In this document: positions 1 to 64,000 of the stretch, in pieces
How positions within the stretch are numbered: position 1 is the first letter of the stretch
Layout: every line of letters begins with the position of its first letter
Virus record (IMG/VR): IMGVR_UViG_3300023184_000027
Span: 62,001 to 126,000 of that record
Strand: one strand, 5' to 3'
Length of the DNA stretch: 64,000 nucleotides
Source: a virus
Made by a program: the position numbers and the translations under genes
The notes under the pieces: generated by a model
Database searches by the model: none
What the model saw: only the letters and a program-made list of their open reading frames with translations
What the model was told of the DNA's origin: nothing

Positions 1-2890
1 GAACCACTAGTCCCTGATGAACCATTCTCACCTGATGAACCACTTGTCCCACTAGACCCCGATGCTCCCGCAACCCCTGAAGTCCCTGAAGTCCCTGATG
101 AACCACTAGTTCCATTAGAACCTGAAGTCCCTGATGAACCACTAGTTCCACTAGAACCTGAAGTCCCTGATGTTCCACTAGAACCTGAAGTTCCCGATGT
201 TCCTGAAGAACCACTTGTTCCACTAGAACCTGATGTTCCTGAAGAACCGCTAGTACCTGACGTACCACTAGAGCCGCTAGTACCTGACGTACCACTAGAG
301 CCGCTAGTACCTGACGTACCACTAGAACCGCTAGCACCTGATGTTCCCGATGAACCACTTGTACCTGACGTTCCCGATGAACCGCTAGTTCCTGATGTTC
401 CTTTAGTTCCTGAAGACCCTGACGTACCACTTGAACCTGATGTACCGCTTGAACCCGATGTACCACTAGTCCCTGAAGAACCACTTGTCCCTGATGTTCC
501 TTTAGTTCCTGAAGAACCTGAAGTTCCTGAAGAACCTGAAGACCCAGCAGCACCTGAAGCACCATTAATATTTGTTGTCCAAGAGTTAAAATTTCCCGTT
601 CCCGTTACACTAGTCACTAAAACAGTTAAAGTACCATCACCAATATTGTAAGCTTGAACTGTCCCGATAAATGAACCAGAAGGATTTGCAATAATTAAAC
701 TCTGACCTACAGTATAAGACAATCCCGAATATGTTGTTAATAATTGAGGATTTCCAACCATTGAGGGTGATAAAGTTATAGGTGTTATTGATTGACCTAT
801 AATAGCTAAACTTGTTCCCGATGAACCGTCCCTACCTGAAGACCCCGATGTCCCACTAGAACCTGTTGCCCCTGACGAACCACTTGTTCCACTAGAACCT
901 GAAGTACCCGATGAACCACTCGCCCCACTAGAACCTGAAGACCCCGATGTCCCACTAGAACCTGTTGCCCCTGACGAACCACTTGTTCCACTAGAACCTG
1001 AAGTACCCGATGAACCACTCGCCCCACTAGAACCTGAAGTACCACTAGAACCACTAGTCCCTGATGTACCTGATGAACCACTAGTCCCTGATGTTCCACT
1101 TGACCCTGATGTTCCGCTTGACCCTGATGTTCCGCTTGACCCTGATGTTCCACTTGACCCTGATGTTCCACTTGACCCTGACGTTCCACTTGACCCTGAC
1201 GTTCCACTTGACCCTGACGTTCCACTTGACCCTGACGTTCCACTTGACCCTGACGTTCCACTAGTACCACTATTACCTGAAGAACCACTTGTTCCCGAAG
1301 AACCACTTGTTCCCGATGTTCCATTTGCTCCTGATGTCCCACTAGAACCGCTAGTTCCTGAAGAACCGCTAGTTCCTGAAGACCCTGACGTACCACTAGA
1401 ACCACTATTTCCTGAAGAACCACTTGTTCCTGAAGAACCACTTGTTCCTGATGTTCCACTTACCCCAGATGTTCCTGATGACCCTGAAGTTCCTGATGAA
1501 CCACTTGTTCCACTAGTTCCTGATGAACCACTTGTCCCACTAGTTCCTGATGAACCACTTGTCCCACTAGTCCCTGATGAACCACTAGTTCCTGACGTTC
1601 CTTTAGTTCCCGATGAACCACTTGTTCCACTAGAACCACTATTTCCACTTGTTCCTGATGAACCACTAGTCCCCGAAGAACCCGATGTTCCGCTAGACCC
1701 TGATATTCCTGATGTACCACTAGAACCTGATGTACCACTAGAACCTGACACCCCACTAGAACCTGATGTTCCTGAAGAACCTGATGTTCCACTAGAACCT
1801 TTATCACCAGCTCTAGCAAAACTCACTATTACCGTACCACCGGTTAAGTTTGAAGCACTACCATTAGATGAAACAGAAGTAACACCAATTTGTCCATAAC
1901 CATTTACTGTACTAGCACTAGTGATTTGATAATCACCATATATATTTGTTCCACCATAAGTTCGACTAATTCTTAAACCACCTTTTATTGTATTTGTACT
2001 AGCACTTAACGCATTTAACCAAGCGGTTGCATCAGCATTTTGACCATCAATTAAACTAACAGATAATATTGTTGTATTACCAAACCCCGAACCATTAAAG
2101 TACGTACCACCCGATGGTGGTAAACTTGGTCCAGTACTTAATGCTGTTAAAGTCCATTGTAAACTATCACCACCATAATTACCATCTCTACCTGATGTTC
2201 CCGGTAAACCACTTGAACCTGACGTTCCTGAAGAACCCGCCTCACCAGACGTTCCTGATGAACCTGTTGTTCCTGATGAACCTGTTGCTCCCGATGTTCC
2301 TGATGAACCCGAAGCCCCTGAACTACCACTTGTTCCTGATGTTCCATTTGCACCTGATGTTCCATTTGCACCTGATGTTCCATTTGCACCTGAAGCTCCC
2401 GAAGAACCACTTGTTCCCGACGCACCTGATGTACCTGAAGAACCACTAGTTCCACTATTTCCTGAAGAGCCTGATGTCCCTGATGTTCCTGAAGAACCTG
2501 ATGTTCCTGACGTACCACTAATCCCACTAGTTCCATTAGTTCCATTAATACCCGACGAACCACTAGTACCATTAATACCTGATGAACCACTAGTACCACT
2601 AGTTCCTGACGAACCACTAGTACCACTAATTCCCGATGAACCACTAGTTCCCGATGAACCACTAGTTCCCGATGAACCACTAGTTCCACTATTACCTGAC
2701 GAACCATTTGTTCCCGAAGAACCCGACGCGCCCGAAGAACCAGTCTCACCTGATGTACCTGACGCACCTGATGAACCTGAAGAACCCGACGCACCTGATG
2801 AACCAGCCCCACCTGATGAACCTGATGAACCCGACACACCTGACGTACCATTAACACCCGACGTACCATTAACACCAGCTGTTCCCGATG
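1..2890 (-). repeat. Gly-X-Y coding repeat tracts
   Basis: The minus strand encodes long runs of Gly-Thr-Ser and Gly-Ser-Ser triplets in three blocks (about 1-550, 830-1805 and 2190-2890). At DNA level many 9- to 30-base units are near identical; around 1090-1260 one 18-base unit recurs almost without change. The wide open frames on other phases here are products of the 9-base periodicity, not genes. Confidence 0.85.
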
Positions 2891-3128
2891 TACCGTTAAT
2901 AAATCCAGTAATTGAAACCGTACCTCCCGTTGAGTCGTATAGTTCTAATGTTGTTGCTGCAGAGAAATAAGTCCCTCCTGTAATATATGGAAATATTGCT
3001 AATACTTGACTTATTTCCGCCTTATACGATGAACCTTGGGGACTTTGTGTCGTATCATAAGGTTTAACAATATGTATTAAGTCATTAACAGTTACGCCAG
3101 TCGCTAAAAGTCTATCGGTTAATCTCAT
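1..3128 (-). CDS. Collagen-like tail fibre protein (3' end beyond left edge)
   Basis: An open frame on the minus strand starts at ATG 3126-3128 (MRLTDRLLATGVTVNDLIHI) and stays open to base 1, so at least 1042 residues are present and the C-terminus lies outside the window. Residues about 1-80 form a non-repeat N-terminal domain, probably the virion-attachment part. Three blocks of Gly-X-Y triplets rich in GTS and GSS follow (about residues 80-313, 441-766, 860 onward), separated by two globular inserts (313-441 and 766-860). Collagen-like triple-helical shafts are known in phage fibres. The second insert matches a stretch of the 1845-residue structural protein at 48434-53971. Fibre function is inference from domain composition and position. 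Confidence 0.85.
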   Translation of the reverse strand, partial: MRLTDRLLATGVTVNDLIHIVKPYDTTQSPQGSSYKAEISQVLAIFPYITGGTYFSAATTLELYDSTGGTVSITGFINGTSGTAGVNGTSGVNGTSGVSGSSGSSGGAGSSGASGSSGSSGASGTSGETGSSGASGSSGTNGSSGNSGTSGSSGTSGSSGTSGSSGISGTSGSSGTSGTSGSSGINGTSGSSGINGTNGTSGISGTSGTSGSSGTSGTSGSSGNSGTSGSSGTSGASGTSGSSGASGANGTSGANGTSGANGTSGTSGSSGASGSSGTSGATGSSGTTGSSGTSGEAGSSGTSGSSGLPGTSGRDGNYGGDSLQWTLTALSTGPSLPPSGGTYFNGSGFGNTTILSVSLIDGQNADATAWLNALSASTNTIKGGLRISRTYGGTNIYGDYQITSASTVNGYGQIGVTSVSSNGSASNLTGGTVIVSFARAGDKGSSGTSGSSGTSGSSGVSGSSGTSGSSGTSGISGSSGTSGSSGTSGSSGTSGNSGSSGTSGSSGTKGTSGTSGSSGTSGTSGSSGTSGTSGSSGTSGTSGSSGTSGSSGTSGVSGTSGTSGSSGTSGSSGNSGSSGTSGSSGTSGSSGTSGSSGTSGANGTSGTSGSSGTSGSSGNSGTSGTSGSSGTSGSSGTSGSSGTSGSSGTSGSSGTSGSSGTSGSSGTSGSSGTSGSSGTSGTSGSSGTSGTSGSSGTSGSSGASGSSGTSGSSGTSGSSGATGSSGTSGSSGSSGASGSSGTSGSSGTSGSSGATGSSGTSGSSGRDGSSGTSLAIIGQSITPITLSPSMVGNPQLLTTYSGLSYTVGQSLIIANPSGSFIGTVQAYNIGDGTLTVLVTSVTGTGNFNSWTTNINGASGAAGSSGSSGTSGSSGTKGTSGTSGSSGTSGTSGSSGTSGSSGTSGSSGTKGTSGTSGSSGTSGTSGSSGTSGASGSSGTSGTSGSSGTSGTSGSSGTSGTSGSSGTSGSSGTSGSSGTSGTSGSSGTSGTSGSSGTSGSSGTSGSNGTSGSSGTSGTSGVAGASGSSGTSGSSGENGSSGTSG

Positions 3129-3160
3129 TTTTTAAATAATATTTATATGTGATAAATAGT

Positions 3161-3466
3161 TTAATTTTGGAAATCGTACAAGATATTATCCATAAATTCA
3201 AAATCTATCAAATCTTGAAATTGTTTAGTAGCAACTGTAACAACACAAGAATAGATTTTAAACACCGTACAACCATCCGAAGTAATTAATTTGATTCCTA
3301 CCGATGGCGCATTATCAAATTGTGGAGGTAAAAATATATTTACATACGGAGAGGGTAGTGAATTAATAACCGACACCAAAACACATTGATTTCCGTAGAT
3401 ATCACACGCGTAAACTGTGTATGGTGGATTTAACCCTGATATTGAATATATTGCAAGTGCTTTCAT
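3161..3466 (-). CDS. Small SprB-like single-domain protein
   Basis: A 101-residue protein of unknown exact function, lying 3 bases after the FISUMP fibre gene and before the collagen-like fibre, so it is probably co-transcribed with them. Its pattern ISGLNPPYTVYACD ... SVGIKLITSDGCT resembles one SprB/PKD-like beta-sandwich repeat (PPYTVY followed by a terminal DGC). It aligns with the 71-residue product at 31799-32014 (ITGASPFNIYICD ... SVNLKVIDNNGCE), which also precedes a fibre gene. A role as a small fibre or fibre-cap subunit is inferred from context only. Confidence 0.6.
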   Translation of the reverse strand: MKALAIYSISGLNPPYTVYACDIYGNQCVLVSVINSLPSPYVNIFLPPQFDNAPSVGIKLITSDGCTVFKIYSCVVTVATKQFQDLIDFEFMDNILYDFQN

Positions 3467-3469
3467 TTA

Positions 3470-5272
3470 TTAATCTTGTATTAATCTAACAGATAAACCA
3501 ACAGCTTTGGTACTATTATTAGTAGAGCTTCCATTATTGATAGAACCACTATTATAACTTATACCTTTACTATAAGCCTTTAAAGTATTGTATTCTGTTG
3601 ATGTCCACCATGAACCATTATTTTTAATGGAATAAAATATACCGTCATTATTTATGTAATTACGAACACCTCCAGGTAAAGCAGTAAAACCATAAAAATC
3701 GGTTGCACTGGTATTGGGTGTTGTCCAATGAGTTATACCCATTTCTTTTAATTTACCACCAGATAAAGAATATCCTCCAGAAGTGGTTATTAAAGTCTCC
3801 CATTCTGCTTTACTTGGAACATGATATCCTGATGGTGCCAACTGTTTTCTTTGACCCGCATCGGTTTTTGATGCTTCGTCCCAAATTCCCATCACAGCGT
3901 ACCAATTATATAACTTACCATATGTTGTACCAGTTGTTGGACTATTATTATAATAACACCAAGCACCTGTCGTTAATGTTGTCCACTCACTTGTTCCGGT
4001 TATTTGTGGAATTGGCGTTCCATCTGAGTAAGAGTCAACATTTAAATTACAAGCCACCCACCACTGAGCACCAATTTGAACATCTGATAATGTACAAAGA
4101 CCCGGACAAGATGATAAACTATTAAAATTAGTTATAGAGTCAACAACACCCAAAGTAACATGTACAACATATCTACCAAAAGTCCCATATCCTGGTGTTG
4201 GTGATAATCCAGTATCTAAAATAAAATTAGTTGTTCCAAGATATATCGCATTAGTAATACCATATAATTGAACCCCAATACCAATATTTACAAATGTTTT
4301 AAAAATATATCCATTTGGTTGCCCCCCTAAATTCACATAATACGTTTCCCAAATACATTTAGCCTCTTGATTTGTTAATGAATTAGTGAAATTATAAATT
4401 ATTGTTTGGTAAATAACTAATGTTGATAAATAAGTGGATATAGATGGTATTGCCGGTTTTGTAGATGAAGGCGTAGGTGTCATCGTCATTGTTGGAGTAA
4501 TTGTTGGAGTTATCGTATTTGTTGGTGTAGGTGTATTTGTTTGAGTTGGTGTTGGCGTTGGCGATGAAGGTATAGTACCTTCTGTTGGTGTCACCGTTGG
4601 CGTTATTGTAGGTGTCTGAGTATTAGTTGGTGTTATTGTAGGAGTTTGAGTCATTGTCGGAGTTTGAGTTGGTGTAGGAGTTCTCGTTACCTCAGCAGGG
4701 TCAATCAAAGTACATACCGTTATTGCCGTATAATCAAGCCAAAAATCCGTTGTTGTTGCCGTATATGACCCGGCAGGTAAATTCTCAATTGCCGGTGATA
4801 TACTACCTTTATTATTTACACCCCCATTCAACCACACAGTTTTATAAGGAGGTGTACCACCAGTTATTGTTAAAGACGCTTTACCATCAATAGCCCCATG
4901 ATATGATGGGTTTTTTGTATCATTTGGATTACAAGCAACACCCATTGGAAAAATGGTTATTACATTACATTCATTTGATAGGGTATAAGCTGTTATTGAT
5001 GGTGGTGGTGGAGGAAAACAACTAACGGAATCATCACTACCAATACAAGTAGTACAGTCCTCATAGTTTGTTAATGTCGCATTACTCCCAACATATATGT
5101 TTGAATTACTTGGGATAGGTCCAACAATCACATAACCACAAGCTCTAAACTCAGGCGTTATAACAGAATAAATCTCATTAAGATTAAGTGTATCACCAAC
5201 ATAATTACTTAACCCAAAATAATTATCTGAATTAGTCGTTTTGGTACAACAAGTTTGAAAATAATAAGTCAT
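3470..5272 (-). CDS. Tail fibre/receptor-binding protein with SprB-like repeat, Thr-Pro linker and C-terminal FISUMP domain
   Basis: A 600-residue modular protein. Around residues 120-190 an SprB-type repeat is visible (TGGTPPYKTVW ... ENLPAGSYTATTTD). Residues about 196-275 are a Thr-Pro linker ([13 protein letters not shown] type). The C-terminal 208 residues (about 393-600) match the Fibrobacter succinogenes major domain (FISUMP, PF09603), a C-type-lectin-like fold common in Bacteroidota: IGAQWWVACNLNV, YGKLYNWYAV, GYHVPSKAEWETL, FTALPGGVRNY, GSWWTSTEYN and final VRLIQD. The lectin-like end is the likely receptor-binding tip. Its end resembles variable regions of diversity-generating retroelement targets, but no reverse transcriptase is present here. 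Confidence 0.75.
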   Translation of the reverse strand: MTYYFQTCCTKTTNSDNYFGLSNYVGDTLNLNEIYSVITPEFRACGYVIVGPIPSNSNIYVGSNATLTNYEDCTTCIGSDDSVSCFPPPPPSITAYTLSNECNVITIFPMGVACNPNDTKNPSYHGAIDGKASLTITGGTPPYKTVWLNGGVNNKGSISPAIENLPAGSYTATTTDFWLDYTAITVCTLIDPAEVTRTPTPTQTPTMTQTPTITPTNTQTPTITPTVTPTEGTIPSSPTPTPTQTNTPTPTNTITPTITPTMTMTPTPSSTKPAIPSISTYLSTLVIYQTIIYNFTNSLTNQEAKCIWETYYVNLGGQPNGYIFKTFVNIGIGVQLYGITNAIYLGTTNFILDTGLSPTPGYGTFGRYVVHVTLGVVDSITNFNSLSSCPGLCTLSDVQIGAQWWVACNLNVDSYSDGTPIPQITGTSEWTTLTTGAWCYYNNSPTTGTTYGKLYNWYAVMGIWDEASKTDAGQRKQLAPSGYHVPSKAEWETLITTSGGYSLSGGKLKEMGITHWTTPNTSATDFYGFTALPGGVRNYINNDGIFYSIKNNGSWWTSTEYNTLKAYSKGISYNSGSINNGSSTNNSTKAVGLSVRLIQD

Positions 5273-5282
5273 TGTCTCTTTA

Positions 5283-5296
5283 TATATAAATAATCG
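5283..5296 (-). promoter_or_regulatory. Late-type promoter-like motif before the FISUMP fibre gene
   Basis: On the minus strand the sequence reads CGATTATTTATATA about 11-24 bases before the start codon at 5272. It resembles the ATATTTAT motif seen before several other structural genes here. No TTTG element at -33 is evident. Assignment is by similarity to the other copies. Confidence 0.35.
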
Positions 5297-5350
5297 TTTA
5301 TTTGATTTTTAAATAAAAAGATACAAACAATTTTATTTTTATAAATGGAA

Positions 5351-5378
5351 CAAAAAACCCCTCTTTATAGGAGGGGTT
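5351..5378 (-). terminator. Rho-independent terminator after the 141-residue gene
   Basis: Stem AACCCCTC (5356-5363) pairs perfectly with GAGGGGTT (5371-5378) around a 7-base loop. Read on the minus strand the hairpin is followed by TTTTTTG, a classic intrinsic terminator ending the transcript that includes the gene at 5405-5830. Confidence 0.85.
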
Positions 5379-5404
5379 ATATTTTAATAAAAAATAATTA
5401 GACA

Positions 5405-5830
5405 CTATCTATTATGTTCTCTTTTTATTCTTCTCGCATTTTCAGCTTCTGAACCTGAACAACCCGTAGTTTCTTTTCCAAACCCCTTTGATTGACCATC
5501 GTAAATATCCGCATCAGGACCTGAACATCGTTTTTCCTCCATTTTCCAATAATCTTCTTTGGTTTTACCTGGATTAGCAGCAATCCAATTATCTATTCTT
5601 GCTTTTTGTTTTGCACGAATTGGAGCCAATCTAATCTCATTCTCTTGTTTTTGTTTTTCTCGAGCTTCTTGATATTTTCTAATACGTTCCGCATTTTTTT
5701 GTTGAGGTGTTAAAACTGTAGTGGTTGTCGGTGTAGACCCACTTGTTACGGGTGTAGCACCACTCGTCACAGGTGGTGTGGTTTGTTCAACCAAAAAATT
5801 ATACTGGGATTCATTAATTATTATTTTCAT
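5405..5830 (-). CDS. Small basic protein with a capsid-targeting-like N-terminus; putative internal head protein
   Basis: A 141-residue protein, no family recognised. The N-terminus MKIIINESQYNFLVEQ resembles the T4 internal-protein capsid-targeting sequence (MKTYQEFIAE), which prohead protease gp21 cuts after Glu in an (L/I)-x-E context; here L13-V14-E15 fits. The remainder has a Thr/Pro-rich stretch (17-40), then a charged, Lys/Arg-rich helix (about 43-95) and two CSG motifs near the end. A terminator follows the gene and an ATATTTAT motif abuts its start. An internal head role is inference from the motif. Confidence 0.6.
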   Translation of the reverse strand: MKIIINESQYNFLVEQTTPPVTSGATPVTSGSTPTTTTVLTPQQKNAERIRKYQEAREKQKQENEIRLAPIRAKQKARIDNWIAANPGKTKEDYWKMEEKRCSGPDADIYDGQSKGFGKETTGCSGSEAENARRIKREHNR

Positions 5831-5843
5831 ATTAATAAATATC
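5831..5843 (-). promoter_or_regulatory. Late-type promoter-like motif
   Basis: The minus strand reads GATATTTATTAAT immediately before the ATG at 5830. The same 13 bases precede the HNH gene at 44667. With so little distance to the start codon, a transcript from this site would be leaderless or nearly so, unless the motif acts in translation instead. Confidence 0.4.
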
Positions 5844-5879
5844 CCATAAATAAAAAATCCCCAATCATGGGGATTATAT

Positions 5880-6164
5880 TTATTTTTTAAAATGTTCTTT
5901 GATTATCGCAATTCCTTCATCAATTTCATTGTAATCTCTTTCCGGTGCAAACAATAAAGTATTTGGTTTAACATCCGGAGATTCAACAATCATAAATGCC
6001 GGAACAAAATCGTTTTCTGTTATCTCCACAAACATATCATATTCGTCTTTGTGCTCATCAATATCTCTCTCAACAAAGAATATGTCGGACTCCACTAGTT
6101 TGTCCTTCATTTGGACGCAATAAGGGCATCCGTTCATTGTGAAAAGAATTAATAACTTATCCAT
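5880..6164 (-). CDS. grx: Glutaredoxin
   Basis: A 94-residue glutaredoxin with the active-site CPYC at residues 13-16 following beta-strand LLILFTMN, and the family-typical cis-Pro region (DFVPAFMIV) around 52-60. Glutaredoxins reduce disulfides and can serve as electron donors to class Ia ribonucleotide reductase, encoded in this window at 57392-60768. Its start overlaps the thioredoxin stop by 8 bases, so the pair is translationally coupled. Confidence 0.85.
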   Translation of the reverse strand: MDKLLILFTMNGCPYCVQMKDKLVESDIFFVERDIDEHKDEYDMFVEITENDFVPAFMIVESPDVKPNTLLFAPERDYNEIDEGIAIIKEHFKK

Positions 6165-6480
6165 TTAGTAAATTATCAACTAACTCTTTTATTTGGGATT
6201 CCATTTGCATTCCCGGTTGAGAATAAACTTCTTTACCCTCTGAAAATGATTTTACAGTCGGTATAGCTCTAATACCCAATGACGCCGCAAATTCTTTATT
6301 CTCTTCAACATTCAATGTGAATAACTGAACATTTGAGTTTTCATTTCTAAATTCTTCCGACACTCGTTCAAAAGCAGGTTTCATTATTTTACAAGGACCA
6401 CACCACGGAGCCCAAAAGTCCACGATTAGTTTATCCCCATTGTTAATTTTTTCCTGTAATAATTCTTGTGTAATTTCCAT
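6157..6480 (-). CDS. trx: Thioredoxin
   Basis: A 107-residue thioredoxin of normal family length. WAPWCGPCK carries the canonical WCGPC active site at about residues 25-29, followed by the conserved cis-Pro loop (IRAIPTVKSF). It would reduce protein disulfides; with the adjacent glutaredoxin it probably recycles the phage NrdA. The last bases overlap the glutaredoxin start. Confidence 0.92.
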   Translation of the reverse strand: MEITQELLQEKINNGDKLIVDFWAPWCGPCKIMKPAFERVSEEFRNENSNVQLFTLNVEENKEFAASLGIRAIPTVKSFSEGKEVYSQPGMQMESQIKELVDNLLNG

Positions 6481-6484
6481 AATT

Positions 6485-6820
6485 TTAATCTTTTTTTGTT
6501 AATCTTTTTAATTGTGATATCATATAATCCACCACATTTTTTTTATCCACCGTTGTTAAAATAAATATATCAGTTTCCATTCTTCTATAAATTAAAATTC
6601 CGGTTGAGTCATATTCATATAATCTACCTTGATGCAATGTCATATATTCATCATTCATCCAATCTTCATACCATAATAGATGGGATTTACTTAAAAATGT
6701 GTCCATATCTTTTGGTGATATTGGTGTAACTCGTAAGTCAATAATGCTCGGGTATAAACCAAACCTTTCCTTGAAGGTGTCTATACAATTTTGTGGTATT
6801 TCTTCCATATTAAAAATCAA
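6485..6820 (-). CDS. Conserved-type hypothetical protein
   Basis: A 111-residue protein that I do not recognise. It has no signal peptide or membrane segment, and is rich in aromatic and acidic residues (LLWYEDWMNDEYMTLH). Its start overlaps the end of the upstream PcfJ-like gene by 11 bases and its stop lies 4 bases before thioredoxin, so it belongs to the same transcript. Confidence 0.65.
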   Translation of the reverse strand: MIFNMEEIPQNCIDTFKERFGLYPSIIDLRVTPISPKDMDTFLSKSHLLWYEDWMNDEYMTLHQGRLYEYDSTGILIYRRMETDIFILTTVDKKNVVDYMISQLKRLTKKD

Positions 6821-8531
6821 ATAAGTTATCGTTGTTTTCTATCTCTACAGCCCAATTAGAATTATAAGAATTCATTTTATAAATTAAATCGTTCTCCCAC
6901 CCTAAATTATAAACTATTGGTGGTGTAGTACCGGAAATATGTAATCCTGTTCCCTCCGTTCTTTTATAATCTGAATGTATTTCTTTTCCCTTAACTTTAG
7001 CAATAATGCTCAAAGTATCAAATAATTTATCATCCACCAAATTTGAAATTCTATCGTCCAACACATTCAAAACTTTATCCCAACTAGCGTCCAACCATTT
7101 ATTATATCTACCTAAAGTTTGAACTCTATGTAAATTAAATTTTTTACCATTATGAGATATACGATACTCTATTGACGCTCTATCGCTAGAATCAATATTA
7201 TTTCTTCGTAATGAGATTAACAAAGAATGTGTTGTTTTTATATATGTCTTAACACAATTAGACTGAGATATTGATTCCGTATTATAATCTTTGGTGGTTT
7301 GTAATACAAGAGGTATATAACAATCATCCGGTTGAAGAATAACATTATTAACTCCTTCCACAAACTTATCATTATATATTCTTTTAAAATCCCCCGAATG
7401 ATAGTGAGAATGTTTTTCTGACCAATCAAAATGTTCCTCAATAAATTCAGTATGTGTGTTTGATTTCCATTTAACTGGTTCTTCAAATCTTTTTAACGAA
7501 TCATAAAATCTAAAATGGTCTCTATAAGTCGCACTACTAATTTCCCCATCAATAACTAACTTAAAAATTTCAAAAGAATTACTTTTTTCTTTATTATTTA
7601 AAAACTCACTATCAACACCAAGATAAAACCCCATTATGGGATTCTCCAACATTTTTTTAATTATATCGTCATTTTGAGAGGTTATATAATTTTTCCCAAA
7701 TAATTTACAAGCAAAATCATAAGTCTCAAAATTACAAGATTTAACGGTATGTAATATTCGTTTTAATTTATCACCACTAACATTATGGACATCCATAAAG
7801 GCGTCAATATATTTAAAATCTCTTTTCACCAAATCTTTTTTCTTTGGTTGAGGAAATACCATCATCAACTCAAACCAATTGTTTGGGAATTTAATACCCG
7901 AATTATCCAAATATCTTTTGTATATTCTCATATCGGGAGACATATCTAAATATTTTTCAGTACCGGGAATGGCATTTACAAATGAGTTAATAATTTCATT
8001 TATTTTTTCCGGAACATCCTCAATAATACCTTTAGCTAAATAACCATTTAGAATCTCTCTTAAACAAACTCTTATTTTATTTATTGGGTCAACATTAAAC
8101 ATACACCTTCTAACATTTTTTCTACATTTTGTTTTAAGATGATAATTAGTTAAGGAACCAGTGTATAATGAATTACTTTTAGAATTAAATGTTACGAATT
8201 GACATTTAGTAGCCACCCTGAACCACTTACCAGCAAGTCGTCGTCTTTTAGCATATTGGAAAATTTTAAATGATATTTTATCCTCATCGGTGGTAACACA
8301 GATTATTACTCTTTCAAATGATAAGGAACACAATGGGTTTGAGTAATTGTTTTTAAACTCATCTTCGGTGTTATGGGTGTCTTTATAGGTAAAACTACCC
8401 CAAGGAGTCATATTAGCATCATAATCATCAGAAAAAGGACACTCGGTCAACACCTGTTTTATAGGGTTAGAACTATGATATTCAATTGTTTGATGTTGTC
8501 TGATTGTGTAATTATATATCTCTTGACGCAT
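6810..8531 (-). CDS. PcfJ-like protein
   Basis: A 573-residue soluble protein. The C-terminal third carries a pattern like the PcfJ domain found in plasmids and phages: SQSNCVKTY, then a hydrophobic strand with Arg-Arg (LLISLRR), then an Ile/Glu strand (ASIEYRI) and VQTLGRYNKWLD. The function of PcfJ proteins is not established. The N-terminal part is basic and has no recognised domain. The gene heads a transcript (with the 111-residue protein, thioredoxin and glutaredoxin) behind a near-perfect Bacteroidota promoter. The family call is tentative. Confidence 0.5.
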   Translation of the reverse strand: MRQEIYNYTIRQHQTIEYHSSNPIKQVLTECPFSDDYDANMTPWGSFTYKDTHNTEDEFKNNYSNPLCSLSFERVIICVTTDEDKISFKIFQYAKRRRLAGKWFRVATKCQFVTFNSKSNSLYTGSLTNYHLKTKCRKNVRRCMFNVDPINKIRVCLREILNGYLAKGIIEDVPEKINEIINSFVNAIPGTEKYLDMSPDMRIYKRYLDNSGIKFPNNWFELMMVFPQPKKKDLVKRDFKYIDAFMDVHNVSGDKLKRILHTVKSCNFETYDFACKLFGKNYITSQNDDIIKKMLENPIMGFYLGVDSEFLNNKEKSNSFEIFKLVIDGEISSATYRDHFRFYDSLKRFEEPVKWKSNTHTEFIEEHFDWSEKHSHYHSGDFKRIYNDKFVEGVNNVILQPDDCYIPLVLQTTKDYNTESISQSNCVKTYIKTTHSLLISLRRNNIDSSDRASIEYRISHNGKKFNLHRVQTLGRYNKWLDASWDKVLNVLDDRISNLVDDKLFDTLSIIAKVKGKEIHSDYKRTEGTGLHISGTTPPIVYNLGWENDLIYKMNSYNSNWAVEIENNDNLFDF

Positions 8532-8547
8532 AGGTGTCTATTTTTGT

Positions 8548-8579
8548 CAAAGATACAATAAATTTTGGGATAAAACAAA
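8548..8579 (-). promoter_or_regulatory. Bacteroidota-type promoter for the PcfJ/thioredoxin operon
   Basis: On the minus strand TTTG (8576-8579), a 20-base spacer and TATCTTTG (8548-8555) match the Bacteroidota -33/-7 consensus TTTG-N19/20-TAnnTTTG exactly. The ATG at 8531 follows after about 16 bases. Position and orientation suit host-sigma-driven expression. Confidence 0.75.
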
Positions 8580-8870
8580 TTAATTTAAAGAAAAAGATGC
8601 GAATTGAGTATGGTAAATTAATGATTTAATTTTATCCATATCAACTTCCTCATTTTTAGATTCTTTAAGTTTAACAACAATAGAGATGAGTTGTTTTTGT
8701 GTTAAGGAAACATCTTCACCATTTTCAAGATTATCCAATGATTGTTGTTTCACTCTGTCGTAGAAGTCATCTTTCAATAAGTCCCCAATTAACTCTATTA
8801 AGTCATTGGGGTTCTTATCGAAGAAAGTTGTAAATTGATTAATGTAGATTTCAACATCAACATTTTTCAT
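8580..8870 (-). CDS. Hypothetical protein, helical
   Basis: A 96-residue protein of unknown function, predicted mostly alpha-helical from its residue pattern (DLIELIGDLLKDDFYDRV, LTQKQLISIVVKLKESK). It follows the 459-residue LRR protein by 23 bases on the same strand, and its 3' end overlaps the host-type promoter of the next operon. Confidence 0.6.
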   Translation of the reverse strand: MKNVDVEIYINQFTTFFDKNPNDLIELIGDLLKDDFYDRVKQQSLDNLENGEDVSLTQKQLISIVVKLKESKNEEVDMDKIKSLIYHTQFASFSLN

Positions 8871-8893
8871 ATCATTATTTTTTAAAATGGGGG

Positions 8894-10273
8894 TTAGGAA
8901 ACAGTATAAAATCCTGGTTCTTGTTCGCTAAGGTTCTCTAAAACTTTTTCAGGTATTTTAACATTTGGATTACTACCTCTTAAGTTAATGAACGCCAAGT
9001 CAGGAAGTTCAGAAACACTCTCAGGAATATTCTCTATTTGAGAATTACTTGGTAATGATAAAAATTGTAAATTCTTTAAATTTCCAATTGATTCCGGCAA
9101 ACTTTTACAAATGTTTTGTAATAATAACGCTTCAAGATTTACAAATCTACCAATAGAATCCGGAACATCTAATGCAATATCCTCATTAGATTTATTGTTA
9201 ATTAATAAACGTAATATAGTATCCGGTAAACTTTCAAATAATTCGTCAAACCCATAAAGAGCCACAAACTTACCTGATGAACTATCCGGATAATTTACCT
9301 CAACAACATCACCACCAGTTTTAACTAAACCTTCAGCAAATTCTTTTTTGAAGTATTCTTTAAGTTCTTTTCCTTCACCATTTAAGAATTCAACAAGATT
9401 TATTTGTCTATCTCTTCTATTCATAAATTGACTAGATGGGAAATGGAATTGGTATCTGTTTTTCGGTAATCCGGTTTTATCACTAAATTCTGTATCGTTA
9501 TTTGGTAATACAACATAATATTGTCCACCTTGTTTTAAGTAATAATCAAAATAAGTTCCGTCAATTTTTGAAGTACACCAACTTGTTTCACCAAATTGGT
9601 CAGATGTATCGTAATACCCACCAAAATAAGCCCCCGCCTCTTTAGCCGGTTGACTCATATCACTAATTGTTACAACAGTCCAACTTGGACTAACAAAATC
9701 AATTTTAGACCCAGGGTAAACAAAAGGATTTTCTTTAGTCAATCTTTCGGCCTTATTTGATTTAGAATCTTTTGTTAATTTAAAATCTTCTACAGCGGTA
9801 TATAATTGTTCAGGAGTTATTTTATTAATATCTCTTAATTCCTCCGGGATTCTTGATTTAAAACGCTCATGTTTTAATAAATCAACACCAAGTTTATCAA
9901 TGTCTTCTAAAAACATTCTTCTATATTCTTGAGCAGCTCTTTTATATTCCGGAGTACCAACTTCAATATCAGCTCTCTCATCAGTAAAAGTTGGTCTTAT
10001 AAAATGTTTTAACATCCATTGAGTATACTTACCAACCTTAACATTATCCATATCTTCTAAAGTAGCACCTTCTTTGTCAAAACCTTGAGGAACTCTAGTT
10101 GTTGGGTCAGCAAATATTATTGTTTTTAATGTTTCCAAATCCATTGCACCTTTAGGTTTTTGTCCCGGAGCTGTTGGTTTTGCCGCTGCAGTTGGTTTAA
10201 CTAATTTGTCGTATAATACTTGGAAACGAGATTGTTCTGTTATCAAATTCGAAAGTAATGAGGTTATTTTCAT
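8894..10273 (-). CDS. LRR-containing protein with capsid-targeting-like N-terminus; putative internal head/injected protein
   Basis: A 459-residue protein. Its N-terminus MKITSLLSNLITEQSRF resembles a T4-type capsid-targeting peptide with a possible prohead-protease site after Glu13 (I11-T12-E13). Middle part (50-340): unknown, with a distinctive ETSWCTSKIDGTYFDYYL and a following YYVVLP strand at about 229-256. Residues about 345-450 are leucine-rich repeats of the LPESIGNLKNLQFLSL type, usual in protein-interaction domains. A host-type promoter and an ATATTTAT motif both lie upstream. Packaging and injection are inferences; the LRR assignment is visible in the sequence. Confidence 0.6.
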   Translation of the reverse strand: MKITSLLSNLITEQSRFQVLYDKLVKPTAAAKPTAPGQKPKGAMDLETLKTIIFADPTTRVPQGFDKEGATLEDMDNVKVGKYTQWMLKHFIRPTFTDERADIEVGTPEYKRAAQEYRRMFLEDIDKLGVDLLKHERFKSRIPEELRDINKITPEQLYTAVEDFKLTKDSKSNKAERLTKENPFVYPGSKIDFVSPSWTVVTISDMSQPAKEAGAYFGGYYDTSDQFGETSWCTSKIDGTYFDYYLKQGGQYYVVLPNNDTEFSDKTGLPKNRYQFHFPSSQFMNRRDRQINLVEFLNGEGKELKEYFKKEFAEGLVKTGGDVVEVNYPDSSSGKFVALYGFDELFESLPDTILRLLINNKSNEDIALDVPDSIGRFVNLEALLLQNICKSLPESIGNLKNLQFLSLPSNSQIENIPESVSELPDLAFINLRGSNPNVKIPEKVLENLSEQEPGFYTVS

Positions 10274-10287
10274 TTTAATAGTTTTTT

Positions 10288-10300
10288 ATTATAAATATTC
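10288..10300 (-). promoter_or_regulatory. Late-type promoter-like motif
   Basis: The minus strand reads GAATATTTATAAT starting 27 bases before the ATG at 10273. The core ATATTTATAAT followed by A-run is shared with 16166-16178. It lies between the host-type promoter at 10349 and the gene, giving the gene two candidate promoters. Confidence 0.4.
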
Positions 10301-10318
10301 GTTTTTTGTAAATAATTC

Positions 10319-10344
10319 GCCAAACACCATTACTTTTGTTTGAC
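10319..10344 (-). other. Stem-loop at the 5' end of a leader RNA
   Basis: GCCAAACA (10319-10326) and TGTTTGAC (10337-10344) form an 8-pair stem (one G-T when read as minus-strand RNA) with a 10-base loop. It begins about 5 bases downstream of the -7 element at 10349-10356, so it would be the very 5' end of the transcript. It could instead be a weak terminator for the Dam gene, but lacks a good T-tract. Confidence 0.4.
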
Positions 10345-10348
10345 GGGA

Positions 10349-10379
10349 CAAAGATAATGATAATTTTTAATAATCCAAA
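10349..10379 (-). promoter_or_regulatory. Bacteroidota-type promoter upstream of the LRR protein gene
   Basis: TTTG (minus-strand reading of 10376-10379), 19-base spacer, then TATCTTTG (10349-10356). This matches TTTG-N19/20-TAnnTTTG with no mismatch. It sits directly after the Dam stop codon and would produce a leader of about 70 bases for the gene starting at 10273. Confidence 0.7.
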
Positions 10380-11234
10380 TTAAATTTTATAATTCATAAT
10401 TAAAATTTCTTCACCCATTGTTTGTGTCTTACCCTTCTTAGCCGCAGCCGCTTTTGCAAATAATTTTCTCTCCCACTGATATTGATTCTCCGGAAACCAC
10501 ACCTGTAATTGTGGAAAATCATAGTAAGACAACGAGAACTTCCCTTGAATACCTTTTAAAGTATCCGCCAATCTTTCGTGGTCTTCTCTTCCAAAATCAT
10601 GGTTAGAATAATAACTACCTTCACCCACAATGTAATAGGGTGGGTCAACATAAAAATAACTTGTAGGACCATCATACTTCTCTATAACCGTTTGGAAATC
10701 CATATTTTCAATATGTGTTATACTTTCAAATAATTTTTGCCAGTTTGGTTTCTTTAATTTGTTTTTGAATGATGTAAATTTTGAATGGTAATTACCTTTT
10801 AAATCTATAAATTTTGATTTAGATGGATTGGCACCTGAAAAAACCTGAGTTAACACATAGACATACTTCGCAGCTATCTCATAATTTGGGTCTTCACCAA
10901 TAACTAAATCATCTGAATAAATTTCTTTTTGAAACTTATCGAAATTTTCTTTACAAATAGGATTAGTTGGGACGACATTTTTCTCCTGAACCACCAATTT
11001 CTCACATTCTTCTAACAATCGTCTATGATTAACCACACAACGATACAGATTGTGATTGAGGGAATTAAAGTCGTTATAAACCACTTTTTTTAGATTAGAG
11101 TATTCCTCTAACTTCATTCCAAAGAATATCCAAAATTGACCTGAAAATGGTTCACAATATGTCTCAATGTCTTTTGGGATGAATGGAACTATGAATGTTT
11201 GCATTTTACTCTTACCACCTATATAACTTATCAT
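10380..11234 (-). CDS. dam: D12-class DNA adenine-N6 methyltransferase
   Basis: A 284-residue Dam-type methyltransferase. The AdoMet-binding motif is in MISYIGGKSKM at the N-terminus and EPFSGQFWIFFG around residues 28-39; the catalytic DPPY motif is at about 198-201 (YFYVDPPYYI). The length fits the family (T4 Dam 259, E. coli Dam 278). FSGQFWIFFG deviates from the usual FxGGG. It would methylate adenine in a short target, probably to protect phage DNA. A homopolymeric Ala run (AKAAAAKKG) near the C-terminus is unusual. It has an ATATTTAT motif upstream. Confidence 0.85.
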   Translation of the reverse strand: MISYIGGKSKMQTFIVPFIPKDIETYCEPFSGQFWIFFGMKLEEYSNLKKVVYNDFNSLNHNLYRCVVNHRRLLEECEKLVVQEKNVVPTNPICKENFDKFQKEIYSDDLVIGEDPNYEIAAKYVYVLTQVFSGANPSKSKFIDLKGNYHSKFTSFKNKLKKPNWQKLFESITHIENMDFQTVIEKYDGPTSYFYVDPPYYIVGEGSYYSNHDFGREDHERLADTLKGIQGKFSLSYYDFPQLQVWFPENQYQWERKLFAKAAAAKKGKTQTMGEEILIMNYKI

Positions 11235-11247
11235 AATTTTTGTTTTT

Positions 11248-11260
11248 TATAAATATAAGA
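11248..11260 (-). promoter_or_regulatory. Promoter-like motif for the Dam gene
   Basis: The minus strand reads CTTATATTTATAA, starting 26 bases before the ATG at 11234. A CTTG tetramer lies 20 bases further upstream of TATATTTA, so the site is intermediate between the host-type promoter and the late-type motif. Confidence 0.35.
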
Positions 11261-11281
11261 AATAAAAAGTGTAAAAGCAAG

Positions 11282-11312
11282 TTTTTCTTTTAAAATTTTT
11301 TCACTATATTTG
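11282..11312 (+). promoter_or_regulatory. Bacteroidota-type promoter for the 72-residue membrane protein
   Basis: TATATTTG at 11305-11312 matches the -7 element TAnnTTTG exactly. At 19 bases upstream is TTTT (11282-11285), a one-mismatch -33 element. The ATG at 11334 follows after 21 bases. Confidence 0.55.
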
Positions 11313-11333
11313 ATATAAATTAATATTATTTAT

Positions 11334-11552
11334 ATGGAAACAATAGAAGCACAAATTATCGAAGAAAAAGACATTAAAACAACAGAAAAAATTAATCAAA
11401 ATACAAAGGACGAAAAATCAGGTTGTAAATCTTGCAAAAAGAAAGGAATATCAAACACCGATTGGCTTATGATAATCCTTTCATCTTATATTTTATTCTC
11501 ATCAGTTTATGGTACAATAAAATTGATTAAAGAACTTATGTTATTATTCTAA
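11334..11552 (+). CDS. Small membrane protein with a CxxC motif
   Basis: A 72-residue plus-strand gene between minus-strand dam and dnaJ. A charged N-terminal half (1-30) is followed by GCKSCKKKG (CxxC, possible metal site or disulfide) and one predicted transmembrane helix (about 44-66, DWLMIILSSYILFSSVYGTI). No family is recognised. It has its own host-type promoter and is convergent with dnaJ at 3 bases, with no terminator hairpin visible between them. Confidence 0.6.
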   Translation: METIEAQIIEEKDIKTTEKINQNTKDEKSGCKSCKKKGISNTDWLMIILSSYILFSSVYGTIKLIKELMLLF

Positions 11553-11554
11553 AA

Positions 11555-12478
11555 TTACTTACGAGAGAATTTAACATTTAATTTTATAAACAAATCCCCA
11601 ACATTATTAAACCCTTTGGATTTAACTCTAAGGGGTTTTGTTGTGTCAAAGTCAATCGGCAATTTAACCGATATATTACCTTTTGGATGACTAACATCTA
11701 AAGTATCTTTCTTTATTGACTCTAAATCAAAAAAGGCATTAAACACTAAATCATTACCAAGTTTTTCAAAATTGTTTTCAGGTGAAACTTTAATCCTTAA
11801 AACTAAATTTCCGTAAATTCCATTATGGAAATCACCTTTTCCTTGCAATCTTAAAAATTGACCATCATCCACAGCATGAGGTAATTTAATTGATAAATTT
11901 TCAATAGAACTTTTGGTTGTTTCTCCATTACAAGACCCACAAGTTCTTGAATATGTAAACCCATTTCCATTACAAGAATTACAAACTTGTCTCACCATCT
12001 GAATAAACATACCAGTACCAATTCTTTGAATAGTAAATCCTTCTCCTCGGCAAGTACCACAATTTACCCTATCACCACCACTACCATTACAACCACCACA
12101 TTTATGTTTTCTACTATATGTTATTGTTTTATCAGAACCATTATAACTTTCTAAAGCCCCAACCACAACTTCAATTACTTTATCCGGAACTGATGGTCTT
12201 CTTTGAGAGTTCATATTATTAAACATATCTTCAAATGGGTTTCCACCACCACCAAAAGGATTAAAACCACCACCAAAAGGATTTGACCTTTGATTATCGT
12301 ATTGTTGGCGTTTATCGTTGTCCCCTATCGTATCAAACGCTTCAGAAATTTCTTTAAACTTATTCTCATCACCACCTTTATCCGGATGATGCTCCACCGC
12401 CAATTTTCTATAGGATTTTTTAATCTCTTCTTGGGTAGCCGTTTCATTAACCCCTAATGTCTCATAAAAATTTTTCAT
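11555..12478 (-). CDS. dnaJ: DnaJ-family co-chaperone
   Basis: A 307-residue type I J-domain protein. J domain 1-70 with HPD at 32-34 (VEHHPDKGG), then a Gly/Phe region (NPFGGGFNPFGGGG), then a four-motif zinc-binding domain (CGGCNGSG, CGTCRGEG, CNSCNGNG, CGSCNGET) and a C-terminal substrate-binding domain. All four CxxC pairs are present, though the last motif ends GET rather than GxG. It is shorter than host DnaJ (about 370). It would stimulate host DnaK ATPase and deliver substrates, perhaps phage head or replication proteins. Confidence 0.93.
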   Translation of the reverse strand: MKNFYETLGVNETATQEEIKKSYRKLAVEHHPDKGGDENKFKEISEAFDTIGDNDKRQQYDNQRSNPFGGGFNPFGGGGNPFEDMFNNMNSQRRPSVPDKVIEVVVGALESYNGSDKTITYSRKHKCGGCNGSGGDRVNCGTCRGEGFTIQRIGTGMFIQMVRQVCNSCNGNGFTYSRTCGSCNGETTKSSIENLSIKLPHAVDDGQFLRLQGKGDFHNGIYGNLVLRIKVSPENNFEKLGNDLVFNAFFDLESIKKDTLDVSHPKGNISVKLPIDFDTTKPLRVKSKGFNNVGDLFIKLNVKFSRK

Positions 12479-12532
12479 ACTTATTTACTTATATTTAATT
12501 TAAAACTAATCTATTTAATAACAACTATCAAC

Positions 12533-13174
12533 ATGAATTACTTAATTGTTCTATTCAAAAATAAAATAAAAAAGAAAATAATCAATAAATTTAAGACACA
12601 TAAAAAGTCTGATGATTTATTTATTACCTTATCTAATCAAAGTAATGATGTTATTTTTGAAAAAAAGTATACGAATGGGGATGAATGTAGTTATGAATTA
12701 GCAATGTTGGAGAGGTCATCCGGAACTTTTATCCCTGTGTACTTAAAAGATGAGTTAGGTCGACAAATTAAAGTTAATTTAGACGATGGTGATTATACAA
12801 TAACAAAAATAATAACCTATAAAATTGAGGAGACTTTATTAGACACCACCTTAAATAAAAAAATAAACTCTCATGAGTTTATTAAATTGTATTTAGACCC
12901 AGTGGGGTTTAAATTAATGTCAAAATTAAATAATAAAATTATTGTTCAGAATGACGATAAAGTTAATTTATTCATTTTAAAAAATGAGTATGATTCCTCT
13001 CGTTTTATAGAATCTATTTCAAATAAATTTATATCAGAAAAAAGAATGGATTGTATGTTCATTAAAGATTGTTCTACACCCCAAAAAAAATCCCTGTATA
13101 ATTTGTTAATTAATCAGGGGTTTTCAAAAGACTACCTTCTTCGGTATTCAACAACTCATCCAGTAAAAAAATAA
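12533..13174 (+). CDS. Hypothetical protein, plus strand
   Basis: A 213-residue protein without a recognised domain. Basic N-terminus (KNKIKKKIINKFKTHKK), then mixed alpha/beta with acidic loops. It diverges from dnaJ (54 bases between starts) and its last 65 bases overlap the 3' end of the minus-strand 88-residue gene tail to tail. The upstream gap contains TATATTTAAT (12491-12500), a weak promoter-like element. Confidence 0.65.
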   Translation: MNYLIVLFKNKIKKKIINKFKTHKKSDDLFITLSNQSNDVIFEKKYTNGDECSYELAMLERSSGTFIPVYLKDELGRQIKVNLDDGDYTITKIITYKIEETLLDTTLNKKINSHEFIKLYLDPVGFKLMSKLNNKIIVQNDDKVNLFILKNEYDSSRFIESISNKFISEKRMDCMFIKDCSTPQKKSLYNLLINQGFSKDYLLRYSTTHPVKK

Positions 13175-13376
13175 ATTCAGTGTTTGAAATATCAATTTTA
13201 AATTGTTTATAATTTCTGTCAACATCTCTAAAATTTTTTTGAACTGTTTTATAATCTTTTTCTTTAAGTTCAAAAGCTATCATACATTTCCCATCAGGAA
13301 ATAAATTTTCAATAGCATCAGATATCATCGCTAACTTTTGAATTACTCCATCAACACTTTTTTTATTCTCATCCAT
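13110..13376 (-). CDS. Hypothetical protein
   Basis: An 88-residue protein of unknown function, no membrane segment, with a hydrophobic strand CMIAFEL in the middle and an acidic end. It overlaps the upstream 63-residue gene by 34 bases and the convergent plus-strand gene by 65 bases. Position in a run of short overlapping minus-strand genes supports it. Confidence 0.55.
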   Translation of the reverse strand: MDENKKSVDGVIQKLAMISDAIENLFPDGKCMIAFELKEKDYKTVQKNFRDVDRNYKQFKIDISNTEFIFLLDELLNTEEGSLLKTPD

Positions 13377-13534
13377 AAGGTTAGTTTTTCCGGTATTATT
13401 TGTTTTGGAAGAATATCTTCCTTTTTAATTTTAGCAATGTCATTAATTAATCTTGATTTTTCATTATCTAAATTAATTTCATCTTTTTTAAGTTCATTCT
13501 GATACCACTCTAGGTGTTTCAAGCTCTTCTTCAT
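13343..13534 (-). CDS. Hypothetical small helical protein
   Basis: A 63-residue Lys/Glu-rich protein (HLEWYQNELKKDEINLDNEK) that could form a coiled coil. Both ends overlap neighbours (34 bases with the 88-residue gene, 41 bases with the upstream gene). Codon composition is like its neighbours; no family recognised. Confidence 0.45.
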   Translation of the reverse strand: MKKSLKHLEWYQNELKKDEINLDNEKSRLINDIAKIKKEDILPKQIIPEKLTLWMRIKKVLME

Positions 13535-13922
13535 TGTCTTCTAGTTCAATTTTATCAGTTTTTATATTAAATTTTAATTTTTTTAAATTATTCAAATTTT
13601 GTTTTTCAAAAATAGTTTTTAATTCATCAACTTTATATTGGAAGAGTTTATCTTTTTCTTCTCTGTCCAAATTATACTTAATAATGTTTCGTAAATTCTC
13701 TGAAGTCTTTTCAATATTATCTTCATTTATTTCACTAACAAACGAAAAAAATCTATGGTCCGGTACTTTACTCTCTTGTTCCATTAATTTATCTTCCTCA
13801 ACATATTTTTTAGGTAATTTCCAATCCATAGGAAACGCAACATCAAAACTTAAATATTTTTCAATTTTTCTAACTGATTGTAGATAAGGGAATAATGTTG
13901 AAAATTCTTTATATAAACTCAT
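13494..13922 (-). CDS. Hypothetical protein
   Basis: A 142-residue protein counted from ATG 13920-13922 (MSLYKEFSTLFPYLQSVRKI). This start is preferred over an upstream in-frame start at 13952 because it lies 2 bases after the stop of the preceding gene. A central Pro/Trp segment (FPMDWKLPKKYVEE) precedes a long charged helix (about 70-125) and an acidic tail. No family is recognised. Confidence 0.6.
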   Translation of the reverse strand: MSLYKEFSTLFPYLQSVRKIEKYLSFDVAFPMDWKLPKKYVEEDKLMEQESKVPDHRFFSFVSEINEDNIEKTSENLRNIIKYNLDREEKDKLFQYKVDELKTIFEKQNLNNLKKLKFNIKTDKIELEDNEEELETPRVVSE

Positions 13923-13924
13923 AA

Positions 13925-14110
13925 TTAATATTTTATAATATAGGTTAAACAATAGGATATTGCTAATCCCAAATAGATAAGTTCCCCATTATACAATAAA
14001 AACCTTTTTGGTGGGTTTGATATTAGGGAACCTATTAATCTAGTTACCGTCCGTAAAACGGTTAAGACTGAAAAGATAAATATAAACAATAAAATTGTTT
14101 TAATATCCAT
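13925..14110 (-). CDS. Small membrane protein
   Basis: A 61-residue protein with two predicted transmembrane helices, residues about 4-25 (TILLFIFIFSVLTVLRTVTRL) and 41-59 (GELIYLGLAISYCLTYII), joined by a short basic loop (NPPKRF). It lies 2 bases after the Hc1-like gene and 2 bases before the next, in a tight operon. Holin-like in size, but no direct support for lysis. Confidence 0.55.
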   Translation of the reverse strand: MDIKTILLFIFIFSVLTVLRTVTRLIGSLISNPPKRFLLYNGELIYLGLAISYCLTYIIKY

Positions 14111-14112
14111 AA

Positions 14113-14289
14113 CTATTCGTCTTTTTTTCTTTCAGATAAAATTTCTTTTCGTAAAGTGTCTAAAGATTTTTTTAAATCTTGAGATAATTTTCTAGCTCTA
14201 GTACCAGCACTTTTATTACCTGCGAAGAATTTTGTAGCATCCACTGATAATTCTTCAGTTAAAGCTTTAATTTGTTCTAATGTTTCCAT
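14113..14289 (-). CDS. Hc1-like (histone H1-like) DNA-associated protein
   Basis: A short gene read directly from the minus strand: 58 residues starting METLEQIKALTEELSVDATK at ATG 14287-14289 and ending at TAG 14113-14115. The pattern FFAGNKSAGTRARKLSQDLK, with KSAGTRARK at its core, and the basic helical tail match the Hc1 family (PF07432), small histone-H1-like proteins widespread in Bacteroidota. The protein would bind DNA. It precedes the small membrane protein by 2 bases. Family match is from memory of the motif, so a profile search should confirm. Confidence 0.7.
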   Translation of the reverse strand: METLEQIKALTEELSVDATKFFAGNKSAGTRARKLSQDLKKSLDTLRKEILSERKKDE

Positions 14290-14370
14290 GTCAAAGTTTG
14301 TTAATAATTTATTTTTATTTCTTTAAAAGTAAATTTATTTATACCATTGTAAACACTATATAGACTTTTT

Positions 14371-14838
14371 TTATGTTTTGAGACTATTATTCAACACTTT
14401 GTATATCATTAAAATCATCTCTAAATCAGATTTTGTAAATGTTTTTTCTAAATTAAATAAATCTGTGAAAAATTCACCGACTGAAAGTCTAACTTTTTCC
14501 TCCTTTTGATGATAAAAAATTTCATCAAAAAAAGATTCAAAATAATCATAATGACCACCTTTAAGATGGAAATTAATATTTTCTTTTTTAAAATTTTCAA
14601 TTGTTTTCTTCCAACACCAATCAAAATGATTTAAATTATCTTTATCAGACAAAATTATTTTTGTTTCGTTAGAAATAGTGTTTTGACCTAAATAGGTCTG
14701 TAAAATTAAAGAGTTAAGTGAGTGGGAAAAGTCTGAATATAGTTCTAATTTTTCGGGAATAACATTGTTAACCCTAAACCAGACTTCTACATCTTCGGGG
14801 GACATTGGCTTTGTTATATAATTAAAAAAATTCTCCAT
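14371..14838 (-). CDS. Hypothetical protein whose start codon lies in a terminator hairpin
   Basis: A 155-residue soluble protein (MENFFNYITKPMSPEDVEVW) of unknown function, rich in aromatic residues (HYDYFESFFDEIFYHQ). Its ATG (14836-14838) sits in the 3' arm of a 10-bp perfect hairpin and its first codons encode the T-tract, so transcription from upstream should terminate here and ribosome access should be limited. About 80 AT-rich bases separate its stop from the Hc1-like gene and show no other gene. Confidence 0.6.
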   Translation of the reverse strand: MENFFNYITKPMSPEDVEVWFRVNNVIPEKLELYSDFSHSLNSLILQTYLGQNTISNETKIILSDKDNLNHFDWCWKKTIENFKKENINFHLKGGHYDYFESFFDEIFYHQKEEKVRLSVGEFFTDLFNLEKTFTKSDLEMILMIYKVLNNSLKT

Positions 14839-14857
14839 AGAGTTTGTCTATGGAGAA
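14824..14857 (-). terminator. Rho-independent terminator overlapping a start codon
   Basis: On the minus strand TTCTCCATAG, a 7-base loop and CTATGGAGAA form a 10-bp perfect stem (14848-14857 with 14831-14840), followed directly by TTTTTTT. It lies 28 bases after the stop of the 422-residue gene. The 3' arm contains the ATG of the next gene, so the site may act as an attenuator or translation switch rather than a simple end. Confidence 0.8.
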
Positions 14858-14885
14858 ATTATAATTCATTTTATTTTTTTGTAAA

Positions 14886-16154
14886 TTATTGAGTCTTACC
14901 TTTGTAAGTAATTAGTGATTTCATTCTATCAAACTCTTCTGATATTTGTTTTGATTGTTTAGGCTCTAACGACTCTAATTTAGCCATTAATTTAGACCCT
15001 TCATCTTCACCAGAATTGTCAGTAACAATAGGTTGCGGCGCTTTATTATAAGCCTTCTTTTTAATTTGACCCAATATATTCTTTTTCCTAATTGTATTTC
15101 GTTTTTTGTTAACATCCGATTCACCAGTGTTAGCCCATTCCGGATTATTACCCGTTCTTGAAGACCCTTCAATGTTATCAGTTATCCACTCTTCATTTGG
15201 ATGTATTTCATCATATACTAAATTTTCTTGACCCGCAGCCGTTAAATTATCTGTATACTCTTCAACAGCCCCTGACGGGATATAAGCCTTTTTACTCATT
15301 TTAGATAACTCACCATTTCCTTTTGGAAATATTTTAGGTTCTGTTGAGTACTCACCTTTAGAACCGTCTTTTAAATATTCTTTCATTTTTTTAGTAACAG
15401 ATTTAAGATAATCATCATTTTCTTTACCAGATTTTTTATGAACTTGAATTTGTTTATCTAAACCTTTAGGTGTTCCCATTGATTTAATGTTTTTTTCTTT
15501 ACTCTGTTCCATAATAACACTTTCAATTAATTCAATCATTTGACTTTCAGTTAATTTAACAGACTCTTTACGTTTACCCTCTTCACCCATCTCTAATTTT
15601 TTGTTTTTTCTTAACATTTTAAAATCTTCAGTGTCTAATCGGTTATTTTTATTTTTATCTAAAACTTTTTGATTTCCTTTTAAAGATTCTTCCATCTCCG
15701 ATTTTTTACTTTTTCTCAACATTTTAAAATCTTCAGTGTCTAACCTATTGTTTTTATTTTTATCCAAAACTTTTTGATTTCCTTTTAAAGATTCATTAAC
15801 GTCTGTTCCACAAAATTTCTCAATTCTATCTTTAGGAGCGTTGTTTTCTTTATGCCATTTACAAGCCTCTTCATCATAATCATAATTACCATCGGAATCA
15901 CTATCACCTTCTTCTTCTTCAATATAGTCAAACGATTGACTTTTTGGGAATTTTTTTGAGACATCGTAAATTCCTTCACCACACTCCGAACATTCTCCTT
16001 CATACATCATTCCACCACACTCACAAATATTAGACTCATTCTCATCAACACTGCTTTTTATTTTAGAGACTAAATCATCAGCTCTATTTTCTAAAGTTTC
16101 ACTTAAAATTTTAGATACTAAATTTTCTAAATAAGTTGTATTTAATTTTTTCAT
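14886..16154 (-). CDS. Putative internal head/scaffold protein with zinc ribbon and EF-hand-like tandem repeat
   Basis: A 422-residue, highly charged protein. Cys residues 44, 46, 55 and 58 (CECGG, CSECG) form a small zinc-ribbon-like site. Residues 121-155 and 156-190 are two near-identical 35-residue repeats containing DKNKNNRLDTEDF, which fits an EF-hand/dockerin calcium loop. VIMEQ at 213-217 resembles the Glu-Gln motif in other candidate head proteins. The C-terminal half is low-complexity and basic. No enzyme domain is visible. An ATATTTAT motif precedes the start and a terminator follows. Head location is inferred. Confidence 0.6.
   Translation of the reverse strand: MKKLNTTYLENLVSKILSETLENRADDLVSKIKSSVDENESNICECGGMMYEGECSECGEGIYDVSKKFPKSQSFDYIEEEEGDSDSDGNYDYDEEACKWHKENNAPKDRIEKFCGTDVNESLKGNQKVLDKNKNNRLDTEDFKMLRKSKKSEMEESLKGNQKVLDKNKNNRLDTEDFKMLRKNKKLEMGEEGKRKESVKLTESQMIELIESVIMEQSKEKNIKSMGTPKGLDKQIQVHKKSGKENDDYLKSVTKKMKEYLKDGSKGEYSTEPKIFPKGNGELSKMSKKAYIPSGAVEEYTDNLTAAGQENLVYDEIHPNEEWITDNIEGSSRTGNNPEWANTGESDVNKKRNTIRKKNILGQIKKKAYNKAPQPIVTDNSGEDEGSKLMAKLESLEPKQSKQISEEFDRMKSLITYKGKTQ
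15590..15800 (-). repeat. 105-bp tandem repeat, two copies
   Basis: Two copies of a 105-base unit (35 codons) inside the gene at 14886-16154; for example the stretch reading gatttccttt begins at 15671 and again at 15776. The copies differ at few bases, so the duplication is recent or conserved by recombination. Confidence 0.8.
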
Positions 16155-16165
16155 TTTTTGTTTTT

Positions 16166-16178
16166 ATTATAAATATAT
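16166..16178 (-). promoter_or_regulatory. Late-type promoter-like motif
   Basis: The minus strand reads ATATATTTATAAT followed by AAAAAC, starting 24 bases before the ATG at 16154, nearly the same as the copy at 10288-10300. No TTTG -33 element is visible. Confidence 0.4.
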
Positions 16179-16954
16179 TATTTTTTATTTAAAAGCATTT
16201 TTTCATACTCATAAGAGATAATTGTTTTAATAACATTTTCACTTATATTATGTTTTTCACTAATATTTTGAATAGCTTGTTTAACCATATCATTCTCATA
16301 TAGTTTTAAAGACTTAATATCACCTTGATTACAATATGGAAATTTTTTACATTTTTTCTTAACTTGGACAAATTTTCCTCCCGGGATTTGAGTTTTAGAA
16401 GCACCTCTCCAATCTTTTTTACTTGGTGATTTAGCCCAAGCAGCAGGAGTTTCATATGAACCTGAAGAACCTGAACCAGTTGATTCAGTAGCTTCAACTT
16501 TTTTTACGTCATCTTCTTTAACACAATTCGGAACTTTCTTTTTACCTTTATCTTTTGTACCAATTTGTTTATAACCTTTCCAACATTCTTCTTCCATTTC
16601 TTTTTTTGTTGTTGAAAATAGTGGAGTTTCAAATCCTCCTGCAGAAGACGCACCCATAGATTCAACAGCTTCTTCCTTTTCACCCATAATAGGTAAGGAT
16701 GATGATAATTTACCAACAGGTTTTTTTAATTTAGTATCCCCAACTAATTTAGTGGCAATTCCTTTATTAATAGGTCTCTTAATCATGTCTAATTTTTTAT
16801 TTTTTTTATTTGACTCCCCTAAATCTTTTGTAATGTCTTGAGCCGCTATTATTGTATCAACAACATAACCATCTCTATAAGGAGCTGTTTGGGTCACCTC
16901 ACCATTAATCTTCTTTTTTAAATCATCAGACATTTCGTCTTCTTCTATTTTCAT
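16178..16954 (-). CDS. Putative internal virion protein with conserved Cys motifs
   Basis: A 258-residue, Lys-rich, largely disordered protein. Two stretches look conserved: ECWKGYKQIG ... KKKVPNCV (about 124-145), a pattern I associate with internal virion proteins of marine T4-like phages, and KFVQVKKKCKKFPYCNQGD (about 200-218). The C-terminal 45 residues are helical. It lies 4 bases downstream of the 81-residue gene and upstream of the zinc-ribbon head-protein candidate. Virion role is inference; no catalytic motif is seen. Confidence 0.55.
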   Translation of the reverse strand: MKIEEDEMSDDLKKKINGEVTQTAPYRDGYVVDTIIAAQDITKDLGESNKKNKKLDMIKRPINKGIATKLVGDTKLKKPVGKLSSSLPIMGEKEEAVESMGASSAGGFETPLFSTTKKEMEEECWKGYKQIGTKDKGKKKVPNCVKEDDVKKVEATESTGSGSSGSYETPAAWAKSPSKKDWRGASKTQIPGGKFVQVKKKCKKFPYCNQGDIKSLKLYENDMVKQAIQNISEKHNISENVIKTIISYEYEKMLLNKK

Positions 16955-16957
16955 TTT

Positions 16958-17203
16958 TTAAGCGTTTTTAAGTCTTGATTCCCAAAAACTTCGTTGATTC
17001 CACATTACACTATATAATTCTCTAAATGACCTAATAACAATATCCTTAACCTCACCCTCAAGTTTACCTCGTTTTATTTCACGACCGAGTATTTCAATAA
17101 GTTTTTGTTCGTATTGTTTAATTGTTGTAGTACCAAAGAAATCTTTAATTTCTTTTCGCATCATAACCTCAATTTCTTTTTTCTCCGCTGCAGTAAACGC
17201 CAT
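16958..17203 (-). CDS. Small conserved-type phage protein
   Basis: An 81-residue, helical protein (MAFTAAEKKEIEVMMRKEIK ... YSVMWNQRSFWESRLKNA). The Trp-rich end (MWNQRSFWESRL) is distinctive. Function not recognised. One base separates it from the upstream spanin-like gene and 4 bases from the downstream gene, so it is in the same operon. Confidence 0.6.
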   Translation of the reverse strand: MAFTAAEKKEIEVMMRKEIKDFFGTTTIKQYEQKLIEILGREIKRGKLEGEVKDIVIRSFRELYSVMWNQRSFWESRLKNA

Positions 17204-17204
17204 T

Positions 17205-17609
17205 TTATTTAAGTATTAATAAGTATGTCGAAGTTATTATCCCAGCAAATGTTCCAGCTTTCCATAAAAAAGATTTAAATCTTTGACCGGTAAGTTCTTT
17301 ATGTAATTTATCTGATAATTCTTCAGATATTTTCAATTGCTCATCTTTTTTACCCAACATAAAATTATTATTAGAATCTTTCTCTTCTAATAATGAAATT
17401 TGGGTATCTTTTTGTTTTTCCCTTTCTTCGGTTTTAACTAATTTTTCTTGAGTTAATTTTAACTCAATGTCGCACCCATCACCCTTAATAATATCTTTAA
17501 TTACTAATTTAGCGATTGGTGTTTTAATTCTTACTTTCGTTGTATCTGTTTGTGAAAAACTGCTCAAGCTCGTTAGCAGTAAGAGTATCAACACTATTAA
17601 CTTTTTCAT
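17205..17609 (-). CDS. Exported coiled-coil protein, possible spanin component
   Basis: A 134-residue protein with a signal peptide (MKKLIVLILLLLTSLSSFSQ, cleavage likely near SFS-Q), a central coiled coil (about 50-105, KLTQEKLVKTEEREKQKDTQ) and a C-terminal transmembrane segment (about 112-133). Its first 86 bases overlap the upstream gene in another frame, an arrangement typical of Rz/Rz1 lysis pairs. No lipobox Cys is present, unlike classic Rz1, so the spanin call is only a candidate. Confidence 0.5.
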   Translation of the reverse strand: MKKLIVLILLLLTSLSSFSQTDTTKVRIKTPIAKLVIKDIIKGDGCDIELKLTQEKLVKTEEREKQKDTQISLLEEKDSNNNFMLGKKDEQLKISEELSDKLHKELTGQRFKSFLWKAGTFAGIITSTYLLILK

Positions 17610-17883
17610 TGGTTTGTTTTTTAATTATTGTTATATTATTATCTATGTGGTTAATATCTTTTGTTAAATTAACAACATTACCTTTAACAGAATCAATTTT
17701 AATATCAATACCTTCGTTAACTGATTTAGTTGAGTCAATTACCGTTTGTAAAGATTCTATTTTATCTTTATACAAGTTAACATCAGTTTTAATCCCGTTT
17801 GTTGTGAATATATTATACCCACACAAAACAACGACAATCACTAATAAAATATTCTGCTTATTATTACCAACAATATCTCCCAT
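17524..17883 (-). CDS. Membrane-anchored coiled-coil protein, possible i-spanin
   Basis: A 119-residue protein with one N-terminal transmembrane helix (about 11-28, NILLVIVVVLCGYNIF) and a long periplasmic coiled coil (about 35-100). This is the topology of Rz-type inner-membrane spanins. The downstream partner gene overlaps its 3' end by 86 bases. The amidase endolysin lies two genes upstream, which supports a lysis cassette. Function is inferred from topology and context. Confidence 0.5.
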   Translation of the reverse strand: MGDIVGNNKQNILLVIVVVLCGYNIFTTNGIKTDVNLYKDKIESLQTVIDSTKSVNEGIDIKIDSVKGNVVNLTKDINHIDNNITIIKKQTNEKVNSVDTLTANELEQFFTNRYNESKN

Positions 17884-17888
17884 TATTA

Positions 17889-18488
17889 TTATGTTTTAAT
17901 TGTTTTTTTTCTTGATGCTAAAATTTTAGCCCACTTTGATTTAAATTTTTCATAAAAAGTTTTTAACTTATTAATCATTTCTAAAAATTCGTCATCAGCC
18001 TTTATCATTTCACCATTAATATAAATACCACTTTCTTCACCAATTGATAAGAAAAAATCAACATCATAGTCAATTAATTTTCCCGACCACTCAACATTGT
18101 TTGGATAAATATTTAATTTGTTAAAATCTACTAAATCAGACACTTCAGCTATAAATTCATCCATTGTTTCTTGGAAAGCAATTTTTTCATCTGTAGTTAA
18201 TTCTAAATCTGTTTGTTCTTTACCGTGTAAAACTAAAATTCCACCTGAAATTCTATATCCTTGTGTTTTATCGTCTTTACTTTCATTATCATCTTCAATT
18301 GTATCTTCAACAGATTTAGTTACATCATATTTTTTAGTGATATCACCTGAAGACACTTCGGTTTCTTGTTCAGTAATTACACCATATTTTTGTCTAATAT
18401 TATTAATATCTTCATTAATGGTATCATTGGATAACATTTTTCTAGAAGCGTTAAGTAAATTTCTTATTTCATCATGTGAATTGTTCAT
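17889..18488 (-). CDS. Putative internal head protein with ITEQ motif
   Basis: A 199-residue acidic protein. N-terminal helix (HDEIRNLLNASRKMLSND) leads to YGVITEQETE at residues 35-44, where I38-T39-E40 fits the prohead-protease consensus (L/I)-x-E, followed by an acidic stretch and a C-terminal globular part (about 75-190) ending in a basic helix. No family name is recognised. It overlaps the amidase gene end by 17 bases. Head assignment rests on the motif only. Confidence 0.5.
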   Translation of the reverse strand: MNNSHDEIRNLLNASRKMLSNDTINEDINNIRQKYGVITEQETEVSSGDITKKYDVTKSVEDTIEDDNESKDDKTQGYRISGGILVLHGKEQTDLELTTDEKIAFQETMDEFIAEVSDLVDFNKLNIYPNNVEWSGKLIDYDVDFFLSIGEESGIYINGEMIKADDEFLEMINKLKTFYEKFKSKWAKILASRKKTIKT

Positions 18489-19077
18489 ATTCTATTTTTT
18501 TTAAAAATTCTTCAAAATTAAATGCGGGACTAACATCGGTAAAATTAGTATTAAAATTACTTTTAGTTACGATTCCACAATATTTTTCAATACCGGTTAT
18601 TTTTGTATTATGTTCGACTATTTGACGTTTAATTGACATATCTTTAAATAATTCATTACATAGTTTTGATGTACTATCAATCTGTACTGAAGTATAAGGT
18701 TGCCAAAAATAATAGTCTCTCCATTTTTTTTCAAACACATTACCCTTATAAATATCACCAATCCAGTTAACGTAATGATTAGTTAAAGGTTCTTTGTGTA
18801 ACCACCCTAAATTTTCTAAAGAAACAATTATAGAATTTCTATTTATATTGGGATTTGAGAAATAGTCGGAGTGCCCTTCATTCCCTAATAACTGTAGTAT
18901 TTTACCCTCTCTGGTTATAATATAATTGGGTATTCTGTTATATTTACCGTTATTTCTATATTTTAATAATTGTAAATAATCGTTAATATTTCTTGAAGTG
19001 TGAGTTAGAATTATTTGATATTTCTTTTTTTGTTTTCCTTTAGGTTTAAAATCACCATAATTAATAATGTCCACCAT
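18472..19077 (-). CDS. N-acetylmuramoyl-L-alanine amidase (endolysin)
   Basis: A 201-residue protein of the amidase_2/PGRP fold. The zinc-ligand His is in ILTHTSRN (about 25), followed by IPNYIITREGKILQLL (about 48-63), GHSDYFSNPNINRNSI, a typical SIIVSLENLG strand, and a late His in IVEHNTKITG (about 155). It would cut the bond between muramic acid and the stem peptide to lyse the host. No signal peptide or separate binding domain is seen, so release needs a holin. It lies next to a possible spanin pair. Confidence 0.8.
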   Translation of the reverse strand: MVDIINYGDFKPKGKQKKKYQIILTHTSRNINDYLQLLKYRNNGKYNRIPNYIITREGKILQLLGNEGHSDYFSNPNINRNSIIVSLENLGWLHKEPLTNHYVNWIGDIYKGNVFEKKWRDYYFWQPYTSVQIDSTSKLCNELFKDMSIKRQIVEHNTKITGIEKYCGIVTKSNFNTNFTDVSPAFNFEEFLKKIEYEQFT

Positions 19078-19104
19078 ATAATATAATGTAAAAAATTTAT
19101 TTGG

Positions 19105-20094
19105 TTATGATGTTTTTACATAACTTAATCTAACAATATCGTCAACAACTTCCTCGATTGGTTCTTCAACGACATCTTCTATTGGTTCTTCAACGACATC
19201 TTCTATTGGTTCCTCTACGACATCTTCTATTGGTTCTTCAACGACATCTTCTATTGGTTCCTCTACGACATCTTCTATTGGTTCCTCTACGACATCTTCT
19301 ATTGGTTCCTCTACGACATCTTCTATTGGTTCCTCTACGACATCTTCTATTGGTTCTTCAACAACTTCATCTATTGGTTCCTCTACAACATCTTCTATTA
19401 GTTCCTCTACGACATCTTCTATTGGTTCCTCTACGACATCTTCTATTGGTTCTTCAACAACTTCTTCTATTAATTCCTCAATTGGTTCATCTATTGGTTC
19501 TTCAATAACATCTGATTGTACAACATTACTCATATAATCCAATTCAGTTATAGTAAATTCATCAATTATAATATCTGAAGATTCTTCAATAACATTAACA
19601 GGCATCACATCTTTATTATTTTCATCAATTAATTCATCATATTTTACAAAAAAATGTAAAGATGTTAATGATATAATTGGTAATAAACCACCACTTAAAA
19701 AGGCTAACCATCTTTTTAATGATACTATATCAGTAAGGTCTGAACCAAACATTTCCCATATAGGCCCTGTCAACTCTACCCACGACTTAAATAACACACT
19801 ATTAGCATCAATCTCTTTATAGGAGAAGAATATATTACCAATCATTTGTATGAAAGTCACCATTCCAAACATAAACCAAACACCACCTTTAATTTTATTT
19901 GTGGCTGCCAACAAAGCTGTCATAGCACCTATTTCAATAGCGATTGATAAATATATTGCCCAACTAATTGGATTTGTTAAATTATACCACGAAACAACGT
20001 GTGATATTGATATTCCAGCAACCAAAAAAATTGGTACTAAAAACATAGCTCTGATTGGATGAGCCTTAACCCATTCTAAAATTATTTTATTCAT
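19105..20094 (-). CDS. Membrane protein with long acidic octapeptide repeat
   Basis: A 329-residue protein. Residues 1-155 have about four transmembrane helices (FLVPIFLVAGISISHVV, SWAIYLSIAIEIGAMTALLA, VWFMFGMVTFIQMIGNIFF, LAFLSGGLLPIISLTSL). The rest is a hydrophilic tail with about 14 copies of EEPIEDVV (from about residue 195). The end overlaps no neighbour; its start overlaps the upstream 89-residue gene by 4 bases. Function unknown; a membrane-anchored acidic scaffold is a guess. Repeat number may vary between isolates. Confidence 0.7.
   Translation of the reverse strand: MNKIILEWVKAHPIRAMFLVPIFLVAGISISHVVSWYNLTNPISWAIYLSIAIEIGAMTALLAATNKIKGGVWFMFGMVTFIQMIGNIFFSYKEIDANSVLFKSWVELTGPIWEMFGSDLTDIVSLKRWLAFLSGGLLPIISLTSLHFFVKYDELIDENNKDVMPVNVIEESSDIIIDEFTITELDYMSNVVQSDVIEEPIDEPIEELIEEVVEEPIEDVVEEPIEDVVEELIEDVVEEPIDEVVEEPIEDVVEEPIEDVVEEPIEDVVEEPIEDVVEEPIEDVVEEPIEDVVEEPIEDVVEEPIEDVVEEPIEEVVDDIVRLSYVKTS
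19139..19500 (-). repeat. 24-bp tandem repeat array encoding EEPIEDVV
   Basis: About 14 head-to-tail copies of a 24-base unit (plus strand tctattggttcctctacgac and close variants) encode the acidic octapeptide. There are no unique spacers, so this is a coding tandem repeat and not a CRISPR array. Confidence 0.9.
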
Positions 20095-20360
20095 TTCTCT
20101 ATTTTAGAAATTTCTTTATCAATCTCCGATTGTCTATTAACATCCATAATTTTTCTATCAGTAGATTGAATCATTCTTTTTTCAGTTTTTAAACCTTCAA
20201 TTTTAATTTCTCTTTTTAAATTAACATCTAACAATTCAACGTTTTTAGTTAATTTTTCAATTTTAGTGTTAGTACCACAAGTTTTAAAAAAAACAATTAC
20301 CACCAGTAATGTCATTATTCTAATACCCCAAGCGTCGATAAAATTTAATATTGTTTTCAT
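20091..20360 (-). CDS. Small membrane-anchored coiled-coil protein
   Basis: An 89-residue protein with one transmembrane helix (about 12-30, IRIMTLLVVIVFFKTCG) followed by a Lys/Glu coiled coil (31-89). It overlaps the downstream repeat membrane protein by 4 bases. Topology resembles i-spanins too, but there is no partner overlap; function not assigned. Confidence 0.55.
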   Translation of the reverse strand: MKTILNFIDAWGIRIMTLLVVIVFFKTCGTNTKIEKLTKNVELLDVNLKREIKIEGLKTEKRMIQSTDRKIMDVNRQSEIDKEISKIEK

Positions 20361-20390
20361 AATTTTTAAATAAGTTTTACTATAAATGTA

Positions 20391-20430
20391 AAAAACCTTC
20401 TATCATAATAAATAGAAGGTTTCTTTTTTT
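20391..20430 (-). terminator. Rho-independent terminator after the sigma factor gene
   Basis: AAACCTTCTAT (20393-20403) pairs with ATAGAAGGTTT (20412-20422) around an 8-base loop, an 11-bp perfect stem. On the minus strand it is followed by TTTTTACATT. On the plus strand it is followed by CTTTTTTTT, so it could work both ways, although no plus-strand gene is nearby. Confidence 0.8.
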
Positions 20431-21231
20431 TTACATATAATCGAAAAGTATCGAGCTTTCATTCCTTAATTTTCTTAAGGCTTTCTCCTTAATCTGCCTC
20501 ACTCTTTCTTTAGTGAGATTAAAATCCCCACCAATGTCTTCTAAAGTCCTTGGAGTACCTGTCAGTCCAAAATAATCACCAACAATAGTTTTTTCTCGAT
20601 TATCTAAAACATCTAATAAAGAAATTAATTGTTTTTTTAATTCATCTTTAGTGTTAAAGATTGCGTCCGGCATATCCGCCTGTTCATTCTTTATAATATC
20701 AACCAAAGTATCACCATCCTCATTAATACTCATATCTAAATCAACAATAGATGGTAAATTTTGAAACTTATCCGAAAGTTTACCCCCATTAGACTCTATT
20801 TCTTTTTTAGCTCTCTGTAAATCCTGAACAACATTAACCGGAAGTCTAATAGTTCTAGCATTATCATTTAATGATTGGAGGATGGATTGTTTAACCCACC
20901 ACACAGCGTATGATATAAATCTTAAATCTCTAGACCAATCAAAATGATTAATGGCTTTCATAAGACCTAAATTACCCTCAGCAATTAAATCGGGAAAGTC
21001 TAACCCTTGGTTTTGATATTGTTTTGCCACGGTAATAACAAAACGCAAATTTCCCTCAAGTAATTCTTTATTAATTGATTTCAATTCTTTTTCCGTTAGA
21101 TTACCCGAACTAATCATTTTTGATAACTCCCTTTCCCTGTCTGGAGTCATCACTTTAATTTTACGAATGTCCTTTAAATACAATTGTATTTCTTCTTGAT
21201 TAATAGGAATCCCCGAATTTTTTTCTTTCAT
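20431..21231 (-). CDS. RNA polymerase sigma-70-family factor
   Basis: A 266-residue sigma factor counted from ATG 21229-21231 (MKEKNSGIPINQEE), chosen because it lies 1 base after the preceding stop (TAAT-ATG); an in-frame start 18 codons upstream is possible. Region 1.2: IQLYLKDIRKIKVMTPDRE; region 2: EGNLRFVITVAKQYQNQGLD, DLIAEGNLGLMKAI, RFISYAVWWVKQSI; region 3: RTIRLPVN; region 4: TLEDIGGDFNLTKERVRQIK. Lack of region 1.1 and the size (about 285) match Bacteroidota primary sigma factors. It probably redirects host RNA polymerase to phage promoters, as T4 gp55 does. Confidence 0.93.
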   Translation of the reverse strand: MKEKNSGIPINQEEIQLYLKDIRKIKVMTPDRERELSKMISSGNLTEKELKSINKELLEGNLRFVITVAKQYQNQGLDFPDLIAEGNLGLMKAINHFDWSRDLRFISYAVWWVKQSILQSLNDNARTIRLPVNVVQDLQRAKKEIESNGGKLSDKFQNLPSIVDLDMSINEDGDTLVDIIKNEQADMPDAIFNTKDELKKQLISLLDVLDNREKTIVGDYFGLTGTPRTLEDIGGDFNLTKERVRQIKEKALRKLRNESSILFDYM

Positions 21232-21232
21232 A

Positions 21233-21799
21233 TTATTTTGAGTATTGATTAAGTAATTGTAATTCTTCTTTTGATAATGATTCAATTCCCGCGTCCGCTA
21301 ATTTATCAAATAATTCATCAAATGTTGGTTTTCTTTTTTTATTTTTAAGTTTACTAATATCGTCATCTTCATCTTCATCAACAAATTCAGAAAAATCTAA
21401 AAAGAAGTCAGTTCTAATGTTATTCATTAACATATTTCGTACCTCATAGTCATTTTCATCACATATTTTGTTTTTACCTGACATATAGTCATTAACACCA
21501 TCGTTAAATAGATGTTTAGCAACTTCATCTGGTAATCCGTATGACAAATTGTCATCTGTGTATGGTAATAAAATATAACTTATTGTGTCATAATCTAATA
21601 TCATATCAACATAGTCTTTAACATCCAAATAGGAATCTAAAGTTGAGATTGTGTACACTGTTGATTCCGGTCCAAAGTAAAAATTGACCTTTGGAACATC
21701 CGAAAGAACACTTAATTCTTCAGCAATTTGTTCTGCGAATTCTTGGGGGTTGTCGTTTTTTGTAAATACAAATAAAATGTATTTGGTTAAGTTCTCCAT
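21233..21799 (-). CDS. Conserved-type hypothetical protein
   Basis: A 188-residue acidic protein with no catalytic motif recognised. N-terminal alpha/beta region (YILFVFTKNDNPQEFAEQIA), a stretch of Asp/Glu (VDEDEDDDISKL), then a C-terminal module KRKPTFDELFDKLADAGIES that looks like a protein-interaction helix pair. It is immediately upstream of the sigma factor (1 base), so the two may function together. A TACATTTG -7 element lies 32 bases before the start. Confidence 0.6.
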   Translation of the reverse strand: MENLTKYILFVFTKNDNPQEFAEQIAEELSVLSDVPKVNFYFGPESTVYTISTLDSYLDVKDYVDMILDYDTISYILLPYTDDNLSYGLPDEVAKHLFNDGVNDYMSGKNKICDENDYEVRNMLMNNIRTDFFLDFSEFVDEDEDDDISKLKNKKRKPTFDELFDKLADAGIESLSKEELQLLNQYSK

Positions 21800-21830
21800 A
21801 TGTTATACGTTTAAGTTATAAATTATGTTA

Positions 21831-21838
21831 CAAATGTA
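21831..21838 (-). promoter_or_regulatory. Candidate -7 element before the sigma-factor operon
   Basis: The minus strand reads TACATTTG, matching TAnnTTTG, 32 bases before the ATG at 21799. The expected -33 position carries TTAA rather than TTTG, so this is a weaker match. The 118-base gap 21800-21917 shows no gene. Confidence 0.4.
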
Positions 21839-21917
21839 GTGAAATTATTTAGATATACTTAATAATTAGATAAAATTTTTTTCTTCCATAGGGTTATGAG
21901 TCATAACAAATAAATTA

Positions 21918-22607
21918 TTATAAATAAGTATCTGAATTAAACACTCTAACGTTTTCTGAGGTATGTTTTGAAAAGGATAATAAATCTTCTTTAGTATATG
22001 AATCGCCATCAATTAAAACAAAAAATGATATGTTTTCATTAGGGTTTGATTCACAAAATTTTAAAGATGACTTTAAAAATTGAACTATTTCGGATTTAGC
22101 ACTATTTTGTCCCCCACCTTGGTTAAAGGTTGTTTTTCCTAACCCATAATCAATATACCCATTTTCTTTTTCAACTTTATAATCAAAACTTCGAGAAGTT
22201 TCCCCTTCTATTTTTTTATACGTAAGTTTTGTCGAATTTTTACTGAATCTAGGTCCAATAGAATTACTCATTTTTTCAATTTTAACTCCCTTAGACTTTA
22301 AATGTTCTATTTGAACTTTTTCACTGATATTTTGTCGGGTTATTTCAATGGCAAATTGAACAATTGCATATGCATTTTTAACGGTTGTAATATCTATCAA
22401 AACATCGTTTACTACCTTATCAAGGTAGTTTTTTTTAATGTAGTTTTCAATTTTAACCAACAAGTTTTTTTGTGGTTTAGTTTTACCAATACCTCCGTTG
22501 TTCAATATTTGTTGAGACCACTTTACAACATTTTTTTGGTTTTCTTTAACTTTTAATTTGTGGGTATTCCAATATCTATCGGAATGTGTTAATATCTCTG
22601 TCTTCAT
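21918..22607 (-). CDS. Candidate type II restriction endonuclease
   Basis: A 229-residue protein beside a DNA methyltransferase. The segment FNQGGGQNSAKSEIVQFLK followed 20 residues later by FFVLIDGDSYTKEDL resembles the GGG...(I/V)(T/L)DG...GW pattern of several type II restriction enzymes of the DpnII/MunI type, with acidic residues upstream (FDYKVEKENGYIDYG) as possible PD-(D/E)XK residues. It has its own host-type promoter. If correct, this is a complete phage restriction-modification pair. A nicking or homing nuclease is the alternative. The catalytic triad is not certain by eye. Confidence 0.5.
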   Translation of the reverse strand: MKTEILTHSDRYWNTHKLKVKENQKNVVKWSQQILNNGGIGKTKPQKNLLVKIENYIKKNYLDKVVNDVLIDITTVKNAYAIVQFAIEITRQNISEKVQIEHLKSKGVKIEKMSNSIGPRFSKNSTKLTYKKIEGETSRSFDYKVEKENGYIDYGLGKTTFNQGGGQNSAKSEIVQFLKSSLKFCESNPNENISFFVLIDGDSYTKEDLLSFSKHTSENVRVFNSDTYL

Positions 22608-22620
22608 CTCATTTTTTTTA

Positions 22621-22652
22621 CAAAACTACAAAAATAAATTTAAAGAATCAAA
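22621..22652 (-). promoter_or_regulatory. Bacteroidota-type promoter for the candidate restriction enzyme
   Basis: Minus-strand TTTG (22649-22652), 20-base spacer and TAGTTTTG (22621-22628) match the TTTG-N19/20-TAnnTTTG consensus exactly. The ATG at 22607 follows after 13 bases. The -33 element overlaps the methyltransferase stop codon. Confidence 0.75.
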
Positions 22653-23517
22653 TTTTTTTATTTAAACTTTCTTTGGTTATGTAATTATTTAATATGGTTT
22701 CATCTTTTACAACCTCTATTAATCTTCTATCACAAATACTACAATAAGTAAAATCTAGTTCAGAACCAATCCAATTTCTCCCCAATTGTATTGATAACTT
22801 AGCGGTAGTTCCTGAACCCATAAAAGGGTCATATACTAAATCATCTTCTTTAGTCCACGTAATAATATGTTTTGCCGCCAATTCTTCCGGAAAAATTGCG
22901 GGATGTTCAAACGCCACAATATCTTTAGTAGACTTATTCATCCCATTTTTAATTAACCATATATTATTCTCAATACCATATTCATTAACCGGTTTACCAT
23001 TAAACCCTGGAATCATTTCACCATCCGCGTTTCTAAATTTCCTTGAATTCCTTACCGCTCCTGCTGTAATATTTTTCTTCATAATTGGGTTAAAAGTGTT
23101 TGGTTTACCTTTTGAGAAAACAAACATATATTCAAAAGTCTGATTATATCTAGTCTTTTGTGGAAAAGGTGTTCCAGTTTTTTGATATATCATTGTATCA
23201 TACAAATCAAACCCACATTTTTTAAAAAAAAGTGCTTGTCTAAAAGAAGTTCCGGTTTCACTACCTTTATTTGTCGCATCACCCACAACCCAAACAACTA
23301 CACCGCCATTTTTAGTTATTCTAAATAATTCTTTTGCAATATCTTCAAACGGAAATGAATACCCATTAAATTCTGTTTTATTTCCACTTAAATGGGTATT
23401 GTAAGTCCTTAAATCGTCATAAGGTGGAGATGTTAAAGTTAAATCTATTAACCCATCATTTATTTTAGACATAGTTATTAAACAGTCTTCATTATATATT
23501 TTGTTATATTCTATCAT
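22648..23517 (-). CDS. DNA methyltransferase (N6-adenine or N4-cytosine, beta class)
   Basis: A 289-residue methyltransferase. The catalytic SPPY motif is at 30-33 (LTLTSPPYDDLRTYN) near the N-terminus and the AdoMet-binding motif DPFMGSGTTAKL is at about 235-246, the order (IV before I) of the beta class. MYNEDCL-like start (IYNEDCLITM) is typical. Two CxxC cysteines (CSICDRRLIE) occur near the end. S-P-P-Y fits N4-cytosine as well as N6-adenine enzymes, so target base is undecided. It is probably the partner of the gene at 21918-22607. Confidence 0.88.
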   Translation of the reverse strand: MIEYNKIYNEDCLITMSKINDGLIDLTLTSPPYDDLRTYNTHLSGNKTEFNGYSFPFEDIAKELFRITKNGGVVVWVVGDATNKGSETGTSFRQALFFKKCGFDLYDTMIYQKTGTPFPQKTRYNQTFEYMFVFSKGKPNTFNPIMKKNITAGAVRNSRKFRNADGEMIPGFNGKPVNEYGIENNIWLIKNGMNKSTKDIVAFEHPAIFPEELAAKHIITWTKEDDLVYDPFMGSGTTAKLSIQLGRNWIGSELDFTYCSICDRRLIEVVKDETILNNYITKESLNKKI

Positions 23518-23554
23518 ATATCAATTATAGGTATTTTGATTTATTTATTCAACC

Positions 23555-25924
23555 TTATTGAGAAACATAACTAATATTTTCCTCTTTTTTAATCCTGACC
23601 ACATTGTCCGCCCAATTAGTAACTAATGGGTTATGTGTGATAACAAATATCTTATCAAAATACTCTTTAATCTTAGTAAAGAACTCTGATATCATATCTA
23701 AATTGTCGTTGGATACTTTCCCAAACACCTCATCAAACACCACAACATTCGCTCTTGGTAATGAACAGATTTTACTCAACACCGCTCTCAACGCTAGTGA
23801 AGCGATTGACCTTTCATATCCGGACCCGGATGCCATTGGTTTTTCAATTTGAGTGTTGTTATCAATCATAAGGAAATCCACCTCATTCTTGTCGTTAATC
23901 TTAACCTCTAACCTAAAGTGACAACTATCCTCCAATAACCTTTGAAGTTCACTATTAATAAGTGGCATCATTGTTTTCATTATAAGTTTTGTCACCCCAT
24001 TCTTACCGAAGATTTCCAAATATATTTTATAGATTCGTTCTCTCTCGGCTTCTTCCCCAATTTTTCTAATTGTCTCCAAGTTAGATGTTATATTGGTTGT
24101 AAGATTGGTTATTGTAAATTTATTGTTAGAGATACTGGTTTCTATAGTTTTTTTCTCACCTTCAAGTTCATCTATTCTAATTCCGGCTTTGATTAACAAT
24201 CCATCGGTTTTATTATTTTCAATAACCTTATCCTGAACTTCGGTATATCTTTCCAATTTGGTTTTCAACGCCTCAATCATCAGCTGGAATCTCTCAACAC
24301 TTAATTCGTATTTTTCTTTGATAAGTTTGTTTTTTTCATACTCATCAAATTCTTTTTTAAGATTAACAAATCCGAGTTCTTTGCTGGTTAAATCACGCAT
24401 TAACCCCTCTAATTCCCCTTTGTGCGTGATAAACCCCGCAAGCTCCCCAATTTTTGCATTGGTAATTGCGGCGTTCATAAGTTCAATACCGCAATGCTCA
24501 CATTTGATTCCACCATCAACGGAACTCTTAAGTTCCTCAATGTTTTTAATCTTTGCGTTGTTATCGGCTTGTTTGGTAATTAAATCTTTAATTTCTTGTT
24601 TTACCTCATCGTGTTTATCCTCGTGGTAAAATTCGGATGGTTCAACAACTTTAACCCCATCTCTATCAGAAACTGATTTAGATTTTTGTGTCTCCAACCC
24701 ATTAATCTCTTCTTGAACTTTATCCGGAGATACCATTGTTAATTCCTTATCAATATTGTGTTTGGAATTTAATAACCCATCACGATACTGTTGACCTTTA
24801 AGAATCCTTTCTTTAGTATCAGCCAATTGACCATCCAATGTAAGATTAGTTTCCGTTAGATTATCAATTGTGTCTTGACTGGTTTGGTTATCCGTTTTAA
24901 GTTGTTCCGAGTTATAAATGTTTGATAACATTCCTTTGGAAAATTCACTATAAATTTCTTTGGCGGCTTCTTCCTTACGCTTAAGAAAATCTAACCCCAT
25001 AAATCTTGAGAGAACCTGACCCCTCGCTGTGGGTTTGGCATCAATTAGTTCTTCCAAGTTAGTGGCAGTGGTTAGGATGGTCATTAAGAAGTCCTCTTTA
25101 GTCCCGATAGATGTTTTGATAAACGCCTCGGTTTCTCTTCGTTGTTCCCCGGTGAAGTTCTGCAAACTACCATCAGACAATCTTTTATAAAAGTCCAACT
25201 CGGTCTTAACCGTCCATTCATTCTTCTTTGATAACTTTCTCTCAATATTTCTCAATATGATATACTCATCACCATCAATTGTAATTTCACCCTTTACAGC
25301 AACTTTATTTCTTTCGGTGAATCTATTAAATATCTCCTCAGCTTTTGATGTCTTAGTTGTCTCATTAAAGAATAAGAACATAAGTAAATCCACGGTAAGA
25401 ACTGTCTTACCTCCAAAATTAGGTGGGTTTGATTCCACAACCGTAATACCATCACACTTCTCAAAATCTATCTTCTGATTCTCACCATAAGATAGGAAGT
25501 TTGAGAACTCAATGTTTTTAATATACCATCGTTTAAATGGTGCCGCATCGGTTTGGGTCATTGATAATCTATTATCCACCGCACTATTAAGTTGGTAGAT
25601 ATCGTCATAATGTCCAATATTCCCTTTTGACTCCAAGAATGAACGAACTAACTCTAATTGATAGTTCTCATCTAAAATGTTAAAGGAGATGTCTACGGTA
25701 TGTGTGGTGTCGTCAGCAACCTTTGTTTTTGTAATAACATTAACATTGGTTGTTTCATACTTCTTTTGGAAGTAATGACGAACACTCTTTATCTTTTCTT
25801 GTGTAAAATTCTCGGCATAATCCTCCCACACAATCTGTAGGTAAGGATTATCCAAGTTTGTGATATCTAAATCTTTTATCATTATTGTATAATTAAATTC
25901 TATTGCGGGATTAAATAAATCCAT
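23555..25924 (-). CDS. 46: Recombination endonuclease large subunit, gp46/SbcC/Rad50 type
   Basis: A 789-residue SMC-like ATPase; T4 gp46 has 560. ABC head start IKNIEFSNFLSYGENQKIDF begins only at about 135; the first 130 residues are an extra domain. The P-loop SNPPNFGGKT (165-174) deviates from the usual GxNGxGKST. A coiled coil with zinc hook CEHC (475-478) follows, then signature MASGSGYERSIASLALR and Walker B NVVVFDEVFG near the C-terminus. With gp47 (28496-29296) it should form the Mre11/Rad50-like nuclease for recombination-dependent replication and host DNA degradation. Confidence 0.9.
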   Translation of the reverse strand: MDLFNPAIEFNYTIMIKDLDITNLDNPYLQIVWEDYAENFTQEKIKSVRHYFQKKYETTNVNVITKTKVADDTTHTVDISFNILDENYQLELVRSFLESKGNIGHYDDIYQLNSAVDNRLSMTQTDAAPFKRWYIKNIEFSNFLSYGENQKIDFEKCDGITVVESNPPNFGGKTVLTVDLLMFLFFNETTKTSKAEEIFNRFTERNKVAVKGEITIDGDEYIILRNIERKLSKKNEWTVKTELDFYKRLSDGSLQNFTGEQRRETEAFIKTSIGTKEDFLMTILTTATNLEELIDAKPTARGQVLSRFMGLDFLKRKEEAAKEIYSEFSKGMLSNIYNSEQLKTDNQTSQDTIDNLTETNLTLDGQLADTKERILKGQQYRDGLLNSKHNIDKELTMVSPDKVQEEINGLETQKSKSVSDRDGVKVVEPSEFYHEDKHDEVKQEIKDLITKQADNNAKIKNIEELKSSVDGGIKCEHCGIELMNAAITNAKIGELAGFITHKGELEGLMRDLTSKELGFVNLKKEFDEYEKNKLIKEKYELSVERFQLMIEALKTKLERYTEVQDKVIENNKTDGLLIKAGIRIDELEGEKKTIETSISNNKFTITNLTTNITSNLETIRKIGEEAERERIYKIYLEIFGKNGVTKLIMKTMMPLINSELQRLLEDSCHFRLEVKINDKNEVDFLMIDNNTQIEKPMASGSGYERSIASLALRAVLSKICSLPRANVVVFDEVFGKVSNDNLDMISEFFTKIKEYFDKIFVITHNPLVTNWADNVVRIKKEENISYVSQ

Positions 25925-25929
25925 ATTTT

Positions 25930-26445
25930 TTAATTCACTTCTTCAACCTCTTCTTGAATGGCGTCTCCTCCGTCTCTCCTATCTTGAGCTTCCAACACAT
26001 TGTCTAAATTCCAACCATCATAAGCGGTTAATTTTACACAACCACCTTCCATCCAATAGTATTCCGACATCCATTCATCCCATTTGGAATCAACCAACTT
26101 AATGAAGTTTTCGTCATTACCTCTATCTCGGTATCGTTTGATGAACTCCTCTTTTCTATCACTATCCGGATAAACCAAATAGAAGAAAATACAATTATCC
26201 AATAAAGCATCCCTAACTTCTTTATGTGAAGACACAAAGATGTATTTGTATTTACCAATATTATCTTTGATATGGGTAATGTAGTTCTGTGGAAACTCTG
26301 GATTTCTAACCTTTTCACCACCCTCATTTACAATCCAGCTAAAACCACTTGAATCGGAATCCAAAGTGATGTTAGGGTTGTTTATATGATAAGTTGTTTT
26401 TCCCACTCCGGGAAATGCGGATACTATTTTAGTTCTCAACTTCAA
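25930..26445 (-). CDS. P-loop kinase (nucleotide kinase-like)
   Basis: A 171-residue P-loop protein. Walker A is AFPGVGKTT at residues 10-18; DSDSSGFSW at 30-38 could be the substrate-binding DxD region, and KEEFIKRYRDRG (about 104-115) looks like the LID arginines of nucleoside monophosphate kinases. T4 gp1 (dNMP kinase) is a functional analogue by context, but the specificity cannot be read from the sequence. It overlaps the upstream gene by 17 bases and lies 5 bases before gp46. Confidence 0.7.
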   Translation of the reverse strand: MKLRTKIVSAFPGVGKTTYHINNPNITLDSDSSGFSWIVNEGGEKVRNPEFPQNYITHIKDNIGKYKYIFVSSHKEVRDALLDNCIFFYLVYPDSDRKEEFIKRYRDRGNDENFIKLVDSKWDEWMSEYYWMEGGCVKLTAYDGWNLDNVLEAQDRRDGGDAIQEEVEEVN

Positions 26446-26692
26446 CTTCAGGTGTTACTACTTCAGCATCAACGATGTTAATATCATTCACATCACTTAC
26501 AACCTCGGCGTTTATATCCATTGTTTCACCATTCTCATTTTGGTATTGAGCTTTCATTGTTTCCATTTGTTTCTCAAACATTTCGGTATATTCCGATTGA
26601 GCTTTCTTTCTTAATCCTCTAAGAGAGTTATTTCTTGTTGTAACTCTTGTTTTGTGAGCTTTTGCTCCACCTCGTAATTTTGACTTTGGCAT
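26429..26692 (-). CDS. Small basic-to-acidic hypothetical protein
   Basis: An 87-residue protein. The N-terminal half is strongly basic (MPKSKLRGGAKAHKTRVTTR), consistent with nucleic-acid contact; a short helix (QSEYTEMFEKQMETMKAQYQ) and an acidic Val/Glu tail follow. No family is recognised. It overlaps the P-loop kinase start by 17 bases, so translation is probably coupled. Confidence 0.6.
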   Translation of the reverse strand: MPKSKLRGGAKAHKTRVTTRNNSLRGLRKKAQSEYTEMFEKQMETMKAQYQNENGETMDINAEVVSDVNDINIVDAEVVTPEVEVEN

Positions 26693-26704
26693 GATTGTTT
26701 TTAT

Positions 26705-27211
26705 TTAATTGTTATTTATTTCTTTTTCTATTTCTTCTAAAGTTATTTCCGGTTCATTCTCAACTTGTTCTCTAATTTTGTTAGTTAATCTATCAATAAT
26801 ATCTTGACCTAAATTTCTATCTCTATCTGAGGTTGCGATAGGTGTTGCATCTTCATCATCCTCCTCATCTCTATAATAATCCAACCAATCCGGTCTCTCT
26901 TGAATTTTAATACTATCTACTTTCTCAATCATTTTTTGAACTTCTGTTTTACTACCTTGTAACATTTTAGATAATTTAACCTTTCTCTCAATTGATTTGA
27001 ATCGTGAGTAATAGTCCCCACTGATGTCATCAAAATTTATATCAATCTCATTTTGGTCTAAATATTCAACAATACTCATAACCTCAACACATTCATCACT
27101 GAGACCCATATCAATTATTAATTGAAAAAAATCCACACATTTGATTACTTTTCTAGTTTGAGTTTTTTCTTTCAAATACTTAATTACAAAATCACCTAAT
27201 TTACTTTCCAT
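26705..27211 (-). CDS. Hypothetical acidic protein
   Basis: A 168-residue protein, predicted helical, with an acidic run (YYRDEEDDEDATP) and a C-terminal helix (TNKIREQVENEPEITLEEIE). No domain is recognised. Position between DNA-repair genes and a compact operon (12 bases to the next gene) suggests a replication accessory role, which is inference only. Confidence 0.55.
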   Translation of the reverse strand: MESKLGDFVIKYLKEKTQTRKVIKCVDFFQLIIDMGLSDECVEVMSIVEYLDQNEIDINFDDISGDYYSRFKSIERKVKLSKMLQGSKTEVQKMIEKVDSIKIQERPDWLDYYRDEEDDEDATPIATSDRDRNLGQDIIDRLTNKIREQVENEPEITLEEIEKEINNN

Positions 27212-27214
27212 ATT

Positions 27215-27397
27215 TTATTTTTTAAATTCTCGTTTAAGGGGTTCTTTTTTAAATGTATAACCAACAACGTCTAAATATTTTATTAGTTCAATATTACCCT
27301 GTATAGAATTTTCTATTCCGGTAATTCTAACCATTGCAATTTTAAACCCCAATTTATTTGCCGCCCAAATTATTAATTTAATTTTTAATTTTTCCAT
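27215..27397 (-). CDS. Small hypothetical protein
   Basis: A 60-residue basic protein (MEKLKIKLIIWAANKLGFKI) with an amphipathic N-terminal helix and a strand-rich C-terminal half. No family is recognised. It is 3 bases from each neighbour, which supports its being translated. Confidence 0.5.
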   Translation of the reverse strand: MEKLKIKLIIWAANKLGFKIAMVRITGIENSIQGNIELIKYLDVVGYTFKKEPLKREFKK

Positions 27398-27400
27398 ATT

Positions 27401-27748
27401 TTAATTTTTTACCGGTCTGTTCTCCTCAAACCATTCCACAATAGAGTTTATTATCCACACAGCACCTGATGATAATATTCCATCAAAGAACCAAGATATA
27501 TTTTCGGAAATACCGAATAACTGGTGTATTGGAGAATATAATAAAAAACTCAATAGGAATCCACCCCAAGTACTAAAACACATTGGACAGGTTAATATAC
27601 CCGATATAAAATGAGCAATCCCGTTAAGAGGTGCGTATTGGTTATTTCCCCATTTTTTAAAGAAATCTCTCAATCCCTGAAAGATTGACCCGTATACCAT
27701 AATGTTCATAAGCCCGTAGCTTAAAATGAACCAAACTAATATTTCCAT
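27401..27748 (-). CDS. DUF1360-like membrane protein
   Basis: A 115-residue membrane protein with about three hydrophobic segments (3-25, 44-75, 80-102) and the motif LTCPMCFSTWGG (about 53-64). The Cys-x-x-Cys followed by Trp-Gly in a membrane segment matches DUF1360, found in phages and Firmicutes, of unknown function. It lies 1 base downstream of the Val/Glu-repeat gene. Confidence 0.6.
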   Translation of the reverse strand: MEILVWFILSYGLMNIMVYGSIFQGLRDFFKKWGNNQYAPLNGIAHFISGILTCPMCFSTWGGFLLSFLLYSPIHQLFGISENISWFFDGILSSGAVWIINSIVEWFEENRPVKN

Positions 27749-27749
27749 A

Positions 27750-28430
27750 TTATAAATTTTCTGTTAAGTTAGAACCTTTCATATAAACCGCTCCACGCTC
27801 CATATTACTTGATTCCAATTGTTTATTTATTTTTTCAAGCTCTTCTATTCTTGTGTTCTTTAAAGATAGTTCTTTTCTTAATTTCTGTAAAGTTTCTTGG
27901 ATAAGTTTTAATTTATCATTTCCGGAATCAACCTCAACTATAACTTCTTTAATAACCTCTACCACCTTCTCCACCTCAACTACTCTATCCACCGGAACTT
28001 CCTTAATCACCTCTACTATCTTCTCAATAATAATTGGTTCAGGTTCGTCCCTTTTTTCCTCTATAATTGGGACGGGAACTTCTACTTTTACCTCCCTAAT
28101 GACTTCTCTGTCAACATATTTGATAACTTCTATTTCCGTGGGTGGGCTCGGAACTTCTTTAATGATTTCTACTTCCTTAATGACCTCAACCTCTTTGATA
28201 ACTTCAACAGGAACTTCTACCCGTATTTCACGGATTACCTCAATTTCTACCTGTTTTTCCTCAACAATACTCGTTTTTCCCAAATCATCACCTAACAACC
28301 CATATTTAGTCGTGTTAAATCCGCCAGTAAAACATTTTACAATGAATTTATCAATGTCCTCAATATCGTTTAATTTACAATACTCATTAACACTATTTAA
28401 TTGACTATTCGTTAACTCTATTCGATTCAC
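27750..28430 (-). CDS. Val/Glu/Ile-repeat protein with C-terminal coiled coil
   Basis: A 226-residue protein whose start at 28428-28430 is GTG. Residues 1-50 are globular; about 58-170 consists of imperfect EVIKEVEVIKEV and EVPVEVIKEV repeats that look like a long, regular beta or extended stalk; about 172-212 is a coiled coil (LQKLRKELSLKNTRIEELEK). It overlaps a 34-residue gene upstream by 26 bases. No function is recognised; a stalk or tether is plausible. Confidence 0.6.
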   Translation of the reverse strand: MNRIELTNSQLNSVNEYCKLNDIEDIDKFIVKCFTGGFNTTKYGLLGDDLGKTSIVEEKQVEIEVIREIRVEVPVEVIKEVEVIKEVEIIKEVPSPPTEIEVIKYVDREVIREVKVEVPVPIIEEKRDEPEPIIIEKIVEVIKEVPVDRVVEVEKVVEVIKEVIVEVDSGNDKLKLIQETLQKLRKELSLKNTRIEELEKINKQLESSNMERGAVYMKGSNLTENL

Positions 28431-28509
28431 GCTCTTTGTCTTCTTGTTCTATTTTTTTAAGTAATTCTTCCCACTCCTCATCGGAGTATTTATGTCTAAG
28501 ATTTTCCAC
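28405..28509 (-). CDS. Very small acidic protein (34 residues)
   Basis: A frame read by eye, starting GTG at 28507-28509 and ending TAG 28405-28407: VENLRHKYSDEEWEELLKKI then a charged tail. The YSDEEWEEL motif recurs in short T4-like phage proteins as far as I recall. It overlaps the gp47 end by 14 bases and the next gene start by 26 bases. The GTG start and small size keep confidence modest. Confidence 0.4.
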   Translation of the reverse strand: MENLRHKYSDEEWEELLKKIEQEDKERESNRVNE

Positions 28510-29296
28510 CGTTAACTAATTTTTCTGTTCCGTTTATTATATCGTCAAATGATTTCATCTTAAATGATAAGAAAGGTTTTGGATTATCCAAATCAATAAA
28601 TGAGTAATCATCTGTCTCAACATTGTATATACCAAATCCGTGTTTGGTTATTGTCTCCCCATAGTTCTGTTGGATTGTGGAACCCACCATATACGCCTTC
28701 TTACCACCAGGTATATTAAAGATTTGTCTTTTGTGAATATCCCCACATAATACCAAATCGCATCCGTTAAACTTATCTGTTTCAAATCCGGTTTCAAACT
28801 TATACCCTATGTCGGTTGTTAATCCCTGAACTGGTCCGTGAAACAACCCAATCTTTAATCTACCCGTTTTTTCAATCTCAGGAGGAATGTTGTGGTCAAG
28901 TAATGAATACACCACCCAATCAATATTATCGTCCTCGTATTCCCCCCTATTCTTCAAATAAACGATGTTGTCGTTCTTTAATGAATCAATCACCGGTGTA
29001 AGAGCATCCAACCTTGAGGAATTACTCTCCAAGAAGTCGTGATTTCCAATTATAACTACGGTTTTAGCAATCTTGGAACACTCTGTAAGAATCCAAGCAA
29101 CAAACTCAATAAGTTCAGGTGTCATTTGGTTTTTAGAATGAACTAAATCTCCGGTGAAGACAATTCTATCCGGAGTAATTTCTTTAAATTGTTCCAACAT
29201 ATTATTCAAGATTCCACGATATAAGTCGTGGTCTTTAAATAATCGTATGTGTAAGTCACTAAAGTGAACTAATTTTTTTATCATATTATTTATCAA
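28496..29296 (-). CDS. 47: Recombination endonuclease subunit, gp47/SbcD/Mre11 type
   Basis: A 266-residue calcineurin-like phosphoesterase with all five metal-binding motifs: SDLHIR (13-18), GDLVHSK (about 49-55), IGNHDF (about 83-88), LFHGP (about 151-155) and CGDIHK (about 184-189). T4 gp47 has 339 residues, so the C-terminal capping part is reduced. It should act with gp46 as an Mn-dependent exo/endonuclease. It overlaps the downstream 34-residue gene and the upstream 61-residue gene. Confidence 0.92.
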   Translation of the reverse strand: MINNMIKKLVHFSDLHIRLFKDHDLYRGILNNMLEQFKEITPDRIVFTGDLVHSKNQMTPELIEFVAWILTECSKIAKTVVIIGNHDFLESNSSRLDALTPVIDSLKNDNIVYLKNRGEYEDDNIDWVVYSLLDHNIPPEIEKTGRLKIGLFHGPVQGLTTDIGYKFETGFETDKFNGCDLVLCGDIHKRQIFNIPGGKKAYMVGSTIQQNYGETITKHGFGIYNVETDDYSFIDLDNPKPFLSFKMKSFDDIINGTEKLVNGGKS

Positions 29297-29471
29297 TTTT
29301 CCAATTTAATAATACCCACACTAAAATTAAAGTAGATATTCCTACCCACCATACCCATTCATTATGGAATTTAACCCCATTAATTAACATAATAGAGTAC
29401 GATATTGTTGGTATCCACCACAATGATGCGGTACAAGGGGTACAAACACCTTCTTTTTTAATTAATTTCAT
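29286..29471 (-). CDS. Small membrane protein
   Basis: A 61-residue protein with a CTPC motif near the N-terminus (KEGVCTPCTASLWWIP) and two hydrophobic segments (about 16-31 and 40-57, VWWVGISTLILVWVLL). Its stop overlaps the gp47 start by 11 bases and its start overlaps the zinc-ribbon gene stop by 1 base. Function unknown. Confidence 0.55.
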   Translation of the reverse strand: MKLIKKEGVCTPCTASLWWIPTISYSIMLINGVKFHNEWVWWVGISTLILVWVLLNWKIDK

Positions 29472-29686
29472 TATTTATCAAACAATTTGAAATCCTCGTT
29501 TACGTGACCACAGTCATCACAACGATAGGTGGGGAATGGAACAATCGTATCTTCCTGACTTCCTGTTAATAATTTGTTTACTTTTTTTATCATAACAACT
29601 TCTTTGAAGTAGATGCTCCCACATTCTTCACACTCAAGTGTTGGTTGTTTTTTTAAATCAATTTTTGGTTGCAATAAATCGTCCAT
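29471..29686 (-). CDS. Small zinc-ribbon protein
   Basis: A 71-residue zinc ribbon: ECEECGSIYF (Cys 19, 22) and RCDDCGHVN (Cys about 56, 59), separated by a basic KKVNKLLTGSQEDTIVPFPT stretch. Similar small zinc ribbons occur beside gp47 in other T4-like phages, as far as I recall. Likely a nucleic-acid or RNA-polymerase binder; function not assigned. Confidence 0.65.
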   Translation of the reverse strand: MDDLLQPKIDLKKQPTLECEECGSIYFKEVVMIKKVNKLLTGSQEDTIVPFPTYRCDDCGHVNEDFKLFDK

Positions 29687-29714
29687 ATACTTTTTTTATA
29701 AATTTAGTTGTTAA

Positions 29715-30581
29715 TTACTTACTAGTCAAATATTTTTTCATATCCATATCCAAGATAGTTTCCTGAACACCTTTTGGGACACGAAATTCTTCATACCCAC
29801 CATTTTCTTTAACAAGAACAATCACACACCCATACAATTTGATATTTTCGTATTTTGTCCCCTTTAACATTTTGATAAGAAGTTTCCCGTAAAAAGGTAA
29901 TTGTGTAAAGTAATGTCCCAACGCGTTGTTTGGCAATTTATCAAATGGTTCATACATTCTTTTAGTGAAAAATGACTCCTCAAAATTCTTTGGTTTATTA
30001 CTTTTCCAATCTGTTATCACCAAACCAAACTCAGTTTGTTCTTTATTCATTATCAACCACACTTTATCCGGTTGACCAGTATATTTTAATTCAGGGTCAC
30101 CCAATACAATCTCCGTATCCAATAACACAGCACCTCTCTCAACCATAAGGTCTAAATAAGCGGTTCCCGCAGATATCATACTGTCACCCTTTAATACTTG
30201 GGTAAAATCACATTCAAAGATTGGTTGTCTCACCTCTTTGTAATCACCAAACATCTCTATGGTTTTTTTCTCCAACATATAATGGACTCTACTACCCATA
30301 TTGGTTGAGTAATCACCTGCCGCTTTCCATTCATCTAATAATTGTTGTTGAACTTCAGGGTCTCCCTTGGCTTTCTTTAATGAGATACCTTCAGTATCAA
30401 ACTCTTCGTAAAAGTATTTCATTACCTTACTAACGGAGGGATAATCATTTCTAACAACACCCGTCTCATCTTTCATATAATAAGTGTGGGTGTCTTCAAC
30501 AAAGGTTAAATCAAGTTCCTCTCTTCGTTTATCCAATAATCCTCTAATCTCTTTAGCAACCTCGTTTAAATCTATTTTCAT
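29715..30581 (-). CDS. PD-(D/E)XK family exonuclease
   Basis: A 288-residue protein from ATG 30579-30581 (MKIDLNEVAKEIRGLL), 1 base after the preceding stop; a start 11 codons upstream is less likely. Motifs of Cas4/RecB-like nucleases: His in NMGSRVHYMLEKK, GQPDKVWLI (the D), ITDWKSNKP (D-x-K) and a Gln in FTQLPFYGKLL. It probably processes DNA ends in the recombination/replication block, next to gp46/gp47 and primase. Confidence 0.75.
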   Translation of the reverse strand: MKIDLNEVAKEIRGLLDKRREELDLTFVEDTHTYYMKDETGVVRNDYPSVSKVMKYFYEEFDTEGISLKKAKGDPEVQQQLLDEWKAAGDYSTNMGSRVHYMLEKKTIEMFGDYKEVRQPIFECDFTQVLKGDSMISAGTAYLDLMVERGAVLLDTEIVLGDPELKYTGQPDKVWLIMNKEQTEFGLVITDWKSNKPKNFEESFFTKRMYEPFDKLPNNALGHYFTQLPFYGKLLIKMLKGTKYENIKLYGCVIVLVKENGGYEEFRVPKGVQETILDMDMKKYLTSK

Positions 30582-30582
30582 A

Positions 30583-30750
30583 TTATTTTTCAAATTTTGT
30601 TTTAAGATATTCAATTAGATATTTCGCATAACTAGTTAAATATTCATTACCCTCAAAGGTGAATACTGTAATGTTGTTTTGAATGGCGTTTTGGTACTCG
30701 TTTTTTAAATTTCTGAAGGTTGTCAAATCAAATGAAACTGTGTTGGACAT
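30583..30750 (-). CDS. Small conserved-type phage protein (55 residues)
   Basis: Read directly from the minus strand: ATG 30748-30750 to TAA 30583-30585, MSNTVSFDLTTFRNLKNEYQ ... YAKYLIEYLKTKFEK. It ends 1 base before the exonuclease start and stands directly behind a strong host-type promoter (leader about 20 bases), so it leads the operon through gp47 and gp46. The pattern is like short proteins next to primase in other T4-like phages, but its function is not known to me. Confidence 0.65.
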   Translation of the reverse strand: MSNTVSFDLTTFRNLKNEYQNAIQNNITVFTFEGNEYLTSYAKYLIEYLKTKFEK

Positions 30751-30773
30751 AACTTATTGTTTTAATGTTGGGA

Positions 30774-30805
30774 CAAAGTAATAACATTTATTTCATATAA
30801 CCAAA
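30774..30805 (-). promoter_or_regulatory. Bacteroidota-type promoter for the recombination operon
   Basis: Minus-strand TTTG (30802-30805), 20-base spacer and TTACTTTG (30774-30781), one mismatch to TAnnTTTG. The bases after the -7 element (TCCC) are shared with the 10349 site. The ATG at 30750 follows after 23 bases. Confidence 0.65.
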
Positions 30806-30811
30806 TAAAAT

Positions 30812-31711
30812 CTACTTTATTTCGTAATAATATTCATCAATATTACCTCTTAAATCCGCAACATCCTTATCATCAGTTAGTTTAATGATTTTTATTTTAC
30901 CATATAATCTACCCCCATTTAACTGGTGGTATAATTTAACCGCATCTTTCCAAGCATCCGCATCAAGACAAATGGTTATATCATTAATCGCTTTCTCATA
31001 TAATGTTTCAAACAATAATTCGGACATATGTTTTCCTAACATAGGAATACTATTGGGTAAGAATAACCCATCAAACACTCCCTCAACAATAAAAATGGGT
31101 CTAAACCAATCAATTAAATTTTCATTAAATATGATTTCATCTTTTGGTGTTTCAGGGTTTTTATATTTGGCTCGACTATTTGGGTCCCAACTTCTGGCAA
31201 TAAAATAATTTAAATAACCTTTTTCATTATATGAAGGTACGATAACTCTACCACCGAAACTACCCTTATCACAAAAACCAATACCATACTTTTCAATAAT
31301 ATCGTCACCAATACCACGAATTTTAAGATAATTGTACGCCTGATTCCTAATTGGATATCTTGGACTACTATCTTTGAATAAAGTAAATCCTTCGGGTAAG
31401 GTTAATCTTTTCTTTTTTTCTTCTCTTGGTTTGTACTCTTCGGGTTGGAGAACATTATAAATTTTCTTTTGTTTTTTATTACCGTATAAGTCAATTAATT
31501 TACCTAAAGGACCTTTGGTATTATCCACATCTCCGCAAGACCAGCACTTATAAACATGCTGAAAATAATTCACCTCCAAATTACCTTTATGTTGTCCTTC
31601 ATCACAATTAACACAATCAAACGATATTTGACCTTTATGTCCATAGTGTTGTTTCTCGTCCCCAAGTATTTCTCGTAATAATTCTATTAATATTTCCGCA
31701 TCGTCTGACAT
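30812..31711 (-). CDS. 61: DNA primase, gp61/DnaG type
   Basis: A 299-residue primase from ATG 31709-31711 (MSDDAEILIELLREILGDEK). A longer frame starting at 31747 would begin inside the promoter, so the shorter start is chosen. Zinc-binding domain: CVNC (about 33-36) and CWSC (about 56-59). Toprim core: IVEGVFDGLF (Glu) and CLDADAWKDA (DxD). It should make RNA primers for lagging-strand synthesis with the gp41-type helicase at 60774-62156. Confidence 0.9.
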   Translation of the reverse strand: MSDDAEILIELLREILGDEKQHYGHKGQISFDCVNCDEGQHKGNLEVNYFQHVYKCWSCGDVDNTKGPLGKLIDLYGNKKQKKIYNVLQPEEYKPREEKKKRLTLPEGFTLFKDSSPRYPIRNQAYNYLKIRGIGDDIIEKYGIGFCDKGSFGGRVIVPSYNEKGYLNYFIARSWDPNSRAKYKNPETPKDEIIFNENLIDWFRPIFIVEGVFDGLFLPNSIPMLGKHMSELLFETLYEKAINDITICLDADAWKDAVKLYHQLNGGRLYGKIKIIKLTDDKDVADLRGNIDEYYYEIK

Positions 31712-31716
31712 AAAGA

Positions 31717-31748
31717 CAAAGATAATAATAAATTTTATAATATCCAAA
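31717..31748 (-). promoter_or_regulatory. Bacteroidota-type promoter for the primase gene
   Basis: Minus-strand TTTG (31745-31748), 20-base spacer and TATCTTTG (31717-31724), an exact consensus match. Only five bases (TCTTT) separate the -7 element from the primase ATG, so the mRNA would be almost leaderless. Confidence 0.75.
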
Positions 31749-31771
31749 CTACAAAAGTTTTATAAACCCTT

Positions 31772-31784
31772 TATATTTATAAAA
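31772..31784 (+). promoter_or_regulatory. Late-type promoter-like motif for the plus-strand fibre unit
   Basis: TATATTTATAAAA lies 15 bases before the ATG at 31799 and shows the ATATTTATAA core seen before minus-strand structural genes, now on the plus strand, as expected if it is a directional element. Confidence 0.4.
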
Positions 31785-31798
31785 TATATTATAAAAAG

Positions 31799-32014
31799 AT
31801 GCCAACACAAATAACGATTAACAATATCACCGGTGCTTCACCATTTAATATCTATATATGTGATAATCCAATCACGATATGCGTATATGAAGAAACCATA
31901 ACGTCATTCCCATATTTGTTTAATGTTCCATCTATAATATCAGAACAATCATCTGTCAATTTAAAAGTTATTGATAATAATGGTTGTGAATCAATTTTAA
32001 ATTTAAATCTATAA
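31799..32014 (+). CDS. Small SprB-like single-domain protein
   Basis: A 71-residue protein (MPTQITINNITGASPFNIYI) that resembles one SprB/PKD-type beta-sandwich repeat and is related to the 101-residue product at 3161-3466. It abuts the next gene (stop directly followed by ATG 32015). It is first in a four-gene plus-strand unit of fibre genes. A small structural role is inferred. Confidence 0.6.
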   Translation: MPTQITINNITGASPFNIYICDNPITICVYEETITSFPYLFNVPSIISEQSSVNLKVIDNNGCESILNLNL

Positions 32015-33562
32015 ATGGCGTGTTTAGAATCATATTGTTTAAGTAATACTGGTAACATCACATATGATGATAACTATACCAGTGGTGGAACACATAACTC
32101 AAATCTTTATTGGACAGGTCAATCAAATGGGTTATTTATTTATTATTCAACAGGAGATACTCAATGGTGTTTATCTCTAACATTAGATGGTACTTGTCTA
32201 TTATCCGGAAAATCACCTTGTGTTAGCGAATGTCCTGACTTATGCAACACATATTTCTCATCAGGAATGTGTTTAACACCAACTCCAACGCCAACAATTA
32301 ATTGTGATGTGTTAGATTTTATAGCCGTATTAGAATGTGATGCAATCCCATCACCGTCACCAACTTCAACCGTCACACCAACCGTCACACCAACCGTCAC
32401 ACCATCTTTAAACTTATGTTTAACAAATAATATTGATGCGACAATTGAGGGTATATCCCCAACACCAACACCAACACAAACCTCCACACCAACATCCTCA
32501 TCTATAATTGAGAGGAATTGTAGTTTTGCTGCTCCAATAACTTATAACATCATTGATGATAATATCATATGTCCTCAAAGTTATCAATTTCAAGATTGTT
32601 ACAATGGTCAGATGTATTCAACATCAAACCTTACAAACTCAATTGGTGATATATCTTTAGAAAAATTCCAGGTTTATTTATCCATGATAGATGGTTTAAG
32701 TAAATGCGTTTCATATTACGATAAGAGCGAAACAACTTTAGGTGGTTATAACATTGATTTAATTGATGGTCCTTTTGGGTTTAGTAATCAGGGTGATTGT
32801 GTTCATTGTGAACAGGTTGCAACACCTACTCCAACACCAACTAAAACTCAAACCCCAACACCTACAATAACCCCTACAATGACTCGTACACCAACTCAAA
32901 CACCAACAATAACCCCAACGACGACGACTACTCAAACTCCAACAAACACACCAACAAATACTCAAACTCCAACACCAACACCGACACCAACACTAACACT
33001 AACACCAACAATTACTCAAACACCAAATGCGTCCCCATCACCCACACCAACTCAAACTTCCACATTAACACCAACACCAACAAAATTACCGATTACTGGA
33101 TTGTCATGGATAACAACAAAAAACACTACAGGAATCTCAGGTTGTGAAAGTGCAGGATGGGTAATTAGTAACCTAAATCAAAGTATAAGATTTAATGTTG
33201 CACCATCAGCCAATTGTTCAGGCGGAACTTGCGGTATTCAACAAGACGCCACAGCAACAGCAACAATAACTGTGGGGGCAACTAACACAAATTTAAATCT
33301 CAGTTTTATTGGAATAGGTGAAAAACAAGATGCCAATTACGACAGAATCACATTCTATCTTGATGGTGTTGAGTTGGCGAATGGTCACGCCCCTGGAGGT
33401 GGTTTACAATGTAATGACGGTCCAATTATATCAACAGTACTTGTACCTAACCCACATTTATTACTTGCAAATACAACACATACATTGTTAATTGATTTTA
33501 CAACTGTAGATGCATACTACCATGTCAACTCATATTATCAGGCAGATTTAAGTTTCACATAA
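32015..33562 (+). CDS. Tail fibre protein with Thr-Pro linkers
   Basis: A 515-residue modular protein, Cys-rich (about 20 Cys). Three Thr-Pro linkers (about 88-96, 110-130, and a long one at about 270-365, [20 protein letters not shown]) separate globular parts. The C-terminal 150 residues (GLSWITTKNTTGISGCESAG ...) form a beta-rich domain of unknown family with YDRITFYLDGVELA. Same linker style as the fibres at 3470, 33630 and 36692. Exact role unknown. Confidence 0.65.
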   Translation: MACLESYCLSNTGNITYDDNYTSGGTHNSNLYWTGQSNGLFIYYSTGDTQWCLSLTLDGTCLLSGKSPCVSECPDLCNTYFSSGMCLTPTPTPTINCDVLDFIAVLECDAIPSPSPTSTVTPTVTPTVTPSLNLCLTNNIDATIEGISPTPTPTQTSTPTSSSIIERNCSFAAPITYNIIDDNIICPQSYQFQDCYNGQMYSTSNLTNSIGDISLEKFQVYLSMIDGLSKCVSYYDKSETTLGGYNIDLIDGPFGFSNQGDCVHCEQVATPTPTPTKTQTPTPTITPTMTRTPTQTPTITPTTTTTQTPTNTPTNTQTPTPTPTPTLTLTPTITQTPNASPSPTPTQTSTLTPTPTKLPITGLSWITTKNTTGISGCESAGWVISNLNQSIRFNVAPSANCSGGTCGIQQDATATATITVGATNTNLNLSFIGIGEKQDANYDRITFYLDGVELANGHAPGGGLQCNDGPIISTVLVPNPHLLLANTTHTLLIDFTTVDAYYHVNSYYQADLSFT

Positions 33563-33615
33563 TAACAAATTTAAGTCGTCAATTTTAGATTAAAATTAAA
33601 TAAATTAAGAATTAC

Positions 33616-33628
33616 AATATTTATAATA
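33616..33628 (+). promoter_or_regulatory. Late-type promoter-like motif
   Basis: AATATTTATAATA at 33616-33628 is directly followed by one base and the ATG at 33630. It is the second plus-strand copy of the ATATTTATAAT motif. The 67-base gap 33563-33629 shows nothing else. Confidence 0.4.
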
Positions 33629-33629
33629 C

Positions 33630-36047
33630 ATGGGGTTCATATTAAAAAACACATCAGGGTTAATTAGCACTAGATTAACAGACAAAGCAAGACAAAACCT
33701 ATCTCAAGGTAGTTTTAACATATCTTATTTTCAAATAGGAGATAGTGAAGTAACCTACAACGCAATTGATTCATTAAATTTATCTAATCTTAATATATTA
33801 GAGCCAAATTTTAATTCTCAAAATTCAAGCGGTTCTGCTCAAGAAAATAAACAAAACATTAAATATCCGTACTATGTAGACGGAACTGAAGGTAATACAT
33901 ACGGAATTCCTTATATGGCATCCGACGTTAGCCCTATCTACAATAAAGCCGCAATGAGAGGTTTTTTTACTGGTGAAACTACAAATGAAACCATAAGTAA
34001 TTGGAGTGCATTGACCGATAATCAACATGTTATTAACTCAAATTATGTTATTGACATGTTTTTATTAAAAGGTACTACCAGAACAACCATAAAATATTCC
34101 GGTTGTAACTCAAATATAATTAGACTACCTTCTATTGGGGATTTTATTACAATTTATTACGATGGAAATGGATATAATAATTGTTCTTGCGATTTAGGAA
34201 CCCCTACCACACCTACACCTACACCAACACCAACTGTAACACCAACTTATGACGAATGTGTAGTATATCCAACACCAACCCCATCATCTACCTGTTGTTT
34301 AACACCCACACCAAGTTGTGGGCCAGAACCAATAACGGAATGTGTTATGTCAATTTCTAGCGGATACACAATATTAACATATAAAATTATAGACATTTGT
34401 AATCTTGTATTAACCGTTGATAGACCTTTACCTAATTTCACTAACTTAACTGAAAGTTGTTATTACGCCAGAACATTAATATACCCACCAAATATAACAT
34501 CATTATACGATAGTGTAACACCTTCACAACATTGGAGTGAGGATATTATCAATTTTGAATCTATTTGTACCACAGATGAATTTGATGTTAAAATTTGGAA
34601 CATGAATATTCCTTGGTCTGAAAATCCTGCTGGGTTAGACTCTGCATTATACAAAGATTATACTCAATTTGGGTCAACATCTTATTTAGGAACAAAAGAA
34701 TATTTAGGTTATATGTCTAATAGTGGGCAAACCAGTAACAACACGGTTAATTATGTAAATTCCCTTGGAGATATTATCACTGTACCCCCTAAAGACCAAA
34801 AAGCTATTTCAATTATTCATTATACTAATCAAAGTATAGATTTGTTTTATGGTGAAAAATTTGCATTAGAACCATACGACAACACAACACCTGAAGACAC
34901 AACAGGTGAAGCTAGAAACTTTAAATTACATATACCAACATTAATGTGGCATAAATCACCAACTTGTGGTAATGGACAAACTTTTTGGGTTGACCCACCT
35001 GGTTTTGATAATTTAACAATATCGGGAAGCCCATTATTTAAAGTTCAATATATTAAATCAACTAAAAATCCTGATATGAATCAGCCAGGTATTAGATATT
35101 ATAATTTATGGGACTCAAACGCCAATGAATATAATAGTGGATACCCTAATAGAGTTGGTAAAGTATTTCCTGACCAAAAAATTATTATTATTGATGATGA
35201 GGAAATTATTGCTGCACTATCATATAAATCAAATAGAAACTGGACATTGCCGTCACCAAGAATATCATTAATCACACCTAACAGTTGTGAAATAAATAAT
35301 GGTTCAATATCTGTAGATGGTGTTCTATCTGGTTCATCCGAATATATGTATGTCACATATCGATTAAGTAATAGCGAATTATTTACAAATTCATTACATT
35401 GTAATTACTATTCAAAAATACAAGGAGCTAATATTACAACAACCAATCTTGGTACTAATAATGTTGGTGTTAGATTTGGTAATGAATTTCCATGTTTAAA
35501 TCAAATATCTGAATCACCAATCCTTAACACTGGATTTGTTGCCGACACATTTGAAATAATATGTCAGAAAGTAACAGGAGATGTTAGACCTGAACCTTTA
35601 GAATGGAGAGTGATTGATTTCACATCAATGGTTAGCGCAACAACAATTAATGGATATATAACCGTAGAAGGTTTAACAGGTACAACATTTGTTATCACAT
35701 CAGATGACTACGATAACGCGGAGTTTGACATATACAATTTAGATTATCTTTCATTACCACCGACAGAATATACCGGAACTTCATTAAATTTTGGTGACGA
35801 ATATTATTTTTACGGAGCATTAGAAACCGATATTGAGGCAACAATTTATGAAATGAAATATAAGATAAATTTAGGTCAAGCCGAGTTCCAAGCAAGTTCT
35901 AACCCTACATGGTCAAGCACCGTAAAACCATATATTTCAGAAATAGGTCTTTACGATACTGAAGATAACCTTATGATTATATCAAAGCTACAATCACCTG
36001 TTTTAAGACAAGGATTACAACAGTTTTTAATTAAATTTGATTTTTAA
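33630..36047 (+). CDS. Large tail fibre/structural protein
   Basis: An 805-residue protein. N-terminus MGFILKNTSGLISTRLTDKA ... SYFQIGDSEV resembles T4-like fibre/baseplate attachment N-termini (compare MRLTDRLLATG of the collagen-like fibre). A short Thr-Pro linker and Cys-rich segment lie at about 195-230; the remaining 570 residues are beta-rich with no recognised enzyme motif. The C-terminus ends in SEIGLYDTEDNLMIISKL. Structural role inferred. Confidence 0.65.
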   Translation: MGFILKNTSGLISTRLTDKARQNLSQGSFNISYFQIGDSEVTYNAIDSLNLSNLNILEPNFNSQNSSGSAQENKQNIKYPYYVDGTEGNTYGIPYMASDVSPIYNKAAMRGFFTGETTNETISNWSALTDNQHVINSNYVIDMFLLKGTTRTTIKYSGCNSNIIRLPSIGDFITIYYDGNGYNNCSCDLGTPTTPTPTPTPTVTPTYDECVVYPTPTPSSTCCLTPTPSCGPEPITECVMSISSGYTILTYKIIDICNLVLTVDRPLPNFTNLTESCYYARTLIYPPNITSLYDSVTPSQHWSEDIINFESICTTDEFDVKIWNMNIPWSENPAGLDSALYKDYTQFGSTSYLGTKEYLGYMSNSGQTSNNTVNYVNSLGDIITVPPKDQKAISIIHYTNQSIDLFYGEKFALEPYDNTTPEDTTGEARNFKLHIPTLMWHKSPTCGNGQTFWVDPPGFDNLTISGSPLFKVQYIKSTKNPDMNQPGIRYYNLWDSNANEYNSGYPNRVGKVFPDQKIIIIDDEEIIAALSYKSNRNWTLPSPRISLITPNSCEINNGSISVDGVLSGSSEYMYVTYRLSNSELFTNSLHCNYYSKIQGANITTTNLGTNNVGVRFGNEFPCLNQISESPILNTGFVADTFEIICQKVTGDVRPEPLEWRVIDFTSMVSATTINGYITVEGLTGTTFVITSDDYDNAEFDIYNLDYLSLPPTEYTGTSLNFGDEYYFYGALETDIEATIYEMKYKINLGQAEFQASSNPTWSSTVKPYISEIGLYDTEDNLMIISKLQSPVLRQGLQQFLIKFDF

Positions 36048-36053
36048 TTAAAT

Positions 36054-36653
36054 ATGAAAAAAACACTTAAAGAAAGTCCTAAAGTTTTAGGTCTTGATGT
36101 ATCGACTCGGACAATTGGATGGGCATTATTTGATATACAAAGTAGAGAACTATTAGAACTAACACATATATCTCCAGTTCCTAAACCAAAAGAAGAAAAT
36201 AAAATTAAAGAATTATTACTTAAAAGTGAAATTTTTAAATCAAAACTTATTCAATATAAAGATTTAGGTATAACTAAAGTTATTATTGAGGAACCATTAT
36301 TAAATTCTAATAATGTGTACACAATTCAAACTCTATTAAGATTTAACACTTTAATCACTAAAGAAATTTATGATGTATTAGGAATTGTTCCCGAATACAT
36401 TTCAACTTACAACTCTCGTAAATTCGCATTTCCCGAACTTGTCAAACAAAACGATAAAAATAAATTTGTTTTATTTGGTGGTCTACCTAAAGATTGTGAC
36501 AAAAAACAAATTATTTGGGATTTGGTCGCAAAAAGAGAGCCTCAAATACAATGGTTATACACCAGAAACAACACACTTAAAAAAGAGAATTTTGACCAAA
36601 CCGACGCTTACGCTTGTGTTTTAGGTCATATGAATCAAGAAAATATTTGGTAA
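36054..36653 (+). CDS. RuvC-like Holliday junction resolvase
   Basis: A 199-residue RNase H-fold nuclease. Catalytic acidic residues are seen in VLGLDVSTRTIGWALFD (D15), VIIEEPLLNS (E about 81) and the C-terminal FDQTDAYACVLGH (D about 180/183), the RuvC/poxvirus A22 pattern. T4 uses the unrelated endonuclease VII (gp49), so this may be the functional replacement that resolves branched DNA before packaging. It is 6 bases after a fibre gene and followed by a terminator. Confidence 0.8.
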   Translation: MKKTLKESPKVLGLDVSTRTIGWALFDIQSRELLELTHISPVPKPKEENKIKELLLKSEIFKSKLIQYKDLGITKVIIEEPLLNSNNVYTIQTLLRFNTLITKEIYDVLGIVPEYISTYNSRKFAFPELVKQNDKNKFVLFGGLPKDCDKKQIIWDLVAKREPQIQWLYTRNNTLKKENFDQTDAYACVLGHMNQENIW

Positions 36654-36658
36654 AAATT

Positions 36659-36683
36659 AACCCACCTTTATGGTGGGTTTTTT
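36659..36683 (+). terminator. Bidirectional rho-independent terminator between convergent units
   Basis: AACCCACC (36659-36666), 5-base loop, GGTGGGTT (36672-36679) and a T-run on the plus strand. The minus-strand reading ends in AATTTTT, so it probably also stops the long minus-strand baseplate operon. Confidence 0.85.
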
Positions 36684-36691
36684 ATTCATTG

Positions 36692-39600
36692 TTAATTATA
36701 ACATTCGACGTAAGTATCGGAACTTACATTTACCTCAAAATATAAATCAATGTCAGTATTAGGTACTAAACCATAATAAAAAGAAGCATCTGGTAAAGTA
36801 CCACAATAACTGTATCCAACAACTGTTGGTTCAGTATATGGGTATCCAGTTAAAGCCTCACCAAAAGACGTATTAACATAACTATTAGGTGGGAATGATA
36901 CTCGATGTTTTATACCTATGTAAAGTGGGGTACCAGGTTCTATTGTGAGCAGAACCGATTCAAAACTAATGCTAAGTGCACTACTCAACCATTCCACCCA
37001 ATTTATATTATCATTACTAACATAAAGTTTAATGCTATTATTTGACGGATAATTATATCCAGTTGGGCTAGGAGGATAAGAAGGATTACGTCTTCTAACA
37101 TTTATCATAACATTCTCGAATACTGCAACATAATTATTACAGTCGTCACATGTTTCAAATGTCTGATTTAATACTGGTGTAAAATAATTTCCGGAATTAT
37201 TTATCACATCAAATAATGGATTTAATACTGGATAACCATTAGATATGTACATAAATTCCCAACAAGTGTCATCATCTGTTTTTCTTAAAATCTCACCAAC
37301 AACAGTTGTAAATCCTGGCAATACTTGAACCACATATTGATTATTATTAGAACAATTTCTATAAACATAATATTTTTGTGGTGGTGACGGAGTAACCGTT
37401 GGCGTTTGAGTCATTGTAGGAGTTTGAGTCATTGTTGGTGTTTGAGTCATTGTCGGAGTTTGAGTCATTGTAGATGTTTGAGTCGGTGTTTGAGTGTTTG
37501 TTGGTGTTGGCGTTGGTGATGAAGGTATGGTACCTTCTGTTGGAGTTACCGTTGGCGTTTGAGTCATTGTTGGAGTTACCGTTGGCGTTTGTGTCATTGT
37601 TGGCGTTATTGTAGATGTTGGCGTTATTGTTGGTGTTGGTGTAGGTGTTTGAGATGGAACAGGACCGCAATATTGACACGAAATACCATAATTAATAAGT
37701 AAACTAACAACAACATGATTTGGAACTAAAGATTCCTCGTCACATTTAGTAATTATTTGAATTTGATTATTTATTGGGTCAATAAGAGTTTGACCAACTT
37801 GGTCAAAACTATCTACTAACGTCTTTAACTCATCATAAAATTGATTATCATATGGATAATCATTTAATGAATAACTAATATAAAAATCGTTAAATTTTTC
37901 CTCATCACCAATTTTAACAATTAACCTAAAATAACCCGCTTCTAAAATACAATTAGTAAATCCAGACACTTGAGTATAATACCCATCATAATACATTTCA
38001 TATATTCCGTTTTTACCTAATTCACCGATATCTTCAAAATTACTATCACAAATAGTATAAGACTCGTAAGATGATAATTTATCATACCCATAAATTCTTA
38101 TTGAGTTTTGTTTAACACAATTATCTGAATCAGTCACAGTTAAAGTATATGTGCCCGCACTTAAATTAGTTATGGTATAACCGGTTTGTCCATTAACATT
38201 AGAACTCCATTGTAAATCAAATGTAGGTGTACCACCAGTTATTACCACATTAATTGTCCCATCAGAACCATTTGTCGCATCAGTACCAACTAATAAAAAC
38301 CCAACATTCTCGGATGAGTCAATTATAAAAGGTTGGATTTGTTGACACGGAGTTGAACTATAATCTGTTATTTGAGCAACATATACATTTGAAACTAAAT
38401 CAGTAAAGGTTACGGAACTTAACGATGTTCCTATTATTGATTGAGACCCTATGTCAATTGTGTATGGCGGTATTCCCCCCACTATTTCCACATTAACAAT
38501 ACCATTAGGTGTATTACAAGTAGTTCCTGTGGTTAAAATATTTATAGTATATAACGATTCATTAATAACCTCATATGTGTTGGTATAAACACACACACCA
38601 TTTGAAATGGTTAAAGTATATACACCAGAATGTAACCCGTTAAACGACCAACTTAAACTTGAGGTAACATTTGTTGTTGAATTATTATTTGAATCCGTCA
38701 ATGTATAGGTAATGTTACCATTAGTACCATTAAGGATTATAGATATAACCCCATCTGAATGGCCACACTTTGAATTGGCAATATTCACTGACACCACATT
38801 AAACCCTGTGGGTGTTTGTAATGTTGTTGAACTGACAAAACTACATAAAGCGGCGTCTTGGACGTAAACTGAAACAACACCACCCGGGATATTAATAAAT
38901 GTGTATTGGGAATCAAACGAAACTGTTGATTCTCCGGTTGAGGCTGAATAATAATATGGTGATGTACCCCCCGTTATAAAAACCGTTAATTCACCATCGT
39001 TCGCAAAACAACCAGGACTAATGGATGTAAAACCCCCTAACCCTATTTGAGGTACTCGAATAACCTCAACACTTTTAGGTATTACACACCCTGTATTATC
39101 TGTTACGGTAACGCTGTAAGACCCATTAGTTAACCCTGTAATCGACGATAATGTACCACCATTAGACCATAGATAAGTATATGGGGGATTCCCTGTTAAT
39201 CCTGTTACAAATATCTTACCTGAATTAACATTACAACCAGCATCATTAACAACATAAAACCCATAATCTAAAGTAGTTGATGATTTAATTATACAAGTTT
39301 CTGATTTACCCGTACACCCACCACCATCGTCAGCAACAACATAATAAGTTCCGGCAGATAGAGAATTAAAAGAAAAATTAGAATTTAATGTAGACCCTGA
39401 TGATAAATATCCACTAGTATTTTCATATAAATAGTAATTTGCAACACCATATTGATTCTGTGTTTGAGCGGTTATCGCACCATTATTAAAGTCACAAGTA
39501 GTGTTTCGTTGGTTTATTATACTAACACAAGTACCACTTGATATGTAAATATTTACCGGAACTGTTGTAATTCCGGGACTATTACACGAATCAAGAAGAT

Positions 39601-39802
39601 TAAATGAATATGTACCCGCCGATAAACTATCAATGGTATACCCTGTTATACCCGCGCCTAATGGAATTGTTCCGTAAGCGGGTGATAACCATTCTATTGT
39701 ATAATCAGGGGCACTCCCCTGAATATCAATTGAGAAAGACCCTAATGAGAGATTAGAACAATCTCCTGTTATACTCGATATATATGATAAACTACAAGCC
39801 AT
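36692..39802 (-). CDS. SprB-repeat tail fibre/adhesin-like protein
   Basis: A 1036-residue protein. Residues about 15-590 contain around seven SprB-type repeats (PF13573), e.g. [20 protein letters not shown] ... [16 protein letters not shown] and [13 protein letters not shown] ... [17 protein letters not shown] Thr-Pro linker (about 720-820, with [16 protein letters not shown] also in the FISUMP fibre) leads to a C-terminal beta-rich domain (about 830-1036). SprB repeats are known from the flavobacterial gliding adhesin. Last gene of the baseplate operon, overlapping the upstream stop by 1 base. Receptor binding is inferred. Confidence 0.75.
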
Positions 39803-42800
39803 TAATTACATAAAATTTCAAAATTTATTCCAACATTTAATTCAAAATTAATGCCGGTTGAGTTCTCGGAACATATTGAATGGTAAACCACCACATTCTC
39901 ATTACCTGATAAATAATAGTCATAACCATAATTTATTAAACTATCTAAACTAATTTGTAAAGCAACATCCCATTGTGATTGACTAGGAGCACTTAAACTT
40001 GTGGTATACCCTGACCCCTCAAAAAATGAATTTTTTATAATATCTTCACCATTAAGTTTCATTTCAACATACCAAACACTTTTTAAATTATTATACAAAC
40101 AATTATTTAATGTATAACCCATTTCAGTTAGATATGTATTTAACACACTACCCAAAACATCATTAAATGAAGATACAATAGGATTCTCAACCCACGGATA
40201 TCTACCACAAGACACCGATTGAATCGGACAATCATATGTAAAAATATTTGATGTTAGAGAACAAGGTCTACAAAGAACAGGAACAAATTTACACCCTTCT
40301 TGTCTTCTCCACACAAACTTTTGTCTATGGAAAATTGAATTCTCATATCTAACACCCGTATTCCATATTGTGGTTGCTGGTATCATCTGTTCAATTAATC
40401 TAACCCAATAATCACCAAGACCATTAACATATTGAATCATTGTCTGATAATTAAAATTATCGTTCTCTAATCCGGCAAGTTTTTCAGATTCTAAATATTT
40501 CCAATAAATGGATTCTAATGTTGGGTAACCCATTGTTTTACCATCACTAATATATTGTCTGTTTCTAACATTAATTGTATTTAACCAAAAAGTTTGAGCA
40601 AACTCAAAAAATGTTTTATTCTTTGGTTGTGGATTAATAACCGTATTATCAACCCCACCCCTATCAGGATAATTTGATACAGGATTTGGATTACAATAAG
40701 TTGGTGCAACATAATTTAAACCCTCATTTGGTATAGGGAAATTATAATGTCTTGACATAGTCCAAACATCATACGATAATCCTTGACCGGGATTTAAGAA
40801 TAAATCAGTATTTTTAGCATTTAAAACTAATTTATCATTTTCAGTATAATACCTTGCGTTGTAATTACCATCTAAATTTTCTCGTAACCCAATTTCATTA
40901 TCAACCCAACTTTTATTATTATCAATTGTTTGTCTAATGTTAAACCCTAACGGCATAAACGGAAATTTAACATATCTATCCAAATATTCACCACCATAGG
41001 TATATGGACTTAATGTTGTTTGATAATCAGGATTTGAACCAGTGAAAACGCTATTTGTAAGATTAACTTGTTCCGGAGCTCTATGTTGAGGTGTTGATTC
41101 AAACCAACCACTACCTTTTTCATAATAATAATCTTCAGTATTTGGAGGTGTTGATGGGTAACCTTCATTATCCACAGGATATTCACTCAACGAAATATTA
41201 ACATCTTTTAATATTGCGGTAGAAGTAAACCCGGTATATTCCACATTTTGGAATCTATATGTGTTACCAGCTTCTATTGTTGGGACATTTTTAACATATG
41301 TTCCTCCCGATATCGCAGCATAATTAGAATTAAAATCAGACATATTAATTCTTTGGTCAGCCAAATACACATACTCATTAAAATCTACTAATGCATCCGG
41401 AGCCCCAATTAATCTTAATAATATCTCAACAGATTTTCTAGTTCCTTTAGACTTAAACAAATAAGCGGAATTAAGAATTAAATTCCTATAATATTGGTAA
41501 TTTAATTCATCCGGCGTTTGTTGGTCACTAGTTCCAGCAAATTGAGACACATTTTTGTTTTTTTCACCAAAAACGGATGTTAAAAATTCATCATTCGTTA
41601 TTGGAGAGATATTAGTATTCCACCCCAAAGTTTGTGCTAAATTTTTTAATAATTGAGATGGGATATCATTACCTACATTATAATTAACCGAATTCATATA
41701 AGCCAAAGCATCTATGAATTTTTTTGTTTCATCAAAACTTCTACCATATATTTGTAAAACGGATTCCATCTTTTGACCTACAGTATCAAAGTCTTTAAAC
41801 GCACCTGTCGTTAAAAATCTTGATATTAAATTTGTTTTATATAAATCAAATGATTCACTCAAACCATTTAACGTTGTTAAATAGTTGGTGAAGGCTGGAG
41901 TTATAATATCAAGATTCCAACTACCATATAAAGGCCAAGTAACATTTTGATTTAAAACATAATAAGTTCCATCATCAGCATCTGCCGGTACCTGAAATGT
42001 TGCTGTATATTTTGGTACCACATCCCTATTTAATAAAAATCTTTGAACCTCATCTAAATTTTCATTAAATACCTTATTAACCTCTAAATCATTAGGTCTA
42101 ATTACCAAATCATCATAGGTATTAGATTGCCCCGAAAATGGATTTCCTTTAACATATATTTTCAATGTTCCCGAAGATAATGATGTTGTTGGAATTATTG
42201 CCGTCACATCAAACCCATTATTCTTATAATATAACGAATACTTCGCATACTGCATTGTCATATCTCTCAACACAGACACCTGAACTTCTCTTAATTGTAA
42301 ATTTCTTGTGGAATTAACCGTAAAATCAACATCAAAAGGATTTCTAATTCTAGAAACATTTAGTTCAAAACTAGTTTCATCATCAGAACCAAGATAAACA
42401 ATATTTGATGCCGTCTCACCAGTCACATAATTCTCATCCATTAAAGTTACCTCTAACGCCGCAGGAAATTTACTAATAATTGTCTCAACAGAAGTAGATA
42501 TTCTCTTAACCATTGACCCATATTGAGTAAAATTAGTAACTTGGGTAAGGTCAAAATTCGGATATACCTTAAAATTATTCTCAAATATAATTTTAGATTG
42601 AGCAACACTACTAACCCCCAAACCATCCAAATTAATTGGTTCTGAAAAATTACCAGTGTTAAAAGTCCTGTTATTTTTTTCAGTAATTGATGTTGTAAAT
42701 TCAAAATTCCCCTGCGTTAAACCTCCTCCTTGGACTAATTGGAAACCAACTAAATCATCGGAAAATGTACCAGCACCTGTTGCCGATTGCGGGGGACAAG

Positions 42801-42819
42801 TATATTTTATTAACGCCAT
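39802..42819 (-). CDS. Large baseplate protein, gp7/Tail_P2_I-like
   Basis: A 1005-residue structural protein, close to T4 gp7 (1032). Residues about 310-520 resemble the tail protein I family: [20 protein letters not shown], then [20 protein letters not shown] and [20 protein letters not shown]. The N-terminal third is beta-rich; the C-terminus has a Cys cluster ([12 protein letters not shown]). It overlaps both neighbours by 1 base. Wedge assignment is by size, order and the tail-I-like stretch. Confidence 0.65.
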
Positions 42820-43727
42820 TATTCAGTTATATTTGTAAAGTTTTTACTATAATCAATATTGCTACCTCTATCTTGTCTAACTTCATATAACAAGTTATTA
42901 AATTGGTCTCTAATTTCGTATAAGTTATATTGTTTGTATATGTTATTAGCTGTATCATATAGAGTATAAATTCCATCATCCATTGATTTAGTTTGATTGC
43001 CAAACAACGCAATTGCAAGAGTTGAGAAATCATGTTCAGCTATTTCAACATCTAATGTTATTGGATTAAAGAAAGTATTACTAATAATAATATTTTGATT
43101 TGGCTGACCAATATATGGGGTAGCATTTGGTTTATTAGTAGGTGCTGATGATGGGGACATAGTACAAAATATTAAATTAGTACTATTATCCGTATATCTA
43201 TATCTTATTGCTTTTTGAGATGTATTAACCAAATTTTGAACAACCGGTTCACAAAAGAAAGAAGATGTGATTAATCTGAAAAAATTAGGTATTTTTGTGT
43301 TATCAGAATTTAAATACTCAACCCTAAAACCAACTAATCCTTGATTAACAAATTTGTTTTTAAATTGTGCTGGAACACTATTCAAATCAATTATAATACC
43401 TTTAACATTAGGTAATGCCGACAACACCCCACAATCCAATATAGTGGTTCTAATTTGAGCCGGTCTAATAAATAAGGTATAGATACCTATTTTGTTAAAT
43501 TGGTCAGCAGGGAGTCTTAAATTGTATAATCCACCCAATATTTCAACATCCGCAACACCACCAGTGGTTTGAGAATTAAAATAGGGTCTTAAAATTGATG
43601 TCGCATCTAATGTTGTTAAAACAAAATTATCTGTTTCATCCCTTGATGGGGTAAAATTTAATATTATCTCAACATCCGCTGGAGATACATCTGCGGGTCT
43701 TATTGTTCCGTAAGTAGAAGTTGCCAA
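42819..43727 (-). CDS. Baseplate/tail structural protein
   Basis: A 302-residue protein (MATSTYGTIRPADVSPADVE) with alternating beta-strand pattern and no enzyme motif. Size and position next to the gp7-like gene suggest the T4 gp8 position (334 residues), but no sequence signature confirms it. It overlaps the next gene's start by 1 base (TAATG-type junction). Confidence 0.55.
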   Translation of the reverse strand: MATSTYGTIRPADVSPADVEIILNFTPSRDETDNFVLTTLDATSILRPYFNSQTTGGVADVEILGGLYNLRLPADQFNKIGIYTLFIRPAQIRTTILDCGVLSALPNVKGIIIDLNSVPAQFKNKFVNQGLVGFRVEYLNSDNTKIPNFFRLITSSFFCEPVVQNLVNTSQKAIRYRYTDNSTNLIFCTMSPSSAPTNKPNATPYIGQPNQNIIISNTFFNPITLDVEIAEHDFSTLAIALFGNQTKSMDDGIYTLYDTANNIYKQYNLYEIRDQFNNLLYEVRQDRGSNIDYSKNFTNITE

Positions 43728-43731
43728 ATTT

Positions 43732-44667
43732 TTAAGTTATTAATTCATTTATTGTTATAGAACATTTAGTTCTTTTTTTTATATTTTCTTCCCAAGTAAT
43801 AAATTCAAGATTTTTTATATTACCAATGATTTCCGATGGTAAATTATTATTAAAACCTTCCAAAATTGAGTATTTATGGTCTAAATGATACGCTCCGTCA
43901 ATACCTGAATTACCTCGTTTGTTATAATTAATCAAATCACTTATTGGTTGTTGTCTAGTTATTTTCATAACATCATTTTTATATTTCGTAAAATCGTCAA
44001 CAATTTTCAAATACTCACTATAATTAATATCTCGATATCTTTTAATCAAACCGACAGAAACCCCCTCACTAACATTTCTACGATACATTGTTAATCCCAA
44101 ATATTTATCTATAAAAGATTTTGTTAACCCTAATTGATTTGCAATATCTTCACTATTTTTATATTCATTTAAATATAAATTCTTAATTATTTCTTTTTGT
44201 TCTTCAGATAAATTAATTTTAACTCCATTACTACGACCTTCCTTTAATATCCCTTTATCTTTCAACATTTTTTTAATAGGCGTTTTACTCACATTATATA
44301 TTTCACAGATTTTTTGTAATGACACCCCTTCTTTATATTTTTCAATAACATTATCAACATCACTATTATTAAAATGTTTTTTAATATCACCACGGTTTTC
44401 AACCCAAACATTTTTTTCTTTTAAAATATTTTTTACATTATCTCGGTTTATTTTAACTAACATAGCTATTTTACTAAAACTAACACCTTTAACATACAAT
44501 TCAACTACATTATTAACAATCTCTTCACCATATTTTTTTTTCTGATGTGTTAATGAACATTTATTACACACCCATTTTTCACGGATAGAACACTCTAATC
44601 TACTTTTAGTTGTGTAAGATTGAATACCTCCGCAATTAGGACAATTTTTATTATAATTTCTAGCCAT
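43732..44667 (-). CDS. HNH-type homing endonuclease
   Basis: A 311-residue free-standing nuclease inserted in the baseplate operon. N-terminal zinc ribbon (CPNCGG 9-14, CNKCS 35-39), then several helix-turn-helix/NUMOD-like segments (FSKIAMLVKINRDNVKNILK; LQKICEIYNVSKTPIKKMLK; SEDIANQLGLTKSFIDKYLG) and an HNH-like end GAYHLDHKYSILEGF ... NIKNLEFITWEENIKKR. Homing endonucleases cut cognate unoccupied sites to spread between phages. It has its own ATATTTAT motif. Operon neighbours appear intact on both sides. Confidence 0.8.
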   Translation of the reverse strand: MARNYNKNCPNCGGIQSYTTKSRLECSIREKWVCNKCSLTHQKKKYGEEIVNNVVELYVKGVSFSKIAMLVKINRDNVKNILKEKNVWVENRGDIKKHFNNSDVDNVIEKYKEGVSLQKICEIYNVSKTPIKKMLKDKGILKEGRSNGVKINLSEEQKEIIKNLYLNEYKNSEDIANQLGLTKSFIDKYLGLTMYRRNVSEGVSVGLIKRYRDINYSEYLKIVDDFTKYKNDVMKITRQQPISDLINYNKRGNSGIDGAYHLDHKYSILEGFNNNLPSEIIGNIKNLEFITWEENIKKRTKCSITINELIT

Positions 44668-44680
44668 ATTAATAAATATC
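44668..44680 (-). promoter_or_regulatory. Late-type promoter-like motif before the HNH gene
   Basis: The minus strand reads GATATTTATTAAT immediately before the ATG at 44667, identical to the copy at 5831-5843. It lies in a 17-base gap inside an operon. Confidence 0.4.
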
Positions 44681-44684
44681 GTTT

Positions 44685-45803
44685 TTATATTTTTATTATA
44701 TCAAAAAAACCATATCCGTATTTTTCAAGGTCACCTATATTATCAATTTCACCCATTCTTTCAAGTCTTTCCAAACCTGACTGCTTACCCCTATCAATGA
44801 AGACGTTAGATTGCACTTCTGCTTCATCAATCACATTTAATAATACTTCATTTTTTGTAATTATCGAGCAATCCGTCTCAATTGGTGCAACATTACTAAC
44901 CACAAATATTGTTGTACCATCTTCATAGTCATAATAATCAATATTATTAATACTATATCCAATGTTTAAACCATCTCTTGATATTCCTGAATATATTCCA
45001 ACAACACCCGATGTACCAGTGACTTGAAGTCCTATTATATAACCCCCATCAACTAAATCTGATTTTTTACCATAAAGTTGTAAATCTTTAACAGATGATT
45101 TTGTATATCCACTAATGATTAGAGGAGACGATGAAAACGGGTCTGTTTCACCCGGATAAACATCACAAGTTTCATCCCCATTAAAAATATAATCATACAT
45201 TAAAGGAGTTCCTGACCAATCACCCCCTGCGGGAATAAAATGTGCTGTCCCTTTTGGGTTTGTGATTACACTATTAGTAAAGGGTACTGTCACGGTTTTA
45301 ACCACCACATTAGAACCCCAAGGACTCATCCCTGACATAGTTATTGTATATTCACCACTACCCGCATAAGGATGGGAATAAAAATTGGGAGAATTTTGTG
45401 TAATAGTTTGTGGTGGTGTATTATCCCCCCAATCTATCTTATAACTAGAAAACTCCAAATATTTTTTAAATTCAGTGTCTGATGTATTATAAAAATTGTA
45501 AATATTTGGTGATGATGTGTTTGCCGAAAATAAAAAATTGGTCATAGTTTCTTTTTGTAAAACCATACCATCAAATACTGAATAATACCCTATATCTACA
45601 GTATTTTCTGTAAATAAAATGGGGATTGTTAAACCTGTTAATAAGGAATCATATTGAGTTGTCCCTGAATTATATGTACCACCAGATAAAATCTGCGTCA
45701 TAGACGAATACACATAAACATCGGTGTTTTGATACTTAACCTTAAAAATATCACCCTTAATAACTTCCGGAGAAATTTTAATATAACGATTTGTTTCTTC
45801 CAT
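44685..45803 (-). CDS. Structural protein with PKD-like domain
   Basis: A 372-residue protein with a PKD-type domain near the middle (SYKIDWGDNTPPQTI ... YAGSGEYTITMSGMSPWG, about 118-160). The C-terminus has a repeat-rich basic helix (FIDRGKQSGLERLERMGEID) that may link it to the tail. It lies 2 bases downstream of the 276-residue gene. Baseplate or fibre-connector role is inferred from context. Confidence 0.6.
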   Translation of the reverse strand: MEETNRYIKISPEVIKGDIFKVKYQNTDVYVYSSMTQILSGGTYNSGTTQYDSLLTGLTIPILFTENTVDIGYYSVFDGMVLQKETMTNFLFSANTSSPNIYNFYNTSDTEFKKYLEFSSYKIDWGDNTPPQTITQNSPNFYSHPYAGSGEYTITMSGMSPWGSNVVVKTVTVPFTNSVITNPKGTAHFIPAGGDWSGTPLMYDYIFNGDETCDVYPGETDPFSSSPLIISGYTKSSVKDLQLYGKKSDLVDGGYIIGLQVTGTSGVVGIYSGISRDGLNIGYSINNIDYYDYEDGTTIFVVSNVAPIETDCSIITKNEVLLNVIDEAEVQSNVFIDRGKQSGLERLERMGEIDNIGDLEKYGYGFFDIIKI

Positions 45804-45805
45804 AA

Positions 45806-46636
45806 TTAAGGATTAACATATTCATACCATTTTATGGAACTAGTCGTTCCCACTCTAACATCATTATCATTAATGTCTTTATCAAAAACTTGATATGTTT
45901 TTTTATCTAAATTTAATTTTACTTTATAATAAAAATTTGAATCACTAAATTGAAATAGGGTTGGCGTCAACAATATTTGGGGAGTTTTACTCATTTTAAC
46001 ATAAACACCCAATCTAGCATCAAAGAATTTTGCACTCATATAAAAAGTGTCTATATCTATAAAATCTTTTTTTCTTAACCAATATATAAAAAACCCTTCT
46101 TTATCACCCACAAAATCTAATGTGTATGACGGTATTTTTATATTAACATTTGGAATGTATTGTGAAATACTAACTGATTCAGTCGCTCCCTGTTGGACAG
46201 GGATAATTATTGTAAAATAATTTGTTTGAGATTTTCCTTCGGTTGTATCGTAAAAATCCAATTTAAAAAATGATTTGGTAAATGGTTTTTCATAATAGTA
46301 TACTTCCGATTTTGTGAATCCTTCGGGTATATAACTAGTTACCCAATCATTAGTTGTTGAGGCCGTTACTTGTGTTGAAGGATTAGTTGGAACACCCCCA
46401 TCAACACTAAAAAAATGAAAATCATATTTAATATCTGTCTTTGTATTTTCAAGATATGGCTCATGACTAAACCTAAACACCTCAAAATCGTAAGCGGTTC
46501 CAATAATTTCCTCAATAACCTCATGCTCATATATCTCAATACTATCGTCTCTACCATAAAAGTCCCATTTTAACTCTATTGGTAAATCAATATACTTGTC
46601 GGTTGCCGGTAAAACAAATTTAAATTTATTACTCAC
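45806..46636 (-). CDS. Structural protein of the baseplate operon
   Basis: A 276-residue beta-rich protein (MSNKFKFVLPATDKYIDLPI) rich in Tyr and Phe. No family recognised. It overlaps the upstream gene end by 8 bases, and it is followed by the PKD-domain gene. Membership in the virion is inferred from the operon. Confidence 0.6.
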   Translation of the reverse strand: MSNKFKFVLPATDKYIDLPIELKWDFYGRDDSIEIYEHEVIEEIIGTAYDFEVFRFSHEPYLENTKTDIKYDFHFFSVDGGVPTNPSTQVTASTTNDWVTSYIPEGFTKSEVYYYEKPFTKSFFKLDFYDTTEGKSQTNYFTIIIPVQQGATESVSISQYIPNVNIKIPSYTLDFVGDKEGFFIYWLRKKDFIDIDTFYMSAKFFDARLGVYVKMSKTPQILLTPTLFQFSDSNFYYKVKLNLDKKTYQVFDKDINDNDVRVGTTSSIKWYEYVNP

Positions 46637-48431
46637 AATTATCTATTATTGGTTCAGCTACTATTGTCTGTTCATTATAATTAGTACCCTCCGGTATTAT
46701 TCTAAAAATTATATTCTTATATGGGTAATGAACACCATTTAAGAAAGGATAATCAACACCATTTCCTTTAGGGTCAATATAACCATAAGTGTATTTATCT
46801 CTCCATATAAATCTACCCTTACTTTCCGAGTAATAAGAATAGTATGGAATATCAGCAACATTTATTTTATCACCCTCCTCAATGTAATCAGAATATTCAC
46901 TTATCGTAATACTATTGTGGGCTTGGTAATAATAACCATAAGGGTTATTTTTACTCATCATTACACCATTTGGTGATGGTGTTCCAACACTAAAAACCTC
47001 CGAATTATAGGTAATCTTATGATATAGATTAGATATGATTCTTTCTTTTTGTTCATAGTCATTCCATTCACAATAATCACCATCTAATGTATCTCCTAAT
47101 TTTAATGTTTCAACATATGTAAAATCTATTGGATTACCGTTTAATTTTAAACCTAAAGGCGTGTTATAAGTATTTAAAGGAAAATTAGTGTTAGAATCAA
47201 GATTACCATCTCTCCACCAAAAAGTAGGTAATTTATCCGTTGGGTCTAATGGTAAGTTAAATCCATACCCTTGTTTCATACCATACATCCCTAATGAACC
47301 TCTTCTACCAAACATTAAACCAAAATACCCTTTCCAAATTGTTGTAAAAAATAATTCACTTATTGGTCTTTTTTGATTATCTCTGAGAGGATTAATATCA
47401 ATATCTGTATTAAAAGATAATGTATATGATTGTGAACCTTCTTTTATCGAAACTCTAGCCGTGTGATTTGGCGTACTCCCACTACTTTCAAACTTTTTAT
47501 TAACACCAAATATGTTTTGGTCAAACCCCGCATTAGCCAATACCGCATCATTAGCATTTGTTAATATCTTATGTCTTCTAACATAATATTTTGAAATCGT
47601 TTCATTTGGTATTAAATTATTAACAATTCGTTTAAATGTTCCCTCAACATTATCATCAAAAGTTGTCCCCGTAAACCCAACATTAAAAATATTAAAAATA
47701 AACAAATCACTATTTGATTTACCATCACCTAATGTATAGACCTCAAAAGTATCTATAGTATTATAAGAAAAATTTAATTTAACAAATTCACCAACATTTA
47801 GTCCGTGTTTTACCGGACATCTAAATGATATTATGTTTAAACCATTTATTGTTGAGTTTTCAATAATAAATGGTATCCCATCGGATGCTGTCCAATCTAA
47901 AGTTTCCGTCGTTTTACTTTCTATAGCCTGAAGTTTTTTATTATAAACATTTTCAAATGGATAACTAACAAAAAAATTCCAATTATAGGTTGACGCACTT
48001 TTATTAACAAAAGTTAAATGATTATTAGGTGGTTGAGTATAACCACTAACATTATAATCACTTCTAATAAAATCAAACTCGTGATATTGGGGAAATCCTG
48101 ACCATGGAATATTTGGGTTAACTGGACAATTATTTAGAGCGGCCTGTTTTTCATTCACATAAACTAAATTATTCTCTAATGGTGTGTAATTTGTTAAACC
48201 AGTGTATGAATTTTCAAATAAAACTGAAAATTTACAAGACGGTCTAAATATGTTAGATTTTTGTCTTTCATCATCAAAAACTTGTTCTAAAGAAATATCA
48301 ATATTTCTATCAAATTCAATATTTTCTTTACTTGTTTGAATTAAAGGGACATTAAACATCAAATTAGTATTTGACGCTGTTTTATATCTTAACGACCCTA
48401 AAACTACTCTTGTATCAATTCTATTACCCAT
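46629..48431 (-). CDS. Structural protein of the baseplate operon
   Basis: A 600-residue protein (MGNRIDTRVVLGSLRYKTAS) with alternating hydrophobic/polar pattern and many Tyr and Asn residues, typical of beta-rich tail proteins. No catalytic motif or known domain recognised. It is 2 bases downstream of the giant 1845-residue gene and overlaps the following gene by 8 bases. Confidence 0.6.
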   Translation of the reverse strand: MGNRIDTRVVLGSLRYKTASNTNLMFNVPLIQTSKENIEFDRNIDISLEQVFDDERQKSNIFRPSCKFSVLFENSYTGLTNYTPLENNLVYVNEKQAALNNCPVNPNIPWSGFPQYHEFDFIRSDYNVSGYTQPPNNHLTFVNKSASTYNWNFFVSYPFENVYNKKLQAIESKTTETLDWTASDGIPFIIENSTINGLNIISFRCPVKHGLNVGEFVKLNFSYNTIDTFEVYTLGDGKSNSDLFIFNIFNVGFTGTTFDDNVEGTFKRIVNNLIPNETISKYYVRRHKILTNANDAVLANAGFDQNIFGVNKKFESSGSTPNHTARVSIKEGSQSYTLSFNTDIDINPLRDNQKRPISELFFTTIWKGYFGLMFGRRGSLGMYGMKQGYGFNLPLDPTDKLPTFWWRDGNLDSNTNFPLNTYNTPLGLKLNGNPIDFTYVETLKLGDTLDGDYCEWNDYEQKERIISNLYHKITYNSEVFSVGTPSPNGVMMSKNNPYGYYYQAHNSITISEYSDYIEEGDKINVADIPYYSYYSESKGRFIWRDKYTYGYIDPKGNGVDYPFLNGVHYPYKNIIFRIIPEGTNYNEQTIVAEPIIDNCE

Positions 48432-48433
48432 AA

Positions 48434-51400
48434 TTAATCAATAAATGTTGTGGTATCAATCCATTTAGTGGTAAACCTATCAAAAGCCGATTTACCTTTC
48501 TTTAAACCAAAATAAAAATGAAAAGGTGAACCCACAGTTACTGATTCAGACACAGGGTTATTTTGTTCCCAATTACCAAACGATTCGTCTATTTGACCTG
48601 AACCATTAACCGCATAAATATGACCTTTATAATAATTAGTTTGTGATTGATTATTTTGAGTACCTCTAAAATATCTAGAGGACTTCTCTAACCTATCTAA
48701 TGATTGATACTTTAACGATAAAAACCCACCATTAATAATCGGGTTGGTATTCCAATTATTATCTTGACCACCAAATATACTATCTTGTCCATTTATATCC
48801 CATTGGTAAAATGGTACTGATTGACTAAAAACATCAAAATAACTAAGACCACAAGGCGATAAATTAGGTTGTGTAGAATCTATTATAGTTCTTTTTGGTG
48901 TTATAAAATCTCTCACTTGGGTATTTGAAGAAAAGAAAATACCAATAACCGCATTACTCGCTGAAAATCCATTCCAATAAACAGGGTTTTGTTGTCCTGG
49001 TGGTGAATCGGGATAATCCATTGATTCAAAAGCGTTAACACCTAATTCTGAATTTATAGAAATTAACTGAGAATAATCACCATCTACTTTATATTTTGAC
49101 CTACTAAAATATTTGAGTATATTTGCACCTACTAACGCTTGTAACATTTGAGTAATAAAACTTTGATTAATTAATCGACTAATAATTAAAAGATTTAAAA
49201 TTTCAATAACATCACCATACGTTGTTGAATTTAAATTTTTCATAACATACCCGTCATAGTTATCTGACATATTAATTTCTTGTAAAAAAACACTTCTAGG
49301 CCCTAAATCTATAATTGTGGTTGGGTTTAATAAATAATTATTATTATCCCCACTTGTTGATGAACCTCTACCTTTACCGATAAAATATCCAGAATTAATT
49401 AATGAACTATTATCCTTATATGGGCTACATCTATAGTAAAAATTATTTGTTGGGTGTAATACTAATGTATTTGTACAATACTCCGAATTAGCAGTGTTTG
49501 GTTGATTACCAGTCGGACTATTAAATGTAACATTGTTTGTGAACGAATAAGCATATAAACTACCGTTTATCCAATTATTAGCAAATGTATGAGACCAAAC
49601 ATTTCTACAAGCACCTAAATTTATACTACTTCTAGATATCCACTCCGTTAATAACCCAATATCTCTACCTAAAGAAATGAATATTGTTGTTACCACAATA
49701 TAACAACCACCTTTAAAAATTCTTTTCCCATTAAATTCCTCACACCCACCATGATTTATTTGAATATTCCCATTACCGTCATCCCCATAACAATCCAAAG
49801 GTACTGAATCAACACAACTGAATGAATCAATAACTGCACTAGTAAAATTTGTTGTTCCTTGGGCAATATCCTGTCCGTTCCCACTTGCGCCTGATGACGC
49901 AGAGGCCGTTTCACTAATAACACCCACAAGACCATCATCAGGTATATCATATATTGCAAAAGTTTCATTATGTTGTAAAACAAATCCATTACAACAACTT
50001 GATTGAACATAAGTTGATGTTGGTAATCTGTCAGACCTCATAACCATTTTTCTAGGGTTAGTCGGTGTTAATTTATATGTTAATGTATTACCAGTCATAT
50101 TATACACCGGAGAAAAATAATTACCCTTCCAATTATAATTTGTGGCATCAGTACCAGAAGATGTTGATGGATTATAAATCGTTAATCCCATATAAAATAA
50201 TGAACCTCCCTCAACAATTTCATTAACATAATAACCTCTATTAGTATTAGATGTTTGAGTATTTCCAAAAATGTTGGTGGTCCAAGAAGAAAATGTTCCA
50301 GAACCTAATTTAGCGGTTACATTAACCACTAAAACACCTGTTAAAGGTAAATAAGATACAACATCACCACTGAATTTGACCGAATTAGAATTTGTTATCA
50401 CTAAATTTTGACCTATCGTATAAGATAATCCTAAATAGGTGGTTAAAGATTGGTTCGTTCCCACCGTTAAAGTTGATACATTTATACTAGTCGTTGATTG
50501 ACCTATTTTTGGTAATGAATTCTGTGAAGAGTCATATACGTAACACCAATCCATACACGTTGATAACACGTTACGAGTACAAGCTGTTGTCTTAACATTC
50601 CATTCGTTGGTAAAATCATTACTTGATTTCACATTTAACCCATATGTTGGGTTCGTTTGAGCCCCTTTATTTATCTGAAGAGGGTCAGTTAACCCATTTG
50701 GTGGCGCATCACAAGTAGGTTGGAAATTAATTTGTCTATTATCTAATGATGAATAAAAACTCACCAAATTAGAATTAAAACTGGTAAAACCGGAAGACCC
50801 TAAATTAGGTGTAAATGTAAATGTATCATAATATAATTTATTTCCTGAATAACTATCTGTAGTTAGATTGTCAGGTATATCAGTTTTATTATGACTCACA
50901 TTTAAAAATTTTCCTTGTATTGGATAATTAATTTTATAATTACCATTAACTATTAATTTTGAGTCTTGACCCATAGGTTTCCCAAATAAAAGATTTAAAT
51001 CATATTGGATTGGAACTCTAGGTGAGTTAGGGTCTACACCTCTATTTAGTATTAAAATACATGATTTATCGTAATCTTTAATAAATTCAATTGGTTTTTT
51101 ATTTATTGGGAATTTTTCAGTCCCGTCTGTTTTAAAATCACCCTCAAAACAGTTTTCATCTAATGTTGGGCCACCATTAAATCTTTGAATATACATATCA
51201 TTACTTAAAAAACGACTAATAAATGAATTAGGCATTGTCGAACCACTATTGGATGTAAAATCCGAATACGTCATCCCCGTTATAATTTGGAAATATTCTA
51301 AATCTATTGGATAATTATAATAATCAGTTTGACCTGATTGAGTGAAAAATACATCATATTGTATTGGGATATTACCAGAACCGTTTGGGTTAGCGTATTC

Positions 51401-53971
51401 AAAATTAATTGTAGTGTTACCACTAATAGTTGTTCCTGTTATAGCATGATTACCAAACTGATTCCCATCAACATTAGTATACCCACTAAATAAATTAATA
51501 TCTTTAGTTAAATAAGGGTTTTGAAATGTCACTATTTGTCCCGGAGTTAAATTATTGAATGTAGATTTATCACATATAATAACTACTGCATTATCAAAAT
51601 GTGATTTTGGGTTGTTACCCCCATTTTTACTAGGTTCAATACTTACTTTAATTCTATTAACACCCCCACCAGGATTATTAGGTGATTTATCAAAATATTT
51701 CGCCTTAGTATTAAATAAATTAATTCTTTCCGCCAAAGTTAAACTAGACGTAAACACATAATCAGTTTCTTGACCACCACCACCAGCATCATAAGAAATT
51801 GCATTTACAACAGGAAGTCCGGCACTATTGTCATTTTGACCTGATGGAACATTCCCCGTAAATATTGACACAACAGCATTTTTTGTACTTGCGCTAACAT
51901 TATTACCCGGGATTTTATATATCATACTACTCACCTTTAAAGGTAATGAAGATGAACTCAACAAATTTGATGGTGTATCATCTAAGTATATATAAGGACA
52001 AGGGATTTCATCCGAATTACTATTAACATCTTTAGCAGCCTCTTTAATTTCATCAGACGCTGTTCCATCTGAACCAGGGTCGTTACCAACGGAACAATCA
52101 CATAAATCACAATCAGGGTAAGTTAATAATGGTAATGAAATCCCTTTTAAATTCATTTTCCATAACTCCCTTAAAAACACAACTAAAAGAGTTATGATTA
52201 TTATATATTGAGCAATTTCCAATAAAAACCCAACAATTAATCCTAAAGCGTATGGAACAGTACCCGCAATTTCAATACCAAGTATAACAATCATTACCGT
52301 AAAATAAGTGATTGCTGCCGGCACAATAATAACTCTTAATAAATAAACTAAAAAATATAAAATATGTGTAACAATTAATAAAACATATAAGATAGGTCTA
52401 AAAACCATCATTAAAAATGAATACAAAATATAGATAATGTCAAATCTCATATTAGAATCGTTTGTTGGGAATTTATTATTCTCACTCTCACAACTTTCAT
52501 CAAGAATATTCTTTATACCTATAAATCTATCAGGCGATATTCCCTGTCTGTATTTATCCATTAATTGAGAAACCGTATAAACTTTATTATATCGCATAAT
52601 ATAAAATTTATCGTCACAGTTAATCGCTTCTTGTATCATATTACGACCAATATCCTCATTTGAACCCGTTGTTGACCCAGTATATCCGTAATCCGCCCAA
52701 TCTAAACTAAATGCGTATGATTTCATCGCCAAATCATAAGGGGTATTAACACTTCTATTACCACTAATTAAAGGGTCGCTTCCACTTGTTGACCAACCGT
52801 GTTCTTTAATATTTGGTAATAAAAAATAACCTCTTTTTACTCTTTCCGATAAGGATGGTGATTGAGACCATTTAACTTTAAAACGATATTTACCTTTGGT
52901 TGGTATACCTTTTTTAGGGTCGTTCGACAATACTTGTTCACCAAATTCATTAGTTACATAATAATCTAAATTCATCGGGACATCCAACAACCACGTCCCA
53001 TTTTCATCAATAACTTTACCCCCCGATTCTAAATCAACCGATTCTAACACCGGTCTTCCATCACTATCTTGGAAAATGGTTTGTCGTATCGCCAATATTT
53101 CACCAGGACCTGTTGTTAACCCACATAAATAACCACCTTTACCTCTTACTTTACAATTTCTTTTTATTGCCGCATCATCATTTGTTGATATAATAGAGCC
53201 CATAAAAATTGCTGTGGGAGTTATATCAATACCCGATTCTGAAGATAAATCAAAATCTGTTCTAGTTATACCCAAATTACATATTTCAGGTTGACCCCAC
53301 AATGGTTCAACTTGCACAACTCTATTTATTGTTATTAATTGAGGTAATTCCCTTAAATTACTTGAGGATTTAAATGATGTTCCAGCAACTTGGGAAGGCG
53401 TCGCTATTCCCATTCTAATTAAATCTTGAGGTGATAATGAAAATTCTCCAATATCCGATAAATCAATGTCTACCACAATTGTTTGACTCCCTATTGGAAG
53501 TCCGAATATCATATAATCACCGCTAGAATTTGTTACAGTAGAATATTTATAATATTTATCATAAACTTTAATTAGAGGGGGGTCAACTAAAACATCTTTT
53601 CTTGTAAAAAATGTTCCTGTTGGTATGTGAGCACTATAGGAAGGTTTATATGGTAATAAATTATATCTATAACCATCTTCATTTAAATCGGTTAATGTTT
53701 TATATGGATATATTTCAGAAATTTCTTGGTCCAATTCATCAACACTATCTAAAGGTATAAAAACAGATACTTTAGCATTTGGAATACCAAAACCATTATT
53801 AACACTTACTCTACCAACAAGCACACCATAATCCGAACATTGTCTTGTATAAATTTGACTTTGTAATATTTTTAGAGATAATATTTCTAAATACTCAAAT
53901 TCTTGGTCTATTAAAATTTTTACAGATTTATCAACTCCAGGTTCTGTTCTTATTCTATATGTGTTTGACAT
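48434..53971 (-). CDS. Giant structural protein with a transmembrane cluster
   Basis: An 1845-residue protein, the largest here. N-terminal 350 residues look like beta-sandwich carboxypeptidase-regulatory-like domains (GRVSVNNGFGIPNAKVSVFI ... SGDYMIFGLPIGSQTIVVDI). Residues about 507-605 are strongly hydrophobic with 3-4 transmembrane helices (IIYILYSFLMMVFRPILYVL; IVILGIEIAGTVPYALGLIV; YIIIITLLVVFLREL), followed by a CDLCDC cluster. Residues about 1150-1233 match an insert in the collagen-like fibre. Hydrophobic helices in a baseplate-operon protein suggest membrane contact during infection; that is inference. Confidence 0.7.
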   Translation of the reverse strand: MSNTYRIRTEPGVDKSVKILIDQEFEYLEILSLKILQSQIYTRQCSDYGVLVGRVSVNNGFGIPNAKVSVFIPLDSVDELDQEISEIYPYKTLTDLNEDGYRYNLLPYKPSYSAHIPTGTFFTRKDVLVDPPLIKVYDKYYKYSTVTNSSGDYMIFGLPIGSQTIVVDIDLSDIGEFSLSPQDLIRMGIATPSQVAGTSFKSSSNLRELPQLITINRVVQVEPLWGQPEICNLGITRTDFDLSSESGIDITPTAIFMGSIISTNDDAAIKRNCKVRGKGGYLCGLTTGPGEILAIRQTIFQDSDGRPVLESVDLESGGKVIDENGTWLLDVPMNLDYYVTNEFGEQVLSNDPKKGIPTKGKYRFKVKWSQSPSLSERVKRGYFLLPNIKEHGWSTSGSDPLISGNRSVNTPYDLAMKSYAFSLDWADYGYTGSTTGSNEDIGRNMIQEAINCDDKFYIMRYNKVYTVSQLMDKYRQGISPDRFIGIKNILDESCESENNKFPTNDSNMRFDIIYILYSFLMMVFRPILYVLLIVTHILYFLVYLLRVIIVPAAITYFTVMIVILGIEIAGTVPYALGLIVGFLLEIAQYIIIITLLVVFLRELWKMNLKGISLPLLTYPDCDLCDCSVGNDPGSDGTASDEIKEAAKDVNSNSDEIPCPYIYLDDTPSNLLSSSSLPLKVSSMIYKIPGNNVSASTKNAVVSIFTGNVPSGQNDNSAGLPVVNAISYDAGGGGQETDYVFTSSLTLAERINLFNTKAKYFDKSPNNPGGGVNRIKVSIEPSKNGGNNPKSHFDNAVVIICDKSTFNNLTPGQIVTFQNPYLTKDINLFSGYTNVDGNQFGNHAITGTTISGNTTINFEYANPNGSGNIPIQYDVFFTQSGQTDYYNYPIDLEYFQIITGMTYSDFTSNSGSTMPNSFISRFLSNDMYIQRFNGGPTLDENCFEGDFKTDGTEKFPINKKPIEFIKDYDKSCILILNRGVDPNSPRVPIQYDLNLLFGKPMGQDSKLIVNGNYKINYPIQGKFLNVSHNKTDIPDNLTTDSYSGNKLYYDTFTFTPNLGSSGFTSFNSNLVSFYSSLDNRQINFQPTCDAPPNGLTDPLQINKGAQTNPTYGLNVKSSNDFTNEWNVKTTACTRNVLSTCMDWCYVYDSSQNSLPKIGQSTTSINVSTLTVGTNQSLTTYLGLSYTIGQNLVITNSNSVKFSGDVVSYLPLTGVLVVNVTAKLGSGTFSSWTTNIFGNTQTSNTNRGYYVNEIVEGGSLFYMGLTIYNPSTSSGTDATNYNWKGNYFSPVYNMTGNTLTYKLTPTNPRKMVMRSDRLPTSTYVQSSCCNGFVLQHNETFAIYDIPDDGLVGVISETASASSGASGNGQDIAQGTTNFTSAVIDSFSCVDSVPLDCYGDDGNGNIQINHGGCEEFNGKRIFKGGCYIVVTTIFISLGRDIGLLTEWISRSSINLGACRNVWSHTFANNWINGSLYAYSFTNNVTFNSPTGNQPNTANSEYCTNTLVLHPTNNFYYRCSPYKDNSSLINSGYFIGKGRGSSTSGDNNNYLLNPTTIIDLGPRSVFLQEINMSDNYDGYVMKNLNSTTYGDVIEILNLLIISRLINQSFITQMLQALVGANILKYFSRSKYKVDGDYSQLISINSELGVNAFESMDYPDSPPGQQNPVYWNGFSASNAVIGIFFSSNTQVRDFITPKRTIIDSTQPNLSPCGLSYFDVFSQSVPFYQWDINGQDSIFGGQDNNWNTNPIINGGFLSLKYQSLDRLEKSSRYFRGTQNNQSQTNYYKGHIYAVNGSGQIDESFGNWEQNNPVSESVTVGSPFHFYFGLKKGKSAFDRFTTKWIDTTTFID

Positions 53972-54045
53972 ATTAATCTTTTTAAATAAATAGTTTATTT
54001 ACTATTTTAAAAAGATAATCCATTTTTTTTCAAAATAAATTGTGA

Positions 54046-54957
54046 TTAAAACTTATATTTTCTAACCAAATTAATCGGATTTTGATTATTTTCAACATAG
54101 TTTTTAATCAATTTATATAAAATAGGATATATTTCATTATCAATACTTGTATGTATTGTATTAGGGATTTCGATTGTTATATGGTTTTTATCAACTCTTA
54201 ATGGTTTTCCACCTGAATTAGTAAAAAATTTAAAATTATCCGTCCATTTTGGTGATGTAAAATTAATTAAATATTGGACGTTTTTTGGGAGTATATAATC
54301 AATATTATTATTTTTTTTATTTGCTGGGTCAAGTAGTATTACCATTTCAACAAAAATATTTTGTTTACTTAATCTATCAACCACTTGTAAAACATTATCC
54401 CCACCAATACTATGACCAACTAATATTATCTTACCATCAGGGTTTAATAACTTATAATAATAAATGTTTGTAAACACATCTTCAGTTGTTAGGTTCTCAC
54501 TATGAGAACCTACATATGTTAAAACTTGTGTGTTGTTTTTAAATTTATTTGATTTAATAAATCCTAACCCATTTTCATCTCTAGATTTTATAATATCAAC
54601 TTGAGTTTTGTTTTTTTCAATAAAATCTTTAAACGGACTATTAGCTCCTTGTACGACAATCACTAAATTGTCTGTAGTTTTTTTTACGTATTCTATCTTA
54701 TATTTTTTGGTTTCAAATTTTCTATCAACAATTTCCACACCAATTTCGTGACCAATAAGTTGGATTAATAGAAACACCATTATTGATGTCCTTAATCCAC
54801 TGTTTTTACCCTCTTTTATTATTTTTTTTAAATAATAAATTAATACCGGGACACCAACCCATATCCTAATATTTAAGATTATATTAATAACAATCCATTG
54901 AACCCAAGTTCCATTATTTCCTTTTATTGCGTCAAATAGTTCTATTAAATAATTCAT
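54046..54957 (-). CDS. Membrane-anchored alpha/beta hydrolase
   Basis: A 303-residue protein. Two hydrophobic segments (about 21-43 and 58-72) precede an alpha/beta hydrolase domain with nucleophile elbow VGHSIGGDN (Ser183), a probable acid in ILLDPANKK (Asp210) and a probable catalytic His in IPNTIHTSID (His269). Fold and triad are typical of lipases and esterases; the substrate is unknown. It sits between gp6 and the giant structural gene, outside the usual T4 order, so it may be an inserted host-interaction gene. Confidence 0.7.
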   Translation of the reverse strand: MNYLIELFDAIKGNNGTWVQWIVINIILNIRIWVGVPVLIYYLKKIIKEGKNSGLRTSIMVFLLIQLIGHEIGVEIVDRKFETKKYKIEYVKKTTDNLVIVVQGANSPFKDFIEKNKTQVDIIKSRDENGLGFIKSNKFKNNTQVLTYVGSHSENLTTEDVFTNIYYYKLLNPDGKIILVGHSIGGDNVLQVVDRLSKQNIFVEMVILLDPANKKNNNIDYILPKNVQYLINFTSPKWTDNFKFFTNSGGKPLRVDKNHITIEIPNTIHTSIDNEIYPILYKLIKNYVENNQNPINLVRKYKF

Positions 54958-54994
54958 TTAATAAAAATAATTGATTTTTTTTTAAAATAAATCT

Positions 54995-56833
54995 TTACGA
55001 AAAATTAACGGTTTTAAGATTTTTAACTCTAATGTTAATATCTTTACTAGGATATCTAACCTGATAAGTCTGTTTTGGTTCCGCAAAAATGGTGTCATCA
55101 ACCAATTCAATTTGTTTTGTTTCAGAATCAGAATATCTTTGAGATGTTTGAGATGAAGAATATTGACCTCCCATTTTATTAAAGAAAATTATGTCAGACA
55201 ATGATATTACACCATTCTCACTTTGAATTAATCGTCTTAATTCAGAAACATTAACATTTTCACCCATTTGTCTGTTAGTCGGTGCGAAGTAATCCGACAC
55301 AATATTTATCACTTTAGAAATTATAGCTCCTTGATTTTGTGTATTATCTAATACAATGTCAACATTAACCCCTAAATCAATAACATTAGCAACTTCAATA
55401 GAAATATAATCATTAATCATTCTATAGTTTGACAAATAGTTTGCCACATTATTTTTTAAAGTATTTGAGACAATTTCGGTAAGACTACCATTTTCGTCAT
55501 AAGATAACATTTGGATTTTTATCTTATTATTTTCTTCAGTTATAGAAACTTTTGCCGGAGCCCCAAATTGAGATGGCATCAATCTAATTAACGATTCATA
55601 ATCATTTATGGTTACCGCTCTATTTTGAGCAGCAAAATTATAAGTAACTAAATTTCTAACTTCTTCTGTTGTTGGGTAATTACCTCCTCCGATTGCCGCA
55701 GTAACATTCGTACATCTTAATGAATTAACAACACTAGTATTAACAGAATCTGAAGGTCCATTAACACTAAATGAAACATTACCAATTTGAGTAATAACAT
55801 TAACACCTAAATTAGAACCTGTTCCCCCACCAATTCTATATTGGATAAAGATTGTACTATTAGATTTAAGAGTACTACCTAACCCTAAATTGTTGGAGTA
55901 TTTGTTTAAGTTCATTTCGTACCCATTTCTCGCAAACTCCCTTAATTGTTCGTCAGCAGATTGACTACCTCCACCAAATGTGATTTTAAAAAAACCTTCT
56001 GGTGTATATTCTGATATAAACTTATCATTAGTTGACATATATTTACCAACTTTTATTCCCGGTTGGTCTGATACTTTAGTTGGGTCTTCAATAAAAACTC
56101 TATCCTGAGCCAACGCTTGTACTTCATACCATCTATCATCTAACCCTAAAAATTCTTGTGAGGATGGAATATTTGCGTATTGAGTACCATCTTTTAATAA
56201 AACACTCGTTACCCCCAAAACATTTTTTTCAGGTAAAAACATCTCAAAAAATGGTTTAACATCGTTTGAGGTTACAACTCTTTTGAACACTTTTGTAATA
56301 CCATTAACTATTGTTTCTCTTTTAGTTATTGTATAGTTCAATAATTTATTGTTTGAATCAAAATTTGGTATTTTTAATCTATTTGGATATCCATCAGCAT
56401 TTAATGGTGATGAAAAATCAATATCGTACACAGTTTCAAAAACTTGTCCAGCTCCAATCACTTGTGAACCTCTTCTTAATATACCACAATATCTTAAATC
56501 TTCTTTATCCCCATAAGCGGGAACTGTAATTGAGAAATCAACTAAAGCAACCGATGGTCGTTGACCCGGGACTTTTAACCCATAAGTTCTTGCAATATTA
56601 TAAATTGATGACCTCTGTTGAGCATATTGTAATACAGTCTCTTGGATACTTCTATCAATATTAAATTGTAAGTTATCCGTTACCGCAGCATTTAAATCAA
56701 TTAATACTGAAAATACAGAAGCATCATTAAAGTTTTCAATAGTATCCGGATAATAAGTTTTTGTAAAATTTATTAATTCCGTTCTGATTGATTGGAAGTC
56801 TCTTGTTGTGTATGAAATTTTCTTATTTGCCAT
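54995..56833 (-). CDS. 6: Baseplate wedge protein gp6 (Baseplate_J family)
   Basis: A 612-residue protein of the gp6/J family (T4 gp6 660). Start MANKKISYTTRDFQSIRTEL matches the family N-terminus; PTTEEVRNLVTYNFAAQNRAVTINDYE (about 395-420) and the C-terminal IKNVVADYFAPTNRQM-like stretch (ISKVINIVSDYFAPTNRQMG) are typical J-like segments. It should form the inner wedge/dimer around the tube. It follows gp25 by 6 bases. Confidence 0.85.
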   Translation of the reverse strand: MANKKISYTTRDFQSIRTELINFTKTYYPDTIENFNDASVFSVLIDLNAAVTDNLQFNIDRSIQETVLQYAQQRSSIYNIARTYGLKVPGQRPSVALVDFSITVPAYGDKEDLRYCGILRRGSQVIGAGQVFETVYDIDFSSPLNADGYPNRLKIPNFDSNNKLLNYTITKRETIVNGITKVFKRVVTSNDVKPFFEMFLPEKNVLGVTSVLLKDGTQYANIPSSQEFLGLDDRWYEVQALAQDRVFIEDPTKVSDQPGIKVGKYMSTNDKFISEYTPEGFFKITFGGGSQSADEQLREFARNGYEMNLNKYSNNLGLGSTLKSNSTIFIQYRIGGGTGSNLGVNVITQIGNVSFSVNGPSDSVNTSVVNSLRCTNVTAAIGGGNYPTTEEVRNLVTYNFAAQNRAVTINDYESLIRLMPSQFGAPAKVSITEENNKIKIQMLSYDENGSLTEIVSNTLKNNVANYLSNYRMINDYISIEVANVIDLGVNVDIVLDNTQNQGAIISKVINIVSDYFAPTNRQMGENVNVSELRRLIQSENGVISLSDIIFFNKMGGQYSSSQTSQRYSDSETKQIELVDDTIFAEPKQTYQVRYPSKDINIRVKNLKTVNFS

Positions 56834-56839
56834 ATAACA

Positions 56840-57298
56840 TTAAATATTAATAATTACAAAATCTTTTTGATTAAATACATCATTGTTAAGTCTATAATCA
56901 ATTCTAACTTTAGCGGTATGTTCTTTAGTTCCTATACCAGGAACCCTATATACTCTATCATCATTACTATCAATATAAGTACCTTTATCTTCCTCACCTT
57001 CCGATGCGGCTGTAATACTAATATTGGTTATAGTGATATTAGGTATGTAATCTTCAACTGAAGACCTTATTTCTGCATCTATATCTGAAAATGTTGGACC
57101 ATCTAAAGGTTCAAAAATAAACTCATATAATCTAGTTCCAAAATCAGGTAAATAATATCTAGTGCCTTTTCTTGTCAATAATAAATGAACCAAACTACTT
57201 CTAATCTCTTGGTCATTATAATCAGAAAGGTCTAAATACTTACCGTCATACGAATCTCTAAAAGGAAAATTAATTCCATATGTTTTACCATCTGCCAT
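56840..57298 (-). CDS. 25: Baseplate wedge protein gp25 (GPW_gp25 family)
   Basis: A 152-residue protein from ATG 57296-57298 (MADGKTYGINFPFRDSYDGK). The longer frame from 57355 runs through a terminator and promoter-like motif, so the shorter start is preferred. Motifs: LRTRKGTRYYLPDFGTRLYE-like (HLLLTRKGTRYYLPDFG) and VRIDYRLNNDV, typical of gp25 of the sheath-initiation complex. It heads the baseplate operon; an ATATTTAT motif abuts its start. Confidence 0.9.
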   Translation of the reverse strand: MADGKTYGINFPFRDSYDGKYLDLSDYNDQEIRSSLVHLLLTRKGTRYYLPDFGTRLYEFIFEPLDGPTFSDIDAEIRSSVEDYIPNITITNISITAASEGEEDKGTYIDSNDDRVYRVPGIGTKEHTAKVRIDYRLNNDVFNQKDFVIINI

Positions 57299-57300
57299 AA

Positions 57301-57311
57301 CTATAAATATA
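57301..57311 (-). promoter_or_regulatory. Late-type promoter-like motif before gp25
   Basis: The minus strand reads TATATTTATAG, followed by TT and the ATG at 57298. It is the best-placed candidate promoter for the whole 20-kb baseplate/fibre operon. Confidence 0.45.
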
Positions 57312-57340
57312 GTGCCACAATTATTTCTAATAAATACCCC

Positions 57341-57372
57341 AAAATAAAAAATCACGACATATGTCGTGATTT
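57341..57372 (-). terminator. Rho-independent terminator after nrdA
   Basis: A 24-base perfect palindrome, AAATCACGACAT/ATGTCGTGATTT (57349-57372), followed on the minus strand by TTTATTTTGG. It closes the replication/NrdAB transcript and separates it from gp25. Confidence 0.75.
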
Positions 57373-57391
57373 ATATCATAATTTATTTTAA

Positions 57392-59809
57392 TTAAGAACC
57401 ACACCCAAAACATTCAAAGTCCGAATCCTCCGGTTTCTTAACTAATTCAACTGTTGGTTTTTCAACAGTTATTTTTGGTTGTTGTATTTTTGATATATCC
57501 ATAGCCAAATGTTTAGCTCCGGTTGATATTGCCTTTGTTCTAACATAATAACAAAGAGTCTTTAATCCTTTACCCCAAGAATGGAAGTGAGACGAAGAAA
57601 TCTTTGATAATGTTGGTTCAGACATATAGATATTCATTGATTGTGATTGGTCAATGAACGGTGCTCTATCAGCCGCCATATCAATTAATTCTCTTTGAGA
57701 TATCTCCCAAATTGTTTTATACTTTGGAATTAAATGTTCAACTCTCTTAACTTTCTTTTTGTAATTTTTATCTTCAGTGTCAAGGTAATTATTAAAATTA
57801 ATATTTTGAATTGAACCTTCGTTCATAATAATTTCATTCTTTAAGTCTTCCCCCCAAATACCTAATTTCTCAAAATCATTGATTAAATATTTGTTAACAA
57901 TTAAAATCTCACCACCAACAACTCTACGATTAAATAACGCTGAGTGTGCAGGTTCTGTCATTTCAAATGAACCGGTGATTTTAGCTGAAGATGCGACAGG
58001 CATCTGAGCGGTAAATAACGAATTACAAACACCATATTTGGACACTTCTAATTTAAGTGAATCCCAATCCCACATACTACTTAAACCTTCATAATCCAAC
58101 CCCCACATATCAAATTGGAACACTCCTTTTGACATCGGAGAACCTTCAAAAAATTGGTAAGGTTTATATTCACCTAATTTACATAATTCCATACTAGAAG
58201 TTATCGCAGCAAAATAGATTGTTTCAAAAATTTGTTTGTTTAACTTTTTTGACTCTTCAGATGTGAAAATATAATCCATTAAGAAGAATACATCAGCAAG
58301 TCCTTGAGTTCCAATGGCAATAGCCCTTTGTTCTAACCCACCTTTTCTACCTTGTTCAGTAGAATAACTATTAATATCAATAACCTTATTAAGGGCTCTC
58401 ACCACTTTTTTAACTTCACTATACAACCAATTAAAATCAAATTTACCATTAACAATAAAATTCTTTAACACCATTGATGATAAGGTACAAATTGCTGTCG
58501 TACTCTCATCCGTATATTGGTAAATTTCATTACATAGGTTAGATTGTTTAATCACCCCAATATTTTGATGGTTAGTTTTTCTATTAGCACTATCTTTAGA
58601 ACATAAATAAGGAACACCAGTCTCAACTTGAGATTCAATAATTTTATTCCAAATGTTTTGAGCTTTTACTTTTTTACCAAGACCTAACTCAACCGCTCTA
58701 CCATAGTTATCTTCATATTCATCACCATAACATTCTTGTAATGGTTTAATACCCGCTTTAACAATGTCATTAGGACAAAACAAATACCAATCAGAATTGT
58801 TTTTAACAGCATTCATAAAATTATCCGGTAACCATATTGATGTGAATAAATCTTTAGCTCTTAATTCTTCCGACCCAGTGTTTTTCTTAATTTCAAGTAA
58901 ATCAATAATATCTTTATGCCAAGGTTCTATGTATATCGCCGCACTTCCGGGTCTTCTACCTTGTTGGTTAAAGAAACGGAGAGATTCATTAACAATTTTA
59001 AGGTATTTTAACAATCCACCAGCAAATCCACCTGATGAATTAATACGACTCTCTTTACTACGAATATTAGACATACACAACCCAATTCCCGCAGCATCTG
59101 AAGAATATGTTGAGATGTCATTTAATGTCTCTAACAATCCCTGTCTTGAATCCCCATTGTTATAATGTAATACACAAGACGCCAATTGAGGTGTTTTTGT
59201 ACCCGCATTAATCATAATTGGTGTTGCCGGAGAGATAATTTGATTGGATAATGATTGGTAATACGATATAGCCTCTTCAAATGATTTTGTTACCCATAAA
59301 GCCACCCTCATATACATATGTTGTGGTCTTTCAATCACTTTACCTTGAGGGGTTTTTAACAAATACATTTCTTGTAATGACCTCCAAGCAAAATAGTCAA
59401 AATTGTAATCATTCTCGTGATTAATAACAGAATCAATATTTTCTGAACCATATTTTTCAATAGTTTCCATTAATTTATCATTTATCACATTATCCACATG
59501 TAATAAACCCATTGTAGTACAAAAACTTTCTTCAGTTTCTTTATGGTAAGAAGAAATAGCCACAGAAGATGCTAAACGAGAATAATCGTGATGACTACCG
59601 GTGTAAGCTGCGGCAATCTCATAAACTAGTTTATCAAGTTCTTTAGTTGTAATAAAACCCTCTGTTGGTACAGAGGTTATTACTTTAATGAATATCTCAT
59701 CAGAATTAACATTTAAACCTTTAGCCGCTCGTTTAACTCTATTGTATATTTTTTGGGGATTAAAGGAAACCTCTTCTCCCCCTCTTTTTTTAATTTTTAA
59801 TGACATCAT
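57392..59809 (-). CDS. nrdA: Ribonucleoside-diphosphate reductase alpha subunit, class Ia
   Basis: An 805-residue NrdA. N-terminal ATP-cone (about 3-95, LKIKKRGGEEVSFNPQKIYN), redox-active cysteines C212 (QLASCVLHY) and C441 (TTAICTLSS), radical-site triad N424, C426, E428 (SNLCNEIY), Tyr pair in LCYYVRT, and C-terminal tail Cys pair ECFGCGS for thioredoxin/glutaredoxin exchange. Length is standard (E. coli 761). It makes deoxynucleotides for phage replication; 11 bases from nrdB, ending at a terminator. Confidence 0.96.
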   Translation of the reverse strand: MMSLKIKKRGGEEVSFNPQKIYNRVKRAAKGLNVNSDEIFIKVITSVPTEGFITTKELDKLVYEIAAAYTGSHHDYSRLASSVAISSYHKETEESFCTTMGLLHVDNVINDKLMETIEKYGSENIDSVINHENDYNFDYFAWRSLQEMYLLKTPQGKVIERPQHMYMRVALWVTKSFEEAISYYQSLSNQIISPATPIMINAGTKTPQLASCVLHYNNGDSRQGLLETLNDISTYSSDAAGIGLCMSNIRSKESRINSSGGFAGGLLKYLKIVNESLRFFNQQGRRPGSAAIYIEPWHKDIIDLLEIKKNTGSEELRAKDLFTSIWLPDNFMNAVKNNSDWYLFCPNDIVKAGIKPLQECYGDEYEDNYGRAVELGLGKKVKAQNIWNKIIESQVETGVPYLCSKDSANRKTNHQNIGVIKQSNLCNEIYQYTDESTTAICTLSSMVLKNFIVNGKFDFNWLYSEVKKVVRALNKVIDINSYSTEQGRKGGLEQRAIAIGTQGLADVFFLMDYIFTSEESKKLNKQIFETIYFAAITSSMELCKLGEYKPYQFFEGSPMSKGVFQFDMWGLDYEGLSSMWDWDSLKLEVSKYGVCNSLFTAQMPVASSAKITGSFEMTEPAHSALFNRRVVGGEILIVNKYLINDFEKLGIWGEDLKNEIIMNEGSIQNINFNNYLDTEDKNYKKKVKRVEHLIPKYKTIWEISQRELIDMAADRAPFIDQSQSMNIYMSEPTLSKISSSHFHSWGKGLKTLCYYVRTKAISTGAKHLAMDISKIQQPKITVEKPTVELVKKPEDSDFECFGCGS

Positions 59810-59820
59810 ATTTTATTTAA

Positions 59821-60768
59821 TTAGAAATCTTCGGTAAATGTTAATGATTCACCTAACTTAGCCTTTTGATATTCCATTGTTCTACTCTCAAAAAAGTTTC
59901 CTTTAGTCTCAATAGCAATTTGTTCCATAAATTTAAATGGTTGCTCAACATTAAAATGTTTTTTACAACCAAATTTAACCAATAAACCATCGGTAACAAA
60001 TTCAAGGTATTGTTTCATTAGGTTTGAATTCATACCAATTAAAGATACAGGTAATGATTCAGTAATAAACTCTTTTTCAATCTCTAAAGCTGATAATAAT
60101 ATTTCTTTAATTCTTTTTTCACTTGGTTTACTCTCAATATGATTGTTAATCAAATGAATAGCAAAATCACAATGTAAATTTTCATCTTTAAAAATAAGAG
60201 TATTAGCATTACATAATCCTTGCATAATACCTCTCGATTTCAACCAAAATATTGAACAGAACGACCCTGAAAAGAATATCCCCTCAACCGCAGCAAACGC
60301 AATTAATCTTTCTTGGAACGAAGAACTTTCTATCCATTTTAATGCCCAATTAGCCTTTTTCTGAACTGCTGGTAATCTATCAATAGCGTGAAAACATTCA
60401 TCTTTTTCAGTCGGGTCAGACACATAGGTATCAATCAATAATGAATACATCAATGAATGAATATTCTCCATCATTATTTGGAATCCGTAGAAAAACTTTG
60501 CTTCAGCATACTGAACTTCTTTTAAAAAGTTTTCCGCTAAATTCTCATTAACAATCCCATCTGACGCTGCGAAAAACGCCAATACATTTTTAATGAAATA
60601 TCTTTCATTATCAGATAAATTTTCCCAATCTCTAATATCATTTGATAAATCTACTTCTTCCGCTGTCCAAAAAGCCGCTTGGTGTTGTTTATAGTACTCC
60701 CAAATATCATCATGCTCTATTGGGAAAATAACAAATTTATCGTTATTTGGTTCTAATATTTTTTCCAT
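59821..60768 (-). CDS. nrdB: Ribonucleoside-diphosphate reductase beta subunit, class Ia
   Basis: A 315-residue NrdB. Di-iron ligands are seen in SDGIVNENL (D/E), [13 protein letters not shown] (Glu, His and the radical Tyr in position 122-equivalent), and [12 protein letters not shown] (Glu, His). The C-terminal tail ending LTFTEDF is the NrdA-binding peptide. It lies between helicase and nrdA in the replication transcript. Confidence 0.95.
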
Positions 60769-60773
60769 TTTAT

Positions 60774-62156
60774 TTAATTTTTTTGTTGTTCTTTTTGTTT
60801 TCTCTTATCTAACAAATCTTTAATTCTTTGTCTGTTTCTTTCTTCTGTCTGTTCTTCCAACCCTAAAAAGGTTACCGAACTTTCTGTATCAATCTCTAAC
60901 ATACCATTATCAAACTTACAATTCTCAAATACAACACCATCATCACCAATACGTGATTTAGTAATCGCAATTGTTGCTAGTTTCATTTCTTTTTGTTGTA
61001 GTGATTTTGCCACCGAAATAATTACGTGTCCAACCTGAGCTTTCTTTATAGACCCCCCCATTTGGTCAGTAGTTACAACATCTGACGATATAGAACTTCT
61101 ATTCCCTTGAGTTGCTGTCCATCCAACCATATCCATCTCGTGACACATAGACTCAAACGCTCTCATTACAGAACCCTCAGATTTCCATTCATCACCTAAA
61201 TTTCTATCAGGGACAACACAATCAATATAATCTAATAAAACCATATCAATTTTAACCCCCTCGGAAACCATTTTTCTAATTTGGTTTTTAATTTGCATCA
61301 TTGTCATAGTGTCAGATGGAAGTTTTTTCAAGATGAGTTTATTAGTCATCGAATCTTTAACTTCATTCACTTTGATAATAACTTCATCTTTTCTAGCCGA
61401 TAATTCATCCGGGTGAATTTTTGTCCATAATGTGATGTGTTTTCTTTGAATAATTTTTGGATTATCCTCAAAAAATATTTGTAATACATTGTATCCCAAG
61501 TTAAACGCGTGATTAGCAACTTTGGTTAATAATGTAGATTTCCCAACACCCGTTGGTGCCAAAATAACCCCAATTTCTCCTTTAGCCAAACCCCCTTTTA
61601 AGAGTCTATCTATACCCGGAATACCCATTGGTATCGGATGACGATAATCTTCGTTTAAAACATCATCCAAGTTGTGAAAAACATCTTCAGTACCTTTGTC
61701 TAACTCACCCACTTGAAGGGCTTTGCTAACCAATTGTTCTAAAGTGTCGTAATTCTCAAATTCACCACCATCGATGATTTTTTGAGCCTTAACCATTACT
61801 TTTTGTAGTTCCTGTTGTTTACAGAATTTCATAGATTTTTCCTGTACAAACTCTTCCCCTTCAGTTGGGGCTTCTTTCACTTTATTAAGTGTGTCAATAA
61901 CTATTTTTGACGCTGTAGCCTGTTGTAGCTCGGATTTGGTAATTTGTTCCAACGTATCAAATGTTGGTGTATGTTCGTATTTTGAGTAATATTCCTTAAT
62001 CATCTGAATGATAATTTTGAAATATTTATTCTCAAAATAACTTGTTTCAATCACATCAATAATTGACCTAGAGAAGTCTTTATCGATGACGATTTGGTTT
62101 AATAATTGTAGCTGAAATGTGCTACCTAAGTAATCAAAATTTTTGTTTGAAGCCAT
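60774..62156 (-). CDS. 41: Replicative DNA helicase, gp41/DnaB family
   Basis: A 460-residue DnaB-like helicase (T4 gp41 475). Walker [13 protein letters not shown] at about 199-210; Walker [11 protein letters not shown] with catalytic acidic residues; motif [10 protein letters not shown] and arginine-finger region near [10 protein letters not shown]. The N-terminal domain is short and helical, as in gp41. It unwinds ahead of the fork and recruits primase (30812-31711). ORFs around it place it 29 bases after the 150-residue gene. Confidence 0.93.
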
Positions 62157-62185
62157 ATATTTTCTTTTAGTGTATTAGATAAATA

Positions 62186-62638
62186 CTATACACTTAGACT
62201 AACATCCAGATAGTCGTATGTTAAATTTTCGTCAGAAAAAATGTCAGTCAGGTTCATCAATAAGTTTTTTAGGTGTGGGCGTACATCCACAGTGTATCTT
62301 ACCTTCGGAGGGTAGATTTTAGCATCCACCTGTCTATGACAAATTGTCACATCATTTTGTTTAATAAAAATATTAAAGTACTCCGGACCATCAATATATG
62401 ATGTTTCTAAAATAGCCGGGTTGTTAATAATTTCGTACATATTGTCCGTCATATACGTCACCGTTTTCAATGATAATTGAGTTTGGATATCATCCTTAAA
62501 CTCACGAATTAATTCGTATAATTCTAACGAATGTTTTGCTTTTTCGTTAAATTCTCTAACGTTAAAAAATCTCTGTACTATGATGTTATCATTTACCATC
62601 ATTAAGAATTCTAATTTTACCGATTCTTGGTCTTTCAT
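62186..62638 (-). CDS. Conserved-type hypothetical protein in the replication operon
   Basis: A 150-residue protein of unknown function, alpha/beta, with a distinctive end (NLTYDYLDVSLSV). It lies 8 bases after RNase H and 29 bases before the helicase, so it is probably a replication or repair accessory, by context only. Confidence 0.6.
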   Translation of the reverse strand: MKDQESVKLEFLMMVNDNIIVQRFFNVREFNEKAKHSLELYELIREFKDDIQTQLSLKTVTYMTDNMYEIINNPAILETSYIDGPEYFNIFIKQNDVTICHRQVDAKIYPPKVRYTVDVRPHLKNLLMNLTDIFSDENLTYDYLDVSLSV

Positions 62639-62646
62639 AATTTTAA

Positions 62647-63648
62647 TTAATTGTTTTTATAATTTCGTTTTTCTTTTCTTGTTAATTTCATAAAGGGTCT
62701 AACAAAATTTACCCACGCATCATCACCTTTTGGTAGATACTTAAAAAACCCGTCTTCCATCATCATTTTAATTAATCCCTTATAACCCCTACCATCAGGG
62801 TCTAAAGTTTCCTTATAATATAACTCAACAAGCTCTTTAGCATCATCAGTTATTAATGGAGACGACAAATTTATGATTTTTTCGTTAATAATAAAAAATT
62901 CTTCACCATAAATTCCACTTTTTGTTTTACCGGACAAAAGATTTTGTAATGTCTTGTTACTTTTGTTCTCCTTTAATAGATTATCAGCCTTTTCTAAAAT
63001 ATCGGTAATTGAAACCGGTTTTTCAAGTAGCTCAGGGAAAAACTTTATAAGAGTTTTTTCTCCCAATCCTGAAATACCATCAATGTTGTCCGATTTATCC
63101 CCCGACAATATTTTATAAGTTTTAATGTTTTCGTGGGGAAATTCGTAAAAATCACATTTGATTTTACTTCCTAAATGATAAGTTTGTTTGGTTCTCGGAT
63201 AAAACACCGATACCTTGTCCGATATAAGTTGGGTAAGGTCTTTATCCCCCGAATAGATGGTCTTTTGTTCGTTTTCCGAGATTTGACAGTAGTACGCTAT
63301 TAAATCGTCGCCTTCGTTATTATCTATGTTGATTTGTCTTATATAACAGTCCTCCAAGTATTGTTTGATTCTTTCTTTCTGCTCTTCAAAAGATTCGTCT
63401 CTAAAGTCCTCAGTTAATCTTCTTTTTTCTTTATATTGGGGATAAATAAGTTTTCTGGCTGATGAATTATTATCACCATCCCACATAACAACAACCTTAT
63501 CAAAATTTTGTTCGTCTATAAAACGTCTGATTGTATTGATAAAATGCCACAATCCTCCTATGTGTTTTCCGTTGTGGTAAAAATCTTTAACCCCGCAAAA
63601 TCCAATCTTAAGTAGATTGTTTCCGTCTACCAAAAGTGTTTTAGTCAC
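62647..63648 (-). CDS. rnh: Ribonuclease H / FEN-type 5'-3' exonuclease
   Basis: A 333-residue FEN-family nuclease (T4 RNase H 305). Metal-binding acidic motifs: LLVDGNNLL (7-15), VVMWDGDNNSSARKLIYPQY (about 53-72), NEGDDLIAYY, SGDKDLTQLI and SGDKSDNIDGISGLGEKTLI with the helix-hairpin-helix. It should remove RNA primers from Okazaki fragments. First complete gene of the replication transcript at the right end. Confidence 0.93.
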   Translation of the reverse strand: MTKTLLVDGNNLLKIGFCGVKDFYHNGKHIGGLWHFINTIRRFIDEQNFDKVVVMWDGDNNSSARKLIYPQYKEKRRLTEDFRDESFEEQKERIKQYLEDCYIRQINIDNNEGDDLIAYYCQISENEQKTIYSGDKDLTQLISDKVSVFYPRTKQTYHLGSKIKCDFYEFPHENIKTYKILSGDKSDNIDGISGLGEKTLIKFFPELLEKPVSITDILEKADNLLKENKSNKTLQNLLSGKTKSGIYGEEFFIINEKIINLSSPLITDDAKELVELYYKETLDPDGRGYKGLIKMMMEDGFFKYLPKGDDAWVNFVRPFMKLTRKEKRNYKNN

Positions 63649-63669
63649 TTGTTTTGTTTGTATTCGTTA

Positions 63670-64000
63670 CTATAATATTTTGTTACTCTTTTTCAAATTA
63701 TCTTCAGCCCACAAGGGTTGGAGATTTTCATAATGACATAACTTATAAAGTTCGTCTTCTGTTTTTGCCGATGATAATGGAATGATGTGGTCAATGTGCC
63801 ACTCACTCCGGTTATCCCAACTCATACCATCAATAAATTGGATTTCTAAATGTTCTTTTAGAAATTGGGGTGAACACCCAACAATATCAAAGGTTTTGTT
63901 TCGTTTGGTTATATTAAGAATTTTCAAATACTTCCACAATCTACATCTTAATCTATTGGTTAAATTAAAAACAGGGTCACCATCTCTTCTCTCTTTTCTT
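63670..64000 (-). CDS. HNH endonuclease (5' end beyond right edge)
   Basis: The minus-strand frame is open to the right edge (residues before the annotated Leu-Trp-Lys include DGDPVFNLTNRLRCR), so at least 110 residues are present and the N-terminus is outside. Motifs: FDIVGCSPQFLKEHLEIQF, MSWDNRSEWHIDHIIPLSSA and NLQPLWAEDNLKKSN, the classic HNH (His-Asn-His) homing/repair nuclease. It is next to rnh by 21 bases. Probably a free-standing mobile endonuclease. Confidence 0.75.
   Translation of the reverse strand, partial: RKERRDGDPVFNLTNRLRCRLWKYLKILNITKRNKTFDIVGCSPQFLKEHLEIQFIDGMSWDNRSEWHIDHIIPLSSAKTEDELYKLCHYENLQPLWAEDNLKKSNKIL

Follow-up and report, generated by a model that had tools for sequence, protein, structure and literature searches.

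We analyzed a window of 64,000 nucleotides of viral DNA (IMG/VR record IMGVR_UViG_3300023184_000027, positions 62,001 to 126,000), in which four genes on the minus strand encode proteins with a hydrophobic-x-Glu-Gln motif: FLVEQ at residues 12-16 (gene 5405-5830), LITEQ at residues 10-14 (gene 8894-10273), VITEQ at residues 37-41 (gene 17889-18488) and VIMEQ at residues 213-217 (gene 14886-16154). A direct re-check reproduced the genes and motif positions given in the initial annotation, along with the MKI start of two of the four proteins. While the motif is indeed present in all four, VIMEQ is internal to its protein rather than N-terminal. Two more matches in the window look like chance occurrences: gene 62647-63648 has FIDEQ at residue 43, and ORF 31799-32014 contains IISEQ.

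The 199-aa protein of gene 17889 comprises a tag, an indel-rich linker and a conserved body, and its gene adjoins an amidase-like gene. Its predicted propeptide spans residues 1-40 (MNNSHDEI...YGVITE; 18369-18488, minus strand), with a predicted cut before Q41 and a second possible site, INE↓D, at residue 26 (arrows mark predicted or known cuts). At least 301 stretches in IMG/VR are related to it. In 54/54 homologues, Glu occupies P1 and either Ile or Leu occupies P3, while P1' varies and indels directly follow the site. A strict EQ rule was rejected because Q at P1' changes to E or D in these homologues; the Glu of the motif as first defined is kept, and the signature becomes I/L-x-E rather than xEQ, itself a weak motif when taken alone. 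Its constancy among homologues agrees with the published specificity of the T4 prohead protease gp21, which cuts after L/I-x-E (PMC9026906). The AlphaFold model shows a helical N-terminus followed by an unstructured stretch and, at a pLDDT of 46.6, was not interpreted further.

The gene 5405 product (141 aa) carries a class T1 tag, a Thr/Pro/Ser-rich linker and a basic body of unknown function. The predicted propeptide, MKIIINESQYNFLVE (residues 1-15; 5786-5830, minus strand), would be cut before Q16, and the tag terminates in L-V-E in both close homologues. Among the relatives compared, this body is found behind three different tags, and the swap boundary to T6 and T4-class tags falls at E↓Q. 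The gene 8894 product (459 aa) combines a tag with a 'WCTS' domain (about residues 80-290) and a C-terminal LRR region (about 370-450), the latter matching Pfam LRR_14 at 1.5e-8, below the cut-off, and LRR entries in the PDB. Its predicted propeptide, MKITSLLSNLITE (residues 1-13; 10235-10273, minus strand), would be cut before Q14; in the AlphaFold model (mean pLDDT 77.7), these 13 residues score below pLDDT 50, and the fold begins after them. LI[TV]E is conserved in all tagged homologues, and one tandem paralogue is untagged. The middle domain is homologous to EST35_0205 of phage PA5oct (HHalign, 98.7%), a protein recorded as structural by ESI-MS/MS. Across PA5oct, short N-terminal I/L-x-E peptides showed no significant enrichment by MS detection (MS-detected, 14/93 versus 40/360; p = 0.19). 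A T1-tagged protein of a 322-kb relative (315114) is weakly linked to the LRR family; its proposed kinship with EST35_0205 came from a phmmer match in a tiny database and was dropped when HHalign did not confirm it.

Gene 14886 encodes a 422-aa low-complexity protein with two EF-hand-like loops and several sites. Its N-terminal segment, MKKLNTTYLENLVSKILSE (residues 1-19; 16098-16154, minus strand), ends in an I/L-x-E site (L-S-E, residues 17-19) and is kept as KIL[SNK]E in close homologues. The internal element KLTESQMIELIESVIME (residues 200-216; 15507-15557, minus strand) resembles the T3 tag and occurs in most close homologues, with several lineages missing it. The neighboring gene (16178-16954, minus strand) encodes a 258-aa protein with two copies of a sequence found after the capsid cleavage site of relatives, VESMGASSAGGFETP (residues 97-111; 16622-16666, minus strand) and VEATESTGSGSSGSYETP (residues 153-170; 16445-16498, minus strand), the second comparable to NEATSEGSSGSFETV of the relatives' capsid protein. 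For the products of genes 14886 and 16178, a role as core or inner-head components bearing internal sites is more likely.

Although the pattern first reported in four genes is real, the set is far larger, with about 10% of genes bearing one of several related tags, and the four proteins are samples drawn from several tag classes instead of the single family originally proposed. Unrelated bodies carry tags of at least six types, which are exchanged exactly at the site: T1, MK(I/L/F)IITE, whose cut position is ambiguous (E7, a later E or both); T2, NLQENIxRIxxMMGxIxE; T3, xIxLTESDLxxLIKxxxxEQ; the T4-class, ISEEEKNRILxLHExATKxxYLxEQ; T5, MKDLIKKILRE; and T6, RHIQExNxxLEKxLLSEQ. The tags are amphipathic and helix-like. 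Tagged bodies include thioredoxin, Acb1-like, L,D-transpeptidase-like and LRR proteins, and untagged paralogues of the thioredoxin and LRR proteins exist beside tagged ones. In the RYMFFSNLEQ family the tags differ, and 46/46 end in [ILVM]xE. Judging by these natural swaps, the tag peptide appears transferable between unrelated bodies. Tagged genes are grouped in accessory arms, mostly away from head genes.

Of the hydrophobic-hydrophobic-x-E-Q matches in proteins of the 208-kb contig, 11 fall among the 9,240 residues at positions 1-42 and 6 among the remaining 57,533, an 11.4-fold N-terminal enrichment (p = 2e-6). The corresponding values are 5.0-fold for the 322-kb relative (p = 4e-6) and 3.9-fold for a 282-kb relative (p = 3e-4). 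The control motifs [IL]xDQ, [IL]xKQ and [IL]xEK showed no significant N-terminal enrichment in the same test. The concern that the motif is as frequent in non-head proteins was tested in part, through genome position and N-termini against the remaining proteome, and was not borne out. N-terminal similarity among proteins with unrelated bodies lies far above internal controls, and for one tag pattern 72/72 IMG/VR matches start no more than 20 residues from the start codon. A shuffle test of the tag regexes is biased, as these were written after looking at the sequences.

The initial annotation proposed looking for a prohead protease gene outside the window. Head genes, including gp21, were not found in the 208-kb contig, which is a fragment, but a gp21-type protease (Pfam S77) is encoded by 8 of the 11 large relatives (>190 kb) searched, namely the near-identical 322-kb one and 7 others. 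The same eight encode a gp23-type capsid protein. No gp21 was found in the other three, possibly because these contigs are fragments. The relatives' gp21 homologue matches the T4 gp21 structure (5JBL, 3.5e-14), and 13/16 contigs of 80-295 kb bearing a tag or a tagged family also encode gp21. By their predicted cuts, the capsid N-arm (ENQASFLINE↓ATSxGSSGSFETV) and scaffold N-terminus (ELVKESL(T/N/S)E↓Q) of relatives carry the same type of site as the tags (FLINE↓A, SLTE↓Q). Known analogues in T4 are FLTE↓A of gp23 (521 to 456 residues) and LLRE↓S of gp24 (427 to 417 residues). A capsid-adjacent protein has differing N-termini and the same E↓(A/S)T...GS start in 7/7 cases.

From these sequence patterns we infer how the tagged proteins would be packaged, bound, cleaved and ejected. 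The tag peptide would bind the scaffold core during prohead assembly and so enclose the attached protein; the gp21-type serine protease would then cut after the Glu of I/L-x-E and so release the mature protein within the head, and at least some mature proteins would probably be ejected together with DNA. Several interchangeable tag classes would serve dozens of unrelated cargo proteins, including those of genes 5405, 8894 and 17889. Most tagged proteins are probably directed and cleaved in this way, by T4-like capsid-targeting propeptides, whereas the ejection into the host of any given one is somewhat doubtful.

Alternatively, the tagged proteins could be prohead-core or scaffold-type factors that enter the prohead, are cut by gp21 and are lost by degradation or expulsion before the DNA is packaged, never being delivered. 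T4 gp22, gp67 and gp68 act in this manner (PMC9026906), and the low-complexity proteins of genes 14886 and 16178, with their several internal sites, would fit; nevertheless, most tagged proteins pair an obvious N-terminal site with an intact, often enzyme-like body, which makes this unlikely. It is rather improbable that the tags are uncut docking signals for the tail, a membrane or a replication factory, with I/L-x-E merely the end of an amphipathic helix: while their helix-like character and the accessory location of their genes would suit such a role, the Glu and an I/L at P3 are constant though the neighboring residues vary, capsid and scaffold proteins have the same sites, and swap boundaries are located at the site. 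The shared N-termini are very unlikely to be recombination or translation-initiation cassettes copied among genes, the peptide itself having no role. The copies are indeed short and at gene starts, where an A-rich sequence could favor initiation, but third codon positions are mixed at conserved residues, which disfavors DNA-level copying as the source of the likeness, hydrophobic residues interchange, and orthologues retain the peptide across large divergence. Chance can hardly account for the tags, even for a degenerate five-residue motif with two seemingly accidental matches in the window, given the 11.4-fold enrichment (p = 2e-6) with flat controls and the site's invariance in homologues of gene 17889.

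Capsid targeting by propeptides, the reading we favor, draws strong comparative backing from the relatives' gp21 homologue, the capsid and scaffold sites, the invariant I/L-x-E and the tag swaps, while the resemblance to IPI-III is restricted to propeptide logic. T4 IPI, IPII, IPIII and Alt likewise carry unrelated bodies behind similar short N-terminal peptides ending in L/I-x-E; Alt loses 7 residues and gp23 loses 65, and for IPIII, residues 1-10 are enough for packaging (PMC9026906). Relatives of this phage also share with T4 a gp21-type protease and gp23-type capsid. They differ in their peptide sequences, with at least six classes on about 10% of genes versus four proteins in T4, and Pfam matched none of the proteins to a T4 internal-protein (IPI-III) or Alt family, so that the suggested likeness extends to the way of working and membership is rejected. 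phiKZ and SPN3US resemble this phage as large phages with many head proteins and with N-terminal propeptides that their prohead protease cuts after Glu, as is predicted here, but the SPN3US protease motif is A-x-E (PMC10052503). An assignment to the phiKZ/SPN3US ejection-protein type was rejected, as P3 here is I/L in 54/54 and the capsid and protease are T4-type. PA5oct (MK797984) shares T4-type head genes with the relatives, but its tag sequences differ and EST35_0205 is without LRR. Flavobacterium phage immuto, a cultured relative, has the same order of gp20, gp21, scaffold and gp23 and a capsid site IVSE↓A, but no tag of these classes appears in the 120 kb read; T4, PTm1 (50 kb read) and crAss001 gave no matches either. 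We found no description of such tags in the open-access literature.

In T4, the handful of packaged proteins share one address type, and the large bolus packed by SPN3US and phiKZ follows another protease rule. In this clade of large aquatic phages, it is conceivable, at close to an even chance, that tags of at least six types send some 25-40 different proteins of each phage into the head, among them an Acb1-like anti-defense protein, thioredoxin and LRR proteins, such that infection starts with a delivered proteome; the separate classes might then direct cargo to distinct places or stages of assembly. A readable tag set would allow the head cargo of many uncultured phages to be predicted from their genome sequences, assign functions to numerous unknown accessory genes and supply new capsid-targeting peptides for protein packaging. 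It would also show how anti-defense proteins arrive before any phage gene expression, and the tag system could explain how large freshwater phages bring ready-made proteins into their host.

We read the window, bases 62,001-126,000 of a 207,952-base virus record, together with the remainder of that contig and with relatives including a 282-kb genome (G001, IMGVR_UViG_3300042562_001598) and a near-identical 322-kb genome (G007, IMGVR_UViG_3300042482_000702). The initial annotation had proposed that four minus-strand genes encode packaged head proteins sharing a cleavage-like motif: 5405-5830 (FLVEQ), 8894-10273 (LITEQ; the LRR protein, 97% identical in G007), 14886-16154 (VIMEQ) and 17889-18488 (VITEQ). 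Coordinates and motifs are exact in the window sequence, but the VIMEQ of gene 14886 is internal, not N-terminal.

The motif is concentrated at protein starts. In the contig, hydrophobic-hydrophobic-x-E-Q is 11.4 times denser in residues 1-42 than elsewhere (11 versus 6 matches; p=2e-6), and the first 42 residues are enriched 5.0-fold in G007 (p=4e-6) and 3.9-fold in G001 (p=3e-4). Control patterns with D or K replacing E, or K replacing Q, showed no significant N-terminal enrichment; [IL]xEN was mildly enriched in N-termini of the relatives. When N-termini were compared without any motif between proteins with non-homologous bodies, 24, 52 and 53 pairs scored at least 45 in the three genomes; random internal segments taken from those proteins gave 1-7.

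These N-terminal peptides, or tags, fall into at least six recognisable classes: T1, MKIIITE(S/N)(Q/K); T2, MNLQENIxRIxxMMGxIxE; T3, MKKVIxLTESDLxxLIKxVxxEQ; T4-class, MKNLFxISEEEKNRILNLHESATKxxYLxEQ; T5, MKDLIKKILRE; and T6, SKIRHIQExNxxLEKxLLSEQ. Matches number 26/220, 39/399 and 37/418 proteins in the three genomes (mean 0.2-0.5 with shuffled N-termini), counts that are descriptive only because the patterns were composed after the sequences were inspected. Tagged genes in G007 lie mainly in accessory arms (0-60, 160 and 300-322 kb) and are absent from 100-160 and 180-240 kb. One degenerate T4-class pattern hit 72 IMG/VR stretches, always within 20 residues of the start codon (72/72). No class matched in crAss001, which has no annotated T4-type head, or in the parts searched of immuto (120 kb), PTm1 (50 kb) and T4 (61 kb). 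The tags thus seem, as sequences, specific to the clade of the contig and its relatives.

The predicted cut site (↓) is the conserved element. Residue 40 is E and residue 38 is I or L in all 54 distinct 17889-family sequences, while residue 39 varies (T/N/S/L/I), as does residue 41 (Q/E/D); residues 1-23 are conserved and indels start immediately past residue 41. LI(T/V)E is present in all tagged LRR family members, a tandem paralogue in G001 having no tag. In the AlphaFold model of the LRR protein, pLDDT is below 50 over residues 1-13, stopping exactly at the predicted P1 Glu, past which the better-predicted fold starts.

Gene 17889 sits amid small membrane-helix proteins (17205-19077), beside a gene whose product resembles N-acetylmuramoyl-L-alanine amidase (18472-19077), in what looks like a lysis cassette. 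The protein at 19105-20094 ends in about a dozen EEPIEDVV repeats, whose copy number may vary among strains. In the 282-kb relative, successive small genes at about 134,000-136,500 form an odd tandem family repeating MKTKIxLGKSVxxKVxxSVxxSVxxSV.

Tags are exchanged between bodies. In G007 the 5405 body occurs as a tandem pair, one copy T1 (MKIIINESQYNFLVE↓QT) and one T6 (MNTSYSKIRHIQESNLRLEKRILSE↓QS), with mutual similarity starting at the Glu-Gln codons; in G001 it follows a third, T4-class-like tag (MKKFLITESEKKTIRQLYGLSE↓QQ). The RYMFFSNLEQ family carries mostly T3 tags and otherwise T5-like ones, with an [ILVM]xE end in 46/46. A capsid-adjacent family begins with HINE, HISE, QIKE, ILRE or LLTE before a shared (A/S)T...GS start, and thioredoxin occurs both tagged and untagged. 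Third codon positions are mixed among the T1 residues, a pattern better explained by selection acting on the peptide than by recent DNA copying. In a 642-kb phage (LR756502.1, about 141,850-142,320), an RYMFF-type body without a clade tag follows a basic N-terminal domain of quite another kind, which ends in ...LKSMKE↓SNEG.

A prohead protease, sought outside the window, was found in relatives only: the contig yielded no gp21-family member, and its head block appears absent from the record. Pfam S77 (gp21) and gp23 co-occur in 8/11 relatives above 190 kb, and gp21 is encoded by 13/16 contigs of 80-295 kb bearing the T4-class tag or the RYMFFSNLEQ family. The G007 proteins match the structures of T4 gp21 (5JBL, 3.5e-14) and gp23 (about 3e-25). 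Head genes of the relatives run terminase, portal, core, gp21, scaffold, gp23, an order shared by the annotation of the cultured Flavobacterium phage immuto. Their capsid N-arm ends ...ENQASFLINE↓ATSxGSSGSFETV and their scaffold has ...ELVKESLTE↓Q; the T4 counterparts are gp23 FLTE↓A and gp24 LLRE↓S, which fit the mature chain lengths (521 to 456 and 427 to 417 residues). T4 gp21 cleaves after L/I-x-E, removing propeptides of 7-65 residues (PMC9026906). In Pseudomonas phage PA5oct (MK797984), EST35_0152, annotated as a prohead assembly (scaffolding) protein, matches gp21 of the contig's phage group (2.2e-25); a likelier scaffold is the unannotated EST35_0153, with MTVKFEHILNEQ at its start.

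Gene 14886 stands apart. Its VIMEQ lies inside a T3-like internal element retained by most close homologues, and its start also reads ...KILSE↓T. The neighbouring 16178 protein holds two copies of the capsid post-cleavage-site sequence (VEATESTGSGSSGSYETP and VESMGASSAGGFETP). Both are likely core or inner-head proteins, an assignment less secure than that of the N-terminally tagged proteins.

A minority of tags precede Pfam domains: thioredoxin, peptidoglycan-binding, L,D-transpeptidase/Tlde1-like, Acb1 (anti-CBASS) and DUF5872. The Acb1-like protein (L001:18716-19282, minus strand) carries a T2 tag (MELNEQLTKIKTMMGINE), an extension missing from the product of T4 gene 57B, which adjoins ipI in T4. 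A 512-residue protein at contig 154,496-156,034 (L006:9496-11034, plus strand), also found in the 322-kb relative, contains a complete Fe/Mn superoxide dismutase from residue 36 (Pfam 2.5e-39 and 1.6e-23), with MKKIEEKINLITE↓ELKK ahead of it and a second domain without assigned function after it. A ferritin-like protein (L003:2668-3297, minus strand; Pfam 5.8e-17) has an N-terminal extension of 57 residues, which differs in the 282-kb relative although the body is retained there.

Residues 80-290 of the LRR protein align by HHalign (98.7%, 3.8e-16) to EST35_0205 of PA5oct, which also has T4-type head genes. Recorded as a structural protein detected by ESI-MS/MS, EST35_0205 is the only tie to experimental virion data and covers one domain of one protein. 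Short I/L-x-E N-termini did not differ significantly between MS-detected and other PA5oct proteins.

Altogether, the packaging proposal gains strong comparative support for the N-terminally tagged proteins. Targeting and cleavage are probable for most of them, and ejection of any given protein is conceivable at somewhat below an even chance. The sequences speak strongly for capsid-targeting propeptides of the T4 kind, carried in this clade by a much wider set of cargo than in T4.
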